Both the position numbers and the translations under genes were made by a program. This document shows, piece after piece, positions 1 to 64,000 of a DNA stretch of 64,000 nt. Every line of letters starts with the position of its first letter. Within the stretch, counting starts at the first letter, position 1. Source of the DNA: Alphaproteobacteria bacterium (GTDB lineage Bacteria > Pseudomonadota > Alphaproteobacteria > Reyranellales > Reyranellaceae); the NCBI GenBank assembly GCA_019635875.1, contig JAHBYP010000003.1:1-64000 (forward strand). The letters run 5' to 3'. The notes beneath the pieces are model-generated. The model saw only the letters and a program-made list of their open reading frames with translations, searched no databases and had not been told where the DNA came from.

Positions 1-402
1 CCGGCGAAGCTACGCCTCTCGCCGCCGGGAGCAATTTTAACCCCTACGCGTGTCGCCGACGCCCCTTTGGTGCAAGTGGGACAGGGATTATTTAGATTCC
101 TAGCGGTGCTCGGCACGACAGCACCCCATACCTTCCCCCGGAGGGGGAAGGTGCCCGAAGGGCGGAAGGGGGATGTCGAAGACGGACACCTGATGTGTTG
201 AGACATCCCCCATCCGGCGCTGCGCGCCACCTTCCCCCTCCGGGGGAAGGTATTTCATGGGCACCTTCACCCCGCCAGCGGGAGGAAGGATCACCGTTTG
301 GTCACAAACCAAACCCGCCGCAAAGGCTCAGGTTACCGTCAGATGACGATTTGACGACAAAACCAATAACTCAAGAACCTGAACCAGAAGACGGGATAGT
401 CC
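1..402. other. Non-coding stretch before the PAP2 gene
   Basis: No gene can be supported here. The stretch holds one full copy of the long hairpin repeat (131-250). The AT-richer sequence around 30-110 shows no recognisable RNA gene. Positions 300-402 form the leader of the following phosphatase gene. The open frames crossing the region are low-complexity Pro/Arg/Gly readings of the hairpin repeat and are not credible proteins. Confidence 0.6.
131..250. repeat. Dispersed hairpin repeat, family A copy 1
   Basis: The copy starts and ends with a short palindrome made of CCTTCCCCC and GGGGGAAGG arms. Between them lie a GGGGGATGTC segment and its near-complement GACATCCCCC, so the whole 120 bp can fold into one long compound hairpin. 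Equivalent copies lie at 1571-1690, 10910-11031, 11778-11901 and 22466-22587. All are intergenic. Confidence 0.85.
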
Positions 403-1170
403 ATGCAATTCAGCGTCGCGTCCCTGCTCGCCGCGGTGGCCGAGTGGGATCACCGGATCACCCTGTGGCTGAACCAGCTCGCCGGCAGCAATCCCGCGCT
501 CGACCGCCTGGCCTACGACGTCGCCGCCTCGCCGCTGCTCAAGGGCGGCGTGTTCATGGCCTTCCTGTGGTGGCAGTGGTTCCGCCGCGACGAGGCCACC
601 GCGCAGCGCCGCCAGACCATTCTCACCGCGCTCGCCGCCGGCATCGCCGCCATCGCCATCGGCCGCGTGCTGCAGATGGCCCTGCCCTTCCGCGAGCGGC
701 CGCTGCACGATGCGGCGCTGGGCATGACGCCGCCGTCCGGCATCAACCTCGCCACGCTCGACGGCTGGAGCTCGCTGCCCAGCGACCACGCGGTGCTGTT
801 CTTCGCGCTGGCCACGGCGGTCTGGCGCCTGCACCGCGTGCTGGGCATCGCCGCCTTCCTGTGGACCGCGGCGGTGATCTGCCTGCCGCGCGTCTATCTC
901 GGCTACCACTACGCCAGCGACATCGTCAGCGGCGCGGTGGTCGGCGTCGGCGTGATGGCGCTGGGCTTCGCCGTGCTGCGTCCGGGCCTGCTCGCCATCC
1001 CGCTGCTGCGCTGGGAGCGCGCGCATGCCACCTCGTTCTACTGCCTGGCCTTCCTCGCCACCCTGCAGCTCGCCCTGCTGTTCCAGGACGTGCGCATGCT
1101 GGCCGGCGACGCGATCGACCTGGTGCAGCACATGACCGGCTCCGAAGCGCAGGCCGCCCACGGGCGCTGA
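403..1170 (+). CDS. PAP2-family membrane phosphatase
   Basis: This 255-residue integral membrane protein of the type 2 phosphatidic acid phosphatase superfamily probably removes phosphate from a lipid phosphate such as phosphatidate, phosphatidylglycerol phosphate or undecaprenyl pyrophosphate. The conserved signature is visible: PSDH at residues 126-129 (PSGH in most relatives) and a third motif with R163, H169 and D173. The first motif is weak, with FRERP in place of the usual KxxxxxxRP. Several hydrophobic segments alternate with short loops, as expected for a six-helix fold. The ATG follows a long leader with only a weak ribosome-binding site. It stands alone, ending before a hairpin terminator. 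The exact substrate cannot be told from the sequence. Confidence 0.85.
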   Translation: MQFSVASLLAAVAEWDHRITLWLNQLAGSNPALDRLAYDVAASPLLKGGVFMAFLWWQWFRRDEATAQRRQTILTALAAGIAAIAIGRVLQMALPFRERPLHDAALGMTPPSGINLATLDGWSSLPSDHAVLFFALATAVWRLHRVLGIAAFLWTAAVICLPRVYLGYHYASDIVSGAVVGVGVMALGFAVLRPGLLAIPLLRWERAHATSFYCLAFLATLQLALLFQDVRMLAGDAIDLVQHMTGSEAQAAHGR

Positions 1171-1218
1171 CGCGGCTCCTCTTTCCTGTCATCCTCGGGG
1201 CCGTCCGCGGCCCCTGTA

Positions 1219-1261
1219 GCGCCGCGAGGGATCCAGGCCGGTCCTGGATCCCTCGCGGCGC
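1219..1261. terminator. Bidirectional hairpin between convergent genes (family B repeat)
   Basis: A perfect inverted repeat with 19-base arms (GCGCCGCGAGGGATCCAGG and its complement) and a 5-base loop lies between the convergent PAP2 and KTSC genes. It is a member of the dispersed GAGCGCAGCGAGGGATC hairpin family found elsewhere in the window. There is no clear U-tract, so its role as a terminator or an mRNA-end stabiliser is inferred from position. Confidence 0.5.
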
Positions 1262-1290
1262 TCGGGATGACAGGCACGGACGGACGGCGC

Positions 1291-1521
1291 CTACGACGCC
1301 GGCAGGCGGCGGCGTTCGAGGGTGCTGGTGTTGCGGATGAAGGCGAAGCGGTTGCGGATTTGGGCGTTGAAGTATTCGCCCTTCGACGGCGCGGCATTGA
1401 GCTCGAGGTGCGTGGCCGTCGGCACGCGCAGATAGGTGTAGCTCGCGCCCGACGGGAAGACGATCGTCAGTTCCCGTCTCTTCGGGTTGTAGCGGTAGGA
1501 GCGGATGACCGTCGACGGCAT
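1291..1521 (-). CDS. KTSC-domain small protein
   Basis: This 76-residue protein matches the KTSC domain, a short fold often linked to nucleic-acid-related proteins but with no proven activity. It shows the family pattern: an early SYRYN stretch, L-T-I-V-F-x-S-G, a Y-x-Y-x-R-V-P segment, then APSKGEYFN and an I-R-N-R-F-A-F end. The frame stays open further upstream, but that part only translates the hairpin repeat, so the ATG at 1521 just before the conserved region is the better start. It is monocistronic and converges on the PAP2 gene. Confidence 0.75.
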   Translation of the reverse strand: MPSTVIRSYRYNPKRRELTIVFPSGASYTYLRVPTATHLELNAAPSKGEYFNAQIRNRFAFIRNTSTLERRRLPAS

Positions 1522-1570
1522 GACCGTGCAACGCGCACGACGCGCCAACGATGCATGCTCGATCCGACTA

Positions 1571-1690
1571 CCTTCCCCCGGAGGGGGAAGGTGGCGCGCA
1601 GCGCCGGATGGGGGATGCCTCAACAAAACCGGTGTCCGTCTTCCACATCCCCCTTCCGCCCTTCGGGCACCTTCCCCCTCCGGGGGAAGG
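1571..1690. repeat. Hairpin repeat, family A copy 2
   Basis: This full copy has both CCTTCCCCC/GGGGGAAGG terminal palindromes and the internal GGGGGATG and ACATCCCCC arms. It sits between the divergent KTSC and GMC oxidoreductase genes, so the promoter region of at least one of them contains or borders the repeat. Confidence 0.85.
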
Positions 1691-1764
1691 GATATGAAGC
1701 ATCAGCAATCCCTGTCGCGGCGCATGGCCTTCAGTGACCTCCCGTGATGCTGCGTTCTGTTCTA

Positions 1765-1785
1765 CCTTCCCCCTCCGGGGGAAGG
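1765..1785. repeat. Solitary half of the family A repeat that carries the next gene's RBS
   Basis: A single terminal palindrome (CCTTCCCCC arm, central TCC, GGGGGAAGG arm) ends five bases before the ATG of the GMC oxidoreductase. Its right arm, GGGGGAAGG, is the only Shine-Dalgarno-like sequence upstream of that start. If the hairpin forms in the mRNA the site would be sequestered, so the repeat may set the translation level of the gene. Confidence 0.7.
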
Positions 1786-1790
1786 GAAAA

Positions 1791-3398
1791 ATGAAGCACG
1801 AGAAGGTCGACGTTCTGATCATCGGCTCGGGGGCCTCGGGCGCGGCGGTGGCGTGGAGCCTGGCCGAGACGAGGATGCGCATCCTCTGTCTCGAGCAGGG
1901 CGACTGGGTGAAGCCGACCGACTATCCCAGCAACGGGCGCGACTGGGAGGCGCGGCTGTTCAGCGACTTCGCCACCAGCCCGAACCGGCGCAACCGCATC
2001 ACCGACTATCCGATCAACGACGCCAACTCGCCGATCAAGGTGGTGAACTTCAACGGCGTCGGCGGCAGCACCGTCATGTGGACGGCGCACTACCCGCGCC
2101 TGCATCCCTCGGACTTCCGCGTGCGCACGCTCGACGGCGTGGCCGACGACTGGCCGGTCGACTACTGGACGCTCGAGCCGTTCTTCGCCGAGAACGACCG
2201 CATCACCGGCGTCGCCGGCCTGGCCGGCGATCCCGGCTATCCGCACCACCAGCCGCCGATGCCGCCGCTGCCGCTGGGCAAGTCGGGCGCGCGCTTCGGC
2301 CGCGCGATGAACCAGCTCGGCTGGCACTGGTGGCCCTCCGACAGCGCCGTCGCCACCACCGCGTACGAGGGCCGCGCGCCCTGCATCAACCTCGGCCACT
2401 GCACGCCGGGCTGCGCCCAAGGCGCCAAGGCCAGCACCGACATCACCTACTGGCCGCATGCCCTGCGCGCCGGCGTCGAGCTGCGCACCCGCGCCCGCGT
2501 ACGGGAGATCACGCTCGATGAAAACGGCATGGCCTCGGGCGTGATCTACTACGACGCCGAGGGCCGCGAGCACGTGCAGCCGGCCGAGATGGTGGTCGTG
2601 GCCTGCAACGGCGTCGGCACGCCGCGCCTGCTGCTGAACTCGACCTCCGGCCGCTTCCCCCATGGTCTCGCCAATTCCAGCGGTCTGGTGGGCCGCAACC
2701 TGATGTTCCACCCCTATGCCCTGAGCTACGGCTATGTCGACGAACCGCTCGACGGCAATCGAGGGCCCCCACTGTGCATCTGGAGCAAGGAGTTCTACGA
2801 GACCGATCCCAACCGCGATTTCGTGCGCGGCTACACCTTCCAGTTCAACCGCGGCGGCGGCGCGATCATGGAAGCGCTGAGCTCGACCGCCGCCGGCCGC
2901 CTGCCCGTGGGCCGCGCCCATCACCGCGTCTACCGCGAGCTGCTGCACCGGCGCATCGGCCTGTCGGCGATCATCGAGGACCTGCCGGAGGCGCACAACC
3001 GCGTCACGCTCGATCCCGTGCTCAAGGACGCCGACGGCATCCCCGCGCCGCGCATCGACTACACGATCGGCGACAACTCAAGGCGCATGATCGCGCACGC
3101 TCTGGCGAACGCGCGCACCATCCTGGAGGCGGCGGGCGCCAGTGGCATCACGACCGAGGTGCCGATCCTCAACGGCGGCTGGCACCTGCTGGGCACCGCG
3201 CGCATGGGCACCGATCCCGAGCGCTCGGTGGTCAATGCGTGGGGGCGCTGCCACGACGTGCGGAACCTGTTCATCGTCGACGGCAGCATCTGGGTGACGG
3301 CGGGTGGGGTGAACCCGACGTCGACGATCCAGGCGTTGGCGCTGTACATCGCGGACGCGATCAAGAAGAGGCTGAGAGACGGGACGCTATTCGATTGA
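1791..3398 (+). CDS. GMC-family FAD-dependent oxidoreductase
   Basis: This 535-residue protein belongs to the glucose-methanol-choline oxidoreductase family, which oxidises alcohol or sugar hydroxyls using FAD. The N-terminal dinucleotide-binding loop GSGASG is at residues 12-17. The C-terminal domain carries the expected active-site pair H465 (WHLLGT) and N508 (GGVNPTS). A Cys-bearing segment in the middle (LGHCTPGCAQGAK) resembles the gluconate and sorbitol dehydrogenase branch, whose large subunits work with a small subunit and a cytochrome c; neither is encoded next door. No signal peptide is seen. The frame is open back to 1734, but the ATG at 1791 directly precedes the conserved KVDVLIIG strand and has a GGAAGG ribosome-binding site. 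Substrate unknown. Confidence 0.85.
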   Translation: MKHEKVDVLIIGSGASGAAVAWSLAETRMRILCLEQGDWVKPTDYPSNGRDWEARLFSDFATSPNRRNRITDYPINDANSPIKVVNFNGVGGSTVMWTAHYPRLHPSDFRVRTLDGVADDWPVDYWTLEPFFAENDRITGVAGLAGDPGYPHHQPPMPPLPLGKSGARFGRAMNQLGWHWWPSDSAVATTAYEGRAPCINLGHCTPGCAQGAKASTDITYWPHALRAGVELRTRARVREITLDENGMASGVIYYDAEGREHVQPAEMVVVACNGVGTPRLLLNSTSGRFPHGLANSSGLVGRNLMFHPYALSYGYVDEPLDGNRGPPLCIWSKEFYETDPNRDFVRGYTFQFNRGGGAIMEALSSTAAGRLPVGRAHHRVYRELLHRRIGLSAIIEDLPEAHNRVTLDPVLKDADGIPAPRIDYTIGDNSRRMIAHALANARTILEAAGASGITTEVPILNGGWHLLGTARMGTDPERSVVNAWGRCHDVRNLFIVDGSIWVTAGGVNPTSTIQALALYIADAIKKRLRDGTLFD

Positions 3399-3441
3399 TG
3401 TTGCGCCGTCCCATTGACGTCGAACCCAAAATGCCGAACCG

Positions 3442-4323
3442 CTACTGAATCAGACCCGCTGCTTGCAAGGCCGCGATCCGCTCATGCTTATGTTCCTTTG
3501 GAATAAAGTCGACATGCTCATCTAGATCCCTCAGAAAATCTTCGAAAGTCCTATCAATCTGCTCGATTGAAAACCTCTTCGAATACATCTTCTTAACTTC
3601 CGGGTCACTACGTGGGAAAATAGCGTACCAGGGTATACCTGCACTCTGTTTACGCAGTTGATATAATTCGGCACCAATATCCATATCACCAAAAGAATAC
3701 CCTACGATTATCACGCACGTTCTACGAAAGTCATTCATAGCGCTGCGCAACATCTCTCTGTAGTCCGATATCATCTCAAGATAATCAAACTGGGTAATTA
3801 CCAAACCTCCCTTGCCGATCGGTTGCCCCACATGACTAAGGCTGCCGTGAGGCTTATAAAGAATGCGTCTACCAGGAATCGGATGCCGATCGTAGCAAAT
3901 CATGTCAAGCAAACCCGGATGGTTCTTATATCCAATCTCTACAAGCTCATCGTAGTTCGTTGTAAAAATCGAAACAGGTCTAAGATAAGGTAGGACGATA
4001 TGCTGCCAAAGTGGTTTCTCGCACGAAAAGGAGCGGACCAAGGTTTCATTGAGAATTTGCCTGCCCGTCTTCGCCTCGATGATTGCAGTAGCGTGCTCAA
4101 GCCCCATCAAGCGGAGGTTCCGCGGATCAAATGGTCCCTGTTGAATGTTGTGTTTGTATGTCTGCCAAAGCTGATTCCTCAACTCATAGGCGCTCATAAG
4201 CGGCTCGCCATGGATATTCTTAGCGCCGATGGACGCCCCTGCGCCAAGAAAGACCACGAGCCGATCTCGAAAGTGAGGCCAATTGGACACAAACGCATCC
4301 ATGTTCTCGTCTGCCGGTAGCAT
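3442..4323 (-). CDS. SIR2-like domain protein, probable anti-phage NADase
   Basis: This 293-residue protein has the SIR2-like NAD-binding fold used by many phage-defence effectors. Motifs are in order: GAGAS at 27-31, TTNYDE at 121-126, KPHGS with candidate catalytic H159 at 157-161, and GYSFGD at 208-213. In characterised relatives such proteins deplete NAD+ after infection and stop growth; this is inferred here from fold and context. The gene is AT-richer than the chromosome on either side and runs divergently from the kinase-helicase gene, with 87 bp between them containing a palindrome. The start at 4323 follows an AGAGGG sequence; the in-frame ATG at 4302 is an alternative. No second effector domain is attached. 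Confidence 0.8.
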   Translation of the reverse strand: MLPADENMDAFVSNWPHFRDRLVVFLGAGASIGAKNIHGEPLMSAYELRNQLWQTYKHNIQQGPFDPRNLRLMGLEHATAIIEAKTGRQILNETLVRSFSCEKPLWQHIVLPYLRPVSIFTTNYDELVEIGYKNHPGLLDMICYDRHPIPGRRILYKPHGSLSHVGQPIGKGGLVITQFDYLEMISDYREMLRSAMNDFRRTCVIIVGYSFGDMDIGAELYQLRKQSAGIPWYAIFPRSDPEVKKMYSKRFSIEQIDRTFEDFLRDLDEHVDFIPKEHKHERIAALQAAGLIQ

Positions 4324-4354
4324 CGCCCTCTTTCGGCCCCTTGCTTCATTACGA

Positions 4355-4371
4355 CCACGATCCTATCGTGG
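4355..4371. promoter_or_regulatory. Palindrome between divergent defence genes, candidate operator
   Basis: CCACGAT-CCT-ATCGTGG is a perfect 7-base inverted repeat with a 3-base spacer. It lies almost centrally in the 87-bp gap between the SIR2 gene and the helicase gene, where both promoters must be. A site shared by both directions fits a dimeric repressor or a small RNA hairpin. No regulator gene is seen in the island. Confidence 0.45.
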
Positions 4372-4410
4372 AAGTAGTGAAGAGAGCAACGGGCGAGATC
4401 GGAACCTTCC

Positions 4411-7400
4411 ATGCAGGAGCTCGGCGGACGCTATCGCCTAACGCGGCGAGTTCTCCCTGGCGATACAGCTCGCGGCATACCAGCGCTTTGGCACGCGCAC
4501 GACGCTGGCGATGCCTACTACGTGAAACTATGGAAGCGCGTAGGTGATGATCGTAACGATATCCGCGCTCTGTGGAACAGGGAGGTGCGGAGTCTCTCCC
4601 GGCTTCAAGGCTATCCAGGTGCAGCCAGTTTGTTTGTTCGGCTGCATGACATCAGGGAAGAGGAAAAGCACTTCTACGCGGTGCTCGACAGTGGCTGGCG
4701 ACGACTGCTCAAAGAGGTGCTGGCTGAGCGAAGCCGAATACCCTGGCTGACTAACTTGTCTGAAGTCGGCAGGCGCCGCCCCCTATGGGAGGGACTCCTC
4801 CGAATCGCGGAAGCGCTTGCGTTACTTCATAGCGAAGGAACCCTCCACCGCACTTTAGGAACTGCCTCAATCTTTGCTGGACCGGACGGTGAGGGTGACT
4901 TCAGACTGAGTGGGTTCGAATGGTCACTGCGTATCGCAGGATCAGATCGCCCCTCCGCAGCTACTGGCCGAGTTCGTAACCTTGTCGCACCGGAGTTAGC
5001 GAAGGCTGAGGGAGAACACTCGACGGCAACAGATTGGTTCGACTTCGGACTTGTTGCGGCTGAGCTATTTGGCGTTCCCGTATCGGCCTTGCGAAACCGC
5101 GAAGCGGTCCGATCAGCCACTACCCGCCTACATACCCTTAGGAACAATGAGCGCTACACCATTCTGAGGCTTCTAGAAGAAAGCCACGAACTACGGCTCG
5201 CCAGTTCAGACGAAGTCCTTCAGGAAATTCGGAATCTCATTCGCGATCTCTCGGCCGCGCCAGGCGGTCATATCCACAGCGTAGTGCTGGCAGTGTCACT
5301 TGGCTCAGATGTATCCTTGTCACGAGACGTTGAACTGGCATCGGAACGGACGGCCCCTGTCGATAAGCCCCTTTTACAACTCCAGTGGATAGAAAGAGAT
5401 TTGCGCGGCGATCGCCGAGTCATTGCCCGAACCCACCCCCGACCCCACTACACAATCCGCGGAGATAAACTCGAGTATCACGTGCGGCCTTGGCGGACCA
5501 GTAGCGGTGAGAATTGGGCGATCGGTTACTGTCAGCGGGTCGAAACTGTTCCCCGAACCACTGCTGAGGACCAATACTACAGCCTAGGTCAACGAAGGCT
5601 GGAGATCGTCTCCAGATCTACGGCGCAACGAACTTTCTATACCCTTCGAGATAGGGCGGCGCCTTGGGATCGTACATTTAACTTTGTCCGAACGCGTAGA
5701 CACTTGGATCCACATCTCCGAAATGTTCATGATTTCTTTAGGATCACGCAACAGATTGATACACTTTTAACTGCGGCGCAAATTTGTCCCGTCCGTGTGA
5801 CGACAACGAAGCCCTCTGCTTATGAGACAATTGTTACCGTAACCCCGATCGAAGATCCTGCTCGCAACCAGTTGGCACAACAGCTGCGATTACCGCCTCC
5901 TTCTGAGCAACTCAAGGATTGGTTTGATCTTGGGGCGGAGGCAGTGTCTGCCGATGACGAGGATGACCCCACTCATGATGTCTATCATCTACTCGTTAGG
6001 CGCACGGTGGACAGCGAGGGAGGTGCAGTCAAATGGCGTTTCCGGCGAGCCATATCTGACCCGAGTGGTCCGCTATACATGTTCAGTTGTCCCTATAACG
6101 TAACCATCGGCGACCGCGTCCTTTACTTGGCGCGAAACCATGGAGGAACTATCGCGCAGTTGAAGCGCCGCCATAAAGCAATCGACGATATGCGTTCACA
6201 TGAAAGTCTACTGCGCTGGCTGGCTGACCCAAAAGGGACGAGCCGTACAAACAGCGATATCCTACCAGCGCCTCGAACTGAAATTCCCCTGGACGAATCA
6301 AAGATCGCAGCCCTGAGTCGCCTCTGGAGAACTCAGCCGCTATTCGCTGTGCAAGGTCCACCAGGCACCGGAAAAACTACTTTGATCAGAGCGTTTGCTG
6401 ACCGGCTCTTCAAGAGCGATCCCACTGCACAGATCTTGATTTCCGCTCATTCGCATCATACCGTTGATGATGTTGCCACAAAGCTCAGCAAGCTCTTTTC
6501 CAGTTTGCTCCCCAGCGATCGCCCCCTGCTACTTCGATTGAGTGCTGACGAAGGTGAAGAGCACGCCCTGTCCACTATCACGTCAGAGATCATTCAGCGA
6601 CTAAAGCAAAGCGAGCTTGCAAAGAGAGTACCCTGCTCTTTGCAATCGAGGCTTGCTAACATAGGTTCAAAAGACAAGCACACCGAACAAGCTGACGTTG
6701 ATCTGAGAACTATGCAGCTTCTCATTCAAGATTCTGCAAACGTAACCTTAGCGACGCTCAATGCGCCGGACCTGGCTGAGCTTGCTGAACGTGGGCGTCG
6801 CTTCGATTGGTCAATTATTGAGGAAGCTGGCAAAGCGCACGGCTTTGACATGGCTATTGCCTTGGAAGAGAGCCATCGACTTCTACTCATTGGGGATCAC
6901 TACCAACTGCCACCATTTAACTCGAAAATATTCAAGGATCTTTTGGCGGAACCATTGAGGGTTCGTAGTGCGATTCAAACTGGAACCCAGTTTGCGTCCA
7001 GTTTGATCGATGTCTCAATTGTCGATGATGAGGAAGGTCGAGAGTCCTTCGAGGATAGATGCGATAGTTGGCGTCGAATGGTCGATGTGTTCGGCACATT
7101 ATTCGAGAGCAGCGGGGGCAACGATCCGGGATCTGACGGACCAGCGCAACCTCTGACCGATCAGCATCGAATGCATCCAGACATCGCGGAGCTAGTGGGT
7201 TCCGTGTTCTATCGTGACAAGGCCTCAGGAACCACGATTCTGAAGTCACCTCCCGAAACACATGAGCATTTCAAGAAAGTGCCTCCATATGTGATTTCCG
7301 AAGAATCCTGGCTGCCGAGGCAGAGAATTGTGTGGTGCGATGTTCCGTGGAAACAGAAGACGGAAATGGCCGAAGGCGAGATGGATGGCCTATTCGCATC

Positions 7401-7902
7401 TCCTGCGGAAGCGGCAGCGGTTATTAAAGTCCTAGGGGAGTTTCAACCGAACGGGGACGCGCTTTGCGAAGTCCAAGTTCTCTCGCCATATAACGATCAG
7501 CTCGATTTGATCGATCACTTGCTTTCTGAGGCGCGGCGGGAAGGGCGTTTAGCGACGATGTACAAGCCCCCATTCGATCTCGCCTTTGGGAAACGATCGG
7601 GAGCGACTGTGGATGAGTTTCAAGGAAGTGAAGCAGATATTGTTGTTGTTAGTCTTGTACGGAATAATCCACTTGTCGCACGAAAGAGCTTGGGGTTTCT
7701 CAGGGAGCCCAATCGGATGAACGTTCTTCTTAGTAGAGCGCGCCACAAGCTGATCATCGTGGGGAGTTGGGACTTTTTCGCATCGAGGTGCGACGACCAT
7801 ACACCTTTGGACGAGGAGTACGCCTACATCGGCCGCATGATGGAGTTCGCGAAGTCTGCACAGGAGAAGGGGACGTTGTGTCGTAAGTGGGCACCCAAAT
7901 GA
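4411..7902 (+). CDS. mkoA: MkoA-like kinase-domain/SF1 helicase fusion (type I Mokosh)
   Basis: This 1163-residue protein joins an N-terminal protein-kinase-like domain (about 1-270), a long central region, and a C-terminal superfamily 1 helicase of the DNA2/NAM7/Upf1 type (about 630-1150). Helicase motifs are complete: GPPGTGKT near 648, IIEEAGK as the Walker B region near 802, GDHYQLPPF near 828, QHRMHPDI near 917, DEFQGSEADIVVVS near 1068 and NVLLSRAR near 1103. The kinase part keeps a candidate lysine (YYVKLW) but has HRT for HRD and SGF for DFG, so it may be a pseudokinase. With the PLD gene overlapping its stop codon it forms the two-gene architecture known as Mokosh type I. Codon use is AT-richer than the flanks, indicating acquisition by transfer. 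Confidence 0.78.
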   Translation: MQELGGRYRLTRRVLPGDTARGIPALWHAHDAGDAYYVKLWKRVGDDRNDIRALWNREVRSLSRLQGYPGAASLFVRLHDIREEEKHFYAVLDSGWRRLLKEVLAERSRIPWLTNLSEVGRRRPLWEGLLRIAEALALLHSEGTLHRTLGTASIFAGPDGEGDFRLSGFEWSLRIAGSDRPSAATGRVRNLVAPELAKAEGEHSTATDWFDFGLVAAELFGVPVSALRNREAVRSATTRLHTLRNNERYTILRLLEESHELRLASSDEVLQEIRNLIRDLSAAPGGHIHSVVLAVSLGSDVSLSRDVELASERTAPVDKPLLQLQWIERDLRGDRRVIARTHPRPHYTIRGDKLEYHVRPWRTSSGENWAIGYCQRVETVPRTTAEDQYYSLGQRRLEIVSRSTAQRTFYTLRDRAAPWDRTFNFVRTRRHLDPHLRNVHDFFRITQQIDTLLTAAQICPVRVTTTKPSAYETIVTVTPIEDPARNQLAQQLRLPPPSEQLKDWFDLGAEAVSADDEDDPTHDVYHLLVRRTVDSEGGAVKWRFRRAISDPSGPLYMFSCPYNVTIGDRVLYLARNHGGTIAQLKRRHKAIDDMRSHESLLRWLADPKGTSRTNSDILPAPRTEIPLDESKIAALSRLWRTQPLFAVQGPPGTGKTTLIRAFADRLFKSDPTAQILISAHSHHTVDDVATKLSKLFSSLLPSDRPLLLRLSADEGEEHALSTITSEIIQRLKQSELAKRVPCSLQSRLANIGSKDKHTEQADVDLRTMQLLIQDSANVTLATLNAPDLAELAERGRRFDWSIIEEAGKAHGFDMAIALEESHRLLLIGDHYQLPPFNSKIFKDLLAEPLRVRSAIQTGTQFASSLIDVSIVDDEEGRESFEDRCDSWRRMVDVFGTLFESSGGNDPGSDGPAQPLTDQHRMHPDIAELVGSVFYRDKASGTTILKSPPETHEHFKKVPPYVISEESWLPRQRIVWCDVPWKQKTEMAEGEMDGLFASPAEAAAVIKVLGEFQPNGDALCEVQVLSPYNDQLDLIDHLLSEARREGRLATMYKPPFDLAFGKRSGATVDEFQGSEADIVVVSLVRNNPLVARKSLGFLREPNRMNVLLSRARHKLIIVGSWDFFASRCDDHTPLDEEYAYIGRMMEFAKSAQEKGTLCRKWAPK

Positions 7903-9644
7903 AGGTACTCTACGTCCCCGTCTTCCGAGCGCCGGTCAGCTATGTGGTCACGCTTGGCCGGAGGTGGAGCTTGCTGGAGCACATGTTGCTCGTAAGCTTG
8001 GCAGATGGCCGCAAGTCGGTTGCAGAGTTGGCGAAGTCTGCCAATGCCCCAAGTCGGGTGGTTGTTGAGGCACTAACAAACCTACTTCGGGCCGGTTGGA
8101 TTGAAGTGCGATCTGGTCCCGAAGGCGCTCTCTTCGTCGCCACTGCCGTTGGAAAGCAACGAGCACTAGAGCAGGAACTTCAGCCGGAGCTCCGCCGCGA
8201 GATTAAGTGGACTTCTCTATGTATGGAGCGACTCACAGGTTCTTGGATGCGAACTGATGACATTGAGCTTGTATATAAACATGACCTTCCTGAGGACGCT
8301 GCAGCCATCACTCCGGTACTAAGCTCGATTAACTATGATGATCCCAGTGTTCGCGGCTTGATTAACTTGCGTTCGGATGAGGGTTTTGAAGGCTTCCAAC
8401 CTACAGGCTGGCTGCCGTCGAGGCCGTTTATGCGAGTGATTATAGACGTCGGTGAAGTTCAATCGGGCCTCCCAATATATACCCCACCGAAGCTCGATCA
8501 TGCTCTGCTCGCGGCGTCGGAGGCTTTTCCTGACCTGCCAACCAACCTTGAGATAGGCGCCGCTCCGGCAAACAGCGTATCGTTTGACATGAGGGACACC
8601 ATACAGCCAGACGATCTAGTCGTCGGCGGCCGGCAGCATCTCGAGATCTTGAAAGTGTCGCTTGCAAGCGCTCGATCACTAGTATTCATTCATTCGTGCT
8701 TTTTGGACCCTGCGGTAGTCGAAAGCCTACTGCCGGATCTGGAGCGGGCGGGCCGGCGAGGCGTGCGAGTAGATTTGCTTTGGGGCCTATTCACAGATCC
8801 TGAGTCTTCGGATAAGCCAAGACCTATTACGCAAACTGAGCAGGTCCTTGACAAACTGCCACCTACTGTTCGTCGGAAGGTGCAGCTATCGCCAATCTCG
8901 TCTGGGTCCCATTGTAAAGTTATTGTGTTCGATAGTGGTCCCGGAATATGGACCAGCATTGTCGGCAGCTGTAACTTTTTGTCTTCTTGGTTCGAGGCGA
9001 TAGAAATCTCTGTTCGATCACGAAGCACAAGGCTTGCCGCGCAGTTGCTAGGATACCTGATCCACGGGCAATTGCCTGCATCTGGTACATGGCCACCAGT
9101 TGTACGACGACTCAATACCGCCTGGAACGTGGCACGCGTTGGTGCGGCATCAGCGCCTGAGGCGGGAGCACATAGACTTTCGCTGCTAGCAGACGAAGAT
9201 CACTACGCATGTGTCACTAGTGCAAGAGACCTAGCAAAGCGAGACATCATCCTTGGGTGTGACTTATATGGGCTTGCCGCTGAAACTTCCGTCTTGGTAC
9301 CCTTGCAGCGCGCTGCAGAGATGGGTGCGAGGGCTACTATTTTCTTTCGTCGTCCAAGTAAACGTTTGAAAGAAGATGATCGGAGCCCCGAAGCAGCTAC
9401 TTTAGCCGCACGCGGTATCAAACTCATCAATGTGGATGACCTTCACGGCAAGTTCCTCGTATGGGATGACAGTTCAGTTGTGGTAACCAGTTTCAATTGG
9501 ACTGCAGCTGTCGTAGATGGAACGAGGAGCCGAGGGGCCGAGCTCGGATTGCTTGTCGAGGGTGCAGGACTGCGCGAACTCCTAGCGGATAAATTGGAGC
9601 AAGCGTCTAAGGGAACACTCCGACTGAGAGACGCGACCGGGTAG
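7899..9644 (+). CDS. mkoB: MkoB-like phospholipase-D-family nuclease (type I Mokosh)
   Basis: This 581-residue protein carries two phospholipase D signatures: HCKVIVFD followed by GSCN (from about residue 338) and HGKFLVWDD followed by SFN (from about 515). PLD proteins of this kind usually act as nucleases through a paired HxK active site. Residues 1-90 look like a winged helix-turn-helix (VAELAKSANAP, then a wing ending in GALFVAT), which may bind DNA or sense partners. The ATG overlaps the helicase stop as ATGA, pointing to coupled translation and a stoichiometric complex; a GTG at 7887 is an alternative start. In known type I Mokosh pairs the nuclease works with the RNA/DNA helicase; the trigger is unknown. 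Base composition matches the helicase gene. Confidence 0.78.
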   Translation: MKVLYVPVFRAPVSYVVTLGRRWSLLEHMLLVSLADGRKSVAELAKSANAPSRVVVEALTNLLRAGWIEVRSGPEGALFVATAVGKQRALEQELQPELRREIKWTSLCMERLTGSWMRTDDIELVYKHDLPEDAAAITPVLSSINYDDPSVRGLINLRSDEGFEGFQPTGWLPSRPFMRVIIDVGEVQSGLPIYTPPKLDHALLAASEAFPDLPTNLEIGAAPANSVSFDMRDTIQPDDLVVGGRQHLEILKVSLASARSLVFIHSCFLDPAVVESLLPDLERAGRRGVRVDLLWGLFTDPESSDKPRPITQTEQVLDKLPPTVRRKVQLSPISSGSHCKVIVFDSGPGIWTSIVGSCNFLSSWFEAIEISVRSRSTRLAAQLLGYLIHGQLPASGTWPPVVRRLNTAWNVARVGAASAPEAGAHRLSLLADEDHYACVTSARDLAKRDIILGCDLYGLAAETSVLVPLQRAAEMGARATIFFRRPSKRLKEDDRSPEAATLAARGIKLINVDDLHGKFLVWDDSSVVVTSFNWTAAVVDGTRSRGAELGLLVEGAGLRELLADKLEQASKGTLRLRDATG

Positions 9645-9652
9645 CTCCGCGG

Positions 9653-9774
9653 CTACGCCCCTTCTCATCCTGCCCCACCCGCGCCACCATGAACTCGTCA
9701 ATGTCCCCGTCGATCACTTTCTGCGGGTCGATGCATTCGATGGTGGTGCCCAGGTCCTTCACGATCAACTTCAT
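9653..9774 (-). pseudogene. Decayed 3'-terminal fragment of prfB
   Basis: Read on the minus strand, this 122-bp stretch gives IVKDLGTTIECIDPQKV and then IDGDIDEFM and GQDEKG, clearly the C-terminus of release factor 2. The intact prfB ends with the equivalent VKDLRTNVERTDPQKV, LDGDLDEFM and GQDEKAA. The fragment has lost one base just before the ancestral stop (GAAGGGGCGTAG against GAAGGCGGCGTAG), which puts the TAG out of frame. Homology ends abruptly near 9765 on the 5' side and at the ancestral stop on the 3' side, nine bases from the mkoB stop. It lies 2.3 kb from the real prfB on the same strand. It is probably a scar of recombination or integration that brought in the defence island. 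Confidence 0.8.
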
Positions 9775-9847
9775 CGCTCAGGATACGCCATCTGTACCAA
9801 ACCAGATCATCTGCATGACGACTGCAATGCAAAGCCAACCAACGTGA

Positions 9848-9901
9848 GGGGGTGTCAGTGCCCCCGTCAACTGCTGGCGGACCCGCCAGCACCTTGACAC
9901 C
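9848..9901. terminator. Nested inverted repeats, probable terminator or operator
   Basis: Three overlapping symmetric elements lie here: GGGGG-TGTCAGTG-CCCCC (9848-9865), a strong hairpin from 9866 to 9898 with GTCAA and TGCTGGCGG arms, and an outer GGTGTCA/TGACACC pair. They separate the defence island and prfB scar from ppk2. The hairpin could end transcription leaving the island. The TGTCA/TGACA symmetry could equally be a protein-binding site for ppk2. No U-tract follows. Confidence 0.4.
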
Positions 9902-9981
9902 GCTCGGTCTAATCTGCCCATGCTTCATCAACCGGATCGCCGGCCGGGCCGGACGACCGCGGCGAAGGCGGGGGGCGGACC

Positions 9982-10860
9982 ATGACCAAGAACGAGCCCT
10001 ATGAAGTCGTGCTGGACGAGGCCAAGGCCCAGGAGGCCGTCCAGGAGGTCTGGGCGAAGGTGGCGCGCAGCTCGAAGCTGCGCAAGCCGCCCAAGGACTG
10101 GAAGTACGTCGACGAGCTGGCCTATCTGCAGTTCGAGCTGATCAAGCTGCAGGAATGGGTGCGGCTGAACGGGCTGAAGGTGCTGATCATCTTCGAGGGG
10201 CGCGACGCGGCCGGCAAGGGCGGCGCGATCAAGCGCATCAGCGAGCCGCTCAATCCGCGCATCTGCCGCGTCGTGGCGCTGGGCACGCCGACCGAGCGCG
10301 AGCGCGGCCAGTGGTATTTCCAGCGCTACGTCGCGCAGCTGCCGGCCAGGGGCGAGATGGTCCTGCTCGACCGCAGCTGGTACAACCGCGCCGGCGTCGA
10401 GCGCGTCATGGGCTTCTGCAGCGACGAGGAATACAAGGAGTTCCTGCGCGCCACGCCGAAATTCGAGAAGATGCTGGTGCGCTCGGGCATCCAGCTCCTG
10501 AAGTTCTGGTTCTCGGTCAACGACGAGGAGCAGGAGAAGCGCTTCATGGAGCGGGTCAAGAACCCGTTCAAGCGCTGGAAGCTCAGCCCGATGGACCTCG
10601 AGTCGCGCAAGCGCTGGGTCGACTACTCGCGCGCCAAGGACATCATGTTCGAGCACACCGACCGCGACGAGACGCCGTGGTACGTGGTCAACGCCGACAA
10701 CAAGAAGAAGGCGCGGCTCAACTGCATCCGCCACATCCTCGACACCCTGCCCTACAAGGACATGCGCCCGGTCGAGATCGAGGTCCCGCCGCGCCAGGAG
10801 GACGACGGCTACAAGCGGCCCAAGATGTCGACCCAGCGGTTCGTCGAGGAGGTGTATTGA
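9982..10860 (+). CDS. ppk2: Polyphosphate kinase 2 family protein
   Basis: This 292-residue enzyme of the PPK2 family transfers phosphate between inorganic polyphosphate and nucleotides, usually phosphorylating NDP or NMP at the expense of polyphosphate. The P-loop-like Walker A GRDAAGKGG is at 73-81 and the lid/Walker B region MVLLDRSWYNR begins at 126. The aspartate after the Walker A arginine and the RSWYNRAG segment are typical of one-domain PPK2 enzymes. The length is normal for the class I form. The ATG follows a G-rich leader (GGGGGGCGGACC). It is followed immediately by a family A repeat and has no operon partner, so it is probably transcribed alone. Confidence 0.92.
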   Translation: MTKNEPYEVVLDEAKAQEAVQEVWAKVARSSKLRKPPKDWKYVDELAYLQFELIKLQEWVRLNGLKVLIIFEGRDAAGKGGAIKRISEPLNPRICRVVALGTPTERERGQWYFQRYVAQLPARGEMVLLDRSWYNRAGVERVMGFCSDEEYKEFLRATPKFEKMLVRSGIQLLKFWFSVNDEEQEKRFMERVKNPFKRWKLSPMDLESRKRWVDYSRAKDIMFEHTDRDETPWYVVNADNKKKARLNCIRHILDTLPYKDMRPVEIEVPPRQEDDGYKRPKMSTQRFVEEVY

Positions 10861-10909
10861 ATCCCTTCCCCCGGAGGGGCAGGGCCATCGCATATGGCTT
10901 TCGGGTTTC

Positions 10910-11031
10910 CCTTCCCCCGGAGGGGGAAGGTGGCGCGAAGCGCCGGATGGGGGATGTCGTAGACGGACTCCGCCGTTCGTCTTCGACATCCCCCTTCCGC
11001 CCTTCGGGCACCTTCCCCCTCCGGGGGAAGG
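10910..11031. repeat. Hairpin repeat, family A copy 3, with a preceding half copy
   Basis: This is a full compound hairpin between the convergent ppk2 and DUF454 genes. A half copy lies just upstream (10864-10878). Between the two is AGGGCCATCGCATATGG (10881-10897), nearly identical to the terminal inverted repeat of the MITE-like element at 11749. No matching right-hand terminal repeat is found here, so this copy looks like a truncated relative of that element. Confidence 0.8.
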
Positions 11032-11041
11032 CAACGCGATC

Positions 11042-11395
11042 TCACGCCGAGGGCCGCGTCCAGATCCAGCCGAGCACGGCGGCGGCGATGGCGGCCGGCA
11101 GCCAGCGCCACGGCTCGGCGAGCGTCAGCCAGCCGACCGCGACGCTGATCGCCATCAGCAGCGTGGCCGCGCGCTTGGCGGCGAGCGGGATGGCGCGGCG
11201 TTCGCGCCAGGCGAGGATGGCCGGGCCGGTGCGGGGATGGGCCAGCAGCCTCGCCTCCCACTCCGGGTGCGAGCGGGCGAAGAAGAAGGCGGCGAGCAGC
11301 AGGAAGGGCGTCGTCGGCAGCAGCGGCAGGAAGATGCCGGCGATGCCCAGCAGCACGGCGACGATTCCGAGCGCGCGGTAGACGGGCTTTCTCAT
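11042..11395 (-). CDS. YbaN-family (DUF454) inner membrane protein
   Basis: This 117-residue small membrane protein of the DUF454/YbaN family has an unknown function. It shows the family hallmarks: an MRKPVYRALG start, two hydrophobic stretches around LPLLPTTPFLLLAAFFFARS, the HPRTGPAILAWRERRAIP motif, and a third hydrophobic region near the C-terminus. The frame is open further upstream, but the ATG at 11395 matches the usual family N-terminus. It is monocistronic and diverges from the small lipoprotein gene. A half copy of the GGGACCGCCGG palindrome lies in its leader. Confidence 0.85.
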   Translation of the reverse strand: MRKPVYRALGIVAVLLGIAGIFLPLLPTTPFLLLAAFFFARSHPEWEARLLAHPRTGPAILAWRERRAIPLAAKRAATLLMAISVAVGWLTLAEPWRWLPAAIAAAVLGWIWTRPSA

Positions 11396-11526
11396 CGAAG
11401 TGGTTTTCCTGGGACCGCCGGCGCCCCTATTTTTGTCACGGCCCGCCACTTGGCCGCCCTACTGGTCGCAACCCGCGCCAATCCTTCATCGTTCTCCCCG
11501 CACGACCAGGTAAAGGGAGACAACAG

Positions 11527-11724
11527 ATGAAGCATGTGATGTCGCTTGCCGCCGTCGCCCTGCTGGCCTCGGCGTGCGCCGTGAAGCACGAACGGACCGT
11601 CGTCACGCAACCGGCGGAGGCCAGGTCGGCGACGGTGGTGACCCCGACGGGGTCGACGACCACCACGACCGTGCATCAGGAGCCGGTCTCCTCGAGATCG
11701 ACCATCAGGGTTGTGCCGCAGTAG
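11527..11724 (+). CDS. Small Thr/Val-rich lipoprotein
   Basis: This 65-residue predicted lipoprotein has a hydrophobic signal (residues 4-16) ending in a lipobox, LASAC, with C17 as the lipidated residue. The short mature part is rich in Thr, Val and Ser with a TTTTT run and no recognisable domain. A good ribosome-binding site (AAAGGGAGA) sits nine bases before the ATG. Small lipoproteins like this are common in alphaproteobacterial envelopes and usually have no assigned function. It is monocistronic, followed by a MITE-like insertion. Confidence 0.75.
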   Translation: MKHVMSLAAVALLASACAVKHERTVVTQPAEARSATVVTPTGSTTTTTVHQEPVSSRSTIRVVPQ

Positions 11725-11736
11725 GAACGCGGGCGC

Positions 11737-11949
11737 GCCGCTCAACGCAGGGCTATCGCATATGGATTGCGGATCTACCTTCCCCCGGAGGGGGAAGGTG
11801 GCGCGCGCAGCGCGACGGATGGGGGATGTCTCAACAATATCGGTACTCGTCTTCGACATCCCCCATCCGCCCTGCGGGCACCTTCCCCCTCCGGGGGAAG
11901 GTAGTAACCAGTCAATTCATCCATATGCGATAGCCCTGCCGCTCAACGC
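11737..11949. mobile_element. MITE-like element with perfect terminal inverted repeats and flanking direct repeats
   Basis: The element proper spans 11749-11937 (189 bp). Its ends are the perfect 19-base inverted repeat AGGGCTATCGCATATGGAT (11749-11767) and its complement (11919-11937). It encloses a full family A hairpin (11778-11901). Immediately outside both ends is the same 12-mer, GCCGCTCAACGC (11737-11748 and 11938-11949), as expected of a target-site duplication. There is no coding capacity, so movement would need a transposase supplied elsewhere. It sits between the small lipoprotein gene and the 3' end of prfB. Confidence 0.7.
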
Positions 11950-11976
11950 GAGCGGCGCGCCGGTGCGCGTTGGCTG

Positions 11977-13093
11977 CTACGCCGCCTTCTCGTCCTGGCC
12001 CAGCCGCGCGGCCAGTGACGCCGCCATGAACTCGTCGAGGTCGCCGTCGAGCACCTTCTGCGGGTCGGTGCGTTCGACGTTGGTGCGCAGGTCCTTCACC
12101 AGCTGGTAGGGCTGCAGCACGTAGCTGCGAATCTGGTGGCCCCAGCCGATGTCGGTCTTGGCCGCCTCCTGCGCCAGCTTCTCGGCCTCGCGCTTCTGCA
12201 GCTCGACCTCGTAGAGCCGGGCCTTGAGCATCTGCATCGCCTTGGCGCGGTTCTGGTGCTGACTGCGCTCCTGCTGGCAGGCCACGGCGATGCCGGTGGG
12301 CAGATGGGTCAGCCGCACCGCCGAGTCGGTCTTGTTGACGTGCTGTCCCCCCGCTCCCGACGCGCGGTAGGTGTCGACGCGCAGATCCTTGTCGAGGATC
12401 TCGATCTCGATCGTGTCGTCGACTTCCGGGTAGACCCAGACCGAGGCGAAGCTGGTGTGGCGGCGCGCCTGGCCGTCGAAGGGCGAGATGCGCACCAGGC
12501 GGTGCACGCCGCTCTCGGTCTTCAGCCAGCCATAGGCGTTGGGCCCGTCGATCTTCATGGCGCAGGACTTGATGCCGGCCTCCTCGCCCGGGCTCTCCTC
12601 GAGATAGGTGACCTTGTAGCCGTGCTGCTGCGCCCAGCGCATGTACATGCGCGCCAGCATCTCGCCCCAGTCCTGCGCCTCGGTGCCGCCGGCGCCGGCG
12701 TTGACCTCGAGGTAGCAGTTGTTGGCGTCGGCCTCGCCCGAGAGCAGCGATTCCAGCCGCATCTTGCCGGCCTCTTCCTGCAGCGCCTTGAGGTTGGCCT
12801 CGGCCTCGTCGATCAGCGCCTGGTCGCCCTCCGCCTGGGCGAGCTCGATCATCTCGACGTTCGACGCGGTGTCGTTCTCGATACGCCGCACGTTGGCCAC
12901 CGCCTTGTCGAGCCGGTCGCGCTCGCGCATCAGGCTCTGCGCGCGCTTGGCGTCGTTCCAGAAATCGGGGGCTTCGGCGGCGGCGTTCAGCTCCGCCAGG
13001 CGGTCGACGGCGACGTCGAAGTCAAAGATGCCTCCTCAGCAGCCCGACCGACTGCTGAATCTCGGCGACAACCGCCTCGATCTCCGCGCGCAT
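11977..13093 (-). CDS. prfB: Peptide chain release factor 2 (with programmed +1 frameshift)
   Basis: Release factor 2 ends translation at UGA and UAA codons. The gene is read in two frames: 23 codons from the ATG at 13093 to CTT at 13025, then, after a +1 shift at an in-frame TGA, 348 codons from 13023 to the stop at 11977, giving a 371-residue protein. Recognition and catalytic motifs are present: SPF in RISPFDG (stop-codon specificity) and GGQ in GAGGQHVNK (peptidyl-tRNA hydrolysis). A CDS taken only from the longest frame (ATG at 12930) would lose the N-terminal domain. It lies downstream of the PBP1A gene on the same strand, 31 bp away, probably co-transcribed. A decayed copy of its 3' end is at 9653-9774. 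Confidence 0.95.
13021..13036 (-). other. prfB programmed +1 frameshift site
   Basis: On the coding strand the sequence reads AGGAGG-CAT-CTT-TGA-C. An internal Shine-Dalgarno-like AGGAGG lies three bases before the slippery CTT, followed by the in-frame TGA and a C. This is the autoregulatory arrangement known from Escherichia coli prfB: low RF2 lets the ribosome slip by one base on CTT-T and continue, while high RF2 terminates at TGA. Spacing and the stop context match. Confidence 0.92.
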
Positions 13094-13123
13094 GACATCC
13101 CCTTGCTCTCTGGGAGCGCTCGT

Positions 13124-15706
13124 CTAATAGGTCTCGCCGGTGCCCGTCAAGGAGGGCGCGCCGGGGTTGGGCGGGCGCGGGGCGATGCCGCCCGACGTGG
13201 TCGGCGCGTACGGCCGCAGGGCGCCGTCGGCGCCCATCACCGGCGGGTCCTGGCCCGAGGGCGGCGCGACGGCGATCACGTCGCGCTCGGCGGCGTCCGG
13301 CGTCGGCACCGGCGAGCCAGGCAGGCGGAAGGGAGAGACGCCGTCGAGCACCTGCCAGTCGTCCTCGGTGGGCTCGGTGCCGGGCTTGAAGCCCTCCCAG
13401 ATCGACCCCGGCTCGCCCGAGTGCATGCGTTGGCCGGTATGGGGATTGACGCGCAGCATGCGCAGGCCGGGCGGCACGCGGAACGGGGTGGGCGACTTGT
13501 CCTTCAGCAGCGTGCGGGCGACCTGCTCGAAGATCGGCACGGCGGTGCCGCCGCCGGTCTCGCCGGGGCCCAAGGTGCGCGGATCGTCGAAGCCGACATA
13601 GACGCCGATCACCACGTCGGGCGTCATGCCGATGAACCACACGTCCTTGGCGTCGTTGGTGGTGCCGGTCTTGCCGGCGATCGGCCGCCGCAGCGCCGCG
13701 AGCCGCGCCGCCGTGCCGCGCGTCGTGACGCCCTGCATCATGTTGACGACCTGGTAGGTCAGCGCCGGATCCATGAACGGCTGGCGGCGATCGACGATCG
13801 AGGGCATCTGCCCGTCGACCGGCACGCCGTCGGCGGCGCAGCCGTCGCAGCTGCGCGGATCGTGGCGGAAGACGGTGCGGCCGTTGCGGTCCTGCACGCG
13901 GTCGACCAGGCTGGGCGTGATGCGCTTGGTGCCGTTGCCCATCATGGCGTAGCCCATGGTCATGCGCAGGAGCGTGGTCTCGCCGGCGCCCAGCGACAGC
14001 GGCAGAAAGAGGCGCATGTTCTCGTCGACGCCGAAGTCGCGGGCGATCCTGGCCACCCTGTCCATGCCGATGAACTTGGCCATGCGCACGGTCATCAGGT
14101 TGCGCGATTTCTCCAGGCCCTGGCGCACCGTGGTCGGCCCGAGGAAATCGCCGCCGTAATTCGTCGGCCGCCACACCGGCTGGTTGCGGCCGGGCTGGAT
14201 CTCGATCGGCCCGTCGAGCACCAGGGTCGAGGGCGTCAGCCCCGCCTCCATGGCGGCGAGATAGACGAAGGGCTTGAACGAGGAGCCGGGCTGGCGCATC
14301 GCCTGGGTGGCGCGGTTGTACTGGCTGCGCTGGTAGCTCCAGCCGCCCGACATGGCGAGGATGCGACCGGTCTTGATATCCATCACCAGGAGCGCGCCGT
14401 CGACATTGGGGATCTGGCGCAGGCCGTAGACCTGCGGCTTGCCGGCGGCGGGCGGCGCCTGCGGCTCGACGGCGATGATGTCGCCGGGCTGCACGATGTC
14501 GGTCCAGCGCTGCGACAGCGCGCCCACCCGCTGGTTGGGCAAGGTCTTGCCGCGCGGGCTGTCCTTGTCGCGCTGCAGGACGCCTTCGCCGTCGAGCGTG
14601 CCGACCTGGACGACGTTCTTGTCGATGTCGAGCACCACGGCGGGCCGCCAGCTGGGCGGGCCGGTGAAGGGCCGCTCGCGCAAATGCCGCTTCAGCCGAT
14701 CCTGCCAGCCATCGACGCTGGTCAGCTTCTCGGTGGCGCCGCGCCAGCCGTGCTTCCTGTCGTAGGCGATCAGGCCGTCGCGCAGCGCCTCGTCGGCGAG
14801 CTTCTGGACGGCGAAGTCGAGCGTCGTGCGCACCGTCATGCCGCCTTCGTAGAGGCCCTTGTCGCCGTAGGCGGTCAGCAGGTTGCGGCGCACCTCCTCG
14901 GCGAAGAACTCGGCGGTGGCCAGCTCCGGCGGATCGACGCGGCGGCGCAGCGCCAGCTTCTCGGCGCGCGCGGCGGCCATCTCCGCCTCGCTGATGTATC
15001 CGTCCTCGAGCATGCGGTTCAGCACGTAGTCGCGCCTGTTGTGCGCGCCCTCGGGATTGCGCTTGATGTGGTAGCGGTTGGGCGCCTTGGGCAGGGCGGC
15101 GAGATAGGCCATCTCGCTGAGGCTGAGCTCATCGAGCGACTTGTCGAAATAGTTCAGCGCCGCGGCGGCGACGCCGTAATTGCCGCCGCCGAGATAGATC
15201 TCGTTGAGATAGAGCTCGAGGATGCGCTGCTTGCTGAAGGCGTTCTCGATGCGCAGCGCCAGGATGGCCTCGCGGATCTTGCGCTGGATGGTGGCCTCGC
15301 CGCCGACCAGGAAGTTCTTGGCGACCTGCTGGGTGATGCTCGAGGCGCCCTCGGGCCGCCTGCCCTGCCCCATGTTGCGCAGGTTGGTCATCAGGGCGCG
15401 GCCGATGCCGATGGGATCGACGCCGGGGTGGCGGAAGAAGCGCTGGTCCTCGGCGGCGACGAAGGCCTGCACCAGGCGCTTGGGCATGGCGGCGACCGGC
15501 ACGAAGACCCGCTTCTCGCGCGCGTACTCGGCCAGGAGCTTGCCGTCGGCAGTATAGAGCCGGGTGGTCGTCGGCGGCTGGTAGTCGGTCAGCTGCTTGT
15601 GGTCGGGCAGGCCAGGCGCGAAATGCCAGTACACGCCCACGGCGCCGCCCACGACGCAGACGATGGCCGCGAAGCCGGCATACATCATCCAACGGATCAG
15701 CCACAC
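13124..15706 (-). CDS. mrcA: Penicillin-binding protein 1A (bifunctional murein synthase)
   Basis: This 860-residue class A PBP polymerises lipid II and cross-links peptidoglycan in the periplasm. An N-terminal membrane anchor spans residues 8-28. The glycosyltransferase domain has the catalytic E86 in AAEDQRFFRHPG and the GASSITQQ motif. The transpeptidase domain has the serine box S475-S-F-K478 and the KTGTT box at K679. A PBP1A-type inserted OB-like region lies between them. The length is usual for alphaproteobacterial PBP1A. It is followed by prfB and preceded on the same strand by the amidase gene; the 167-bp leader contains a GCGGACGGCGCGCCCGTCCGC-like hairpin. Cell-wall synthesis and hydrolysis genes are therefore adjacent. 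Confidence 0.95.
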   Translation of the reverse strand: MWLIRWMMYAGFAAIVCVVGGAVGVYWHFAPGLPDHKQLTDYQPPTTTRLYTADGKLLAEYAREKRVFVPVAAMPKRLVQAFVAAEDQRFFRHPGVDPIGIGRALMTNLRNMGQGRRPEGASSITQQVAKNFLVGGEATIQRKIREAILALRIENAFSKQRILELYLNEIYLGGGNYGVAAAALNYFDKSLDELSLSEMAYLAALPKAPNRYHIKRNPEGAHNRRDYVLNRMLEDGYISEAEMAAARAEKLALRRRVDPPELATAEFFAEEVRRNLLTAYGDKGLYEGGMTVRTTLDFAVQKLADEALRDGLIAYDRKHGWRGATEKLTSVDGWQDRLKRHLRERPFTGPPSWRPAVVLDIDKNVVQVGTLDGEGVLQRDKDSPRGKTLPNQRVGALSQRWTDIVQPGDIIAVEPQAPPAAGKPQVYGLRQIPNVDGALLVMDIKTGRILAMSGGWSYQRSQYNRATQAMRQPGSSFKPFVYLAAMEAGLTPSTLVLDGPIEIQPGRNQPVWRPTNYGGDFLGPTTVRQGLEKSRNLMTVRMAKFIGMDRVARIARDFGVDENMRLFLPLSLGAGETTLLRMTMGYAMMGNGTKRITPSLVDRVQDRNGRTVFRHDPRSCDGCAADGVPVDGQMPSIVDRRQPFMDPALTYQVVNMMQGVTTRGTAARLAALRRPIAGKTGTTNDAKDVWFIGMTPDVVIGVYVGFDDPRTLGPGETGGGTAVPIFEQVARTLLKDKSPTPFRVPPGLRMLRVNPHTGQRMHSGEPGSIWEGFKPGTEPTEDDWQVLDGVSPFRLPGSPVPTPDAAERDVIAVAPPSGQDPPVMGADGALRPYAPTTSGGIAPRPPNPGAPSLTGTGETY

Positions 15707-15873
15707 GATGGGAAGGCCTCGAACCTCTGAAGCACGCGGACGGCGCGCCCGTCCGCCTCACGCTGCGACGTCTCACCTACGCGTTAGATGACGCGCAGGC
15801 AATCGGACGGTTGCGCCCGCCCGTTGATAAGGCACTGGGACTAAGCCTTTTTCGCGGCGGGTCCGGGGCCCGG

Positions 15874-16734
15874 TTAGGCCATTGGCCGCGACGGCGCCGG
15901 CCGGCTGGCGAAATAGCGGTCGGCCGCCGCGGCAATGGCGCGCGCCAGCTTGCGCTGATGCGCCTTGTTGAGCAGCAGCCGCTCGTCGGCGCGGTTCGAC
16001 AGATAGCCCAGCTCGAGCAGGATCGCCGGCACGTCGGGCGCCGTCAGCACCGCGAAGCCGGCGTGCCGATGGCCGCGCGGCAATGTTGCGACGCCATGCC
16101 GCCTCAGCGAGTCGACCATGATGCCGGCGAAGGACCGCGACTGGTTGATAGTGCCGCGCTGGGCCATCTCGATCAGCACGCCGGCGACGGCGTCGGGCTG
16201 CCGGCGCAGGTCGACGCCGGCCAGCAGGTCGGCCTTGTTCTCCTTGGCCGCCAGCGCCGCGGCCTCGCGGTCGCTGGCGCTCTCCGACAGCGTATAGACC
16301 GTGGCGCCGCGCACCCGGCGGTCGGGATGGGCGTCGGCGTGCAGCGAGATGAACAGGTCGGCCTTGGCGGCGCGCGCCCGGCTGACCCGCTCGCGCAGGG
16401 CGACGAAGTGATCCGTGCGGCGGGTCAGGACGACGCGGTAGCGGCGGCCGGCGGTCAGCTGGCGGGCCAGTTCGAGGGCGACGGCGAGTACTACCCGCTT
16501 CTCGTGCATGCCCGAGGCGCCGGTTGTGCCGGGGTCGGCGCCGCCATGGCCGGGATCCAGCGCGATAATGCGCGGCTTCGGGCGGCTGACCCTCGGTCTC
16601 GCGGGGGGCTTGGGCGGCCTGACCTTGGACTTGGCCTTGCGTGGGTTCTTGGCCCAGGCGGGCGTCGACAGGCCGATCATGCCGGCCAGCAGCACTGCCA
16701 ACGCCGCGCGACGACGGATGGGAGTCGGGTCCAT
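15874..16734 (-). CDS. N-acetylmuramoyl-L-alanine amidase (Amidase_3)
   Basis: This 286-residue secreted zinc amidase cleaves the amide bond between MurNAc and the stem peptide, usually during cell separation. A signal peptide covers residues 1-28. A basic/Pro-rich linker (30-54) precedes the catalytic domain. Zinc ligands are visible as H63 (DPGHGG), E78 and H132 (SLHADA), and the catalytic glutamate as E241 (LLELGYLSN). It lacks the N-terminal AMIN domain found in many AmiC-type enzymes, so the targeting mechanism is unclear. The ATG at 16734 follows an AT-rich divergent region shared with rne. It lies upstream of the PBP1A gene on the same strand. Confidence 0.9.
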   Translation of the reverse strand: MDPTPIRRRAALAVLLAGMIGLSTPAWAKNPRKAKSKVRPPKPPARPRVSRPKPRIIALDPGHGGADPGTTGASGMHEKRVVLAVALELARQLTAGRRYRVVLTRRTDHFVALRERVSRARAAKADLFISLHADAHPDRRVRGATVYTLSESASDREAAALAAKENKADLLAGVDLRRQPDAVAGVLIEMAQRGTINQSRSFAGIMVDSLRRHGVATLPRGHRHAGFAVLTAPDVPAILLELGYLSNRADERLLLNKAHQRKLARAIAAAADRYFASRPAPSRPMA

Positions 16735-17202
16735 GGCTTGCTTGTAGAAAAATTACCTTTCTAAATCAATATGATATTTGTATCTCCTAATGTTACAACT
16801 CACAAGAGACGGTACCGCCTAGAGTTTGTGTTGTGGAAATGCCACGCACGGGCGTATGTTGATTCTGCGAACAGTCGTCGTCAGTCGGACGATCCTCAGG
16901 GATTGGTCGACGGCATCGGCGGTCCGGTGCCGGAACGTCCGGCCGCTCTCACGCGGCGGGCGGCGATCGATGCGATCGCGCGGTACCCCGTTTGGACCAT
17001 CGGTGTCATGGTGATGACGGCTTCAACGAAACCCGGGGCCGGCGCAGCTTTTGTCGTCTCGGGGCATCGTGAAGGTCCCTGTCCTGGCGTCTGACGCCGT
17101 TCGACAGGTCGACGACATGGTGCCTGCCGGTCCCGCTCTAGGCGACGGACGTCCGCCTGACCGTTCGCACAGGTGGCCCACGTTCCGTCGCGGAGCATGG
17201 CG
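16735..17202. other. Amidase-rne intergenic region and long rne leader
   Basis: This 468-bp divergent region holds no supported gene. Its left 90 bp are strikingly AT-rich for this genome (AAAAATTACCTTTCTAAATC and onward) and probably hold the divergent promoters. The remaining roughly 370 bp form a GC-rich leader of rne with several short inverted repeats. In other bacteria RNase E controls its own mRNA through a long structured leader, so this leader is a good candidate for similar feedback. Confidence 0.55.
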
Positions 17203-19992
17203 ATGGTCAAGCGTATGCTTGTCGACGCCACGCACCCGGAGGAAACCCGGGTCGTCGTGGTGGATGGAACCAAGCTGGAAGAATTCGATTTCGAAGCGGC
17301 ATCCCGCAAGCCCCTGAAGGGCAACATCTATCTCGCAAAGGTCGTGAGGATCGAACCGTCGCTGCAGGCGGCGTTCGTGGAATATGGCGGCAATCGCCAC
17401 GGCTTCCTGGCCTTCAACGAGATCCACCCCGACTACTACCAGATCCCGGTCGCCGACCGCGAACGGCTGCTGGCCGAACAGGCCCAGCGCGGCCAGCGCC
17501 ACGACGACGAGGAGGATGATCGCCGCTCGCGCCGCCGCCATCGCGTCGATCGCAGCGACATCGAGGACGCCGATGAGCAGCGTGCGCTGCTGGCGGGCGC
17601 CCAGCCCGTCGAAGCCGCCGAGCCTGCCGAGTCGAACCTGCCGGAGACGGCCGGCGCCGATGTCGGCATCGTCGGCGCGCCCGAGGCCACCGCGCCCCTG
17701 CCCGAGCCGGACGCCGAGCCGGCCCCTGCCCTGATCGAGGCCGCACCGGCGCCTGAACCGCACACCGAGGCGGCCTCGGTTCCCGCGCCGGAACCGACGC
17801 CCGAGCCGGAACCTGACACCGGGGCCATTGCCGCCTCCGTCGCCACCGACGCCATCTCCGGCCCGACCTTCGAGGACGACAAGCCGGCCGAAGCCGCGCC
17901 CGAAACCATCGATGGAGGCGACACGATCGAGACGGTCCAGGCCGCAGCCAACGGCGACGTCGCCGTCGATCCGGCCGAGGCGCCGCAGCCGGAGATCCCG
18001 GTCGAGACCCTGGGCGGCGACGATTACGAGCCGCGCCCGCGCCGCGCCCCGCCGCCGCGCCAGTACAAGATCCAGGAGGTCATCAAGCGCCGGCAGATCC
18101 TGCTGGTGCAGGTCGTCAAGGAAGAGCGCGGCAACAAGGGTGCGGCACTCACCACCTATCTCTCGCTCGCCGGCCGCTATGCCGTGCTGATGCCCAACGC
18201 CGGCCGCGGCGGCGGCATCTCGCGCAAGATCACCAACGCCGCCGACCGCAAGCGCATGAAGGAGATGCTGGCCGAGCTCGACGTGCCGCAGGGCATGGGC
18301 GTGATCCTGCGCACCGCCGGGCTGGAGCGGTCGAAGCCCGAGGTGCGGCGCGACTACGACTACCTGATGCGCCTGTGGGACAGCATCCGCGAGCTGACGC
18401 TGAAGTCGACGGCGCCGGCGCTGATCTACGAGGAAGGCGACATCATCAAGCGATCGATCCGCGACCTCTACAACTCCGACATCGAGGAGATCTGGGTCGA
18501 GGGCGACGACGGCTTCAACCTGGCGCAGGATTTCATGCGCCAGCTGATCCCCTCGCAGGCCGGCCGCATCAAGCTCTACGACGATTCGATTCCGCTGTTC
18601 CACCGCTACCAGGTCGAGACCGCGCTCGACGCCATGCATTCGCCCTCGGTGCAGCTCCGGACCGGCGCCTACATCGTTATCAACCCGACCGAGGCACTGG
18701 TTGCCATCGACGTCAACTCGGGCCGCGCCACCAAGGAGCGCAACATCGAGGAGACGGCGCTGCGCACTAACCTCGAGGCGGCCGAGGAGATCGCCCGCCA
18801 GGTCCGCCTGCGCGACCTCGCCGGCCTTGTCGTGATCGACTTCATCGACATGGAGGAGAGCAAGCACCAGCAGCAGGTCGAGCGCCGCCTGAAGGAAGCC
18901 ATGCGGCTCGATCGCGCGCGCATCCAGATCGGCCGCATCTCGCCCTTCGGCCTGCTCGAGCTGTCGCGCCAGCGCCTGCGGCCCAGCCTGCTGGAGAACT
19001 CCACCGAGGTCTGCCCGCATTGCGAGGGCACCGGCCGCATCCGCTCGGTCGAATCGACGGCGCTGCACGTGCTGCGCGGCATCGAGGAGGAAGGCATCCG
19101 CCGGCGCGCCGGCGAGGTCGTGGTCAGCGTGCCGACGCCGGTGGCGCTCTACATTCTCAACCACAAGCGCGCCAACATCGCCGAGGCCGAGGAGCGCTAC
19201 GGCTTCCGCGTGCTGGTCGTCGGCGACGACGAGCTGATCCCGCCGCACTATGAGATCGAGCGCACCCGCGCACGCGTCGGCGGCGATCAGCAGCAGCCGC
19301 AGGCCCGGCTGACCGCCTCGGCTGCCTACGACGAGTACGAGGACGTGCCGGAGGGCGAGGAAGCCGAGGCCGCCGTCTCCGCCGATGGTGCCGAGGGCGA
19401 CGACGACGACGCCAACCGCCGTCGCCGCCGGCGTCGCCGGCGGCGCGGCGGTCGCCGCGACGAGCAGAATGGCGAGCCGATGGCCGCCGCGCCCGACGAC
19501 GGCGAGCCCGATGGCGCGCATGCGGCGCCGCCTGCCGGCGGCGAGGAGCGCGCCGAGCCGGCCGAGGCCGGCGTCGAGGACATGGACGGACCGCGCGCCG
19601 AGGATGGCGGGCCGGAGGACGCCGACGACCACCGCCGCCGCCGGCGCGGCCGCCGTGGCGGTCGTGGCCGCCGTCGCGAGCGCGAGGAGGGCGAATCCGA
19701 GGACGCGCATGCCGGCGCTCGGCCGACAGAGCACGAGCCTGAGCCGGCGACGCCCTTCGTGCCGGTCCCGATCGAGGCGCAGCCCGACGCGCCGCCGCGG
19801 CCGATCATCGTCGAGCCGCAGGTCGAACCCGTGGCCACCGAGCAGCCAGGCAACGGCCAGATGACAACGGGCGCCGCGCCCGCGGTGCCCAGTGCCGAAC
19901 CGCCCCCGCCGCCTGCGATCCCCTCGACCTCCGTCGAGGCACCGCCGGAGAAGCCCAAGCGCGGCTGGTGGTCGCGCATGACCGGCAATTGA
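17203..19992 (+). CDS. rne: Ribonuclease E
   Basis: This essential endoribonuclease starts decay of most mRNAs and matures rRNA and tRNA; 929 residues. The N-terminal S1 region starts with MLVDATHPEETRVVV and is interrupted by a long Glu/Pro/Ala-rich insertion (about 95-275), as in other alphaproteobacterial RNase E. The catalytic aspartates are D503 (IDVNSG) and D546 (VIDFID); the Zn-link cysteines are CPHC at about 604-607. The C-terminal 230 residues are acidic and Arg-rich (RRRRRRRRRGGRR-type clusters), the disordered scaffold expected to bind RNA and degradosome partners. In-frame starts exist at 17173 and 17197; 17203 is chosen for its CGGAG site seven bases upstream. Confidence 0.93.
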   Translation: MVKRMLVDATHPEETRVVVVDGTKLEEFDFEAASRKPLKGNIYLAKVVRIEPSLQAAFVEYGGNRHGFLAFNEIHPDYYQIPVADRERLLAEQAQRGQRHDDEEDDRRSRRRHRVDRSDIEDADEQRALLAGAQPVEAAEPAESNLPETAGADVGIVGAPEATAPLPEPDAEPAPALIEAAPAPEPHTEAASVPAPEPTPEPEPDTGAIAASVATDAISGPTFEDDKPAEAAPETIDGGDTIETVQAAANGDVAVDPAEAPQPEIPVETLGGDDYEPRPRRAPPPRQYKIQEVIKRRQILLVQVVKEERGNKGAALTTYLSLAGRYAVLMPNAGRGGGISRKITNAADRKRMKEMLAELDVPQGMGVILRTAGLERSKPEVRRDYDYLMRLWDSIRELTLKSTAPALIYEEGDIIKRSIRDLYNSDIEEIWVEGDDGFNLAQDFMRQLIPSQAGRIKLYDDSIPLFHRYQVETALDAMHSPSVQLRTGAYIVINPTEALVAIDVNSGRATKERNIEETALRTNLEAAEEIARQVRLRDLAGLVVIDFIDMEESKHQQQVERRLKEAMRLDRARIQIGRISPFGLLELSRQRLRPSLLENSTEVCPHCEGTGRIRSVESTALHVLRGIEEEGIRRRAGEVVVSVPTPVALYILNHKRANIAEAEERYGFRVLVVGDDELIPPHYEIERTRARVGGDQQQPQARLTASAAYDEYEDVPEGEEAEAAVSADGAEGDDDDANRRRRRRRRRRGGRRDEQNGEPMAAAPDDGEPDGAHAAPPAGGEERAEPAEAGVEDMDGPRAEDGGPEDADDHRRRRRGRRGGRGRRREREEGESEDAHAGARPTEHEPEPATPFVPVPIEAQPDAPPRPIIVEPQVEPVATEQPGNGQMTTGAAPAVPSAEPPPPPAIPSTSVEAPPEKPKRGWWSRMTGN

Positions 19993-20030
19993 AGCGGTAG
20001 CGACGGTGACCCGGTAGCGACGAATCTCTC

Positions 20031-20050
20031 TGGGACCGCCGGCGGTCCCA
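20031..20050. terminator. Perfect palindrome after rne
   Basis: TGGGACCGCCGGCGGTCCCA is a perfect 20-base palindrome 38 bases after the rne stop. It lies between convergent rne and the acyl-CoA dehydrogenase-like gene, so it probably ends transcription in both directions. The same half-site (CTGGGACCGCCGG) occurs in the leader of the DUF454 gene near 11410. A half copy of the family B repeat follows at 20061-20090. Confidence 0.55.
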
Positions 20051-20094
20051 GGAAGAGGGCTTGGATCCCTCGCTGCGCTCGGAACGACAGATTC

Positions 20095-21285
20095 CTATGC
20101 GAAGTTCAGGTCGGGCTCCCCGCCCATCAGGAAATTGCCGACATTCTCGAGATGCGACAGCCGGCCCTGCAGCTGCTGCGTCACGGTGTTGATGTCGCGA
20201 AAGCGGCGCTCGTAGGGATTGTCGTGGAAGATCGCGGTGGCGCCCGCGGCGTGATAGACGAAGTGCGAGACCTCGCGCGCCATTTGGATCGCGTGCGTCG
20301 TCGCCATGCGCAGCTGCATGCGCTGCGGGATGGTGAAGGTGCCGGTCTTCTGCACCTCGGCCCACACCTCGCGTACGCTCTGCAGCAGGAGCGCACGGGC
20401 CGACTGCAGCCTGGCCTCTGACTGGCCGACGCCAAGCTGCACGACGTTGTTGTCGCGGATCGCGCTCTTGATGCCGCGCGGATACTTGTCGCGTGCGAAG
20501 GTCATGAAGGTGTCGAGCATCGGCCGCGCCGTGCCCAGCGCCACGCCGGCGAAGCCGATGGCGTAGAGGTAGAGCGCCGACATGCGGTACAGCGGCCCGT
20601 TCTCGCGCCGCTCGCGCGTGTGGTCGCGGGTGATCGAGTGATCGGTGCGCACGTAGTGGTCGTCGAGCGCGAACTGGTCGCTCGCCGTGCCGCGCAGGCC
20701 GATCACGTTCCAGATGTCGGTCCACTGCACCTGTTCGGTCGGAACGAGAAAGACGCGCATGATCTGGCGTCCCAGCGCATCGCGGATCGGCGTGCCGTCG
20801 GCGGCGAATAGCGGGCAGTCCGCGCCCAGCCAGGTCGCGTGTCGCCCACCCGAGGCGAAGGCCCACGAGCCGGTGACACGATAGCCATCGTTGCCGTCGG
20901 CCACCGCCTTGACCTTCGGGCCCGGACCCCAGGCCAGCACCGAGTTCGACGCACCGAAGATCTTCTGTGCCACGTCGGGCTCGAGATAGGCCGCCGACAT
21001 CGCGCAGCCGCCGGCCTGGCACAGGCACCAGCCGGTGCTGGCATCAGCGCTGGCGATGCGTTCGACGACACGGAAGAAGGTCTCGGGATCGACCTCCTCG
21101 CCATCGACCGATCGCGGCAGCAGCATGCGGAACAGCCGCGCGCCGTGCATCGCGGCCAGTACGTCGGGAACGATGCGCCGCTCGGCCTCGATGCGCGCCC
21201 CCGCCGCCTCGATCGTCGGCGCCAGCGCCTCGGCCTTGTCGATGATCTCGGTGCGCAGGCGCCCGACGCTGGCGTGCATGTCCAT
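20095..21285 (-). CDS. Acyl-CoA dehydrogenase-fold flavoprotein (HsaA/HpaB-like hydroxylase type)
   Basis: This 396-residue protein has the acyl-CoA dehydrogenase fold but resembles the two-component flavin monooxygenase branch (HsaA and related group D hydroxylases) and the DszC-like proteins rather than classical dehydrogenases. An N-terminal helical domain contains FRMLLPRSVDGEEVDPETFF, a middle beta domain has GSWAFASGGRHATW, and the C-terminal four-helix part is of the type 2 form. It would use reduced flavin from a separate reductase, none of which is adjacent. It is 100 bp downstream of another acyl-CoA dehydrogenase gene on the same strand, separated by a degenerate family B repeat. 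Substrate not predictable. Confidence 0.75.
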   Translation of the reverse strand: MDMHASVGRLRTEIIDKAEALAPTIEAAGARIEAERRIVPDVLAAMHGARLFRMLLPRSVDGEEVDPETFFRVVERIASADASTGWCLCQAGGCAMSAAYLEPDVAQKIFGASNSVLAWGPGPKVKAVADGNDGYRVTGSWAFASGGRHATWLGADCPLFAADGTPIRDALGRQIMRVFLVPTEQVQWTDIWNVIGLRGTASDQFALDDHYVRTDHSITRDHTRERRENGPLYRMSALYLYAIGFAGVALGTARPMLDTFMTFARDKYPRGIKSAIRDNNVVQLGVGQSEARLQSARALLLQSVREVWAEVQKTGTFTIPQRMQLRMATTHAIQMAREVSHFVYHAAGATAIFHDNPYERRFRDINTVTQQLQGRLSHLENVGNFLMGGEPDLNFA

Positions 21286-21308
21286 GGCAGTCTCCCTAGA
21301 GTCGCCCC

Positions 21309-21375
21309 GTCATTGCGAGCACGGCAAGGAAGCCCGGCATCTTCCCTGGATTCCCCGCTGCGCTCGGAACGACAG
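21309..21375. repeat. Degenerate family B hairpin repeat
   Basis: The left arm (CGTCATTGCGAGC...AAGGAAGC) is degenerate and the right arm (CCCGCTGCGCTCGGAACGACAG) is better preserved. The copy lies between two same-strand acyl-CoA dehydrogenase genes, where it could attenuate read-through or protect the upstream mRNA end. Confidence 0.6.
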
Positions 21376-21385
21376 CATGTTCCAC

Positions 21386-22435
21386 CTAGGCGGCCACCTT
21401 GCTCGAGGTCAGCGACGGCCACATGGCATCCGGCCCCGCCTCACACATCGCGCGACCGAGCTTGGCACCCCAGAACGACTCGCTGCCGTAGTCGCGGCGC
21501 CACACCCAGAGGCGGCGCGTGTAGTGGTGCAGGATGTGCTCGTAGGTAAAGCCCATCGCGCCCATCGACTGGTGCGCGATGGCGCAGATCTTGTGCGCGG
21601 CGTCGCTGGCCTGGGTCTTGGCCGCCCAGATCGCGAAGCTGCCATCGCCCTCCTCCGCATCGCGCGCCGCGGTGCGCGCCGCCGCCGCGACCGCCGCGAC
21701 ATAGGTCGAGAGCTCGGCCAGCATGTGCTGGATCGCCTGGAAGGTGCTGATCGAGCGGCCGAACTGCGTACGCTCCTTGGCATATTGCGTGGTGATCGCC
21801 AGGATGCGGTCGGCCGCACCACTCATCTGGCTGGTGCGCGCCAGCGCCGCCAGCTCCAGGGCGCATTCCGGCGTGATCTTCGAGGACGCCGATGCGCTCG
21901 CCGCGGCATTGTCGAAGGTCACATCGTCATAGGGCTCGCCAGTTTGCCCCTGCCTGGCGTCGATCTTCACCGCCGCCTTCGCGACAATCGCCACTTCGCC
22001 GGACGAGACGACGATGATGTTGTCGCACACCGAGGCAAACGCGACGCGCCTGGCCTTGCCTGAGACCTTGCCGCCCGCGATGCGGATCGGCGCGCTCGAC
22101 TCCGAGATCACCAGCGCCAGCGGCCCTGGCGGCGGCGTCAGCCCCGCCTCGCCGGCGATCATCGCGCCCAGGCCGGTCTCGGCGAGGGGCAGCGGCACGG
22201 CGTTGCGGCCGGCCTCGCGCAGCACCGCCATCAGGTCGCCGATATTGCCGCCGGCGCCGCCGGCGCTCTCCGGCACCGCCGCCCAGGGCAGGCCGGCTTC
22301 CTCGACCTGCCTCCACAGATCGGCCGGCCAGGTGCCTTTCTCGAAAGCGTTGATGATCTCGCGCGTCGCCTGCTCGCTGAACAGCCGCGACGCCATCTCC
22401 ACGAACATGTCGCGGGTTTCGTTGTCCGATGCCAT
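21386..22435 (-). CDS. Acyl-CoA dehydrogenase, short form (probable partner subunit)
   Basis: This 349-residue acyl-CoA dehydrogenase family protein is at the short end of the family and resembles the smaller chain of heteromeric enzymes such as the FadE28/FadE29 type acting on steroid or branched side chains. It has LRDRP-free N-terminal helices (WRQVEEAGLPWAAVPE), a middle beta domain and the C-terminal QFGRSISTFQAIQHMLAEL and QSMGAMGFTYEHILHHYTRR segments. In such pairs only one chain holds the catalytic base, which this sequence does not show clearly. The neighbouring gene at 22595 encodes the longer form, so the two may form an alpha2beta2 enzyme. Confidence 0.82.
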   Translation of the reverse strand: MASDNETRDMFVEMASRLFSEQATREIINAFEKGTWPADLWRQVEEAGLPWAAVPESAGGAGGNIGDLMAVLREAGRNAVPLPLAETGLGAMIAGEAGLTPPPGPLALVISESSAPIRIAGGKVSGKARRVAFASVCDNIIVVSSGEVAIVAKAAVKIDARQGQTGEPYDDVTFDNAAASASASSKITPECALELAALARTSQMSGAADRILAITTQYAKERTQFGRSISTFQAIQHMLAELSTYVAAVAAAARTAARDAEEGDGSFAIWAAKTQASDAAHKICAIAHQSMGAMGFTYEHILHHYTRRLWVWRRDYGSESFWGAKLGRAMCEAGPDAMWPSLTSSKVAA

Positions 22436-22465
22436 CTGTCGTCGTTCCTTACCCTTTTACGTCTA

Positions 22466-22587
22466 CCTTCCCCCGGAGGGGGAAGGTGGCGCGGAGCGCC
22501 GGATGGGGGATGTCGAAGCCGGACTCATGCGTTCGTCTTCGACATCCCCCTTCCGCCCTTCGGGCACCTTCCCCCTCCGGGGGAAGG
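22466..22587. repeat. Hairpin repeat, family A copy 5
   Basis: This full compound hairpin lies between the two same-strand acyl-CoA dehydrogenase genes. Its position inside a likely transcription unit means it would be transcribed, unlike the copies in convergent gaps. Confidence 0.85.
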
Positions 22588-22594
22588 CAAGGTT

Positions 22595-23761
22595 TCATCG
22601 CAGACCCAGCCCGCGCGCGATGATGCCGCGCAGGATCTGCGTCGTGCCGCCCTGGATCGAGTAGGCCGGCGCTGCAAGCGTCGCCATCTGGCAGACGTCG
22701 AGGAATTCCTCGATGTCGTTCTCGTCGGCGGCGTCGGATTCGCCCAGCACGCGCGCGATCTCCGGCAGGTCCTGCTGGAAATGCGTGCCGAGATCCTTGG
22801 TCACCGCCGCCTCGACCGCCGGCGACTTGCCGGCCTGCAGCATTCCGGCGACCGACAGCGACATCTGGCGCAGGCTCCAGACGCGGGCGGCGAGCTTGCC
22901 GATGACCTCCTGCGCATGGTGGCCGGGCTGACGCCCGACGATGCGGATCAGCTCCTTCAGCACATGGATGTTGGTCAGGATGCGCTCAGGCCCGCTGCGC
23001 TCGTAGGCGAGCTCGCCGGTGACCTGCAGCCAGCCATCGCCCTCCTCGCCCAGCATCATCGAATCGGGCACGAAGCAGTCGCGGAACACCACCTCGTTCC
23101 AGTCGTGCTTGCCGTTGAGGTTGATGATCGGCCGGATGGTGATGCCCGGCGATTTAAGGTCGATCACCAGCTGGCTCAGGCCGCGATGGCGATCCTCGCG
23201 CTGGCCGCTGGTGCGCAAGAGCGTGATCGCGTAGTGCGAGCGATGCGCGCCGCTGGTCCAGATCTTGGTGCCGTTGACTCGCCAGCCGCCTTCGACCCTG
23301 TCGGCGCGGGTGCGCACCGAGGCGAGGTCGGAGCCGGAATCCGGCTCGCTCATGCCGATCGAGAAGAAGCACTCCCCCTTGACGATACGCGGCAGGATCG
23401 CGTCCTTCATCTCTTCGCTGCCGTAGCGCAGGATGTTGGGACCGCTCTGGCGGTCGGCGACCCAGTGCGAGCCGGCCGGCGCGCCATTGGCCAGCAGCTC
23501 CTCGGTGATCACGTAGCGGTGCAGGAAGCTTTTCTCGGCGCCGCCATACTTCTTCGGCCAGGTAATGCCGATCCAGCCCTTCGCGCCCATCGCCTTGCTG
23601 AATTCCGGCGAGCGGCTGTTCCAGCTCTTGAAGCGTTCGCCCGCGCTCAAGGTCGGCAGGATGCCCTTGAGGAAAGCCCGCACCTCCGTCCGCAATTCCT
23701 CGGCGTCCGGCGGCAGGCGGAACGGCGGGAAATCGAGGGTCGGCATCGTCATATCAGGCAT
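22595..23761 (-). CDS. Acyl-CoA dehydrogenase
   Basis: This 388-residue flavoprotein introduces a double bond at C2-C3 of an acyl-CoA. Family segments are clear: GWIGITWPKKYGG near 70-85, MSEPDSGSDLASVRTRA near 140, WRVNGTKIWTSGAH near 160, and LAYERSGPERIL near 250. The C-terminal ILRGIIARGLGLR closes the last helix. It resembles the FadE17/FadE29-type group acting on bulky substrates. It is the first gene of a run of three dehydrogenase-fold genes on this strand, and an enoyl-CoA hydratase gene diverges 107 bp upstream, supporting a shared beta-oxidation-like route. Confidence 0.88.
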   Translation of the reverse strand: MPDMTMPTLDFPPFRLPPDAEELRTEVRAFLKGILPTLSAGERFKSWNSRSPEFSKAMGAKGWIGITWPKKYGGAEKSFLHRYVITEELLANGAPAGSHWVADRQSGPNILRYGSEEMKDAILPRIVKGECFFSIGMSEPDSGSDLASVRTRADRVEGGWRVNGTKIWTSGAHRSHYAITLLRTSGQREDRHRGLSQLVIDLKSPGITIRPIINLNGKHDWNEVVFRDCFVPDSMMLGEEGDGWLQVTGELAYERSGPERILTNIHVLKELIRIVGRQPGHHAQEVIGKLAARVWSLRQMSLSVAGMLQAGKSPAVEAAVTKDLGTHFQQDLPEIARVLGESDAADENDIEEFLDVCQMATLAAPAYSIQGGTTQILRGIIARGLGLR

Positions 23762-23868
23762 CCTCCCGACTTCATGATGGACTCAGGCGTTGGATTGAGG
23801 GCGTTGTTCCGATAATCCTAGACGCCGACCGCTATAAGTAAACGCGGATTCACGTCGGGAGGAATGCG

Positions 23869-24669
23869 GTGGCGGACAGGCTGCTCTACGAGAAGAAGGA
23901 CAACATCGTCACGCTGACGCTGAACGATCCCGATGTTCGCAATGCGATCTCCGACGAGGAGATGATCAGCGCGATCGTCGAGGCCCTGCACCGCATCAAC
24001 GAGGACTACGACGTGCGTTGCGCCATCCTGACCGGCGCCGGCACGGCCTTCAGCTCGGGTGGCAACGTCAAGAACATGCAGCGCCACCAAGGCATGTTCT
24101 CGGGCGGCGTCTACAATGTGCGCGTCGGCTATCAGCGCGGCATCCAGCGCATCCCGACGGCGATGTACGAGCTGGAGGTGCCGATCATCGCCGCTGTCAA
24201 CGGGCATGCCATCGGCGCCGGCTGCGATCTGGCCTGCATGTGCGATATCCGCATCGCGGCTCGCAGCGCGCGCTTCGCCGAGAGCTTCGTCAAGCTCGGC
24301 ATCATCCCCGGCGATGGCGGCGCCTGGTTCCTGCCGCGCGCCGTGGGCATGTCGAACGCCATGCTGATGGCCTTCACGGGCGAGCAGTTCACCGGCGAGC
24401 AGGCCTACGAGATGGGGCTCGCCTCGAAGGTTGTCGACGACGACAAGCTGATGGACGAGGCGATGGCGTTGGCCAGACGCATCGCCGTCAATCCCGCCTA
24501 TGGCCTGCGCATGGCCAAGCGCCTGCTGCGCGAGGGCGAGCGCACCGGGCTGCACACGCTGCTCGACATGTCGGCCTCGATGCAGGCCATCGCGCATCAG
24601 AGCGAGGACCACAAGGAGGCGGTCGACGCCTTCGTCGAGAAGCGCAAGCCCGTGTTCAGGAACAAGTAG
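23869..24669 (+). CDS. Enoyl-CoA hydratase/isomerase family protein
   Basis: This 266-residue crotonase-superfamily protein most likely hydrates the enoyl-CoA made by the adjacent dehydrogenases. Conserved parts are the oxyanion-hole segments AFSSGGNVKNM (about 60-70) and GHAIGAGCDLACMCDIRIA (about 109-127), and SFVKLGIIPGDGGAWFLPR, where one glutamate of the usual pair is replaced by G-D-G. The start is a GTG, chosen because GGGAGGA lies five bases upstream; an ATG at 23864 is out of frame. It is followed at seven bases by an NTF2-like gene, probably as an operon. Confidence 0.88.
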   Translation: MADRLLYEKKDNIVTLTLNDPDVRNAISDEEMISAIVEALHRINEDYDVRCAILTGAGTAFSSGGNVKNMQRHQGMFSGGVYNVRVGYQRGIQRIPTAMYELEVPIIAAVNGHAIGAGCDLACMCDIRIAARSARFAESFVKLGIIPGDGGAWFLPRAVGMSNAMLMAFTGEQFTGEQAYEMGLASKVVDDDKLMDEAMALARRIAVNPAYGLRMAKRLLREGERTGLHTLLDMSASMQAIAHQSEDHKEAVDAFVEKRKPVFRNK

Positions 24670-24676
24670 GGCGACG

Positions 24677-25129
24677 ATGGCGCGCGGCCGCATCCCGCCC
24701 TTCGTGCCGGGCATCGAGGAAGATGACCACGAGGCGATCCTCGCCGCCAACCGCGCCTTCTATGCCGCCTTCAGCCGCCGTGACTTCGAGGCCCTGGCCG
24801 GGATGTGGGCGACCACGGCGCCGGTGGCCTGCGTGCATCCCGGCCAGCCGGCCCTGCTCGATCGCGAAAGCGTTCTGCGGTCCTGGCGGGCGATCCTGCG
24901 CAATCCCAACGCGCCCAAGGCCGGCGTCTCCGACGAGTTCGTCATCGTGCGCCATGGCCTGGCCATCGTGATCTGCCGCGAGATCCTGCCGGCCGGCCAG
25001 CTTATCGCCACGAATGGCTTCGTCCGCGAGGGCGAAGTCTGGAAGATGGTGCATCATCACGCGGCACCGGCGCCGCCGGCGCAGACGTCGCCACCAGCCG
25101 AGCGGCGCGACCGCCGCCAGCTGCATTGA
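24677..25129 (+). CDS. SnoaL/NTF2-like fold protein
   Basis: This 150-residue protein has the SnoaL_3-type NTF2-like fold, a cone-shaped pocket used by small isomerases and binding proteins. Typical features are ILAANRAFYAAFSRRDFEALAGMWA at the N-terminus (split helices), CVHPGQPALLDRESVLRSW in the middle, and the closing strand EVWKMVHHHAAP. The start at 24677 lies seven bases after the hydratase stop, so the genes are probably co-transcribed. Whether it acts in the same acyl-CoA pathway is unknown; many homologues carry no assigned function. Confidence 0.72.
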   Translation: MARGRIPPFVPGIEEDDHEAILAANRAFYAAFSRRDFEALAGMWATTAPVACVHPGQPALLDRESVLRSWRAILRNPNAPKAGVSDEFVIVRHGLAIVICREILPAGQLIATNGFVREGEVWKMVHHHAAPAPPAQTSPPAERRDRRQLH

Positions 25130-25132
25130 GGC

Positions 25133-25801
25133 ATGTCGATGCGCGGTCTCCTGCCGCTGATGCTGCTCTGCCTGTCCTGCACGATGCCGACGGTGTCGGC
25201 GCAGTCGCTGTATGAAAATGCCTACCAGCGTTGCCTGCGAACGCCGGACTTCGATCCCGAGTCGGCCAAGCTGTGCTCCCTCGTCATCGATGACCCGCGA
25301 ACCTCGCCGATCGATCGCGCGATGGCGCTCAACAACCGCTCGGCAATGACCAGAGACGAAGATCAGGCGATGCGCGATCTGAACGAGGCAATTCGCCTGG
25401 CGCCCAAGCTGGCGAAGCTTTTCAACAATCGCGGGGTGCGCAACAGCTATCCCGACCCGTCGAATGCCATCTCCGACTACACCGAGGCGCTTCGCCTCGA
25501 CCCCGCCTATGCCGTGGCATGGAACAATCGGGGCGAGGCGTACCTGGAGATGAAGCGGTACGACGACGCGATTCGCGATTTCAGCGAGGCCATCCGCCTC
25601 GCACCGCGCTACGTGCACCCCATGTACAACCCATATGAGTTTCGGGCGCGGGCGAAGGAGGCAAAGGGCGACGACAAGGGGGCCGACGCCGATCGCGCGC
25701 TGTACCTTCCAATCATGGAGCGCGCGAGCCAGGGCGACACGGATACTCGCGGTCCCAACGCCAGCGGCTTGCGCGCCTGGGAGCCGTTCATCACGAAGTA
25801 G
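25133..25801 (+). CDS. Secreted TPR-repeat protein
   Basis: This 222-residue protein has a signal peptide (residues 1-23, ending VSAQS) and at least three tetratricopeptide-like repeats between about 65 and 175 (for example NNRGEAYLEMKRYDDAIRDF), including the NAISDYTEALRLDPAYAVAW unit. Such proteins scaffold protein complexes in the periplasm; no partner can be named. It starts three bases after the NTF2-like stop, which suggests membership of the same operon, although the function appears unrelated. Its 3' end overlaps the 3' end of the broken gene on the other strand by 11 bases. Confidence 0.75.
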   Translation: MSMRGLLPLMLLCLSCTMPTVSAQSLYENAYQRCLRTPDFDPESAKLCSLVIDDPRTSPIDRAMALNNRSAMTRDEDQAMRDLNEAIRLAPKLAKLFNNRGVRNSYPDPSNAISDYTEALRLDPAYAVAWNNRGEAYLEMKRYDDAIRDFSEAIRLAPRYVHPMYNPYEFRARAKEAKGDDKGADADRALYLPIMERASQGDTDTRGPNASGLRAWEPFITK

Positions 25802-26631
25802 GTCTCAGCGCCTTCTCCGCCAGCGGGCCGTCACGGCGGATGATGCCCTTCAGCCTGGCATAGGGGATCGCGACCAGCCGCGCACCGTTCGGGCCGGATC
25901 CCTCCTCGTAGGATCGGAAGACGATCTCCACACCCTCCCGCGCGAAGATCGACCAGCATGCCGGCGCTGACATTGGTCGGCCGCAAGCCATCGTGCTGGA
26001 GGTAGATGCTGGACAGCACAGCGACCAGGCCCGGGGCGGGAAAGCGCAGATCGTGGCGGATCTCCGTCAGCCACGGGCCGGGGAAGTCGTCGCCCGGCCG
26101 GGGAAACGGATCGACCTGGATGCGTTCGCGGGCGGCCTTCTCGATCTGCTGGTTCAGCACACCGCTGTCAACGCCAGGCAGATCGAATTGCGGATAGCTG
26201 ACGAACAGCCGATAGGCGCTGCGCACCGCCAGGCCGAATTTCAGCATCAGATGCTCGGAGATGAACGGATAGGCGGCGCCCGACGGCATCGCCAGCAGCC
26301 GTCCGGTGCGCGCCGACATGCGCTCCGTCAGGCAGGCTGCGATCTGGGTGTCGACGCGGCTCGTCGTGTAGCGGCGGACCGATTCGACGCAGCGCGAGTG
26401 GTTGTTGCGCGCCCAGCGCTCCTGATCGGCGATCAGATACTCGCGCGCCGCACCGGCGAGCGAATGCAGCAGGCCTTAATAGGCGACGCCGACGGCGGCA
26501 CGCGCCGTCATCAGGTCGGCGCCGCGGCAGGTCGCGCGATCGATTTCGGAAGCCGGTCGCCGGCAATCGAGCGCCTGCGCGCCCGCCGACGTGACGACCG
26601 ACAGAACGATCAAGGCGACAGCCGCAATCAC
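25791..26631 (-). pseudogene. Broken LprI-like/DUF3298 secreted protein gene
   Basis: On the minus strand a GTG at 26631, overlapping the aminotransferase stop as GTGA, begins a signal peptide (VIAAVALIVLSVVTSAGA) and an LprI-like Cys-containing domain (LDCRRPASEIDRATCRGA, later ADQERWARNNHSRC). This runs into a DUF3298-like C-terminal domain (SYPQFDLPGVDSGVLNQQI; later VEIVFRSYEEGSGPNGAR). Two lesions break it: an in-frame TAA at 26476-26478 inside the first domain and a frameshift near 25950. The remaining frames are otherwise well conserved, so decay is recent or the stops are sequencing errors. An intact relative would be an envelope protein of unknown role. Confidence 0.7.
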
Positions 26632-27770
26632 CGCTTCCAGGCGACAAGTCGACGTACTGCCTCCTCCATCTCCGCGGTCGAGCCGGCGAAGGAAATCCGC
26701 AACGTTCCGCGGCCCCGCTGCGGATCGAAATCGACACCCGGCGTCGTCGCGACTCCGGCCTCACGCAGCATGCGGCGGCAGAAATCGACACTGTCGTTTG
26801 TCAGGTGCGAGATATCGGCATAGGTGTAGAAGGCACCCGTCGCGACCGTCAAGCGATCGAACCCCGCCTTCGGCAAACCGGCCATCAACAGATCGCGATT
26901 GGCGCGATAGCGCCGCACGTGGCCTTCGAGCTCGTCAGTGCACTCGAACGCGCCCAGCGCGGCGTGCTGCGAGATGGTCGGCGTCGAGATCATCAGATTC
27001 TGCGCCAGACGCTCGATCGGCCGCACCAGCGCCTGCGGCACCACCAGCCAGCCGACGCGCCAGCCGGTCATCGAGAAGTACTTGGAGAAGCTGTTGACGA
27101 CGATGGCGTCGTCGCCGATCTCCAGCGCCGTGGTCGCGCGCTCGCCGTAGGTCAGGCCGTGATAAATCTCGTCAGAGATCAGGGTCAGGCCGTGCGCGCG
27201 GCAATGACCATAAAGCGCTGCCAGCTCGGCTCGCGTCACCATCGTGCCGGTCGGGTTCGACGGGCTGGCGACGATCAGGCCGTCGAGCGCGCCGGCCTTC
27301 TCGAGCTGCGCCACGGTCGGCTGATAGCGCTCGACCGCCGTGGTCACGAGATCGACTGGCGCCAGCCCCAGCGCCGAGAGGATGTTGCGGTAGGGCGGAT
27401 AGCCCGGCGCCGCCATCGCCACCCGCGCGCCGGCATCGAAGGCGCCGAGGAAGGCCAGCAGGAAGCCATTCGACGAGCCCGTGGTGACGATCACCCGCTC
27501 GGCCGGCACCGCGATGCCGTAGCGCTCGTGGTAGTGCCGGGCGATGCGCTCGCGCAGCTTCGGGATGCCCAGCGCATCGACATAGCCCAGCCGGTCACGC
27601 GACAGCGCCTCGCGCGCGGCGTCCAGGGCGCCGACCGGCGCCGGCGTGCTGGGCTGGCCGACCTCGAGATGGATCACGCTCTCGTTGCGCGCCTCCTTCT
27701 CGGCCGCCTCCCGCATCACGTCCATGACGATGAACGGCGGCACGGCATCGGCGCGGCGCGACACGCTCAT
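26628..27770 (-). CDS. Class I/II PLP-dependent aminotransferase
   Basis: This 380-residue fold type I aminotransferase uses pyridoxal phosphate to move an amino group between an amino acid and a 2-oxo acid. Visible elements are the LEVGQPSTP N-terminus, the TTGSSNGFLLAF cofactor cradle, SPSNPTGTM, DEIYHGLTYG, the PLP lysine in NSFSKYFSMTGWRVGW, and the substrate-carboxylate Arg in TLRISFAG. Close relatives include aspartate- or aromatic-amino-acid transaminases and N-succinyldiaminopimelate-type enzymes; the sequence does not decide. It is 13 bp downstream of the gamma-glutamyltranspeptidase-like gene and translationally overlaps the broken LprI-like gene, so the three probably form one transcript. 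Confidence 0.88.
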   Translation of the reverse strand: MSVSRRADAVPPFIVMDVMREAAEKEARNESVIHLEVGQPSTPAPVGALDAAREALSRDRLGYVDALGIPKLRERIARHYHERYGIAVPAERVIVTTGSSNGFLLAFLGAFDAGARVAMAAPGYPPYRNILSALGLAPVDLVTTAVERYQPTVAQLEKAGALDGLIVASPSNPTGTMVTRAELAALYGHCRAHGLTLISDEIYHGLTYGERATTALEIGDDAIVVNSFSKYFSMTGWRVGWLVVPQALVRPIERLAQNLMISTPTISQHAALGAFECTDELEGHVRRYRANRDLLMAGLPKAGFDRLTVATGAFYTYADISHLTNDSVDFCRRMLREAGVATTPGVDFDPQRGRGTLRISFAGSTAEMEEAVRRLVAWKR

Positions 27771-27783
27771 CGGGGCCGACGGC

Positions 27784-29097
27784 TCATCTGTCGGCGATCA
27801 GCGCCAGGCCGTGGCCGCGCGGATCAGCCAGCGCCTGGCAGGTGCGACGATCGAACTTCAGCCCACGCGAACAGGTGAAGATGCTGAGCACGCCGCCACT
27901 CGTGCCGCCGACGGCGTCGGCCAGCCGGCCATGGGTCGAGAGCACCGTACGCGCCGCCGCCCCCAGCGCCGCCGGCGCGCCGGGACCGCCCGATGCGGCG
28001 CCGGCGAGCAGGAACTCGCCGTTGTTGACGTTGCTGACAAGCATCGGCGTCGTCTGCGCCATGCCGTTGCCCGAGGGCGCGCCCAACATGATGCCGGTGC
28101 CGGGCGCGACGCGACGCGCGCCGAAGAGCTGGTTCATGGTAAAGACACAGCTGACCGCGTTGGCGTCGCGATCGACAGCGACGAAGCCGGCCTCGCCGCC
28201 CTCGAAGGTGCCGCCGCCGCTGCCGCCACTCTGGAACGCCGATGCCGCGGACTGGCCGCCGTCGAACGGCGCCGGCGCGAAGAACGCGGTGTGATCGCCA
28301 AAGCGCACCTGCAGCGGCGGCACGACACGCGGGACAGCCGCGCGCAGATGCGCCAGCGTCAGGTTGCCACCGGCCTGCTGCACCGCGCCGCTGAGCTGGC
28401 GCGCCAGCGGGCCCTGGTACAGGTCGCCGCCGCCGCGCGCCTTGATGATGCCGAGCGTGGCGCCGAGGTCGCCCTGGTGGAACACGTCGCCCTCGGTCAC
28501 GGCGACCCCGCCGCCCTTATCGTAGATGCGCCGCGCCTCCGGATCCGCCCCGATCAGACGCGCGCCGGCCTGCAGGTCGCGCGACAGGGCACGCGATACC
28601 GGCGCGCCGAAACGTGCCACGCGCTCGCCGCCGGCGACCAGCAATTCCCAGCGCGAGCGGCCGTGGCGCGCGTGCAGCAGCGCCATGCCCCTCGCGGCCA
28701 TCGGGACGGCGATGTCGTAGCCGCGCGCCGAGCCGCTGACCGGCACCGGCGGAAAGACGATCGACTCGACCGACCGCCGGCTCGCGTTGTGAACCAGGCA
28801 AACTCCGCCGGCGCCCAGGCTGGCGGCCGACGGCAGGGTGGCCGCCATGGTGAAGTACATGGCCACGGCGGCGTCCGCGGCGCTGCCGCCGCTGGTCAGC
28901 ACGTCCCGGCCGGCGTCGGCCGCGCGCGGCTCGTCCGCCACAACTGCGCCAAAAAACCCCTCGATAAATCCCACGTCGCCGCGTACCGGCTTGTCGCCGG
29001 AGCAGCCGCCCAGCAGCGCGGCGAGCGCCGCCGCCGCGAGAATGGTATGGTTGGCCTTGGCGAGGGGGGATGGTCCGTCGATGGTTCCGAAGCGCAT
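27784..29097 (-). CDS. Gamma-glutamyltranspeptidase-like lipoprotein lacking the nucleophile
   Basis: This 437-residue protein is homologous to gamma-glutamyltranspeptidase, as shown by the N-terminal SGGSAADAAVAMYFTMAAT and LGAGGVCLVHN and by the later VAVDRDANAVSCVFTMNQLF and GTGIMLGAP. The usual small-subunit start TTHYSVVD corresponds here to EAGFVAVD, so the threonine that both self-cleaves the precursor and acts as nucleophile is missing. The protein is also shorter than the usual 550-580 residues. A signal with lipobox LLGGC and C32 predicts a lipoprotein. It is probably a non-catalytic or re-purposed binding protein. Its start overlaps the start of the divergent M48 gene by 17 bases. 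Confidence 0.75.
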   Translation of the reverse strand: MRFGTIDGPSPLAKANHTILAAAALAALLGGCSGDKPVRGDVGFIEGFFGAVVADEPRAADAGRDVLTSGGSAADAAVAMYFTMAATLPSAASLGAGGVCLVHNASRRSVESIVFPPVPVSGSARGYDIAVPMAARGMALLHARHGRSRWELLVAGGERVARFGAPVSRALSRDLQAGARLIGADPEARRIYDKGGGVAVTEGDVFHQGDLGATLGIIKARGGGDLYQGPLARQLSGAVQQAGGNLTLAHLRAAVPRVVPPLQVRFGDHTAFFAPAPFDGGQSAASAFQSGGSGGGTFEGGEAGFVAVDRDANAVSCVFTMNQLFGARRVAPGTGIMLGAPSGNGMAQTTPMLVSNVNNGEFLLAGAASGGPGAPAALGAAARTVLSTHGRLADAVGGTSGGVLSIFTCSRGLKFDRRTCQALADPRGHGLALIADR

Positions 29098-30442
29098 CGT
29101 TTCCTGCATCGCCCTTTTGCTGACACTTCTGGGGGCGACCGCCAGCGCGTCCGCCCAGCGGCTGGTTTTAGTCCGCGACGCCGAAATAGAAAACACGATT
29201 CGCATCTTCGCGGCGCCGATCTTCCGCGCCGCCGGGCTCGATCCCGGCGCGATCGAGGTCCATCTCGTGCAGGACGCCTCTCTCAACGCCTTCGTCGCCG
29301 GCGGCCAGCGCATCTTCCTGCACACCGGCCTGATCATGCGCACCGAGAACGCCGGCCAGCTGATCGGCGTGATCGCGCACGAAACCGGCCACATCAAGGG
29401 CGCGCATCTCGCCAAGCTGCAGGACGCGATCCGCAACGCCACCGCCGAGGCGATCATCGAGCAGATCCTGGCGGGCGCGGCGGTCGTCGCCGGCTCGCAG
29501 GTCGGCCGCGACAGCCAGGGCTACCCGCGCGATCCGCGCGTGCTGGGCGGTGGCAGCAGCACGGCGCTGCGCAGCTTCCTGAGCTACACCCGCTCGCAGG
29601 AGCAGCAGGCCGACCAGGCGGCGGTGGGCTTCCTCGAGCGCGCCGGCATCTCGCCCAGGGGCATGCTCGAGTTCATGAAGATCCTGCAGGTGCAGGAGCG
29701 CATCTATGTCGGCGTGCGCAGCACCGGCTACATGCGCACCCATCCGATGACCGGCGAACGCATCGATTTCCTCGAGGAGCAGGTGGCGCGCTCGCGCGCC
29801 GTCAACGCCGCGGAGCCGGCGCAGTTCAGGGAGCTGCATGCGCGGATGGTGGCCAAGACGCTGGGCTATTTCGAGCCGCAGCGCGCGCTGTCGAAGTATC
29901 CCGATTCCGATCGCAGCATCGCGGCGCGCTACGGCCGCGCCATGGCGCTGTGGCGCAGCGGCCAGGTCGGCGCCTCGATGTCGATCCTCGATTCGCTGAT
30001 CCGCGAGCATCCGCGCGATCCCTATATTCACGAGCTGAAGGGCGACATCCTGCGCGACTCGCAGCGGCCGGCCGAGGCGGTGAGCTCCTACGAGCGGGCC
30101 GTTGCGCTGCTGCCCTCGTCCATCGCGCTGCGCTATCAGCTCGCCCAGGCGCAGGTGAACGCCGGGCGCTTCGCGCCGGCCGTCCGCAACCTCGACCAGG
30201 TGGTGATCGTCGAGACGCGCAATCTCGGCGCCTGGGACCTGATGGCGAGAGCCCAGGCGGGACTGGGCAACCAGGGCATGACCGACCTTGCCACCGCCGA
30301 GGTATTCCTGCTGAGGGGCGACCGCCAGGCAGCGATCTACAAGGCCACGGCGGCCGAACGCGCCCTGCCGCGCGGCTCGCCGGGCTGGCAGCGCGCCATG
30401 GATATCAAGGGCTTCATCGAATCCGGGCGGCCCAGGCGTTGA
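29081..30442 (+). CDS. M48-family periplasmic metalloprotease with C-terminal repeats (BepA-like)
   Basis: This 453-residue protein resembles BepA/YfgC, a periplasmic zinc protease and chaperone that monitors outer-membrane protein and LPS-transport assembly. A signal peptide covers residues 1-25. The peptidase domain contains HETGH at 100-104 and the third zinc ligand region RSQEQQAD with E174. The C-terminal 190 residues form TPR-like helices (for example PAEAVSSYERAVALLPSS). The ATG at 29081 is preferred because it directly precedes the signal peptide and has AGGGGGGA upstream; an ATG at 29042 is in frame. It is followed by the DsbA-like gene 100 bp downstream, probably as an envelope-quality unit. 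Confidence 0.88.
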   Translation: MVPKRIVSCIALLLTLLGATASASAQRLVLVRDAEIENTIRIFAAPIFRAAGLDPGAIEVHLVQDASLNAFVAGGQRIFLHTGLIMRTENAGQLIGVIAHETGHIKGAHLAKLQDAIRNATAEAIIEQILAGAAVVAGSQVGRDSQGYPRDPRVLGGGSSTALRSFLSYTRSQEQQADQAAVGFLERAGISPRGMLEFMKILQVQERIYVGVRSTGYMRTHPMTGERIDFLEEQVARSRAVNAAEPAQFRELHARMVAKTLGYFEPQRALSKYPDSDRSIAARYGRAMALWRSGQVGASMSILDSLIREHPRDPYIHELKGDILRDSQRPAEAVSSYERAVALLPSSIALRYQLAQAQVNAGRFAPAVRNLDQVVIVETRNLGAWDLMARAQAGLGNQGMTDLATAEVFLLRGDRQAAIYKATAAERALPRGSPGWQRAMDIKGFIESGRPRR

Positions 30443-30541
30443 GCCGCCTCAAGATCGCCATGAGTTGATGCGCCTGATCCGGGCGCTCTGTGGTAAGTCA
30501 CGCCGGCCGGTCGCCCTTGAGGCTGGCCGCAGGAGATACTG

Positions 30542-31270
30542 ATGCGCTGGTTAGTCCGCCTGGTTGCCATTCTCGCCGCGCTTGCCTTGGCGCCGCTCGC
30601 CCAGGCCCAGTCCGGATCGGACAGGGCGGCGATCGAGAAGATCATCAAGGAATACCTGATCAAGAACCCCGAGGTGCTGGTCGAGGCGCTGCAGGAGTAC
30701 GAGCGCCGCCAGGGCATCGAGAAGGAGGAACGCGCCAAGGCGGCGCTGGTCAGGTTCAGGGACGAGCTGGCCAACGACGCGCTCACCCCGGTGGGCGGCA
30801 ATCCAAAGGGCGACGTCACCATCGTCGAGTTCTTCGACTACAATTGCGGCTACTGCCGGCGCGCCCATCCCACGCTAAAATCGGTGGTCGCCGGCGACGG
30901 CAGGATTCGAATCGTCCACAAGCAGTTCCCGATCCTGTCGGAGGACTCGAAGATCGCCGCGCGCATGGCGCTGGCCGCCCATAAGCAGGGCAAGTATTTC
31001 GAGGTGCACAACGCGCTGATGGAAGCCCGCGGCCAGATCTCGGCCGAGCGCATGGCGCAGGTCATCGCCGATCTGAAGCTCGACGCGCAGCGCCTGACCA
31101 AGGACATGGACGACCCGGCGATCACCCAGCATATCGACAAGGCCGCCCAGCTCGCCCGGGCGCTGGGCGTCAACGGCACGCCGGCGTTCATCATCGGCAC
31201 CCAGCTGATCCCCGGCGCCGTCGACGCCGACACCATGAAGGCCGCCGTCGCCAAGGCGCGCAAGGGCTGA
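30542..31270 (+). CDS. DsbA-family thiol-disulfide oxidoreductase (Com1-like)
   Basis: This 242-residue secreted thioredoxin-fold protein has a signal peptide (1-22), a helical N-terminal region (IEKIIKEYLIKNPEVLVEAL) and the redox active site C102-G-Y-C105 in FFDYNCGYCRRAHP. The cis-proline loop is NGTPAFIIG. This N-terminal helical extension is typical of alphaproteobacterial and Coxiella Com1-type DsbA/DsbC-like proteins, which form or shuffle disulfides in the periplasm. The start is an ATG after GGCCGCAGGAGATACTG, with AGGAG eight bases upstream. It is commonly found beside aroQ in alphaproteobacteria; here a tyrosine-catabolism block separates them. Confidence 0.9.
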   Translation: MRWLVRLVAILAALALAPLAQAQSGSDRAAIEKIIKEYLIKNPEVLVEALQEYERRQGIEKEERAKAALVRFRDELANDALTPVGGNPKGDVTIVEFFDYNCGYCRRAHPTLKSVVAGDGRIRIVHKQFPILSEDSKIAARMALAAHKQGKYFEVHNALMEARGQISAERMAQVIADLKLDAQRLTKDMDDPAITQHIDKAAQLARALGVNGTPAFIIGTQLIPGAVDADTMKAAVAKARKG

Positions 31271-31277
31271 CGACCAC

Positions 31278-31308
31278 CTGTCATCCCGGGAGCAGCGAGG
31301 GATGACAG
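31278..31308. terminator. Hairpin between convergent dsbA-like and maiA genes
   Basis: CTGTCATCCC and GGGATGACAG form a perfect 10-base stem around an 11-base loop. It lies seven bases after the DsbA-like stop and directly at the maiA stop, so it probably ends both transcripts. It is a reduced member of the family B repeat. Confidence 0.6.
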
Positions 31309-31953
31309 TTATGGCTCCGCGTCGGGCTGCTTCGAGGGCTGCGCCAGGTCGAAGGCCGGCAATTTCAGGCAGGCCGCGTTGATGCGCGCGATGGTCGGGA
31401 ACTTCGACATGTCGACGCCGAAGCGGCCGGCGTTGAAGACCTGCGGCACCAGGCAGAGATCGGCCATGGTCGGCGTGTCGCCGTGGCTAAACATGCCGGT
31501 CGCCGGATTGCCGGCGATCGATTTCTCGTAGGCCTCGAAGCCGACCTCGATCCAGTGCCTCGACCAGGCGAAGGCGCCGGCGTCGTCCTGCTTGTAGTGC
31601 TGCCGCACATAGCCCATCACGCGCAAATTCTGCACCGGATGGATCTCGCAGGCCGGGATCAGCGCCAGCGAGCGCACGCGGGCGCGACCGACCGGATCCC
31701 TGGGCAGCAGCGGCGGATCGGGGTGCGTCTCCTCGAGGTATTCGAGGATCGCCAATGACTGGGTGAGGATCTCGCCCGAATCGAGCTTCAGTGCCGGCAG
31801 CAGCTTCTGCGGATTGAGCGCGGCGAAATCGTCACTGAGATGCTCACCCTTGCGCAGATGCTTCGACGCGTGCTCGACCACGATGCTCTTGAGGTTGAGC
31901 GCGATGCGCACCCGATAGGCGGCGGACGACCGAAAGTAACCGTAGAGCTTCAT
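31309..31953 (-). CDS. maiA: Maleylacetoacetate isomerase
   Basis: This 214-residue zeta-class glutathione transferase isomerises 4-maleylacetoacetate to 4-fumarylacetoacetate, the second-to-last step of tyrosine degradation. The N-terminus (KLYGYFRSSAAYRVRIALN) carries the family SSAAYRVRIAL motif with the catalytic serines. NPQKLLPAL and QSLAILEYLEE complete the thioredoxin-like domain. The C-terminal helical domain has GDTPTMADLCLVPQV. Its start overlaps the fahA stop as ATGA, so translation is coupled. It is the last gene of the hppD-hmgA-fahA-maiA block. Confidence 0.93.
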   Translation of the reverse strand: MKLYGYFRSSAAYRVRIALNLKSIVVEHASKHLRKGEHLSDDFAALNPQKLLPALKLDSGEILTQSLAILEYLEETHPDPPLLPRDPVGRARVRSLALIPACEIHPVQNLRVMGYVRQHYKQDDAGAFAWSRHWIEVGFEAYEKSIAGNPATGMFSHGDTPTMADLCLVPQVFNAGRFGVDMSKFPTIARINAACLKLPAFDLAQPSKQPDAEP

Positions 31954-32942
31954 GCCGGTCCTCCGTAGCGCACCACCTTCTGGTCGATGGCGCCGAAGAT
32001 GGACCGCCCCTGTGCGTCGAGCATCTCGATCCGGATGCGATCGCCGAACTTCATGAACGGCGTGACGGGCTTGCCGCCGTCGATCGTCTCGCGCACGCGC
32101 CGCTCGGCGATGCACGAGCAGCCGACCGAGGCGTCGCGATTGGCCACCGTGCCCGAGCCGATCACGCTGCCGGCCTCGAGGTGCCGGGTCTTCGCCGCAT
32201 GCGCGATCAGCTGGCCGAAATCGAAGGTCAGGTCGGTCGCCGCGTCGGGCCTGCCGAAGAGCTCGCCGTTGTAGGTCGACAGCATCGGCAGGCTGAGCTT
32301 CGCGCCGTCCCAGGCGGGGCCCAGCTCGTCCGGCGTCACCGCGGCCGGCGCGAAGGCGGTGGCCGGCTTGCCGTGGAAGAAGCCGAAGCCCTTGTTGAGC
32401 TCGCCCGGGATCAGGTTGCGCAGCGACACGTCGTTGAGAATGGTCACCAGCTTGATGTGCCGGCGCGCGTCCTGCGGCGTGACGCCCATCGGCACGTCGT
32501 CGACGATCACGCCGATCTCGCTCTCGAAATCGATGCCCCAGGCCTCGTCGCCGGCCACGATGTCGTCGCGCGGGCCGATGAAGCCGTCGGAGCCGCCCTG
32601 GTACATCAGCGGATCGGTCCAGAAGCTGGGCGGCATCTCGACGCCACGCGCCTTGCGCACCAGCTCGACATGCACGACGTAGGCCGAGCCGTCGGCCCAT
32701 TGATAGGCGCGCGGCAACGGCGCGGCGGCCATCGCCGGATCGAAGGCGAAGCTGCCCTCGACCTTGTTGCTCTCGAGATCGGCGGCGAGCTGGCGCAACA
32801 GCTTCTCCGTGTGCGCCCAATCGTCCAGTGCGCGCTGCAACGTCGGCGCGATATCGCTCGCCCGCACGGCGCGCGACAGGTCGCGGCTGACCACGACCAG
32901 CGTGCCGTCGCGGCCGCCTTCCTTCAGTGAGCCCAGTTTCAT
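31950..32942 (-). CDS. fahA: Fumarylacetoacetate hydrolase family protein (fumarylacetoacetase)
   Basis: This 330-residue FAH-fold protein is expected to cleave 4-fumarylacetoacetate into fumarate and acetoacetate. Metal-binding and fold elements are visible: DSDGFIGPRDDI-like GSDGFIGPRDDI, DEAWGIDFESEIGVI with E-x-E metal ligands, and ILNDVSLRNLIPGELNKGFGFFHGKP. The C-terminal end contains GSGTVANRDASVGCSCIAERR. It is shorter than eukaryotic fumarylacetoacetase (about 420) but typical of bacterial versions in homogentisate clusters. It lies between hmgA and maiA, with which its stop overlaps by four bases, and a family B repeat precedes it. Confidence 0.9.
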   Translation of the reverse strand: MKLGSLKEGGRDGTLVVVSRDLSRAVRASDIAPTLQRALDDWAHTEKLLRQLAADLESNKVEGSFAFDPAMAAAPLPRAYQWADGSAYVVHVELVRKARGVEMPPSFWTDPLMYQGGSDGFIGPRDDIVAGDEAWGIDFESEIGVIVDDVPMGVTPQDARRHIKLVTILNDVSLRNLIPGELNKGFGFFHGKPATAFAPAAVTPDELGPAWDGAKLSLPMLSTYNGELFGRPDAATDLTFDFGQLIAHAAKTRHLEAGSVIGSGTVANRDASVGCSCIAERRVRETIDGGKPVTPFMKFGDRIRIEMLDAQGRSIFGAIDQKVVRYGGPA

Positions 32943-32963
32943 GGCGTGAGTTCCATCGTTTGT

Positions 32964-33028
32964 GTCGTCCCGAGCGCAGCGAGGGATCTGGGATGGCCCT
33001 GGATCCCTCGCTGCGCTCGGGATGACGG
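32964..33028. repeat. Family B hairpin repeat between hmgA and fahA
   Basis: The perfect arms CCGAGCGCAGCGAGGGATC and its complement enclose a short variable loop. The copy lies within the tyrosine-degradation operon, where the strong hairpin may lower expression of fahA-maiA relative to hmgA or stabilise the upstream mRNA segment. Confidence 0.85.
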
Positions 33029-33033
33029 AGTGA

Positions 33034-34182
33034 TTATTCAGCGGCCTGCTTGGTCTCGGGCGGCCGCCATGAGTGCACGTAGCCGTCCCACTCGACGCCC
33101 GCCGGCATCGCGGCGATGTCGAGCGCGTCGCGGGTGTCGAGCATGACCGCGACCTCGTCGGTCTCGGTCCTGCCGCCCTTGGTCGCGGCGTTGAACGCCT
33201 TGGGATGCGGGCCGTGGGTGAAGCCGCTGGGATGCACCGTCATCATCCCGGGATGGATGTTGTCGCGGCTGAAGAAGCTGCCCTTGTGATAGAACAGCAC
33301 CTCGTCGAAATCGTCGTTGTTGTGGAAGAACGGCAGGCGCAGCGCCTCGGGGTCGCTTTCCAACGGCCGCGGCACGAAGGTGCAGACGACGAAGCGGCCG
33401 CTGAGGAACGTGGTGTGCACCGAAGGCGGCAGGTGCGCGCGATGGCTCATGATCGGCCTGATGTCGCGCCAGTTGACGCGCACGACGGAGAGATCGCCGT
33501 GCCAGCCGGTCGCGTCGAGCGGGTTGAACGGATAGGTGATGGTCGAGAGCTGATCGCGCCGCTTGACCACGACGCGCCAGCGCTTCTCGCCCTGCTGCGC
33601 CTTGAAGGCGTCGTCGAGAGAAGGCGTGTCGAGGATCGCCGGATCGAAGATGGCATGGCGGCCGGCGATGCCCTTGTCGGGCAGGGTGAAGTGGTCGTTG
33701 GTCGCCTCGATCATCACCACCATGGTCGAGGCCGACGGCTCCAGGCGCCACATCGTGCCCCTCGGGATCATGATGTAGTCGCCGTCGCGGTACTCCATGT
33801 GGCCGTAGTCGCAGAACAGATGCCCGGCGCCCTCGTGAATGAACAGCAGGTCATCGCCGTCGCTGTTGCGCGCCAGATCGGGCTGCGCCGACTCCAGCCG
33901 CCAGATGCGCATGTGCACGGCCTTGTTCTTCAGCACGTCCTGCGCCGCCCAGGGGCTGCCCTCGGCCTTCACCAGCTTGTTGAGGTCGAAGGCACGCGGA
34001 CGAATCGGGCCTTCGAAGTCGATCCAGTCGGTGGGCTTGTGCGGGTGATGGAACTGCGCCGAGGGGCCGAAGAAGCCCTCCTTGCTGATCTCGCGCTCGT
34101 AGGTGCCCTGAGGCAGCCGCACATGCGCCTGGCGCGAGGCCACGCCCTCGACGCGCGACAGGGGAATCCAGTTCCTGGCCAT
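33034..34182 (-). CDS. hmgA: Homogentisate 1,2-dioxygenase
   Basis: This 382-residue iron(II) enzyme opens the aromatic ring of homogentisate to give maleylacetoacetate. Cupin-fold segments are clear: LLFIHEGAGHLFCDYGHMEY and DYIMIPRGTMWRLEPS in the middle, and FHNNDDFDEVLFYHKGSFF, HPGMMTVHPSGFTHGPHP and YVHSWRPPE towards the end, including the His/Glu iron-ligand candidates in the last third. It belongs to the shorter bacterial branch rather than the 430-450 residue form. The ATG has an AGGAGGA site seven bases upstream. It lies between hppD and fahA on the same strand with family B hairpins on both sides. Confidence 0.92.
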   Translation of the reverse strand: MARNWIPLSRVEGVASRQAHVRLPQGTYEREISKEGFFGPSAQFHHPHKPTDWIDFEGPIRPRAFDLNKLVKAEGSPWAAQDVLKNKAVHMRIWRLESAQPDLARNSDGDDLLFIHEGAGHLFCDYGHMEYRDGDYIMIPRGTMWRLEPSASTMVVMIEATNDHFTLPDKGIAGRHAIFDPAILDTPSLDDAFKAQQGEKRWRVVVKRRDQLSTITYPFNPLDATGWHGDLSVVRVNWRDIRPIMSHRAHLPPSVHTTFLSGRFVVCTFVPRPLESDPEALRLPFFHNNDDFDEVLFYHKGSFFSRDNIHPGMMTVHPSGFTHGPHPKAFNAATKGGRTETDEVAVMLDTRDALDIAAMPAGVEWDGYVHSWRPPETKQAAE

Positions 34183-34202
34183 CGTGTCCTCCTACGTTGC
34201 TT

Positions 34203-34267
34203 GTCATCCCGAGCGCAGCGAGGGATCTAGGAAAGCTGCCTGGATTGCTCGCTGCGCTCGGAATGAC
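34203..34267. repeat. Family B hairpin repeat between hppD and hmgA
   Basis: The arms GTCATCCCGAGCGCAGCGAG and TTGCTCGCTGCGCTCGGAATG surround a short loop, with two mismatches relative to the best copies. It is the second such hairpin inside the tyrosine-catabolic block. Confidence 0.85.
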
Positions 34268-34275
34268 AGGGAGAT

Positions 34276-35355
<1,080 letters not shown>

Positions 35356-35384
35356 GGGAGACCTCCATTGACGGGTCAGGCCAA

Positions 35385-35404
35385 TTGGTTTCAAATGAAA
35401 CTAA
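35385..35404. promoter_or_regulatory. Palindromic operator upstream of hppD, probable MarR site
   Basis: TTGGTTTCAAATGAAACTAA is a 20-base palindrome with GTTTC/GAAAC arms and outer TT/AA pairs, broken only at one outer position. It lies 30 bases upstream of hppD and 49 upstream of the divergent marR-type gene, the classic position for autoregulated MarR control. It probably mediates induction by a tyrosine-pathway intermediate. Confidence 0.7.
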
Positions 35405-35452
35405 TACCGACCGCCGGCGCTGGCAACCCCTGAAGCGACGAAGACCATCCAC

Positions 35453-35917
35453 ATGTCCGACCGACCCGGCCTGCGGCTCGAGCGCTTCCTGCCCTACCGG
35501 CTGTCGATCCTCAGCCAGACCACCAGCGCCGATCTGCATCGCCGCTACTTCGGCCCCTCCCACCTCACCGTCCCGCAGTGGCGGGTGATCGCCGCATTGG
35601 GCCGCTTCGCGCCGCTTTCCGCCTCCGATATCTGCCAACGCACGGTGATGGACAAGGTCACGGTCAGCCGTGCCGTGGCCGGGCTGCGCCGTCGCCGCCT
35701 GATCGAGCAGGCCACCGACGGCACGGACCGCCGCCGCTCCCTGCTTCGGCTCACCCAGCCCGGCCGGGCGATGCACGACCTGATTGTGCCGCTGGCCCTG
35801 GGCTACGAGGCCGAGCTGCTGTCCCAGCTTTCGCCGGCCGAACGCAAGGCGCTGGACGGCCTGCTGGACCGGCTGCTGGAGGCCGCCCGTGTGCTGGCAG
35901 CCCGTCCAGCCCCCTAG
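35453..35917 (+). CDS. MarR-family transcriptional regulator of tyrosine catabolism
   Basis: This 154-residue winged-helix repressor shows the MarR layout: an N-terminal dimerisation helix (LERFLPYRLSILSQTTSADL), helix-turn-helix LSASDICQRTVMDKVTVSRA, and the wing LIEQATDGTDRRRSLLRLT with the DxRxxxL-type D-R-R-R signature. The C-terminal helix closes the dimer. Divergent placement from hppD over a palindrome suggests it represses the tyrosine-degradation operon and itself, as the HpdR/HmgR-type regulators do. The AT-rich TATATGG...GATATATA sequence just downstream (35919-35941) looks like the promoter region of aroQ. Confidence 0.85.
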   Translation: MSDRPGLRLERFLPYRLSILSQTTSADLHRRYFGPSHLTVPQWRVIAALGRFAPLSASDICQRTVMDKVTVSRAVAGLRRRRLIEQATDGTDRRRSLLRLTQPGRAMHDLIVPLALGYEAELLSQLSPAERKALDGLLDRLLEAARVLAARPAP

Positions 35918-35989
35918 ATATATGGTGTCAGGGGATATATAAGGCCATCGCTTGCGTCCGAAAGCGCCACAAAAACAAAGAGATCGACC

Positions 35990-36427
35990 TTGTCACCCGT
36001 GCTGGTCCTCAACGGCCCCAACCTCAACATGCTGGGCAAGCGCCAGCCCGAGATCTATGGCCGCGAGACTCTGGCCGATATCGAAGCCGCCTGCCGCGCC
36101 GAGGCCAAGGGCCTCGACCTGGCCCTGGATTTCTTCCAGAGCAACCACGAAGGCGCACTGGTCGACCGCATCCAGCAGGCGCGCGAGGCCAACAGCGGCA
36201 TCGTCATCAACGCCGGGGCCTACACCCATACCTCGGTGGCCCTGCTCGACGCCCTGAACGCAGCCGAAAAGCCCGTGATCGAGGTCCATCTCTCGAATAT
36301 CTACAAGCGGGAAGAGTTCCGGCATCATTCCTATATCAGCCCGGTGGCCGTGGGCGTGATCTGCGGCTTCGGCAGCCAGGGCTATCTCCTGGCGCTGCGG
36401 GCGATGGCCCGCCTCGTCTCCCGCTGA
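35990..36427 (+). CDS. aroQ: 3-dehydroquinate dehydratase, type II
   Basis: This 145-residue enzyme converts 3-dehydroquinate to 3-dehydroshikimate in aromatic amino acid synthesis. Motifs are complete: [19 protein letters not shown] near the start with the catalytic tyrosine, [49 protein letters not shown] with the catalytic histidine, and [15 protein letters not shown]. It begins with a TTG; a GTG at 35999 is a poorer choice because it would cut the first strand. It is followed by accB and accC on the same strand, an order usual in alphaproteobacteria. Confidence 0.95.
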
Positions 36428-36448
36428 CCTCTCACCAACGGACGGACC

Positions 36449-36928
36449 ATGTCGAGACCCGATGAAGACCTCGCGCTGATCCGCAAGCTGGCCGAGCTGC
36501 TCAACGACAGCGGGCTGGGCGAGATCGAGTACGAAACCAACGGCCGCCGCGTACGTCTGGCCAAGCAGCCGCCCGCGACCACCAGCGCGCCGATCTTCGT
36601 CGGCGGCGGCATGCCGGCCATGGCCTCGGCCCCGGTCGCGGCGGCGAGCGCCGCGCCCTCCTCCGCCGCGAGCGTGGTCGACGACGCCAGCAATCCCGGC
36701 GCGGTGAAGTCGCCGATGGTCGGCACCGCCTACCTCTCGCCCGAGCCGGGCAAGCCGGCCTTCGTCAACATCGGCGACAAGGTCGCGGCCGGACAGACCC
36801 TGCTGATCATCGAGGCGATGAAGACCTTCAACCCGATCAAGGCGCCCAAGGCGGGCACCGTGTCGAAGATCATCATCGGCAACGCCCAGCCGGTGGAATT
36901 CGGCCAGGTGCTGCTGATCGTGGACTGA
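36449..36928 (+). CDS. accB: Acetyl-CoA carboxylase biotin carboxyl carrier protein
   Basis: This 159-residue carrier subunit of acetyl-CoA carboxylase moves carboxybiotin between the two active sites in fatty acid synthesis. The N-terminal helix region (LIRKLAELLNDSGLGEIEYE) is followed by an Ala/Pro-rich linker (45-80) and the biotinyl domain with the biotinylated K125 in EAMKTFNPIKA. Here the usual EAMKMMN is EAMKTFN, a common variant. It starts 22 bases after aroQ and ends five bases before accC, so the three form one operon. Confidence 0.95.
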   Translation: MSRPDEDLALIRKLAELLNDSGLGEIEYETNGRRVRLAKQPPATTSAPIFVGGGMPAMASAPVAAASAAPSSAASVVDDASNPGAVKSPMVGTAYLSPEPGKPAFVNIGDKVAAGQTLLIIEAMKTFNPIKAPKAGTVSKIIIGNAQPVEFGQVLLIVD

Positions 36929-36933
36929 GAACG

Positions 36934-38277
36934 ATGTTCGAGAAGGTCCTCATCGCCAACCGCGGCGAGATCGCGCTGCGGGTCCATCGCGCCTGCAAGG
37001 AGATGGGCATCGAGACGGTGGCGATCCACTCGACCGCCGACTCCGATGCCATGCACGTGCGCCTGGCCGACGAATCGGTCTGCATCGGCCCGCCGCCGGC
37101 GCGCGAGAGCTATCTCAACATCCCCGCCATCCTGTCGGCCGCGACCATTGCCGGCGTCGACGCCATCCACCCCGGCTACGGCTTCCTGAGCGAGAACGCG
37201 CGCTTCGCCGAGCTGGTCGAGGAGCACGGCTTCACCTTCATCGGCCCGACGCCCGAGCACATCCGCATGATGGGCGACAAGATCGTCGCCAAGCAGACGG
37301 CCGAGAAGCTCGGCCTGCCGCTGGTGCCCGGCTCGCCCGGCCCGGTCGACTCGCTCGACGAGGTCAGGGCGCTGGGCGCCAGGATCGGCTACCCGGTGCT
37401 GGTCAAAGCGGTGGCCGGCGGCGGCGGGCGCGGCATGAAGGTGATCGACAGCGCCGAAGCGGCCGAGGAAGCCTTCACGCTCGCGCGCCAGGAAGCCACC
37501 GCGGCCTTCGGCAACGGCTCGGTCTATGTCGAGAAGTATCTCGGCAAGCCGCGCCACATCGAGATCCAGATTCTCGCCGACACCCACGGCAATTGCGTGC
37601 ATCTGGGCGAGCGCGACTGCTCGCTGCAGCGCCGCCACCAGAAGGTGCTGGAGGAGACGCCCTCGCCGGCGCTCAACCGCGAGACCCGCGAGCGCATCGG
37701 CAATCTGGCGTCGGCCGCCATCGGCAGGATGGGCTATCGCGGCGCCGGCACGCTGGAGTTTCTGTACCAGGACGGCGAGTTCTACTTCATCGAGATGAAC
37801 ACCCGCCTGCAGGTCGAGCACCCGATCACCGAGGCGATCACCGGCATCGATCTGGTGCGCGAGCAGATCCGCATCGCCGCCGGCGCGCCGTTGGGCTTCA
37901 CCCAGGCCGACATCAAGTTCTCGGGCCACGCCATCGAATGCCGGGTCAACGCCGAGAACCCCGAGACCTTCGTGCCCTGCCCCGGCCTGGTCACCGACTA
38001 CCATCCGCCCGGCGGCTTGGGCGTGCGCGTCGACAGCGGGCTGTACACCGGCTACCGCATGCCGCCCTACTACGACAGCCTGGTCGCCAAGCTGATCGTC
38101 TCGGGCAGCAGCCGCAACGAGTGCCTGATGCGCCTGCGCCGCGCACTGGGCGAATACGTCATCGGCGGCATCGAGACCACCATCCCGCTGCACCAGCGCA
38201 TCATCGCCCAGCAGGGCTTCGTCGACGGCGAGTACGACATCCACTGGCTGGAACGACTGGTCGGCCTCAAGAAGTGA
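36934..38277 (+). CDS. accC: Acetyl-CoA carboxylase biotin carboxylase subunit
   Basis: This 447-residue ATP-grasp enzyme carboxylates biotin on AccB using bicarbonate and ATP. Landmarks are [18 protein letters not shown] at the start, [16 protein letters not shown], the glycine-rich ATP loop [52 protein letters not shown] and [22 protein letters not shown]. The length is typical. It lies five bases downstream of accB, as in most bacteria, and ahead of the aat gene after a 58-base gap. Confidence 0.96.
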
Positions 38278-38335
38278 GCAATCGCAGGCGTCGTCCGCCG
38301 TTGCATATTCGGCGGCCGCGCGCGACCTTGCGTCC

Positions 38336-38989
38336 ATGAACGATTTCACGCCGGAGCTTCTGCTGCGCGCCTATTGCGCCGGGATCTTCCCGATGGGCGA
38401 GACGCGCGGCGATCCGACGCTGTACTGGGTCGATCCCGAGAAGCGCGCCATCATCGAGCTCGACCAGTTCCATCTGCCGCGCCGGCTGGCGCGCACGGTG
38501 CGCAACGGACCGTTCGAGGTCAGCTGCGATCGCGATTTCGAGGGCGTGATGCGCGCCTGCGCGGCACCGCGGCGCTACCAGAACGAAAGCTGGATCAACC
38601 GGCCGATCATCGAGCTTTATACCGGCCTGTTCCGCCGTGGCTTCGCCCATTCCGTCGAGTGCCGCATCGACGGCGAGCTGGTCGGTGGCCTATACGGCGT
38701 GTCGATCAACGGCGCGTTCTTCGGCGAGAGCATGTTCAGCCGGGTCCGCGATGCCAGCAAGGTGGCGCTGGTGCATCTCGTGGCCCGACTGATCAAGGGC
38801 GGCTTCAGCCTGCTCGACTGCCAGTTCATGACCGAGCATCTGCGCCAGTTCGGAACGACGGAGATTCCGCGCGCCGAATACCGGGCGCGGCTGGAGCGCG
38901 CGATCGCCGCGCGCGCGCATTTCTACCTGGAGCTGGGCGGCACGGAAGCCTGCGGAATCGTCACGCAGGCCAGGACCCACACGTCGTAG
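38336..38989 (+). CDS. aat: Leucyl/phenylalanyl-tRNA--protein transferase
   Basis: This 217-residue N-end rule enzyme adds Leu or Phe to proteins with N-terminal Arg or Lys, marking them for ClpS-ClpAP. Motifs include [52 protein letters not shown], TWINxxxxxAY-type [65 protein letters not shown]. Its product fits the clpS and clpA genes also in this window. The 3' end overlaps the convergent DUF2155 gene by 67 bases. Confidence 0.93.
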
Positions 38990-39402
38990 ACCGAGCTGTC
39001 GAGCGCCGAGAGCGCCGGCGAGGAGGCGAACATCCAGCCCGAAAAAAGCTTCTCGGCCGCCTGCGCCGGCTTGTTGTCGGTGATGGTGAGGAACGCCACC
39101 GAATCGGGCGTCGCCTCGGGCGTGTTGACCAGGCACTCGGCGGCGTCGATGCGCAGGGTGCCGAAGCGCACCATGTCGCCTACCGCGACCACGACCTCGC
39201 GGGTGCGCGTCGTGACCTTGTCGAGCGCCTGCAGCTTGACGGCGCGACGCTGCCCCTCGGGCGCGGCGGGCGAGCGTTGCAGCGGCTTGAAGTCGTCGAT
39301 CGGCGGCAACGTGATCGACGGCCCGTCGCGGGACTGCGCCAGGACCGTCGTGCTCCACGCCACCGCGCACGCCATCAGGGCGGCGCGCCATCGCATCGTC
39401 AT
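38923..39402 (-). CDS. DUF2155 secreted protein
   Basis: This 159-residue periplasmic protein of the alphaproteobacterial DUF2155 family has a signal peptide (1-22). The conserved domain includes [52 protein letters not shown] and [28 protein letters not shown]. The function is unknown; the gene nearly always sits near aat or the NDUFA12-like gene. Its ATG overlaps the stop of the 79-residue protein gene (ATGA). It overlaps the aat 3' end by 67 bases on the opposite strand. Confidence 0.88.
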
Positions 39403-39638
39403 TCGTCGGGCTTGGCGGGCGGCGCGTCGGCGGCGGCCGCCTCGACGAGATCGTGGAACACCGCGCGGATCTGCGCCGGATCGCAGCCCATGAGCACGCC
39501 GTCCTCAACGGCATCGGCGATCATGGCGCGGATCTCGTCGAGGTTCTCGTTGAGCACCTTGATCTTCTCGAGGCACGACACCGGCTTGCCGTCGGGCTGC
39601 AGCCACACCGGCGCGGCCGAATTCTGGCCGCCGCTCAC
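39399..39638 (-). CDS. Conserved small protein of unknown function in the mlaD-DUF2155 chain
   Basis: This 79-residue acidic, probably cytoplasmic protein lacks a signal or membrane segment. The core (PVWLQPDGKPVSCLEKIKVL, then helices NENLDEIRAMIADAVEDGVL and DPAQIRAVFHDLVEA) looks like a small helical fold. It begins with GTG overlapping the mlaD stop (GTGA) and ends overlapping the DUF2155 start (ATGA), so both flanking genes are translationally coupled to it. This tight coupling between a lipid-transport gene and a periplasmic gene suggests a real functional unit. I do not recognise a family. Confidence 0.75.
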   Translation of the reverse strand: MSGGQNSAAPVWLQPDGKPVSCLEKIKVLNENLDEIRAMIADAVEDGVLMGCDPAQIRAVFHDLVEAAAADAPPAKPDE

Positions 39639-40150
39639 TGCTTGCCTCCCGGGGCGGGTGCGGGTGCGGGCGTCGGGGCCGGCGCGGGCGGCGCGCCGGC
39701 CGGTGGCGAGGAGCCGACACCGCCGAAGATCAGGCGGGCGATCAGGTCGGCGAGCAGGATCGATCCCTGGGTCTTGCTGATGCGGCTGCCGTCAGCGAGG
39801 AACTGGTTGCTGCCGCCGGGTTCGAGCAGGATCACCATGCCGCCGAGCAGCGACTCGCTGACGATGCGCGCGAAGGTGTCGGCCGGCAGCTTCACGTCGC
39901 GCCGGATCGACATGCGCACGACGGCGTTGAATTCCTTGTCCAGTTCCAGGCCGGTCACCGTGCCGACCTTGATGCCCGACAGCGTCACGTCGGAGCCGCG
40001 CTTCAGCCCGTCGGCACGATCGAAGCGCGCGACGATCTCGTAGCCGCTCGGCGTCGAGGCCTCGGTCGTCGTGAAGGCGTAGATGACGAAGATGCCGGCG
40101 ACGCACAGCACGAGGGCGCCGATGATCGTCTCCACGATATTGCGTCCCAA
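39635..40150 (-). CDS. mlaD: MlaD-like phospholipid-transport substrate-binding protein
   Basis: This 171-residue MCE-domain protein is anchored by one N-terminal helix (IVETIIGALVLCVAGIFVIY) and holds phospholipid in the periplasm for the Mla retrograde transport system. The MCE core runs from GYEIVARFDRADGLKRGSDV through VTLSGIKVGTVTGLEL to SLLGGMVILLEPGG. A Pro/Ala-rich tail follows. The start is assigned to a TTG at 40150 because GGAGG lies five bases upstream and the N-terminus MGRNIVET is typical of MlaD. The partner genes mlaE, mlaF, mlaB and mlaC are not in the window, so they must be elsewhere. Confidence 0.88.
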   Translation of the reverse strand: MGRNIVETIIGALVLCVAGIFVIYAFTTTEASTPSGYEIVARFDRADGLKRGSDVTLSGIKVGTVTGLELDKEFNAVVRMSIRRDVKLPADTFARIVSESLLGGMVILLEPGGSNQFLADGSRISKTQGSILLADLIARLIFGGVGSSPPAGAPPAPAPTPAPAPAPGGKQ

Positions 40151-40217
40151 CCCAACCTCCGAACCGTTCAGTGCATGGCAGTATACAATGATGGCCGCAC
40201 GAGGACGAACGCGTGGC

Positions 40218-40574
40218 TCAGTCGGGTTTCCACGCCTCGTAGTCGCCGGTCGCCCGGGCGCGGCGCCCGACTCCCGCCACGCTGCCGGCCGGATGGTAGG
40301 CCATCGCCGTGCCGCTTGGATTGGGACGATGCGCCTGTTCCCAGGGCTTGCGCGGCAGGCCGCCCGGCGGCGGCGGTTCGGCCACGGTGTGATGCAGCCA
40401 GCCATGCCAATCGGGCGGCACGCGGCTGGCTTCCGCCTCACCGCGATAGAGCACCCAGCGCTTCTGGCGACGCCCGGCCGGCGTCCTGCGTTCGCGGTAG
40501 TATCGATTGCCCTGCGAGTCTTCGCCGACGAGTTCGCCGCGCAGCCACGTGAAGAGGCGTGTGCCCACCGTCAT
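40218..40574 (-). CDS. NADH:ubiquinone oxidoreductase NDUFA12-family accessory subunit
   Basis: This 118-residue homologue of the NDUFA12 (B17.2) accessory subunit of complex I, found in alphaproteobacteria and mitochondria, shows the GTRLFTWLRGELVGEDSQGNRYY start and the RRWVLYRGEAEASRVPPDWHGWLHHT core (written here with the usual WHGWLHH motif). It is soluble and assembles at the complex I peripheral arm. It starts the chain NDUFA12-mlaD-79 aa protein-DUF2155, separated from mlaD by 67 bases. The complex I genes themselves are not in this window. Confidence 0.92.
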   Translation of the reverse strand: MTVGTRLFTWLRGELVGEDSQGNRYYRERRTPAGRRQKRWVLYRGEAEASRVPPDWHGWLHHTVAEPPPPGGLPRKPWEQAHRPNPSGTAMAYHPAGSVAGVGRRARATGDYEAWKPD

Positions 40575-40717
40575 CGACCTTCCCCGATCCGCGAAAACAT
40601 CACGCGTGGCGCTGCTTGTAGCGTCGCGCGTCGTGTCCCGCAATGTGTGGTGATCGTCGTCATCGCTGTCGATTGCCGCGCGTCGCACGGCCTCGTGCGA
40701 TGGTGTTGCGCGTCTGC

Positions 40718-40788
40718 ATCATGTAGTATCATGATCGCGCGTGTGCACAAAATATTGTTGCGCTCTCAAGATTTTGTAATCTAGTATC
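40718..40788. promoter_or_regulatory. Palindromic sites upstream of nrdJ, candidate NrdR-type control region
   Basis: An AT-richer stretch holds the perfect palindrome ATCATGTAGTATCATGAT (40718-40735; arms ATCATG/CATGAT), a partially symmetric ACAAAATATTGT (40747-40758), and a second TAGTATC heptamer (40782-40788, inside CTAGTATCTTAAG). Such AT-rich paired palindromes upstream of ribonucleotide reductase genes are typical of NrdR boxes, but the match to the consensus is loose and the spacing of 27 bp between centres is not a perfect multiple of a helical turn. No cobalamin riboswitch is recognisable. Confidence 0.35.
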
Positions 40789-40866
40789 TTAAGACGTCCA
40801 TATGTGCGATTGCGATTTTGGAGGCGCGGCACATCGAAGGACGATTTGCGGGGGCCCAAGCGGTCG

Positions 40867-43800
40867 ATGCGTTTCGTACGTCGTCATACTACAGAAGGTG
40901 AGTCGCCCTATGCGCGACTGCCCTTCCGTGCGGCGACGTCGGAGATCCGCAATCCCGACGGCTCGATCATCTTCCGTCACGCCGACATCGATGTTCCGGC
41001 CGACTGGTCGCAGGTCGCCTGCGATATCCTCGCGCAGAAGTACTTCCGCCGTGCCGGCGTGCCCGCCGCATTGATGAGTGTGCGTGAGGCCGACGTGCCG
41101 TCCTTCCTGTGGCGGCGCGTGCCCGACGAGAGTGGGCTCGCAGCGCTGCCGAAGGAACAGCGCTACGTCGGCGAGCGCGACGCGCGTCAGGTCTTCGATC
41201 GTCTCGCGGGCACCTGGACCTATTGGGGCTGGAAGGGTGGCTACTTCGACAGCGAGCAGGACGCGCACGCCTTCCACGACGAGCTGCGCTTCATGCTGGC
41301 GAGCCAGATGTGCGCGCCCAACTCGCCGCAATGGTTCAATACCGGACTGCACTGGGCCTACGGCATCGACGGTCCGGCACAGGGACATTTCTACACCGAC
41401 CACCGCACCGGCGAGACGCTGGAGAGCCCGTCTTCCTACGAGCGGCCGCAGCCGCACGCCTGCTTCATCCAGAGCGTCGCCGACGATCTGGTGAACGAAG
41501 GTGGCATCATGGACCTGTGGGTCCGCGAGACGCGCCTGTTCAAGTACGGCTCGGGCACCGGCAGCAACTTCTCGGCGCTGCGCGGCCAGGGCGAGAAGCT
41601 GTCGGGCGGCGGCAAGTCGTCCGGCCTGATGAGCTTCCTGCGCATCGGCGATCGCGCCGCGGGCGCGATCAAGTCGGGCGGCACGACGCGGCGCGCGGCC
41701 AAGATGGTCGTGGTCGACGTCGATCATCCCGACATCGAGGCGTTCATCGACTGGAAGGTGGCGGAGGAGCGCAAGGTCGCCGCCCTCGTCGCCGGCTCCA
41801 AGCTCGCCAATCGCCACCTCAACGCCGTGCTGCGCGCCTGCTTCACCGCGGATGCCGAGGGCGACGCCGCCTTCGACCCGGCACGCAACGCGACGCTGCG
41901 CCGCGAGATCGTCGCCGCGCGCAAATCGCAGATCCCCGAGAACTACATCCAGCGCGTCATCCAGTTCGCGCGCCAGGGCTATCGGCACATCGAGTTCCCG
42001 GAGTTCGACACGGACTGGGAGTCGGAGGCCTATGCCACGGTCTCCGGCCAGAACGCCAACAACACGGTGCGCGTCACCGACGCCTTCCTCGAGGCCGTCG
42101 CCAAGGACGCACCGTGGAACCTGGTTCGCCGCACCGACGGCGGCGTGGCCAGGACGGTACCGGCGCGCGAGCTGTGGGAGCGGGTCTCGCTGGCGGCCTG
42201 GATGTCCGCCGATCCCGGCGTGCAGTTCGACACCACGATCAACCAGTGGCACACCTGTCCGGAATCGGGCCGCATCAACGCCTCGAACCCGTGCTCCGAG
42301 TACATGTTCCTCGACGACACAGCCTGCAATCTGGCGTCGCTGAACCTGATGCGCTTCCGCCGCCCCGACGGCAGCTTCGACATCGACAGCTTCGAGCACG
42401 CCACCCGGCTGTGGACGGTGGTGCTCGAGATCTCGGTGATGATGGCGCAGTACCCCTCGAAGCGCATCGCCGAGCTGTCCTACGCCTACCGCACGCTGGG
42501 CCTGGGCTACGCCAATCTCGGCGCGCTGCTGATGGCCGGCGGCATGGGCTACGACAGCGACCGCGGCCGTGCCACCTGCGCCGCCATCACCGCCCTGATG
42601 ACCGGCGTCGCCTACGCCACCTCGGCCGAGATGTCGGCGGAGATGGGGCCCTTCCCAGGCTTCGGCGCCAACCGCGAGGCGATGCTGCGGGTGATCCGCA
42701 ATCATCGGCGGGCGGCGCGCGGCGAGAGCACGGGCTACGAGGGTCTGTCGATCACGCCGGTGCCGCTGGACATTGCCAACTGCCCGCAGCGCGTGCTGGC
42801 CGACGCCGCCGCGCGCGCCTGGGACGACGCGCTGGAGCTCGGCGCCGCGCACGGCTTCCGCAATGCGCAGGTCTCGGTGATCGCGCCGACCGGAACGATC
42901 GGTCTGCTGATGGATTGCGACACGACTGGCATCGAGCCGGACTTTGCCTTGGTGAAGTTCAAGAAGCTCGCCGGCGGCGGCTATTTTCGCATCATCAATC
43001 AGACGGTCCCCGCCGCCCTTGCCCGCCTGGGCTACGGTGATCCCGCGATCAAGTCGATCATCGCCTACGCCGTCGGCCACGGCACGCTCTCCGGCGCCCC
43101 CCACATCAATCCAGAAAGCCTGCGCGCCCGTGGCCTCGACGAGACGATGATGGCCAAGGTGGAGAAGGCGGCCGCCGACGCCTTCGACATCCGCTTCGCC
43201 TTCAGCCGCTGGAACCTGGGCGACGCATTCTGCCGCGAGCGGCTGGGGCTGGACGAGGCAAAGCTCAACGATCCCAAGCTCGATCTGCTGCCGCTGCTCG
43301 GCTTCTCGAAGGCCGAGATCGAAGCGGCCAACCTGCACGTCTGCGGCGCGATGAGCCTGGAAGGCGCGCCCGGCCTGCGCAGCGAGCATCTGCCGGTGTT
43401 CGACTGCGCCACGCCGTGCGGCCGCAGCGGCACGCGTTCGCTGTCGACCGAGGCGCACATCCGGATGATGGCGGCGGCGCAGCCCTTCATCACCGGCGCG
43501 ATCTCCAAGACCATCAACATGCCCAACGCGGCCACGGTCGAGGATTGCCGCGCCGCCTACGAGCTCTCCTGGAAGCTCGGCCTGAAGGCCAACGCGCTGT
43601 ATCGCGACGGCTCGAAGCTGTCGCAGCCGCTGGCGGCAATGTGGCTGCCGGAATCCGCCAACGACGACGAGCTCGACACCAGCACCCGCACCCCGGCGCA
43701 GCAGGCCACGGTGATCGCCGAACGCATCGTCGAGCGGATCGTCGAGCGCGAGGTCAGCGGCCGGCGCGAACGGCTGCCGCAGCGCCGCAAAGGCTACACC

Positions 43801-44562
43801 CAGAAGGCCGTGGTCGGGGGACACAAGGTCTACCTGCGCACCGGCGAGTACAGCGACGGCAAGCTGGGCGAGATCTTCATCGACATGCACAAGGAAGGCG
43901 CCGCCTTCCGCAGCCTGATGAACAACTTCGCCATCGCGATCTCGATCGGCCTGCAGTACGGCGTCCCGCTCGAGGAGTTCGTCGAGGCCTACACCTTCAC
44001 GCGCTTCGAGCCGTCCGGCCTGGTCGAGGGCAATGACGCGATCAAGATGTCGACCTCGGTGCTCGACTACATCTTCCGCGAGCTGGCGGTGTCCTACCTC
44101 GCGCGCACCGACCTCGCGCATGTCGATCCGACCATGAACCGCTCCGACGATGTCGGCGCTGGCGAGTCGGAGACGACGCTGATGATGGCGCAGGCGGTGA
44201 ATGCGCCGTCTTTGGCCAGCGTCGGCTTCGTGCGCAGCAATCTCTATGTCTTGAACGGGCGAGGGGCCGGCAGCCAGGCCACCGCCGACGCGACGATGCA
44301 GTTCGTGGCGCCGGCGGTGTCCGCCCCCCTCCCCGCCCAGAGTTCGATGGACGGCATGGCCGTCGCCTTCGCTTCTGGCGGAGCGGCCGTCCTCGGATCC
44401 GCAACGGTCGGACACGCAGACGAGCGCCTCGACCGGGTCCGTGAGGCCCGGCTCAAGGGGTTCGAAGGCGATGCCTGCACCGATTGCGGCAACTTCACCC
44501 TCGTCCGCAACGGCACGTGCCTGAAATGCAACACGTGCGGGGCGACCACGGGGTGCAGTTGA
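40867..44562 (+). CDS. nrdJ: Vitamin B12-dependent (class II) ribonucleotide reductase
   Basis: This 1231-residue adenosylcobalamin-dependent enzyme reduces ribonucleotides to deoxyribonucleotides without oxygen. Landmarks are [14 protein letters not shown] at the N-terminus, [63 protein letters not shown] with the active-site cysteine, [23 protein letters not shown], and a C-terminal zinc-type motif [18 protein letters not shown]. The large size with an inserted middle domain is typical of alphaproteobacterial NrdJ. The frame is open from 40804, but ATG 40867 ([20 protein letters not shown]) matches the family N-terminus. It is followed by the AAKKK peptide gene. Confidence 0.96.
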
Positions 44563-44670
44563 AGTCTAGGCGCGTCGTACGAGGCGCGCGAGCGTAAGCG
44601 TTGAGTAAAAACCGCGTACCCAGTCCGGGTCCCACGGTCGGAAACGGGCAAAACTTACAGGAGATATGTC

Positions 44671-44736
44671 ATGGCTGCGAAGAAGAAAGCTGCCAAGAAG
44701 AAGGCCGCCAAGAAGAAGGCCGCGAAGAAGAAGTAG
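44671..44736 (+). CDS. 21-residue Ala/Lys-repeat peptide
   Basis: The frame encodes Met followed by exactly four AAKKK pentapeptides and a TAG stop: 12 lysines in 21 residues. An AGGAG site lies seven bases before the ATG, and a strong GC hairpin follows 47 bases after the stop (44784-44816). The pattern is that of histone H1-like or HU-tail (A/K)-rich sequences, suggesting nucleic-acid or polyanion binding, or a very short expressed peptide. It has no known domain. Being between nrdJ and the acyltransferase gene with its own signals, it looks like a real independent transcription unit. Confidence 0.6.
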   Translation: MAAKKKAAKKKAAKKKAAKKK

Positions 44737-44783
44737 GCCACTGGCCAAACTTCAGATTGGCCCCTCTAACTGATGCCAATCAG

Positions 44784-44816
44784 CTTCCCGCCCGGCGCCG
44801 AGGCGCCGGCGGGAAG
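44784..44816. terminator. GC-rich hairpin after the AAKKK peptide gene
   Basis: CTTCCCGCC-CGGCGCC and GGCGCCG-GCGGGAAG arms form a stem with a GAG loop and one bulge, followed by CATCATCT. The location after the small ORF and before the next promoter supports terminator function. Confidence 0.65.
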
Positions 44817-44923
44817 CATCATCTCACCACTGTAAGCAGGCGGATATCGGGCTCGACAGGCCCGTGGTCCGCCTGTTTTCGCTTGCGTCGTTTTCGTTTC
44901 GCGCGCGGCCCGTCCGCTTTACC

Positions 44924-46108
44924 ATGGCGGCGATGGACGGTGATCCGACCCGGCTGAGCATCCGTGTGGTCAACAGCGTAACCAAAGTCGACGCTGCGGC
45001 CTGGGATTCCTGCGCGCTGGCGCCCGAGGCCAACGGCAATCCCTTCCTGAGCTACGGCTTCCTCAAGGCGCTCGAGGACTCCAGGTGCTTGGGCCGCGGT
45101 ACCGGCTGGATCCCGCAGCACCTCGTGGCCGAGGATGATGCCGGCGCGGTGCTCGGCATCGTGCCGATGTTCCTCAAGAGCCATTCACAGGGCGAGTACG
45201 TCTTCGACCACGGCTGGGCGCAGGCCTACGAGCGCGCCGGTGGCCGCTATTATCCCAAGCTGCAGGTCTCGGCGCCGTTCACGCCGGTGCCCGGCCCGCG
45301 CATCCTGCCGCGTCCCGGCCCGCTGGCGCCGCATGTCTTCGATGCCATGGTCGAGTCCATGGTCAAGGTCGCGTCCGACAACGACATCTCCTCGATCCAC
45401 GTCACCTTCTGCCCGCGCGAGCAATGGGAGGCGCTGGGCCGGCTGGGCTTCCTCCAGCGCCAGCACTACCAGTTCCACTGGAACAATGACGGCTACAGGA
45501 CCTTCGACGATTTCCTGGCGGCGCTCTCCTCGCGCAAGCGCAAGGCGATCCGCAAGGAGCGCGCGGCGATCGCCAGGCACGGTCTCAGCCTGCGCGCGCT
45601 GAGCGGCGCGGAGATCACCTCGGCGCACTGGGATGCGTTCTTCCGCTTCTACATGGATACCGCCGACCGCAAGTGGGGCAGTCCGTATCTCAATCGCGAC
45701 TTCTTCCACCTGCTGGGCGGGTCCCTGGCGGAGAGAGTCGTGCTGATCATCGCCGAGCGCAACGGACGGATGGTGGCCGGCGCGCTCAACCTGCGCGGTG
45801 ACAACGCGATCTTCGGCCGCAACTGGGGCTGCGTCGAGAACCACGACTTCCTGCACTTCGAGACCTGCTACTACCAGGCCATCGACTACGCCATCGCGCA
45901 TGGCCTGAAGCGCGTCGAGGCCGGCGCGCAGGGCGAGCACAAGATCCAGCGCGGCTATCTGCCGACACCGACCTACTCGGCGCACTGGATCGGCGACCGC
46001 CAGCTGCGCGCGGCGATCGCCAATTTCCTCGAACGCGAGCGCCCCGCCGCCGAACGCGACATGGCGGCGCTGATGGAGTACTCGCCGTTCAGAAAGGAGA
46101 ACGAGTAG
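44924..46108 (+). CDS. GNAT-fold peptidoglycan-bridge-type acyltransferase (DUF482/FemAB-like)
   Basis: This 394-residue protein has the double-GNAT fold seen in the DUF482/peptidogalycan-biosynthesis family. It shows IPQHLVAEDDAGAVLGIVPMFLKSHSQGEYVFDH, SSRKRKAIRKERAAIARHGL in the middle, and the C-terminal acetyl-CoA-type region ERNGRMVAGALNLRGDNAIFGRNWGC with FETCYYQAIDYAIAHGLKRVEAGAQGEHKIQRGYLP. The family transfers acyl or amino-acyl groups, but no substrate is proven for this branch. An in-frame ATG exists at 44864 and 44933; 44924 is the most natural. Downstream is a family A2 repeat. Confidence 0.78.
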   Translation: MAAMDGDPTRLSIRVVNSVTKVDAAAWDSCALAPEANGNPFLSYGFLKALEDSRCLGRGTGWIPQHLVAEDDAGAVLGIVPMFLKSHSQGEYVFDHGWAQAYERAGGRYYPKLQVSAPFTPVPGPRILPRPGPLAPHVFDAMVESMVKVASDNDISSIHVTFCPREQWEALGRLGFLQRQHYQFHWNNDGYRTFDDFLAALSSRKRKAIRKERAAIARHGLSLRALSGAEITSAHWDAFFRFYMDTADRKWGSPYLNRDFFHLLGGSLAERVVLIIAERNGRMVAGALNLRGDNAIFGRNWGCVENHDFLHFETCYYQAIDYAIAHGLKRVEAGAQGEHKIQRGYLPTPTYSAHWIGDRQLRAAIANFLERERPAAERDMAALMEYSPFRKENE

Positions 46109-46158
46109 CTCCCTTCCCTTGGAGGGCTGGGCGATCGCATATGACGGTTCGTCTCCTA

Positions 46159-46305
46159 CCTTCCCCCCGCCTTGCGGGGAAGGTGCCCGAAGGGCGGATG
46201 GGGGTGGCTGTCGAAGACAAAGACGATCTCGCAAGGCAGATCGCGACTGGCCGCGCGAGCCACCCCCATCCGGCGCTTCGCGCCACCTTCCGCCTCCGGG
46301 GAAGG
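46159..46305. repeat. Hairpin repeat, family A2 copy
   Basis: This variant of the family A hairpin has terminal palindromes CCTTCCCCCC...GGGGAAGG and different internal arms: GGGGGTGGCTGTCGAAGACA and a complementary GAGCCACCCCC. The left flank contains GGCGATCGCATATGACGG (46132-46149), a relative of the MITE terminal repeat, and the 63665-63835 copy shares the same flank and loop. It lies between convergent genes. Confidence 0.8.
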
Positions 46306-46314
46306 TGATAGACG

Positions 46315-46599
46315 CTACCAATCCGCCTCGGTCAGATCCTCGAAATCCTCGTCGGAGCCGGGCGGGTGGGCGAGTAGATCGCGTGCCTTGCCCTCGTCGC
46401 GGCGCGCCACCTGCAGCTTCACGCCGCCGACGCGATCGGCGATCGAGGGCAGCGCGCCCAGGATGCCGGTATCGGCCAGTACCGAGGGGATGCCCTGGGA
46501 ATCGAGCATGCCGCGCGCGATATGCGCCTCGGCGACATCGTCGAAGGTGGCGACGACCACGAGCGCCCGTGCGTCGTAGTCGTCGTCGTCATCCGCCAT
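46315..46599 (-). CDS. DUF2007-family signal-transducing-like protein
   Basis: This 94-residue protein carries the DUF2007 (putative signal-transducing, PII-like ferredoxin-type fold) pattern: LVVVATFDDVAEAHIARGMLDSQGIPSVLADTGILG and GVKLQVARRDEGKARDLL. The N-terminus is acidic (MADDDDDYD). In other proteins this small alpha/beta domain is fused to membrane or regulatory modules; no function is proven. It lies nine bases downstream of clpA on the same strand and is probably co-transcribed with clpS-clpA. Confidence 0.8.
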   Translation of the reverse strand: MADDDDDYDARALVVVATFDDVAEAHIARGMLDSQGIPSVLADTGILGALPSIADRVGGVKLQVARRDEGKARDLLAHPPGSDEDFEDLTEADW

Positions 46600-46608
46600 G
46601 GACGGTCC

Positions 46609-48906
46609 TCAGTTGGCCAGCGCCGGCTCGGACGGCGTCGGTTTGCCCTGGGGTGGCGGCGAGAAAGCGAACACGAGGTCGGTCTCGCCGACATCGACGC
46701 GCACCGTGCCGCCGTCCTTGAGCCGGCCGAACAGGATCTCGTCGGCCAGCGGCTTCTTGACCTTCTCCTGAATCAGCCGCGCCAGCGGACGCGCGCCGTA
46801 GAGGCTGTCGTAGCCGTTGGTCGCCAGCCACGAGCGCGCCTGCTCGGTCAGCTCGACCAGCACCTTGCGGTCGGCGAGCTGCGCCTCCAGCTCGGCGATG
46901 AACTTGTCGACGACCAGACCGACCGTCTCCGGGCCGAGGCTGGCAAACTTGATCACCGTATCGAGCCGGTTGCGGAACTCCGGCGTGAACAGGCGGTTGA
47001 TCGCGTCGTCGTCCTCGTCCTTGCGGTTCGCTCTCTCAAAGCCGATCGGCGGCTTGGCGAGGTCGGCGGCGCCGGCGTTGGTCGTCATGCACAGCACGAC
47101 GTTGCGGAAGTCGACCGACCGGCCGTTGTGGTCGGTGAGCTTGCCGTAGTCCATCACCTGCAGGAGGATGTTGAACAGGTCGGGATGCGCCTTCTCGATC
47201 TCGTCGAGCAGCAGAACGCAATGCGGATGCTGGTTGATCGCGTCGGTCAGCAGGCCGCCCTGGTCGAAGCCGACGTAGCCCGGCGGGGCGCCGATCAGGC
47301 GCGAGACCGAGTGCCGCTCCATGTACTCCGACATGTCGAAGCGGATCAGCTCGACGCCCATCAGCTTGGCGAGCTGGCGCGCCACCTCGGTCTTGCCGAC
47401 GCCGGTCGGGCCGGCGAGCAGGTAGGAGCCGATCGGCTTCTCCGGCTGGCGCAGGCCGGCGCGCGACAGCTTGATCGCCGCGGCGAGCTGGTCGATCGCC
47501 TTGTCCTGGCCGAACACCACGGTCTTGAGGTCGCGGTCGAGGTTGCGCAGCAGCTCGGTGTCGTCCTTCGACACGCTCTTGGGCGGGATGCGGGCGATCT
47601 TGGCGACGATCTCCTCGATGTCGGCGACGTCGATGACGCCCTTGCGCTCGTTCTCGGGCTTGAGCATCTGCGCCGCGCCGACCTCGTCGATCACGTCGAT
47701 CGCCTTGTCCGGCAGCTTGCGGTCGTTGATGTACTTGGCCGACAGGTCGACGGCGGCCTTCACCGCGTCGTCGGTGTAGGTGACGTTGTGGTGCTGCTCG
47801 TAGACCGGCTTCAGCCCAGTCATGATCTTGATCGCGTCGGCCATCGACGGCTCGGGCACGTCGATCTTCTGGAAGCGCCGCACCAGCGCGCGGTCCTTCT
47901 CGAAGTAGTTGCGGTATTCCTTGTAGGTCGTCGAGCCGATGCAGCGGATGTCGCCGCTGGCCAGGCTGGGCTTCAGCAGGTTCGAGGCGTCCATCGAGCC
48001 GCCCGAGGTGGCGCCGGCGCCGATCACGGTGTGGATCTCGTCGATGAACAGGATCGAGCCCGGCTTGTTCTTGAGCTCGGCGAGCACCGCCTTCAGGCGC
48101 TCCTCGAAGTCGCCGCGATAGCGCGTGCCGGCGAGCAGCGCGCCCATGTCCAGCGCGTGGATCACGCAGCCCTTGAGCACGTCGGGGACGTCGCCCTCGA
48201 CGATCCGCCGGGCCAGGCCCTCGGCAATGGCTGTCTTGCCGACGCCCGGATCGCCGACATAGAGCGGATTGTTCTTGGTGCGGCGACAAAGGATCTGGAT
48301 GGTGCGCTCGACCTCGAGCTCGCGCCCGATCAGCGGATCGATACGGCCCTCGCGGGCCTTCTGGTTGAGGTCAACGCAATAGGCCTGGAGAGCCTCTTCA
48401 CCCTGCTTGGCCACCTTGTCCTCTTTCGAGTCCTCGTCGGCGCCGCGCACGCGGCGGGTTTCGGTGCGGCCCGGCGTCTTGGCGACGCCGTGGCTGATGA
48501 AATTCACCGCGTCGAAGCGCGACAGACCCTGTTGCTGCAGATAGTAGACCGCATGGCTCTCGCGCTCGGAAAAGATCGCAACCAGCACGTTGGCGCCGGT
48601 CACTTCCTCGCGACCGGACGACTGCACGTGGATCGCCGCGCGCTGCACGACGCGCTGGAACCCGGCGGTCGGCTGCGGATCGGAGACGCTGTCGGTGGCG
48701 AGGCCCTTGAGCTCCTCCTCAATGTAGCGCGCCAGCTCGCGGCGCAGCTTGTCGAGGTCGACGGAGCAGGCCTTGAGCACGGACATGGCGTCGGTGTCGT
48801 CGGTCAGCGCCAGCAGCAGGTGCTCGAGCGTGGCGTACTCGTGCCGGTGCTCGGTGGCGAGCGCCAGCGCGCGGTGAAGGGTCTTCTCGAGGTTCTTCGA
48901 CAGCAT
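46609..48906 (-). CDS. clpA: ATP-dependent Clp protease ATP-binding subunit ClpA
   Basis: This 765-residue AAA+ unfoldase pairs with ClpP to degrade proteins, taking N-end rule substrates from ClpS. An N-terminal double-repeat domain (residues 1-140) precedes AAA1 with [13 protein letters not shown] and AAA2 with [14 protein letters not shown]; sensor and arginine-finger segments follow. The frame extends upstream to 49062, but ATG 48906 ([17 protein letters not shown]) is the natural start and has a suitable leader. clpS lies immediately upstream on the same strand (25-base gap) and DUF2007 downstream. Confidence 0.95.
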
Positions 48907-48931
48907 GTGCCTACTCCTGCCCTCTATTCCG

Positions 48932-49336
48932 CTACTCCTTCTCCAGCGTGCACTGGAGCGGATGCTGGTGCTTGCGCGCCAGATCCATGACCTGCATGAC
49001 CTTGGTCTCGGCGACCTCGTAGGTGAAGACCCCGCAGATGCCCACACCGCGCTGATGGACATGCAGCATGATGCGCGTCGCCTCCTCGCGGTTCTTGGCG
49101 AAGAAGCGTTCCAGCACGTGCACGACGAACTCCATCGGCGTGTAGTCGTCGTTGAGCATCAGGACCTTGTACATCGAGGGCTTCTTGGTCCGGGTTCGCG
49201 TCAGCGTCGCCGTGCCCGATCCGCCCTTGTCGGAATCGTTGCCCTGATCGCCGCCGCGACCGCCATCGTCGCGCCGCGGCGGCTCGCCGCTGGCCCGCCA
49301 CGAGGCTTTCCCGAATGTGATCCCCAACTTCCTCAT
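48932..49336 (-). CDS. clpS: ATP-dependent Clp protease adaptor ClpS
   Basis: This 134-residue adaptor recognises proteins with bulky N-terminal residues (N-end rule) and hands them to ClpA. The conserved core is [46 protein letters not shown] and the end [11 protein letters not shown]. About 65 residues of Gly/Asp-rich N-terminal extension precede it, longer than the roughly 30 residues of many relatives. ATG 49336 is chosen as the first Met after the leader; starting further downstream would shorten the tail only. It is located just upstream of clpA. The aat gene at 38336 supplies the matching tagging enzyme. Confidence 0.93.
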
Positions 49337-49459
49337 CGTCCGATCCGAGCGAAACGCTCCTCTACATAGGCATTGCCGCGACGCAACAAAAGGGCCACGG
49401 CCGGATGCCAGTCTACTCCGTTTTTCCGCGCCGCCCAAAGCCCGGCGCGCGGCGGCCGA

Positions 49460-50146
49460 TCAGTATCGCGGCCCGTTAGCGCCGATCGCCAGGCGCCACT
49501 TGCTGTGGGTCTGCTTGCTCTCCAGCCCGAGCCGCTCGCCCGGCGTGCGACGCGGCGGTGGCGGGGCAAGCGTGCGCGCCATCGGATCGAGCGCGAAAAG
49601 CGGCTCGGCGAAACGCACGCGGCTGAAACCATCCTTCTCGAAATCGTACGCGGCATAGCCCCAGCGACCCTTGCGGCACGACGCCACGCTCCACCAGAAC
49701 TCGTGGGACAGCAGGTCGCCTCTGACGGCGGGCGGGCCGAAACCGCCGCTGGCCGACAGCGCGGCGTCGAGCTGCCGCAGCTCGGCCCCGTTCAGCACCC
49801 GATCCGCCTTGCGCGCGCGCCACGGCCCCAGCAGATCGCCGGCCGAGCTGATCTCGAGGTTCAGCCCCACGGCCATGTCGGTCAGGACCCGCGACGTCAT
49901 GCGCGGGCCAACGATGTCGTAGATTCGTACCTGCTCGCCCCAGACCGCATTGTAGACAATTCGCGTGCGATCGGGCGCGCCAGCGGCACAGGTGTCGCGA
50001 ATATCCGCTCCTCCGATGTAGCGGAACCAGTAGAAGCTGCGGCCGATCGGCGCCTCGATCTCGCGGCCGCCTCCATCGAGGTCGGCAGTGCAGGCGCCCA
50101 GCATCATCACCGCGCCCGCAATAATCGTACGCCACAGCCTCGTCAT
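49460..50146 (-). CDS. Lipoprotein of unknown function
   Basis: This 228-residue protein has a signal peptide and lipobox LGAC with C19. The mature part shows a conserved-looking block (IGRSFYWFRYIGGADIRDTCAAGAPDRTRIVYNAVWGEQVRIY), a middle region containing WRARKADRVLNGAELRQL, and paired cysteines; it ends with a Pro/Arg-rich stretch. I do not recognise a family. It lies on the same strand upstream of clpS with a 123-bp gap that shows no gene, and it diverges from the carboxypeptidase gene over 177 bp. Confidence 0.75.
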   Translation of the reverse strand: MTRLWRTIIAGAVMMLGACTADLDGGGREIEAPIGRSFYWFRYIGGADIRDTCAAGAPDRTRIVYNAVWGEQVRIYDIVGPRMTSRVLTDMAVGLNLEISSAGDLLGPWRARKADRVLNGAELRQLDAALSASGGFGPPAVRGDLLSHEFWWSVASCRKGRWGYAAYDFEKDGFSRVRFAEPLFALDPMARTLAPPPPRRTPGERLGLESKQTHSKWRLAIGANGPRY

Positions 50147-50323
50147 TCACCGCTCCCGAGCTCGTCAATGCCCATGTGTTCAGCCTGCCGCGACTTTGCG
50201 GCCGAATGGAGACCTGACCAAGCGCCCACTTCCGAATTGCGATTTCGTCCAACCTCACGTACCCTTGTGGACAATCTGCTAATCCCCTCATTTGACACGT
50301 AAAATTAGTTAAGAAAGAAGTTC

Positions 50324-51727
50324 ATGGTCGAGTACCGGCTCGATCGTCTGCCATCCCCTCTGGTAGCGATCGGTATCACGATGATGGCGCTGGCGTGGCT
50401 TTTCTCGGCCACCCCGTCAGAGGCGCGCAACCGATCGACGGTGGTGCGCAACGGCGTTGCGCCCAAAGTGCAGAAAGGCGTTCCGCGCAAGGTGCGCCGG
50501 GCGACAACGACTCCGGCGGTCATCGCCAATCCGGCGGTGACCGGGCGCGACGCGATGCTGGTGATCGACGCCGAAAGCGGACGCGAACTCGAGGCGGTAT
50601 CGGCCGACGACAAGCGCCACCCCGCGTCGCTGACCAAGATCATGACCCTTTACTTGGCCTTCGACGCGCTCGACCGCGGCAAGATCAGGCTGGCGGACCG
50701 CATGCCGGTCTCGGCGCGGGCCGCCTCGGTCTCGCCATCGAAGCTCGGCGTGCATGCCGGCAGCACGCTGGCGGTACGCGACGCGGTCATGAGCCTGATC
50801 ACCAAGTCGGCCAACGACGCCGCCGTCGTGGTCGCCGAGGCGCTGGCCGGCGACGAGGCCGCCTTCGCGCGCATCATGACGCAGAAGGCCCGTCAGCTTG
50901 GCATGACCAGCACCACCTTCCGCAACGCCTCGGGCCTGCCCGATCCGGCGCAGGTGACCACGGCGCGCGACCTGACCAAGCTAGCACAGGCGATGCTGCG
51001 CGATTTTCCGCACTATTACCCGCTCTTCTCGGTGCAGGAGTACGTCTACGCCGGCCAGTCGCTGCGCAACCACAACCGGATGTTGGACTGGTATCCCGGC
51101 GCCGATGGCATCAAGACCGGCTACATCCGCGCTTCCGGCTTCAACCTCGTGATGTCGGCGCAACGCGACGGGCACCGCCTGATCGGCGTCGTGTTGGGCG
51201 GTTCGACACCGAGCGAGCGCGACGCCGCCATGGGCAACCTGCTGGACCGCGGCTTCGAACGCGCTGGCGCGTTGCGGCTGGCCCGGTTCCGGCCAACGAG
51301 GCCGCCGGCAGACGCCCGCTACACTGCGATCAACGTCGTGCCCGGTGTCGTGGTCCCGACCGAAGTACCGCGGGCCGCGGTAGCGGCGCGCACGACGCCG
51401 TCGTCGGCCCCGAACGGCCTCGACAGTCACGCCGCGGCGTCGGGCGATGCCGGCGTCGACGGCGAGAATTGGGCGATCCAGCTCGGCGCGTTCGGCACCG
51501 TCAACGCCGCCACCCAGGCGGTGCAGCGGGCCATGAGCCTGCTGCCCGACCTGCGCATGACGGTGCGGGCGACGATTGACACAGTGCCCGTCAACGGCAA
51601 GACGGCGCATCGCGTGCGGCTGACCGATCTCGACGAGCAACTCGCGGCCAGGAGCTGCAAGCGCCTCGAGCAGGCGCAAGTCGACTGCGCGCCGATCAAT
51701 CTCGGCATGGGCGTAGCGCAGAACTAG
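50324..51727 (+). CDS. D-alanyl-D-alanine carboxypeptidase with SPOR domain
   Basis: This 467-residue low-molecular-weight penicillin-binding protein of the DacA/DacC family trims the terminal D-Ala of peptidoglycan stem peptides. The active-site boxes are S102-L-T-K105 (RHPASLTKIMT), S162-A-N164 (KSANDA) and K264-T-G (DGIKTGYIRASG). Residues 15-33 form a signal/anchor. After a low-complexity linker, residues about 385-467 look like a SPOR domain (WAIQLGAFGTVNAATQAV), which binds denuded septal peptidoglycan, pointing to a role at the division site. Its TAG overlaps the stop of the convergent cyclotransferase gene. Confidence 0.9.
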   Translation: MVEYRLDRLPSPLVAIGITMMALAWLFSATPSEARNRSTVVRNGVAPKVQKGVPRKVRRATTTPAVIANPAVTGRDAMLVIDAESGRELEAVSADDKRHPASLTKIMTLYLAFDALDRGKIRLADRMPVSARAASVSPSKLGVHAGSTLAVRDAVMSLITKSANDAAVVVAEALAGDEAAFARIMTQKARQLGMTSTTFRNASGLPDPAQVTTARDLTKLAQAMLRDFPHYYPLFSVQEYVYAGQSLRNHNRMLDWYPGADGIKTGYIRASGFNLVMSAQRDGHRLIGVVLGGSTPSERDAAMGNLLDRGFERAGALRLARFRPTRPPADARYTAINVVPGVVVPTEVPRAAVAARTTPSSAPNGLDSHAAASGDAGVDGENWAIQLGAFGTVNAATQAVQRAMSLLPDLRMTVRATIDTVPVNGKTAHRVRLTDLDEQLAARSCKRLEQAQVDCAPINLGMGVAQN

Positions 51728-52152
51728 AAGCCCAGCCGCTCGATGCCCTCGCGCACCGCCTCGATGGCGCGTGCCTTGTGCTGCGTGCGCCATGCATCCA
51801 GCGACCAGTCGCCCTCGAGCGCCGGCGGCGCCTTGGCCGAGGGCACGAAGAGCAGCGTGCCCAGCGGGCCCGGCGCGCCGGCGATGGTGACGAAGACCCG
51901 CGTCAGGCGGTAGCCCTCGCCCTCGTAGATCGCCAGCCGGCGCTGCTCCGCGCTCGAGATGCCATCGAGGACGTCGCCGTCGGTCAACGCACCGCGCTCG
52001 CGCACCAGGATGGGATAGGTCTTGCCGCGCGCCGGATGGCGGCGCCAGTCGCGCAGCGTCGCGGGCTTCAACGCGTCGCGCGCGACGGGGCGGCCCAGCA
52101 CGAGCGACAACAGGTCGCGATCGCGCAGGGTGCCGTAGAAGAAGCAGCGCAT
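51724..52152 (-). CDS. Gamma-glutamylcyclotransferase-family (AIG2-like) protein
   Basis: This 142-residue protein has the GGCT fold: [20 protein letters not shown] at the start (with the YGTLR motif), LYEGEGYRL-type IYEGEGYRLTRVFV with the conserved acidic residue, and the closing GDWSLDAWRTQHKARAIE. Family members release 5-oxoproline from gamma-glutamyl compounds or degrade ureide-type intermediates. It lies at the end of the galU-ugd-phosphohexomutase operon, its ATG sharing a base with the upstream stop (TGATG), so it may be translationally coupled, although a link to sugar-nucleotide synthesis is not obvious. Confidence 0.82.
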   Translation of the reverse strand: MRCFFYGTLRDRDLLSLVLGRPVARDALKPATLRDWRRHPARGKTYPILVRERGALTDGDVLDGISSAEQRRLAIYEGEGYRLTRVFVTIAGAPGPLGTLLFVPSAKAPPALEGDWSLDAWRTQHKARAIEAVREGIERLGF

Positions 52153-53546
52153 CAGTGGCCGGCGGAAGGCTCGTCCGGCATCGCCACGCCGCTGGCCGAC
52201 AGCGCCGCCTTCAGCTCGGCCATCAGCCGCTCGAGCCCGGCCTGATCCCCGGCCTCGCAGCGTGCCACCAGCACGGCCTGGGTGTTCGAGGCGCGCAGCA
52301 GCCACCAGCCGTCGCCGGTCGAGACGCGCACGCCGTCGACGTCGTTGACGTCGGCCTTCGCTGACTTCAGCCGCTCTTTGACCTCCTCGACGACCTTGAA
52401 CTTGCGGTCCTCGGCGCAGTCGAAGCGCAGCTCCGGCGTGTTGACCGGCTGTGGCAGGCGATCGCGCATCGTCGCCAGCGTGTCGGGCGAGCCGCCGACG
52501 ATGTTGAGCAGGCGGATGCCGGCATACATCGCGTCGTCGAAGCCGTACCAGCGATCTGCGAAGAACACATGGCCGCTCATCTCGCCGGCCAGCGGCGATT
52601 TCTCCTCGGCCATCTTGACCTTGAGCAGCGAATGGCCGGTCTTCCACATCAGCGGCTTGCCGCCGGCGGCGGCGACCTCGTCGAACAGCACCTGGCTCGC
52701 CTTGACGTCGGCGATGATGGTCGAGCCCGGCCGTTCCTTCAGCACGTCGCGCGCCCAGATCGCCAGCAGCTGGTCGCCCCACAGCACGCGGCCCTGGCCG
52801 TCCAGCGCCCCGATGCGATCACCGTCGCCGTCGAAGGCAATGCCGACATCGGCACCCTTCTCCTTCACGGCGGCGCGCAGGTCGAGCAGGTTCTTTTCGA
52901 CCGTCGGGTCGGGATGATGAGCGGGGAACGTGCCGTCGACGCGCTCGAACAGCACCGTGTGCTCGCCCGGCAGCTTCGAGACGATGTCCCGGATCACCAC
53001 GCCCATGGCGCCGTGGCCGGTGTCCCACACCACCCTCAATGGCCGGGCCGGCTTGAAGTCGCGCAGCACGCGCGCGACATAGGCTTCCTTCACCGGCCGC
53101 TCCGACAGCGAACCGGCGCCCGTCTCGACGTCGCCCGCCTTCGACATCGCGCCCAGTTTCTGGATGTCGGCGCCGTAGAACGGCTTCTTGCCGAACATCA
53201 TCTTGAAGCCGTTGTAGTCCGGCGGATTGTGCGAGCCTGTGATCATGATGCCGCCGTCGGCATCGAGCTCGTAGACCGCGAAGTACAGCATCGGCGTGGC
53301 GCACATGCCGATGCGCAGCACGTCGATGCCCGCTTCGCGCAGGCCCGCGACGCAGGCTTCCTGCAGCGACGGCGAGCTCAGGCGGCCGTCATAACCCAGC
53401 GCCACCGTCCTGCCGCCGGCGCGGCGCACCATCGTGCCGAAGGTGCGGCCGATGGCCTGCGCGTCGGCCGGCTTGAGCGTCTGGCCGACGATGCCGCGGA
53501 TGTCGTATTCGCGCAGGATGGTCGAGTCGAACACGTGCACGGTCAT
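52152..53546 (-). CDS. Phosphomannomutase/phosphoglucomutase
   Basis: This 464-residue alpha-D-phosphohexomutase interconverts hexose 1- and 6-phosphates. The phosphoserine loop TGSHNPP has the catalytic S105; the magnesium loop DGDGDR is at 239-244; the sugar-specificity loop GEMSGHVFF is near 330; the phosphate-binding loop [15 protein letters not shown] is near 430. The sequence resembles the AlgC/ManB branch, which uses either mannose or glucose phosphates. It lies between ugd and the cyclotransferase gene with one-base spacing on both sides, so the operon would carry hexose phosphate to UDP-glucuronate via GalU and Ugd. Confidence 0.93.
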
Positions 53547-53547
53547 G

Positions 53548-54891
53548 TCACTCTGCCGCCCGCGCGGTTTCGATTGCCTTGCGCGGCTGCGGGCGACCGA
53601 CGCACTCGTAGATGAAGCCATTGGCACGCATTTCCTCTGGATTGAAGATGTTGCGCAGGTCGACGACGACCGGCTGGCGCATCAAAGGCTTCAGGCGCTT
53701 GCCGCTCAAGGAGCGGAACTGTGTCCATTCTGTGAGGATCACCAGGCAATCGGCGTCCGTCGCGGCTTCCTGTGCGGTGCGCTTGAAGTCGACGTCGTGC
53801 AGCAGCCTCGCCGCTTCCTTCATCGCCTCGGGATCGTAGGCCTGGATGCGCGCGCCGGCCTTCTGCAGCGCCGGCACGATGTCGAGCGAGGGCGCGTCGC
53901 GCATGTCGTCGGTGTTGGGCTTGAACGACAGGCCGAGGATGCCGATGGTCTTGCCGGCGACCGAGCCGCCGCAGGCGGCGATCACCTTCTGCGCCATGTT
54001 CTTCTTGCGCGTGTCGTTGACCTTGATCACCTGCTCGACGATGGTCGCCGGCGAGCCGACCTCGCGCGCGGTGTACGCCAGCGCCAGCGTGTCCTTGGGG
54101 AAGCACGAGCCGCCATAGCCCGGGCCGGGATGCAGGAACTTGCGTCCGATGCGACCATCTAGACCGATGCCGCGCGCCACGTCGTGCACGTCGGCGCCGA
54201 CCTTCTCGCACAGATCGGCCATCTCGTTGATGAAGGTGATCTTGGTCGCCAGGAACGTGTTGCCGGCGTACTTGATCAGCTCCGAGGTTTCGAGATTGGT
54301 GAAGACCATCGGCGTCTCGATCAGGTAAAGCGGCCGGTAGATCGCGCGCATCACCTCCCTGGCGCGCTCGCTCTCGACGCCGATCACGACACGGTCGGGC
54401 TTCATGAAGTCCTCGATCGCCGCGCCCTCGCGCAGGAACTCCGGATTGGACACGACATCGAACTCCGCGTCCGGCCGGCGCTGGCGGATCACGCGCGCCA
54501 CCTCGCGGCCGGTACCGACCGGCACGGTCGACTTGGTGACCACCACCGTGTAGCCGTTCATCGCGGCGGCGACCTCGGCCGCGGCGGCGTAGACGTAGCC
54601 GAGGTCGGCGCGGCCGTCGCCGCGGCGCGACGGCGTGCCGACGGCGATGAATACCGCGTCGGCGTCGGCAACTGCCGCCTTCAGGTCGGTTGTGAAGGTC
54701 AGGCGGCCCGCCGCGCGGTTGTCGGCCACCAGCCGGTCGAGACCCGGCTCGAAGATCGGAATCTCGCCGCGCTCCAGCGCCTCGATCTTCGACTTGTCCC
54801 TGTCGACGCAGACGATGTCGAAGCCGAACTGCGCGAAGCACGCGCCGGACACCAGTCCGACATAGCCCGTGCCGATCATGGCGATATGCAT
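53548..54891 (-). CDS. ugd: UDP-glucose 6-dehydrogenase
   Basis: This 447-residue enzyme oxidises UDP-glucose to UDP-glucuronate with two NAD+, feeding exopolysaccharide or capsule synthesis. The N-terminal Rossmann loop is GTGYVG (7-12); other landmarks are [57 protein letters not shown], and the catalytic cysteine C263 in [10 protein letters not shown]. Sequence and length are typical. It lies 35 bases downstream of galU and one base before the phosphohexomutase start, forming a sugar-nucleotide operon. Confidence 0.95.
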
Positions 54892-54926
54892 GATGCCCCC
54901 AATCCCGTCAGCGACAGTCTGCCGCC

Positions 54927-55808
54927 TCAGATTCCCTTCGCAAGACGGGCGAGCATGGCGCGCGCCTCGTTGGCCGTGTCCTCGCGCGCCAGCGCGACGG
55001 CGATGTTCGCCTCGAGGAAGCCCATCCGGTTGCCGCAGTCGTAGCGCGCGCCGCGATAGCGCAGCGCGTGGAACGGCGCATGGCCGATCATGGGCGCCAT
55101 GGCGTCGGTGAGCTGGATCTCGCCGCCGGCGCCCTTCTCGTGCCTGTCGAGATGCCGGAAGACCTCGGGCAGCAGGACATAGCGGCCGATCGCCGCCAGG
55201 GTCGACGGCGCCTTGGCCGGCTCGGGCTTCTCGACCAGGCCGACGACCTCGGCGAGGCGGCCGTCATCCTTGCCCGGCGCGACGATGCCGTAGCGGTTGG
55301 TCTGATCGCGCGGTACCTCGACCACCGAGATCACGTTGCCACCGGTGCGCTCGTGCTCGGCAACCAGCTCCGCCGTGCAGCTGGGCGTGCTCAGGGTCAA
55401 CTCGTCGGGCAGCAGGATGGCGAACGGCTCGTCACCCACCCAGTGGCGCGCGCACCAGATGGCATGGCCGAGGCCCAGCGGCTGTTGCTGGCGGGTGAAG
55501 ACGGCGTTGCCGTAGGGAATGGTGGCATCGCGGGCCGCCTCGAGCTCGGTCTTCTTGTTGCCGCGCTCCTCCAGCGTCGCTTCGAGCTCGTAGGCGTGGT
55601 CGAAGTGATCCTCGATCACATGCTTGCTGCGGCCGGTGACGAAGACGAACTCCTCGATGCCGGCGGCCAGGCACTCCTCGACCGCGTACTGAATCAGGGG
55701 ACGATCGACGATCGTCAGCATCTCCTTGGGGATCGCCTTGGTCGCCGGCAGGAAGCGGGTACCAAGCCCGGCGACGGGAAGAACGGCCTTGCGGACACGC
55801 GGCATCAA
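54927..55808 (-). CDS. galU: UTP--glucose-1-phosphate uridylyltransferase
   Basis: This 293-residue nucleotidyltransferase makes UDP-glucose from UTP and glucose 1-phosphate. It shows VLPVAGLGTRFLPATKAIPKEML at the N-terminus, the EFVFVTGRSKHVIEDHFD region, the base-contacting AILLPDEL, VEVPRDQTNRYGIVAPG, and the late GEIQLTDAMAPM and YDCGNRMGFLEANI. It is the first gene of the galU-ugd-phosphohexomutase-cyclotransferase operon; its leader contains a perfect inverted repeat (55838-55898). Two in-frame Met codons start the protein. Confidence 0.95.
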   Translation of the reverse strand: MMPRVRKAVLPVAGLGTRFLPATKAIPKEMLTIVDRPLIQYAVEECLAAGIEEFVFVTGRSKHVIEDHFDHAYELEATLEERGNKKTELEAARDATIPYGNAVFTRQQQPLGLGHAIWCARHWVGDEPFAILLPDELTLSTPSCTAELVAEHERTGGNVISVVEVPRDQTNRYGIVAPGKDDGRLAEVVGLVEKPEPAKAPSTLAAIGRYVLLPEVFRHLDRHEKGAGGEIQLTDAMAPMIGHAPFHALRYRGARYDCGNRMGFLEANIAVALAREDTANEARAMLARLAKGI

Positions 55809-55837
55809 ACGGTCTCTCTATTCTTCAAACAATCATT

Positions 55838-55898
55838 GTCAGGCAATATCAATATCTTACCGCAGACGTCTAGGGTTCGCTATCAATAATTGCCTGAC
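55838..55898. promoter_or_regulatory. Inverted repeat in the galU leader
   Basis: GTCAGGCAAT (55838-55847) and its exact complement ATTGCCTGAC (55889-55898) bracket an AT-rich 41-bp stretch that also contains two ATCAATA motifs. The arrangement, within 90 bp upstream of galU, suggests a binding region for a regulator using two half-sites, or a stem in the leader mRNA. Confidence 0.4.
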
Positions 55899-55964
55899 GC
55901 ACGCAAGTAGCGGATCAGCATGGCCGAAGGAAGGCGGCACGATGTCATCGGTTGCATATCGCCA

Positions 55965-56690
55965 CTAACCTAGCAGGACGGCCCGCGCGCGATTGACTCG
56001 CGACGCCAGCTCGTCGCTGCCGCCCTGGTCGGGATGCACCTTGCGCATCAGCCGGCGATGCGCCGCCTTGATCTCCTCCTCGCTGGCGTCCGGCGTCACG
56101 CCCAGCACGGCGCAGGCCTCGTCGCGACTCATCGCGTCGGAACGCCGCTGGTTGCGCGGCGGCGGCTCCTCGTACGCCGGGCGACGGTCGCGCCACGTGG
56201 CATCCAGCCGCCGGTCGAGATAGGCCTCGAGCACGCGTACCGACTGCGGATCGCCGGCGCAGTCATCGAGCAGGTCGAACAGCTCGGCCTCGGAAAGCGC
56301 CGACAGCGTGCGACCGATCCAGCGGCCGCGCAGGATCACGCCATCCATCGCGCCGCTGTCGTGGTCGAGGCTCATGCGCAGCCATCCGGTTTCGACGCCG
56401 GTGCTCTGCGTGCCGGACGGCGTCGACCAGCCGCCGCCGAGCTTGCCGCTGGCGCGGCGCTGACGGAACCACCACACCAGCGCCGGCGCGGCCAGCGCGA
56501 TCAGCGAGAACAAAAATTGCGGCAGGCGCAGGACCAGGAACAGGAGCACGCCGGCGATGCCCAGGGCCACGGCGGCGAAGATCGCGCCGCGCAGCGCCGT
56601 GGCCAGGCTTGCCGGGCTCGCGGTGGCGAGCCAGCGCAGCACGCCGACCAGGACGATCAGCAGGACAAGGCCGCCGACGAGCTGCAGCAT
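55965..56690 (-). CDS. Membrane-anchored J-domain protein
   Basis: This 241-residue protein has three N-terminal hydrophobic segments (about 5-22, 33-52, 57-70), a cytoplasmic middle part (WSTPSGTQSTGVETGWLRM and onward), and a C-terminal J domain with the HPD motif in RRLMRKVHPDQGGSDELA. J domains stimulate the ATPase of DnaK, so this protein probably recruits the chaperone to the inner membrane, in the manner of DjlA. It lies two bases downstream of the vWA-like gene on the same strand, so the two are probably co-transcribed. Confidence 0.8.
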   Translation of the reverse strand: MLQLVGGLVLLIVLVGVLRWLATASPASLATALRGAIFAAVALGIAGVLLFLVLRLPQFLFSLIALAAPALVWWFRQRRASGKLGGGWSTPSGTQSTGVETGWLRMSLDHDSGAMDGVILRGRWIGRTLSALSEAELFDLLDDCAGDPQSVRVLEAYLDRRLDATWRDRRPAYEEPPPRNQRRSDAMSRDEACAVLGVTPDASEEEIKAAHRRLMRKVHPDQGGSDELASRVNRARAVLLG

Positions 56691-56692
56691 CG

Positions 56693-57421
56693 CTAGCCGC
56701 GCTGGTCCACAAGCTGTCCGGCGGCACCGCCGTGCAGACGCGCATACTTCCCCATCGCCACGGCACCGCCCGCGGCATAGGCGGCGACAGCGCCCAGAAG
56801 ACGGCGCAGCTCATCGGGGCTGGTGGAACTGAAGATGCAATGCCGTCCGCCGCTCAGCTTCGCGATCTGCCTGAAGGCGCGGGTCGCCACGAGGTCCCTG
56901 CCCTCCTGGAAGGCGAAGACCGGCACGCCCAGCAGGCCGAGCTTGCCGGCGCCCGGTCCGATCGACTCGATATCCTCCTCGAAGGCATCGCCGACCAGCA
57001 CCATCGCATGAAGCCGGCTGGTCGAGGCCTCGTCGACGGCGAAGGCCAGGCTGCGCGCGATCTGGGTTTGGCCGGCGAGGCAATCGACGCGCGACATGAG
57101 TCGCGCCAGCTCGACGCCGTTGGTCGCCCATTTCGAGACCTTGAACTCGTCGTAGCCGCGATAGAACGCGAGCCGCACCGCCAGCCCGCCGTGCGTCTCG
57201 GCGGCGACGAACATGTCGCCCTGGATCCGGCTGGCCCGATCCCAGGTCGGCTCGCGGCTGGCGGTGGCGTCCATGCAGAACAGCAGCCGGCCCCGCGCCG
57301 CCGCCGCATCGGGCGCCGGTGCCGGCATGCGCCGCGCCCGGTCGAGAAACTGATCGACGTCGCGCGCGGTCGCGGCGCCCTGCGGCGCCGGCATGGATGA
57401 TTTGCGGTCCTTGCCGCCCAT
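56693..57421 (-). CDS. vWA-like protein
   Basis: This 242-residue soluble protein shows a von Willebrand factor A-like arrangement: LLFCMDATASREPTWDRA, where DATAS can serve as a MIDAS-type D-x-T-x-S metal motif, a central ELARLMSRVDCLAGQTQIARSL helix with the T-Q pattern, and HAMVLVGDAFEEDIESI, where the D-A-F-E-E region would complete the metal site. The function is unknown; such proteins often act in complex assembly or metal handling. The frame continues upstream, but ATG 57421 (MGGKDRKSSMPAPQGA) has better context. It is co-directional with the J-domain gene. Confidence 0.68.
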   Translation of the reverse strand: MGGKDRKSSMPAPQGAATARDVDQFLDRARRMPAPAPDAAAARGRLLFCMDATASREPTWDRASRIQGDMFVAAETHGGLAVRLAFYRGYDEFKVSKWATNGVELARLMSRVDCLAGQTQIARSLAFAVDEASTSRLHAMVLVGDAFEEDIESIGPGAGKLGLLGVPVFAFQEGRDLVATRAFRQIAKLSGGRHCIFSSTSPDELRRLLGAVAAYAAGGAVAMGKYARLHGGAAGQLVDQRG

Positions 57422-57527
57422 GCGCTTTGACCCTCCCCGGACACCCCAATATGGTGACGCCCCGGCGCCGCCGTCCAGAGCGGTGCCCCAATAAACAGCG
57501 CGCCCGCGCGCGGAGGGAACAAGGACG

Positions 57528-58787
57528 ATGGCCATCGCCGCCGGCGCGGCCGCCTCGCCGGGCATCGGCACGCTGGTGCTGCGGATCTACCTGCCCTTCG
57601 CCGCCGCCTATTTCCTGTCGTACCTCTACCGCACCGTGAACTCGGTGGTCGGGCCGGTGATCGCCGACGACCTGAAGCTCAGCGCCGGCGACCTGGGCTT
57701 CCTGACCAGCGCCTATTTCATCATGTTCTCGGCGATCCAGATTCCGCTCGGGGTCGCGCTCGACCGCTACGGCCCGCGCCGGGTGCACGGCACGCTGCTG
57801 GCCATCGCCGCGGTCGGCGCCGCCGTCTTCGGCGGTGGCTCGTCGATGACCGAGCTGGTGATCGGCCGCGCGCTGATCGGCCTGGGTGTCGCCGGCGGCC
57901 TGATGGCGGCGATCAAGGTGATCTCGATCTGGTTCCCGCCCAACCGTTGGACGTTGATGACCGGCATCCATATGGCGGCGGGCGGCGTCGGTTCGCTCAC
58001 TGCCACGGCGCCGACCCAGGCGGCCCTGCAGTACACCACCTGGCATGGCCTGTTCTTCATCCTCGCCGGCATCACGCTGATCGTTGCGCTGGTGCTCTGG
58101 GTGGTGGTGCCGGAGAAACCCGGCAGCCAGGCCTCGGGCTCGCTGGCGCAACAGATTTCGGCTGTGGGCCGAATCCTGCGCACGGGCTATTTCTGGCGCA
58201 TCGTGCCGCTGATGACCTTCCAGCAATGCGCCTACATCTCCATTCAGACGCTGTGGGCCGGGCCGTGGCTGCGCGACATCGCCGGCATGAACGCGACGGA
58301 CCGCGCCGACGTCCTCTTCCTGACCGCCGCGGCGATGACCGTCGGCTTCTTCACCACGGGCATGGTGGCCGGGCTCGTGCGGCGCGCGGGTTTCGGCGAC
58401 GTCCACACCGCGACCGGCGCTGCGATCGCCTTTTGCGCCGTCATGGCCGCGATCACCTTCGCGCCACCGAACAACGTGACCCTGTGGTGGATGCTGTTCG
58501 GCTACTTCGGCGCCTACGGCATTGTCTACTTCCCGCCCCTGGCACAGGCCTTCACGCCCGAGCTCTCCGGTCGCGTCACCACGACGGGCAATTTCGTCAC
58601 CTTCAGCATCATCTTCCTCGGCCAGTGGGGCATCGGCCGCATCGTCGATCTGTGGCCGCACACGGCCACGGGCTACGCGCCCGACGGCTACACCTGGGCG
58701 TTCGGTCTGATGATCGCCCTGCAGGTCGTGTCGTTCCTCTGGCTTGTGCTGTTCCGCGCCCGCCCGCCGATCGAGCAGGCGCGTTAG
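57528..58787 (+). CDS. MFS transporter
   Basis: This 419-residue major facilitator superfamily transporter has 12 predicted transmembrane segments. Typical signatures are DRYGPRRVHGTLL after helix 2 and IGRALIGLGVAGGLMAAIKVISIWFPP in the first half. A second six-helix half contains FGYFGAYGIVYFPPLAQAF. The family moves small solutes by proton or substrate gradient; the substrate cannot be read from the sequence, although the resemblance is to anion/sugar-phosphate or nitrate/nitrite-like cation symporters of the D-galactonate type. It is monocistronic; its 3' end overlaps the HIT gene by four bases. Confidence 0.8.
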   Translation: MAIAAGAAASPGIGTLVLRIYLPFAAAYFLSYLYRTVNSVVGPVIADDLKLSAGDLGFLTSAYFIMFSAIQIPLGVALDRYGPRRVHGTLLAIAAVGAAVFGGGSSMTELVIGRALIGLGVAGGLMAAIKVISIWFPPNRWTLMTGIHMAAGGVGSLTATAPTQAALQYTTWHGLFFILAGITLIVALVLWVVVPEKPGSQASGSLAQQISAVGRILRTGYFWRIVPLMTFQQCAYISIQTLWAGPWLRDIAGMNATDRADVLFLTAAAMTVGFFTTGMVAGLVRRAGFGDVHTATGAAIAFCAVMAAITFAPPNNVTLWWMLFGYFGAYGIVYFPPLAQAFTPELSGRVTTTGNFVTFSIIFLGQWGIGRIVDLWPHTATGYAPDGYTWAFGLMIALQVVSFLWLVLFRARPPIEQAR

Positions 58788-59221
58788 CCGCCAAGCCACT
58801 CTCGCATCGCCTCGACGAACGGGCGATCCTGCTGCGGATCGAATCTGCGCGCCGTCGCCCAGGAATACGACATCACCGCGGGGCGCCGTCGCTTCTCCTC
58901 GGGCTCGCTGAGATAACGCGGCACGATGTGGGTGTGCAGCGCGGGTTCGGCGTTACCCCACGTCTCGTAGTTGATCCGCCAAGCGCCCGTCACGTCCAGC
59001 AGCGCGTCGCCGATGCGCGCCATGTCGAGGCAGTAGGCCGCGCGCCCGGCCTCGTCCAGCGCGTTGAGGCTCTCGACGACCGGATCGGCAAGCAGAAGAC
59101 AATAGCCGGGCAAGGGTTGCACATCGCCGATGACCAGCCAGCCCGATGCCGTCCGGCAGATGGCGTGGGGGTTTCGCCCTTGTCGGGCGAGCTCGACCCG
59201 CTCGTGGATGAGCGTCGTCAG
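58784..59221 (-). CDS. HIT-family hydrolase, start codon uncertain
   Basis: This roughly 145-residue histidine-triad protein is a nucleotide hydrolase-like fold: ICRTASGWLVIGDVQPLPGYCLLLADPVV, INYETWGNAEPALHTHIVPRYLSEP with the triad histidines, and a short C-terminal tail. Conservation clearly begins at LIHERVELARQG, so the GTG at 59122 would cut the domain. No ATG, GTG or TTG is present at the expected point; the best candidate is the CTG at 59221, immediately after the mipZ stop with overlap. It may therefore start from CTG or have a damaged start codon. The last four bases overlap the MFS gene. Confidence 0.65.
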   Translation of the reverse strand: MTTLIHERVELARQGRNPHAICRTASGWLVIGDVQPLPGYCLLLADPVVESLNALDEAGRAAYCLDMARIGDALLDVTGAWRINYETWGNAEPALHTHIVPRYLSEPEEKRRRPAVMSYSWATARRFDPQQDRPFVEAMREWLGG

Positions 59222-59222
59222 C

Positions 59223-60152
59223 TCACGCCTCTTCGGCTTCTTCCGTCGCCGCCGGCGGCGGCTCCTCGATGGTCAGCGTCGGCAGCTTCAGCGCCGCCAG
59301 CAGGTCGCGCACCTCCTGGCGTGCCGCGACATGCGACATGGTCATGGCGATGCCGGTCTTCTCCTCGCGCAGGTCGAGGAGCGTCAGGCCCTTCAGGAAG
59401 AGCTCGCGGTAGATCACGCGCTCGCTCAAGCCCGCGGCGAGGCGATAGCCGATGCGCTTGGACAGATTCTCCAGTACCGCGCTCATGTCGCGCTTGTTGC
59501 GCGCGGTCAGCGCCGAAAGCCGGTTGCGCATCACCAGCCAGTCGATCGGCCTGCCGCCGGCGATGGCGCGGATCTGCCGCTGCCGCCACACCGTCTCGGC
59601 GTAGATGCTGGGCCGCACGACCTTGAACGTCTCCGGATCGACGCGCGCCAGCAGGTCGAGATCGACGAAGCTGTCGTTGAGCGGCGTCACCAGCGTGTCG
59701 GCGAAGGTATGGGCGTGGCGCGACAGGAAGGTGTCGCTGCCCGGCGTGTCGACGACGACGAAATCGCAGGACGGCAACAGCTCGTTGAGCGCCACCTCGA
59801 GCCGCGCCTTCTCGTCGGCCTCGGCTTCCGCCTTGGTGCCGAGCGTGCTGGGCAGCACCGCGTGGTGGCGCGGCATCGGCATGTCAGGCGCGCGTGTGGC
59901 GTTGTAACTGCGGCGGTTCTCGAAATAGCGCGTGAAGGTGCCCTGGCGCGCGTCGACGTCGATGGTGCCGACGCTCCTGCCCTCGCGCAGCAGCGCCACG
60001 GCGACGTGCATCGCGGCGGTCGACTTTCCCGAGCCGCCCTTCTCGTTGCCGAAGACGATGACATGCGCGCGCGGCTCGGCGGCGCTGGCCTGTGCCTGCA
60101 CGATCGAGGGATTGGCGGCGGCACGAAACGGCCGCAAGGCGATCTGGTTCAT
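59223..60152 (-). CDS. mipZ: MipZ division-plane positioning ATPase
   Basis: This 309-residue ParA/MinD-family ATPase of alphaproteobacteria binds the ParB-origin complex and keeps FtsZ away from poles. Landmarks are GNEKGGSGKS (35-44), TIDVDARQGTFTRYFENRR, VVDTPGSDTFLSRHAHTFAD, TPLNDSFVDLDLLARVDP, and the late RNRLSALTARNKRDMSAVLE and ERVIYRELFLKGLTLLDL, all as in Caulobacter MipZ. It extends 34 residues beyond the usual N-terminus. It is co-directional with the HIT gene, whose start overlaps its stop. parA and parB are not in the window. Confidence 0.93.
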   Translation of the reverse strand: MNQIALRPFRAAANPSIVQAQASAAEPRAHVIVFGNEKGGSGKSTAAMHVAVALLREGRSVGTIDVDARQGTFTRYFENRRSYNATRAPDMPMPRHHAVLPSTLGTKAEAEADEKARLEVALNELLPSCDFVVVDTPGSDTFLSRHAHTFADTLVTPLNDSFVDLDLLARVDPETFKVVRPSIYAETVWRQRQIRAIAGGRPIDWLVMRNRLSALTARNKRDMSAVLENLSKRIGYRLAAGLSERVIYRELFLKGLTLLDLREEKTGIAMTMSHVAARQEVRDLLAALKLPTLTIEEPPPAATEEAEEA

Positions 60153-60297
60153 GATTCGGCGCCCGAGGGGTTGTGCGTCGATGACGGCCGGTCTTGTGCC
60201 GGCTCGGTCCTGAAAACCCTACACCTTGCAGAAGGCGGATGCGAGGCATCCACCGTGGGAAAACTCCAGAGCGACACGCGGAAAGCCGGAGCCACCT

Positions 60298-60360
60298 GTC
60301 ATCCCGAGCGCAGCGAGGGCTCTGCGCCTGACCTGGATCCCTCGCTGCGCTCGGGATGAC
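60298..60360. repeat. Family B hairpin repeat
   Basis: The copy has near-perfect arms (GTCATCCCGAGCGCAGCGAG and its complement) around a short loop. It lies between mipZ and the molybdopterin oxidoreductase, both on the minus strand, just past the end of the latter gene. Confidence 0.88.
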
Positions 60361-60388
60361 AGTCGCGTTCGACCGACGGCGCGCCGCC

Positions 60389-62491
60389 CTATGCCTTCTT
60401 CAGCCACACCGCCGTGTCGTGGAACACCGCGCCGCCATTGGGCCAGCCCGGATCGGCGCTGGTGATGGCGTTGATGCCGATCTTGCGTTCGAAGTGCTTG
60501 TTGGGCCAGATGCCCTCGACGATCACCACGCCGCGCTGGTGGCCCTCCTGCGGCTTGACGTGCACCAGCACCTCGCCGCGCTCGTTGCCGAGGATCACGC
60601 GGTCGCCCGATTTCACGCCCAGCGCCTTGCAGTCCTCGGGATGGACCAGCGCCGTCGGCCGCTTCTCGCGGCTGAGCGAGCCCGGCGTCTCGGTGAAGGT
60701 CGAGTTCAGGAAGGTGCGCGCCGGCGCCGCGACCAGGCGGTAAGGCTTTTCCGGCGTGGCGTTGTCGATCACGTCCATGTGGTCGGGCAGGTCAGGCATG
60801 TCCTGCCAGCGGCCGCCGAACTTCTTCCAGTCGGGGCGGAAGTGGAACTTCTTGTCCGGGTTCTCGAAGCCGTCGAGGAAGTGGCCGGTCTCGAACGGCT
60901 TGACGAAATCCTGGCCGCCCTTCTGGAAGTTGGTCTCGGCGTCCCACATGCCCGACACCTTGAGCGTCTCGTCCATGATCTCCCACGCCGTCATGTCGAA
61001 GCCGCGATGCTCGGCACCCAGGCGCTTGGCGAGCTCGCAGATCACATGGTGGTTCTCGCGGCTCTCGGCATAGGGCTCGATGACCTTCCTGGTCACCTGG
61101 AAATAGGTGTGGCCCGAGGCGGTGTAGAAGTCGTCGTGCTCGAGGAAGGTCGTGGCCGGCAGCACGATGTCGGCGAAGGCCGCCGTCTCGGTCGGGAACT
61201 GCTCGTGCACGCAGAGGAACAGGTCCTCGCGCGACAGGCCCTTGTGCACGAGGTGCAGCTCGGGACAGACCATCGCCGGATTGGTGTTCTGGATCAGCAT
61301 CGCCGTCACCGGCGGCCCGCCATTGAGCGCCTGCGGATCGTTGGTGAGGATCGGGCCCAGGCGCGACTGGTCGAGCTCGCGCAGCGACATGTCGATATGG
61401 TCGTTGCCCTCGATCAGGTTGCGGTTGAGCGGATACATCTGCGTGTGGCCGTATAGTGCGCCGCCGCCAAGCACGGCCCAGGCGCCCGTCACCGTCGGCA
61501 GGCAGGTCACCGCATGCATGTTGGCCGCGCCGTTGCGCGAGCGACTGAAACCGTGATGGCAGCGGATGTAGCTCTTCTTCGTCGAACCGTAGAGGCGCGC
61601 AAGCGCCACGATCTGCGCCGCCGGGACGCCGGTGATCTTCTCCGCCCACTCCGGCGTGCGCGTCGCGACATGCTTCGCGAGGTCGTCGGGACAATCGGCG
61701 TATTTGCGCATGTAGTCCCAGTCGGCGTAGCCCTCCTTGAACAGCACGTGCATCACGGCGACGGCGAGCGCGCCGTCGGTGCCGGGGCGCACAGCGAGAT
61801 GCATGTCGGCCTTCTCGGCCGTGCCGGTGCGGTAGGGATCGACCACGACCAGCTTGGCGCCGCGCTTCTTCGCCGTCATGGCGTGATGCATGACGTTGAC
61901 CTGGGTGTTCACCGGGTTGCCGCCCCAGATCACCACCACGTCGGAATTCTCGTCGACCTCGCGCATGTCGACGCCGCGCTTGAAGCCGGTGCCGGCCAGC
62001 CAGCCGGTATCCGACAGCGTGACGCATATGGTCGAGAACCAGCGCGAGTACTTCATCACGTGGCGCAGGCGATTGATGCCGTCGCGCTGCACCAGGCCCA
62101 TGGTGCCGGCGTAGAAGTACGGCCACACCGTCTCACTGCCGTGCCGCGCGGCCTTGGCGATGAACTGCTCGGCGACGGTGTCGAGCGCCTCCTCCCAGGA
62201 GATGCGCGCGAACTGGCCCGAGCCCTTGGGGCCCACCCGCTTCATCGGATACTGCAGCCGGTCCGGGTGATGCACGCGCTGGGAGTAGCGCGCGACCTTC
62301 TCGCAGATCACCCCGGCGGTGTAGGTGTTGCGCCGCGAGCCGTGCACGCGGCCGATGGTGTGGGCGTCGAGCCGCTCGACCTCCAGCGCGCAGGTGCTGG
62401 TGCAGTCGTGCGGGCAGACGGAGTTCACCAGGACTGGCTTTTGCCTGGCCTCGGCGACCTTGCCGGGCCGGGCGCTTCCATCAGGGGCCAT
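60389..62491 (-). CDS. Molybdopterin-dependent oxidoreductase catalytic subunit
   Basis: This 700-residue protein of the DMSO reductase/formate dehydrogenase family carries bis-molybdopterin guanine dinucleotide and one [4Fe-4S] cluster. The cluster cysteines are C26, C30, C34 and C63. Family elements include GGNPVNTQVNVMHHAMTAKK, VVVDPYRTGTAEKADMHL and the C-terminal beta barrel LVHPEDCKALGVKSGDRVIL. No twin-arginine signal is seen, so the enzyme is probably cytoplasmic. No electron-transfer or anchor subunit lies nearby. ATG 62491 is chosen over an ATG at 62554 because the leader is repetitive. Substrate unknown; relatives are usually annotated only as molybdopterin oxidoreductases. Confidence 0.82.
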   Translation of the reverse strand: MAPDGSARPGKVAEARQKPVLVNSVCPHDCTSTCALEVERLDAHTIGRVHGSRRNTYTAGVICEKVARYSQRVHHPDRLQYPMKRVGPKGSGQFARISWEEALDTVAEQFIAKAARHGSETVWPYFYAGTMGLVQRDGINRLRHVMKYSRWFSTICVTLSDTGWLAGTGFKRGVDMREVDENSDVVVIWGGNPVNTQVNVMHHAMTAKKRGAKLVVVDPYRTGTAEKADMHLAVRPGTDGALAVAVMHVLFKEGYADWDYMRKYADCPDDLAKHVATRTPEWAEKITGVPAAQIVALARLYGSTKKSYIRCHHGFSRSRNGAANMHAVTCLPTVTGAWAVLGGGALYGHTQMYPLNRNLIEGNDHIDMSLRELDQSRLGPILTNDPQALNGGPPVTAMLIQNTNPAMVCPELHLVHKGLSREDLFLCVHEQFPTETAAFADIVLPATTFLEHDDFYTASGHTYFQVTRKVIEPYAESRENHHVICELAKRLGAEHRGFDMTAWEIMDETLKVSGMWDAETNFQKGGQDFVKPFETGHFLDGFENPDKKFHFRPDWKKFGGRWQDMPDLPDHMDVIDNATPEKPYRLVAAPARTFLNSTFTETPGSLSREKRPTALVHPEDCKALGVKSGDRVILGNERGEVLVHVKPQEGHQRGVVIVEGIWPNKHFERKIGINAITSADPGWPNGGAVFHDTAVWLKKA

Positions 62492-62578
62492 GGAGATAGA
62501 CGCTCCGCAATAAAGTCGCCCATCATACCGGGGGGTGACCGACCGAGAAAGCACCCAGTCCTGGAGGGGACAATCGCA

Positions 62579-62779
62579 TTGTCATCCGCTGATTCCGACG
62601 CGCAGGTCGCGCGCCGGGCGCTCCCCGGCGACGCCCCTGCCCTTCGCGCGCCGATGCGCGCCGCCTACGCCAGATGGGTGCCGCTGATCGGCCGCCAACC
62701 CAAGCCGATGACCGCCGACTACGACAAGGCGGCGCGCGATCATCTGGTGTTCGTCGCCGGCGCGCCGAGGCGTAGATAG
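62579..62779 (+). pseudogene. Truncated GNAT acetyltransferase (N-terminal remnant)
   Basis: A GGAGGGGA site eight bases upstream and a TTG start give a 66-residue frame ARRALPGDAPALRAPMRAAY, ARWVPLIGRQPKPMTADYDK, ARDHLVFVAGAP. This matches the first 60 residues of small GNAT acetyltransferases, then ends at the TAG just before the next gene. The acetyl-CoA-binding part is missing, so the protein cannot be active as an acetyltransferase. It is probably a fossil of a deletion fused to the next gene's upstream border. Confidence 0.55.
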
Positions 62780-62781
62780 CC

Positions 62782-63663
62782 ATGCTCGGCGTGCCGATCT
62801 GGCGTGACGCCGCGGTCCCGCTGGGCCGAATCGTCAATTATCGCATCGTGTGGGCGGCGCTGGCGATGATCGTCGGCATCGACGGCATTTCCATCGCGAT
62901 CTCCAAAGGCCGCGACCTCGGCATCTTCCAGATCCTCATTCCCGCGGTGCTCTGCGCCGTCGCGGGCGTCTTCGCGCTGTGGCAACTCTGGCTGATCGTG
63001 GCCGCGGCGCGACGCACGATGCGCGAGGGCGGCGGCCTGTGGTTCGCCAGCCTCGCCATTGCCGGCGCCGCGCTCGGAGCCGCGGCCATCGCCGGCATCC
63101 TGCATGTGAAGGCGGTGCCGCAGCTCGCGGAGATGTGGGACATCCATCACGGCGACGAGCGGTTGAGCGACCTGCGCCTGGTCGTTTCCGGCCAGGGCCG
63201 TGTCCTGATCGTCGACGGCACCTTGGGCATGGCCGCCGCCGTGCAGGTCAAGGCTGTGCTCGACCAGAACGCGGCCGTGCGCACGGTCGTCATGGGCGGT
63301 CCGGGCGGCCGCGTGGGACCGGCCTACCAGATCGCCCGGCTGATCCGCACACGCGGCCTCGACACGCGCGTGGAACGCCGATGCTACTCGGCCTGCACCG
63401 TGATGTTCCTGGGCGGCGTGCGGCGCAGCGTCGGCCCGCGCGGCGAGTTGGGTTTCCATCGGCTGAGCTTCCCTGGCATGGACGATGCGGAGCTCGCCGA
63501 CGCCAATCGACAACTGCGCGACTTCATGAGCTTCGCCGGCCAGGTCAGCGCACCCTTCGTGCGCAAGGTGATGGAGACACCGTCCGAGTCGATCTGGATT
63601 CCGACGACCGAGGAGCTGCTCGACGCCGGCGTGATCCATCGCAACGACGCGCCCCGGCAGTAG
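62782..63663 (+). CDS. Membrane protein with C-terminal ClpP/crotonase-like domain
   Basis: This 293-residue protein has three hydrophobic segments (about 22-42, 48-75, 87-108) followed by an extracytoplasmic or cytosolic alpha/beta domain with the ClpP/crotonase fold. The core GGPGGRVGPAYQIARLIRTR, the candidate catalytic S203 in CYSACTVMFLGG, and GFHRLSF with H226 match the secreted COG3904-type subfamily. Relatives are predicted membrane serine hydrolases of unknown role. It starts two bases after the truncated GNAT remnant and precedes a degraded A2 repeat. Confidence 0.72.
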   Translation: MLGVPIWRDAAVPLGRIVNYRIVWAALAMIVGIDGISIAISKGRDLGIFQILIPAVLCAVAGVFALWQLWLIVAAARRTMREGGGLWFASLAIAGAALGAAAIAGILHVKAVPQLAEMWDIHHGDERLSDLRLVVSGQGRVLIVDGTLGMAAAVQVKAVLDQNAAVRTVVMGGPGGRVGPAYQIARLIRTRGLDTRVERRCYSACTVMFLGGVRRSVGPRGELGFHRLSFPGMDDAELADANRQLRDFMSFAGQVSAPFVRKVMETPSESIWIPTTEELLDAGVIHRNDAPRQ

Positions 63664-63664
63664 C

Positions 63665-63835
63665 AGGGCGATGGCCTATGACATTTCGTCTCCTCCCTTC
63701 CCCGGCTGGGGGTTGGCTGTCGAAGACGAAGACGGCCTCGCGAGACAGATCGCGTCTGCGATCACCCTGCCCGTCCGGGGAAGGAGAAGCCAGGGCCACT
63801 CGGCCATACGCGATCTCCCCCCGGCAGTAGCGACC
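63665..63835. repeat. Degenerate family A2 hairpin repeat
   Basis: The left flank GGGCGATGGCCTATGACATT resembles the flank of the copy at 46132, and the loop (GGCTGTCGAAGACGAAGAC and CAGATCGCG) is shared with it. The terminal palindromes are damaged (CCCTTCCCCGGCTGGGGG and CCGTCCGGGGAAGG). A possible right-terminal GGCCATACGCGAT remnant lies near 63807. Confidence 0.65.
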
Positions 63836-63880
63836 TCGGATTCGCCCGGCTACAGTCGACGGCGAGAGGAGACGCCTATC

Positions 63881-64000
63881 GTGATGATTCCGCCGGGCCG
63901 CAGCTACGAGCAGGCGCAGGCCGAGTTCCGCTGGCCGAGGCCGGCGCGCTTCAACATCGCGCGCGCCGTGTGCGACCGCCACCCGGCCGCGTCGTTGGCC
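63881..64000 (+). CDS. Start of an AMP-binding acyl-CoA synthetase (partial)
   Basis: The window ends 40 codons into a frame beginning GTG-ATG-ATT. The readable N-terminus, SYEQAQAEFRWPRPARFNIA then RAVCDRHPAASLA, is typical of the medium-chain or acetyl-CoA synthetase group of adenylate-forming enzymes, which activate acids to acyl-CoA. GAGAGGAGA lies eight bases before the GTG. The rest of the gene lies beyond the window, so the substrate class cannot be given. Confidence 0.6.
   Translation, partial: MMIPPGRSYEQAQAEFRWPRPARFNIARAVCDRHPAASLA

Follow-up and report, generated by a model that had tools for sequence, protein, structure and literature searches.

A decayed prfB 3′ end beside a Mokosh defence island and an insertion hotspot downstream of prfB in Reyranellaceae

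In Reyranellaceae, the region immediately downstream of prfB is a hotspot for insertions, as indicated by decayed partial copies of the prfB 3′ end that are confined to genomes in which the usual downstream neighbours of prfB have been displaced, and that are far more frequent than comparable copies of other gene ends. One of these relics lies in the 64,000-nt stretch of contig JAHBYP010000003.1 analysed here (hereafter the window), between a Mokosh type I defence island and a block containing ppk2 (Table 1). With moderate confidence, we consider that this scar was most likely left by insertion of the ppk2-DUF454-lipoprotein block next to prfB when the Mokosh/SIR2 island was already present; a link between the scar and the Mokosh island is the less likely reading.

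Table 1. Features of the window discussed in the text
Feature	Position	Strand	Basis
GMC oxidoreductase, bordering the island on its left	1734..3398	+	Pfam; family locus comparison
SIR2-like domain protein	3442..4323	-	Pfam SIR2_2, E 1.1e-17
mkoA (Mokosh type I; kinase-like and helicase)	4411..7902	+	PADLOC MkoA, E 8.5e-244
mkoB (Mokosh type I, PLD domain)	7887..9644	+	PADLOC MkoB, E 1.6e-85; PLDc_2
Decayed 3′ relic of prfB (former RF2 C-terminus, from aa 277 through the stop)	9653..9774	-	Protein, DNA and nhmmer searches; alignment
Block between both prfB ends, likely inserted DNA to which the scar belongs	9775..11976		PPK2, DUF454 and lipoprotein missing beside prfB in other compared family loci
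ppk2 (polyphosphate kinase 2)	9982..10860	+	Pfam PF03976, E 1e-103
DUF454 membrane protein	11042..11449	-	Pfam PF04304, E 1.1e-34
Small lipoprotein-like ORF	11528..11725	+	Sequence reading
Intact prfB, programmed +1 frameshift site (CTTTGA)	11977..13093	-	Pfam PCRF and RF-1; start and frameshift read from sequence

The prfB relic and its surroundings

The first-pass annotation had described a decayed prfB 3′ end beside the mkoB stop, with a one-base deletion before its old stop codon, an intact prfB further along the same strand, and ppk2, a DUF454 gene and a lipoprotein gene between the two copies. This description holds. When the prfB protein was searched against its own whole genome, the relic was matched at 9658-9765 on the minus strand (aa 277-316, 69% identity, E 3.1e-7); a DNA search matched it at 78% (E 1.5e-23), and nhmmer (E<1) recovered it as the single such copy within positions 1-20000. 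Its homology to prfB extends from near codon 277, with the old 5′ side at 9774, through to the old stop at 9655-9653, which stands tail to tail with the mkoB stop (9642-9644) at a distance of 8 nt. The 1-nt deletion lies just before the stop, and a 12-nt deletion was additionally found. The intact prfB ends 2.2 kb beyond the relic; ppk2 and the DUF454 gene were identified by Pfam and the lipoprotein-like ORF by sequence reading only. The intact gene carries the classical RF2 +1 frameshift site at 13020-13040 (AGGAGG, CTTTGA; CTT-TGA).

Substitutions in the relic fall on codon positions 1/2/3 as 6/3/5 and are biased towards loss of GC (GC>AT 9 vs AT>GC 1). This distribution differs from the 13/7/50 differences between the source genome's own prfB and that of genome G070 (Fisher p 0.015). 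Thus, unlike the own-G070 comparison, the relic has the appearance of a sequence in neutral decay.

To the left of the relic, mkoA and mkoB are adjacent, as in Mokosh type I, and their products, of predicted phage-defence function, match the PADLOC models over nearly full length. The segment from 3442 to 9644 (SIR2-like, MkoA and MkoB) has a GC content of about 0.45-0.6, near 0.53, vs about 0.68. The GMC gene cluster is also found downstream of prfB in genomes G014 and G008, and on a G043 contig that starts inside prfB. To the right of the relic, two copies of a dispersed repeat accompany ppk2, the DUF454 gene and the lipoprotein-like ORF. This partly palindromic repeat of ~120 nt occurs in the window at 129-252, 1568-1690, 10880-11037 and 11747-11944, and has dozens of copies in the same genome and in relatives.

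Origin and age of the relic

The relic is nearest to the prfB genes of its own genome and G070, from which it differs at 14-15 of 103 positions. These two were its best matches among 62 family genes, and the best of 49 out-of-family genes matched far less well. Hence, arrival of the relic with the island from a distant donor was rejected, and the earlier suggestion that the divergence of the fragment might show it to have come with the island is not supported for such a source. MkoB has relatives in four other family genomes, at 27-30% identity, either on contigs other than that of prfB or at a great distance from it. Since the relic matches its own clade while the nearest family relative of MkoB is 30% identical and lies at another site, the relic and the island have different histories: the relic is of own-clade type and the Mokosh genes are foreign. 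The divergence of the relic is similar to the third-position divergence between the own and G070 prfB genes (50 of 318), suggesting that the relic is old.

The intact prfB end clusters with those of sister genomes, differing from that of G070 at 4/103 positions. The two prfB ends bracket the ppk2 block and the intact gene has no sign of a replaced tail. A mosaic intact prfB in the source genome was considered and rejected, none being seen.

Relics of prfB across Reyranellaceae

A search of prfB in 75 family genomes recovered 3′ relics in at least seven: the source genome (G000), G003, G007, G015, G018, G039 and G049. It should be noted that 7/75 is a lower bound because the nucleotide searches for relics covered retrieved loci only. 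The relics are diverse in position and extent, with boundaries that vary by genome from about aa 162 to 294. For example, the G003 relic lies 285 nt downstream of prfB, has other flanks and has no clear mutation in common with that of the window; the G049 relic (577 nt downstream) carries an internal deletion; the G015 relic is 1.53 kb downstream; and that of G039, 4.47 kb downstream, is merely 42 nt long and lies beside an IS3 orfA. The relics of G007 and G018 are on different contigs from prfB, linked to the usual prfB neighbours in the former and without such a link in the latter. IS3-type transposase genes near relics are located at 4258-4581 of the downstream part of locus L054 (G039) and at 19006-20000 of locus L110 (G007). 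Third-position differences make up 59/110 over all six measured relics; a value of 31/47 came from G007, G015 and G018 only, which were picked after the data were seen.

Upstream of prfB, mrcA, an amidase gene and rne keep their order wherever contigs reach, and the downstream side is variable. Of the 59 loci whose downstream sequence extends to 2.5 kb or more, 21 have displaced usual neighbours, defined as having no gene of a cluster with at least four members starting within 2 kb. All seven relic genomes fall within these 21 displaced loci and none within the other 38 (p 3.4e-4); the association persists without G007 and G018, whose relics are on other contigs (p 0.003). Under one rule applied to the last 240 nt of each gene, intergenic partial copies were found for prfB 3′ ends at 4/61 loci vs 1/620 for the 3′ ends of other genes (p 2.7e-4), and the possibility that relics are an artefact of any gene end was therefore rejected. 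The confinement of relics to genomes with displaced prfB neighbours, together with this enrichment, identifies the hotspot downstream of prfB, which in several cases includes defence genes. The first-pass annotation had remarked on prfB rather than a tRNA as the anchor and had proposed looking for prfB fragments beside islands in other genomes; prfB is indeed the anchor that recurs in this family.

Genes were called with a simple home-made caller. The relic counts leave out the start of contig C82 in G007 (about 68% DNA and 39% aa identity), the L085 hit and the L102 5′ hit (each inside an ORF), six 5′ hits of other genes, the L251 tandem duplication, and L113 (a 36% relative). Among 49 loci from Alphaproteobacteria outside the family, with flanks of up to 10 kb, the sole strong case was a simple tandem duplication (L251, JANXTL010000303.1), in which a near-perfect unit of ~219 nt behind prfB includes the last 69 nt of the gene. 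The genus of the source genome is represented by four genomes, two of which (G001 and G002) have no intact prfB match. G001, rated 100% complete, yields only a weaker RF1-like match, and its GMC contig ends shortly behind the GMC gene.

In the sister genomes G006 and G008 the site behind prfB is tight, only 2 nt separating the stop codons of prfB and of the convergent gene that follows it in G008; in G007, island DNA occupies this site. G006 and G008 thus offer a candidate empty site for the G007 island, and none was found for the source genome of the window. At the 12 sites where the prfB genes of G008 and G007 differ, the G007 relic agrees with G008 at nine and with its own prfB at two. The layering in G007 resembles that of the window, with the relic within the island (8.4 kb in, away from the native edge) and the island directly abutting the native gene. 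Contamination of G007 contig C173 from a G006-like strain was rejected, as the contig is 83-93% identical to G006 and G008. In G015 and G018 it is the relic, not the intact end, that appears foreign, the own gene ranking 21 and 47, respectively, among family matches.

Evolutionary scenarios for the scar

The two prfB copies enclose the ppk2 block, and insertion of that block is therefore the event that the scar most likely reflects. Incoming DNA would have joined within the prfB 3′ end or immediately past it, bringing or keeping a whole prfB end so that the essential gene stayed intact, and the second, useless end would have remained further downstream and decayed. When DNA enters at the 3′ end of a gene, the displaced end comes to lie on the distal side of the insert, which makes the Mokosh island the older flank: the Mokosh/SIR2 island would earlier have faced the old prfB end tail to tail, and the ppk2 insertion would be the later event. 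One possible mechanism is a site-specific recombinase that has since disappeared; another combines homologous recombination at one border with illegitimate joining at the opposite one. Several observations count against this explanation. The intact prfB end falls with those of its sister genomes and shows no foreign tail, so the donor must be close kin; the G007 relic lies within its island rather than at the native edge; the foreign-looking relics of G015 and G018 fit the opposite polarity; and no recombinase was found in the window or family loci.

Alternatively, in a version of the first-pass idea with a near donor, the relic came with the Mokosh island from a close relative in which Mokosh directly followed prfB, as a prfB tail plus island that joined to the left of ppk2. 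We regard this as rather unlikely. The mere 8 nt to mkoB would be explained, defence-type genes lie directly behind prfB in G048 and G007, and the relics of G015 and G018 look more foreign than the intact ends, so that polarity may differ between genomes. Such an origin nevertheless needs ppk2-DUF454 to be the native neighbour of prfB, an arrangement missing from all the other family loci examined (20 loci, then a wider set). Moreover, the relic is equally close to the own and G070 genes, and it looks old whereas the GC content of the island remains well below that of its surroundings.

Local duplication of the prfB 3′ end with no incoming DNA, split later by unrelated rearrangements, is improbable. 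The own-clade type of the relic would be expected and a simple duplication of this kind exists in L251, but the relics accompany displaced neighbours, and no duplicated flank was seen beside the window relic, unlike in L251.

Gene ends are the usual attachment sites of integrating elements. Nevertheless, the reading of the two prfB ends as classical attL and attR of an integrase element spanning the Mokosh island, for which dusA and trmE offer precedents (PMC4482086 and PMC8409611, in the portions available), is very improbable and already contradicted: no tyrosine recombinase or integrase was detected in the window (E 1e-6) or in 66 oriented family loci, no prfB sequence at the far (GMC) end of the island (nhmmer E<1, positions 1-20000), and no direct repeat on both sides of the island within the 20 largest repeat families (of 33). 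The relic behaves as an insertion scar, as first proposed, but integration of the Mokosh island as its cause is not supported. The window also has no tRNA genes. The integrase search, whose queries included some antisense ORFs, detected the added control loci. Likewise, integrases were absent among the 25 commonest Pfam families of 144 of the 168 downstream accessory proteins, a scan outside which stand 24 proteins (loci L043, L044, L045 and L105, two of L100, MkoA and MkoB). In a search of phages and plasmids with the prfB tail, most of the best matches listed appear to be complete prfB genes, from records that are bacterial or resemble chromosomes.

Defence genes and comparison with known hotspots

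The defence-type genes near prfB appear to vary, with Mokosh and SIR2 in the window. In G007 they comprise a kinase and UvrD, and in G048 a C5 cytosine methyltransferase is accompanied by HD-CE, ORC-CDC6-like and CARF6 proteins. C5 methyltransferase-type genes begin 92 nt (L058, G048) and 51 nt (L068, G005) past the prfB stop. In G003 (contig C112, locus L175), positions 2015-4959 encode a TIR-domain protein and a short pAgo, which immediately follow the GMC orthologue and precede a dGTPase-like gene. The GMC gene and ~35 nt behind it are common to the window and G003, after which the TIR and short pAgo genes follow in the latter. These genes may belong to the same prfB hotspot.

The closest parallel found is with the core defense hotspots of Pseudomonas aeruginosa. 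In the available part of PMC10250203, cDHS1 and cDHS2 hold varied defence genes of lower GC between fixed chromosomal neighbours, as the prfB locus may do, often with no mobile gene and with IS3 as the commonest transposase. The prfB hotspot is also not tied to one mobile element, IS3 orfA being seen only in G007 and G039. Unlike cDHS1 and cDHS2 as described there, one flank is prfB itself and partial prfB copies remain as scars; in addition, only a few genomes yielded recognisable defence genes, and the comparison spans 75 species rather than strains of one species. Islands in trmE and dusA, as presented in the accessible parts of PMC8409611 and PMC4482086, share the use of a housekeeping gene end as entry point; the prfB locus differs in having no integrase, no defined att core and boundaries that vary by genome. 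Among the open-licence papers listed for prfB or release factor 2, none was found that describes prfB as a site of integration, and the available text of PMC2265553 mentions prfB for frameshifting only.

Implications

The scar and the hotspot are genuine; the anchor gene, prfB, looks new, and the kind of phenomenon is a known one. We would like to emphasize that a gene fragment at the edge of an island need not be the scar of that island. The prfB locus is a place to look for defence genes in Reyranellaceae genomes, and partial gene ends are by themselves enough to recognise a hotspot that lacks an integrase. We tentatively propose, as a possibility we would not yet favour, that prfB 3′ ends are an integrase-independent entry point in this family, at which prfB-tailed foreign DNA is repeatedly captured through homology on one side and restoration of the essential gene. 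If true, dated relics would document accessory and defence genes added layer upon layer.

What the first reader, a model, noticed from the sequence alone, without database searches (positions are those of the whole stretch)
11737..11949. Possible non-autonomous transposable element with matching target duplication
Perfect 19-bp terminal inverted repeats are bounded on both sides by an identical 12-bp direct repeat, and the interior is the family A hairpin. This suggests that the common CCTTCCCCC/GGGGGAAGG repeats of this genome are the cores of a MITE that moves by a transposase making a long duplication.
Basis: partly seen in the sequence, partly recalled or inferred. Interest (0 to 1): 0.6.

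Follow-up and report, generated by a model that had tools for sequence, protein, structure and literature searches.

The report
ISAs1-type MITE carrying a palindromic repeat
The 191-base sequence is a real miniature mobile DNA element that uses the ends of a known bacterial transposon family (ISAs1) and makes a 10-base target duplication; what is unusual is that the same ends enclose several unrelated hairpin repeats and that the elements prefer to land in the middle of such hairpins.

Summary
The element is 11748-11938 (191 bp). Its ends are perfect inverted repeats (CAGGGCTATCGCATATGGAT) flanked by a 10-bp target duplication (CCGCTCAACG); two coincidental edge bases made it look like 12. The genome holds 56 copies of the terminal motif (control 0) and one 1177-bp ISAs1-family IS with matching ends and a perfect 10-bp duplication, but a frameshifted transposase. 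Intact ISAs1 elements with the same ends occur in Caulobacter and Mesorhizobium. Of 86 end pairs from other genomes, 32 have perfect 10-bp duplications (0.55 expected), almost none at other lengths. Sister genomes show orthologous empty sites. So 'MITE with target duplication' holds, with ISAs1 as the likely driver. The palindromes are cargo and preferred target, not the element itself. Outside the window, they appear to have their own spreaders: family D flanks a REP-type (RAYT) transposase gene, and families A, B and C repeatedly flank DUF559 nuclease genes (association only).

The parts
11748..11938 (.). MITE with ISAs1-type ends, 191 bp
   Evidence: Ends shared with genome copies, with an ISAs1 IS of the same genome and with intact ISAs1 elements elsewhere
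11748..11767 (+). Left terminal inverted repeat CAGGGCTATCGCATATGGAT
   Evidence: pair I2
11919..11938 (-). Right terminal inverted repeat, exact reverse complement of the left
   Evidence: pair I2
11738..11747 (.). Target duplication, left copy CCGCTCAACG
11939..11948 (.). Target duplication, right copy CCGCTCAACG
11777..11902 (.). Passenger: one family-A repeat (GGA palindrome at 11777-11799, TCC palindrome at 11880-11902, inverted to each other)
   Evidence: D1, I1, I3; stand-alone copies elsewhere in the genome
11732..11743 (.). Left arm of the hairpin that forms the target site (empty site GGCGCGCCGCTC-AACGC-GAGCGGCGCGCC)
   Evidence: pair I4
11950..11961 (.). Right arm of the target hairpin
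   Evidence: pair I4
10880..11031 (.). Second, half-decayed copy in the window: left end CAGGGCCATCGCATATGG kept, family-A core, right end no longer recognisable; its left flank is half of a palindrome (CCTTCCCCCGGAGGGG)
   Evidence: (L014)

Best explanation
11748-11938 is a MITE of an ISAs1-family insertion sequence. An ISAs1 transposase acting in trans recognised the CAGGGC-N-ATCGCATATGG ends and inserted the element, with a 10-bp stagger, into a small GC-rich hairpin between a lipoprotein gene and prfB, duplicating CCGCTCAACG. The interior is a passenger: one copy of a separate, very common palindromic repeat (family A). Related MITEs with the same ends carry other palindromic repeats, and the whole set inserts by preference into the centres of such palindromes, so elements and palindromes are nested in each other. 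Shown: ends, duplication length, matching IS, empty sites, target bias. Inferred: action in trans, the chemistry, and how the interiors were acquired.
For: 56 terminal motifs in the genome, control 0. IS with the same ends, ISAs1 transposase (NF033564, E 2.2e-70), inserted in a family-A palindrome with duplication CCCCTCCGGG. Intact ISAs1 elements with the same ends and 10-bp duplications: L137 Caulobacter hibisci, L077 Mesorhizobium AR07. Duplications: 32 of 86 non-own pairs perfect at 10 bp, 48 with <=1 mismatch, against 0.55 and 1.34 in reshuffled flanks; 0-3 at 8, 9, 11, 12 bp. Orthologous empty site of a G001 copy (L283) in G000 (L200); G000 copies L004, L012, L017, L021, L040 absent from G001 and/or G003. 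Target bias: stem >=6 bp at 54% of 54 sites against 2.1% of controls.
Against: The only ISAs1 gene in this genome is frameshifted, so no active source is seen here. No alignable empty site at the window locus itself. Many copies in this genome have decayed or mismatched duplications. Movement was not observed, only inferred.
Confidence: 0.9

Rival explanations
1. The shared ends serve mainly as a docking frame: cores are exchanged in place (recombination, template switching or gap repair after excision) rather than each core type being a separate transposing line.
For: At one orthologous site (L039) three congeneric genomes have the same boundaries with CATGAGA-type sequence at the edge but unrelated cores: A in G000, D in G001, short B in G003; seven genomes outside the genus show no such insertion.
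Against: One site only; repeated insertion at the same place is not excluded. Core types elsewhere keep their own linkers, which suggests that they transpose as units.
Confidence: 0.25
2. One reading: the family-A palindrome is the mobile element and the CAGGGC ends are its normal termini, lost by decay in most copies.
For: Some family-A copies have one good and one decayed end (10880; L037, L039, L205).
Against: 604 palindromes; about 74 of 80 groups show no trace of an end on either side; the same ends enclose unrelated cores B, C, D and others in other genera; stand-alone family A has its own uninterrupted orthologous site (L200).
Confidence: 0.05
3. A chance or non-mobile mosaic palindrome (REP/BIME-like) whose outer repeats are part of a structural or regulatory repeat, not transposon ends.
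For: The whole unit folds as one hairpin (RNA z -16; DNA z -18).
Against: Exact 10-bp duplications, matching ends on ISAs1 elements with transposases, and empty sites.
Confidence: 0.03

Closest known systems
ISAs1-family insertion sequences (NCBIfam NF033564)
   Same: Ends CAGGG..., about 1.17-1.2 kb autonomous relatives with DDE transposase, 10-bp duplications; a duplication of 8-10 bp for the family is from memory.
   Different: The window element has no transposase gene and carries an unrelated palindromic core.
MITEs of bacterial ISs, e.g. MITEPye1 of Paracoccus yeei, related to IS1182 (PMC11578231)
   Same: Short, non-coding, terminal repeats of an IS, flanking duplications, long hairpin.
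   Different: Different IS family; here one pair of ends encloses several unrelated palindromic cores, and copy number is tens per genome rather than 1-3.
ISs that target REP palindromes (ISPsy8, ISPa11, ISPpu9/10, ISRm22; PMC1525189)
   Same: Insertion into the middle of high-copy palindromes.
   Different: Those are listed under IS3, IS110, IS4, IS256 and IS5, not ISAs1; and here the palindromes are also the cargo.
REP / BIME / REPIN repeats and RAYT transposases (PMC2817692, PMC3116915; abstracts)
   Same: The cargo is a pair of short palindromes in inverted order at high copy; family D flanks a Y1 transposase gene (L226).
   Different: Family A, the cargo in the window, flanks neither RAYT gene of this genome; it flanks a DUF559 gene (L304).

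Membership tests
MITE of an ISAs1-family IS | Terminal inverted repeats matching an IS of that family | tested here: met
   IS at L049:1359-2535 in the same genome, ends differ by 2 mismatches from the 18-bp consensus; L137 has the consensus exactly
MITE of an ISAs1-family IS | Target duplication of the length made by the IS (10 bp) | tested here: met
   10/10 in the window; IS copies L049, L077, L137 10/10; family statistics
MITE of an ISAs1-family IS | Short, non-coding, multi-copy | tested here: met
   191 bp; 56 terminal motifs in the genome; only open frames that run through from outside
MITE of an ISAs1-family IS | Copies at sites that are empty in relatives | tested here: met
   Met for other copies; the window site could not be aligned
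MITE of an ISAs1-family IS | Intact transposase source in the same genome | tested here: not met
   Single copy, frameshifted near L049:1736; real or assembly error unknown. Not strictly required for membership, since the source may be lost
MITE of an ISAs1-family IS | Mobilised in trans by the IS transposase | not testable with these tools
   Needs an in vivo assay
REP/BIME (RAYT-mobilised) for the family-A core | Same palindromes flank a RAYT gene | tested here: not met
   Two Y1 genes: L226 is flanked by family D, L225 by a different repeat
REP-targeting insertion element | Insertions concentrated in palindrome centres | tested here: met
   Perfect stem >=6 bp at 54% of 54 reconstructed sites against 2.1% of controls; 32 of 64 ends in this genome abut half a family-A palindrome

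The most novel reading that the evidence does not exclude
The ISAs1-type ends form a frame with exchangeable palindromic cores, and the cores are independent mobile repeats with their own spreaders: a RAYT for family D and, for families A, B and C, a DUF559 (Vsr-like) nuclease whose gene sits between the same inverted palindromes. DUF559 would then be an unrecognised mobiliser of high-copy palindromic repeats in Alphaproteobacteria.
Probability: 0.3. Interest if true: 0.75.

Novelty: new variant of a known kind. Interest (0 to 1): 0.5.

Why it matters
It ties a large set of anonymous GC-rich palindromes of Alphaproteobacteria to defined genes: ISAs1 transposase for the outer frame, RAYT for one core family and possibly DUF559 for others. 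It gives exact boundaries and a 10-bp duplication to look for, so these elements can be found automatically across genomes. The core-swap site and the DUF559 link are directly testable claims about how such repeats multiply.

Tried and rejected
Rfam: no match in the window. Literature searches for the palindrome letters, ISAs1 + target site duplication, DUF559 + palindromic and DUF559 + transposition gave nothing relevant. Empty site at the window locus: prfB is conserved in relatives but the intergenic stretch is not. Bradyrhizobium and Mesorhizobium empty sites could not be searched because only G handles may serve as centres. A composite transposon at L006 (two elements around a gene with matching 10-mers) was rejected: the two elements sit in two different copies of the same palindrome. 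The idea that GGA-left/TCC-right flanks (L004, L010, L015, L021) are longer terminal repeats was set aside in favour of the element sitting between the two halves of one family-A repeat; not proven. Two gene-neighbour flanks of a RAYT (L225) gave no link to families A-D.

Full report
Observation. The sequence 11748-11938 is bounded by perfect inverted repeats, and GCCGCTCAACGC occurs on both sides, as described. Comparison with the other copies puts the ends at CAGGG...CCCTG, so the duplication is 10 bp (CCGCTCAACG) and the two outer bases of the 12-mer are coincidence. The strand folds into one long hairpin (RNA z = -16; DNA z = -18).

A family in this genome. GGGCTATCGCATATGG with up to two mismatches occurs 56 times in the 6.2-Mb genome against 0 for the reversed pattern. 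Many hits face each other about 80-210 bp apart. Reading the copies and classifying 64 non-redundant ends shows four unrelated interiors: A (CCTTCCCCC; 27 ends), D (GGCGCGCCACTCC; 13), C (CTCTCCCCGC; 11), B (CTTCTCCCCGC; 9), other 4.

The matching transposase. One copy of the end (L032) lies at the end of a transposase gene. The full element is L049:1359-2535 (G000:C2), 1177 bp, ends CAGGGGAATCGCATATGA / TCATATGCGATAACCCTG. The protein belongs to NCBIfam NF033564, ISAs1 family (E 2.2e-70), with PF13808 and PF01609, but it is split by a frameshift near 1736 and is the only ISAs1 copy in the genome. It interrupts the right palindrome of a family-A repeat; both flanks carry CCCCTCCGGG, and joining the flanks with one 10-mer restores CACCTTCCCCCTCCGGGGGAAGG. 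Several carry ISAs1 transposase sequence next to the end. Caulobacter hibisci (L137, 364 aa, duplication CCCTGTGGGG) and Mesorhizobium sp. AR07 (L077, 368 aa, duplication CCCACAAGGG) have intact elements.

Duplication statistics. End pairs were chosen without looking at flanks, then left flanks were compared with right flanks. Non-own pairs (86): at 10 bp 32 perfect and 48 with at most one mismatch, against means of 0.55 and 1.34 (maxima 4 and 7) in 2000 reshufflings of the flanks; at 8, 9, 11 and 12 bp only 0-3 perfect. Own pairs (22): 4 perfect and 6 at <=1 mismatch; one perfect pair (L006) joins two separate insertions and should be discounted.

Empty sites. Elements of G000 at L004, L012, L017, L021 and L040 are absent from G001 and/or G003, and a G001 element (L293) is absent from G003. 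The window site itself has no alignable orthologue.

Target choice. For 54 copies with a 9-10/10 duplication I joined the flanks in a script. A perfect stem of >=6 bp centred near the duplication is present in 54% against 2.1% of control positions, >=8 bp in 41% against 0.2%. The window site scores low in that test because the hairpin axis lies 3.5 bp off the centre of the duplication, outside the allowed shift; its empty form GGCGCGCCGCTC-AACGC-GAGCGGCGCGCC is nevertheless a 12-bp-arm hairpin. Insertion of ISs of other families into REP palindromes is known (PMC1525189).

The cargo. In 40 of 50 duplication-verified copies the core alone folds at z < -3, against 2 of 50 random segments; core sequences differ between genera. 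Ten cores are not hairpins (e.g. L053, L111, L127), so a palindromic core is usual but not required. Family-A palindromes are not generally part of the element: 604 in the genome; in 844 kb about 6 of 80 groups have a recognisable end on either side, against 0 of 160 sides at <=3 mismatches in the wrong-orientation control.

What spreads the cargo? The genome has two Y1 (RAYT-type) transposase genes; one (L226) lies between inverted family-D repeats. Five of six near-full-length DUF559 genes lie between inverted repeats of family A (L304), B (L305, L306) or C (L307, L308). Of 35 DUF559 loci from this genome and relatives about 27 have such flanks (inverted-alignment score >=38; random positions mean 24, 95% 31, 99% 40; cross-paired loci mean 28.7, 95% 64). 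This is association only, strongest for the loci above 64; DUF559 could be a passenger.

One site, three cores. Between two oligopeptide-permease genes, G000, G001 and G003 have an insertion with the same boundaries (CATGAGA-type sequence at the edges) but cores A, D and short B; seven genomes outside the genus show no such insertion. Core exchange in place is one reading; repeated insertion is not excluded. In G003 the left end is decayed, which weakens that third case.

Verdict. The window element is a MITE of an ISAs1 IS, confidence 0.9. Its extension to all CCTTCCCCC repeats is wrong as stated. The kind is known; the shared frame with unrelated palindromic cores, and the mutual nesting with the repeats, make it a new variant.

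Noticed in passing
L304, L305, L306, L307, L308 (G000); L335, L337-L340, L342 and others in relatives: DUF559 (PF04480) genes lie between inverted palindromes of the genome's own high-copy families; candidate mobiliser of families A, B and C, or a passenger.
   Followed up: partly
L039 (G000:C5:554147-554333), L229 (G001:C142), L228 (G003:C9): Same insertion boundaries in three congeneric genomes but unrelated palindromic cores (A, D, B).
   Followed up: partly
L226:1398-2024 (G000:C3:444409): A Y1 (RAYT-type) transposase gene between inverted family-D repeats, so family D looks like its REP.
   Followed up: partly
L004, L010, L015, L021 (G000): Elements flanked by a GGA half-palindrome on the left and a TCC half-palindrome on the right, never the other way round: they seem to replace the interior of a family-A repeat rather than duplicate one palindrome.
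   Followed up: no
window 63664-63769 and 46127-46144: Further decayed relatives of the element in the window: a degenerate pair of ends near 63.7 kb and a single left end at 46.1 kb.
   Followed up: no
L304:1940-2263 (G000:C2): Tandem array of family-A units joined by GGGAAGTG-ATTC-type linkers beside a DUF559 gene.
   Followed up: no
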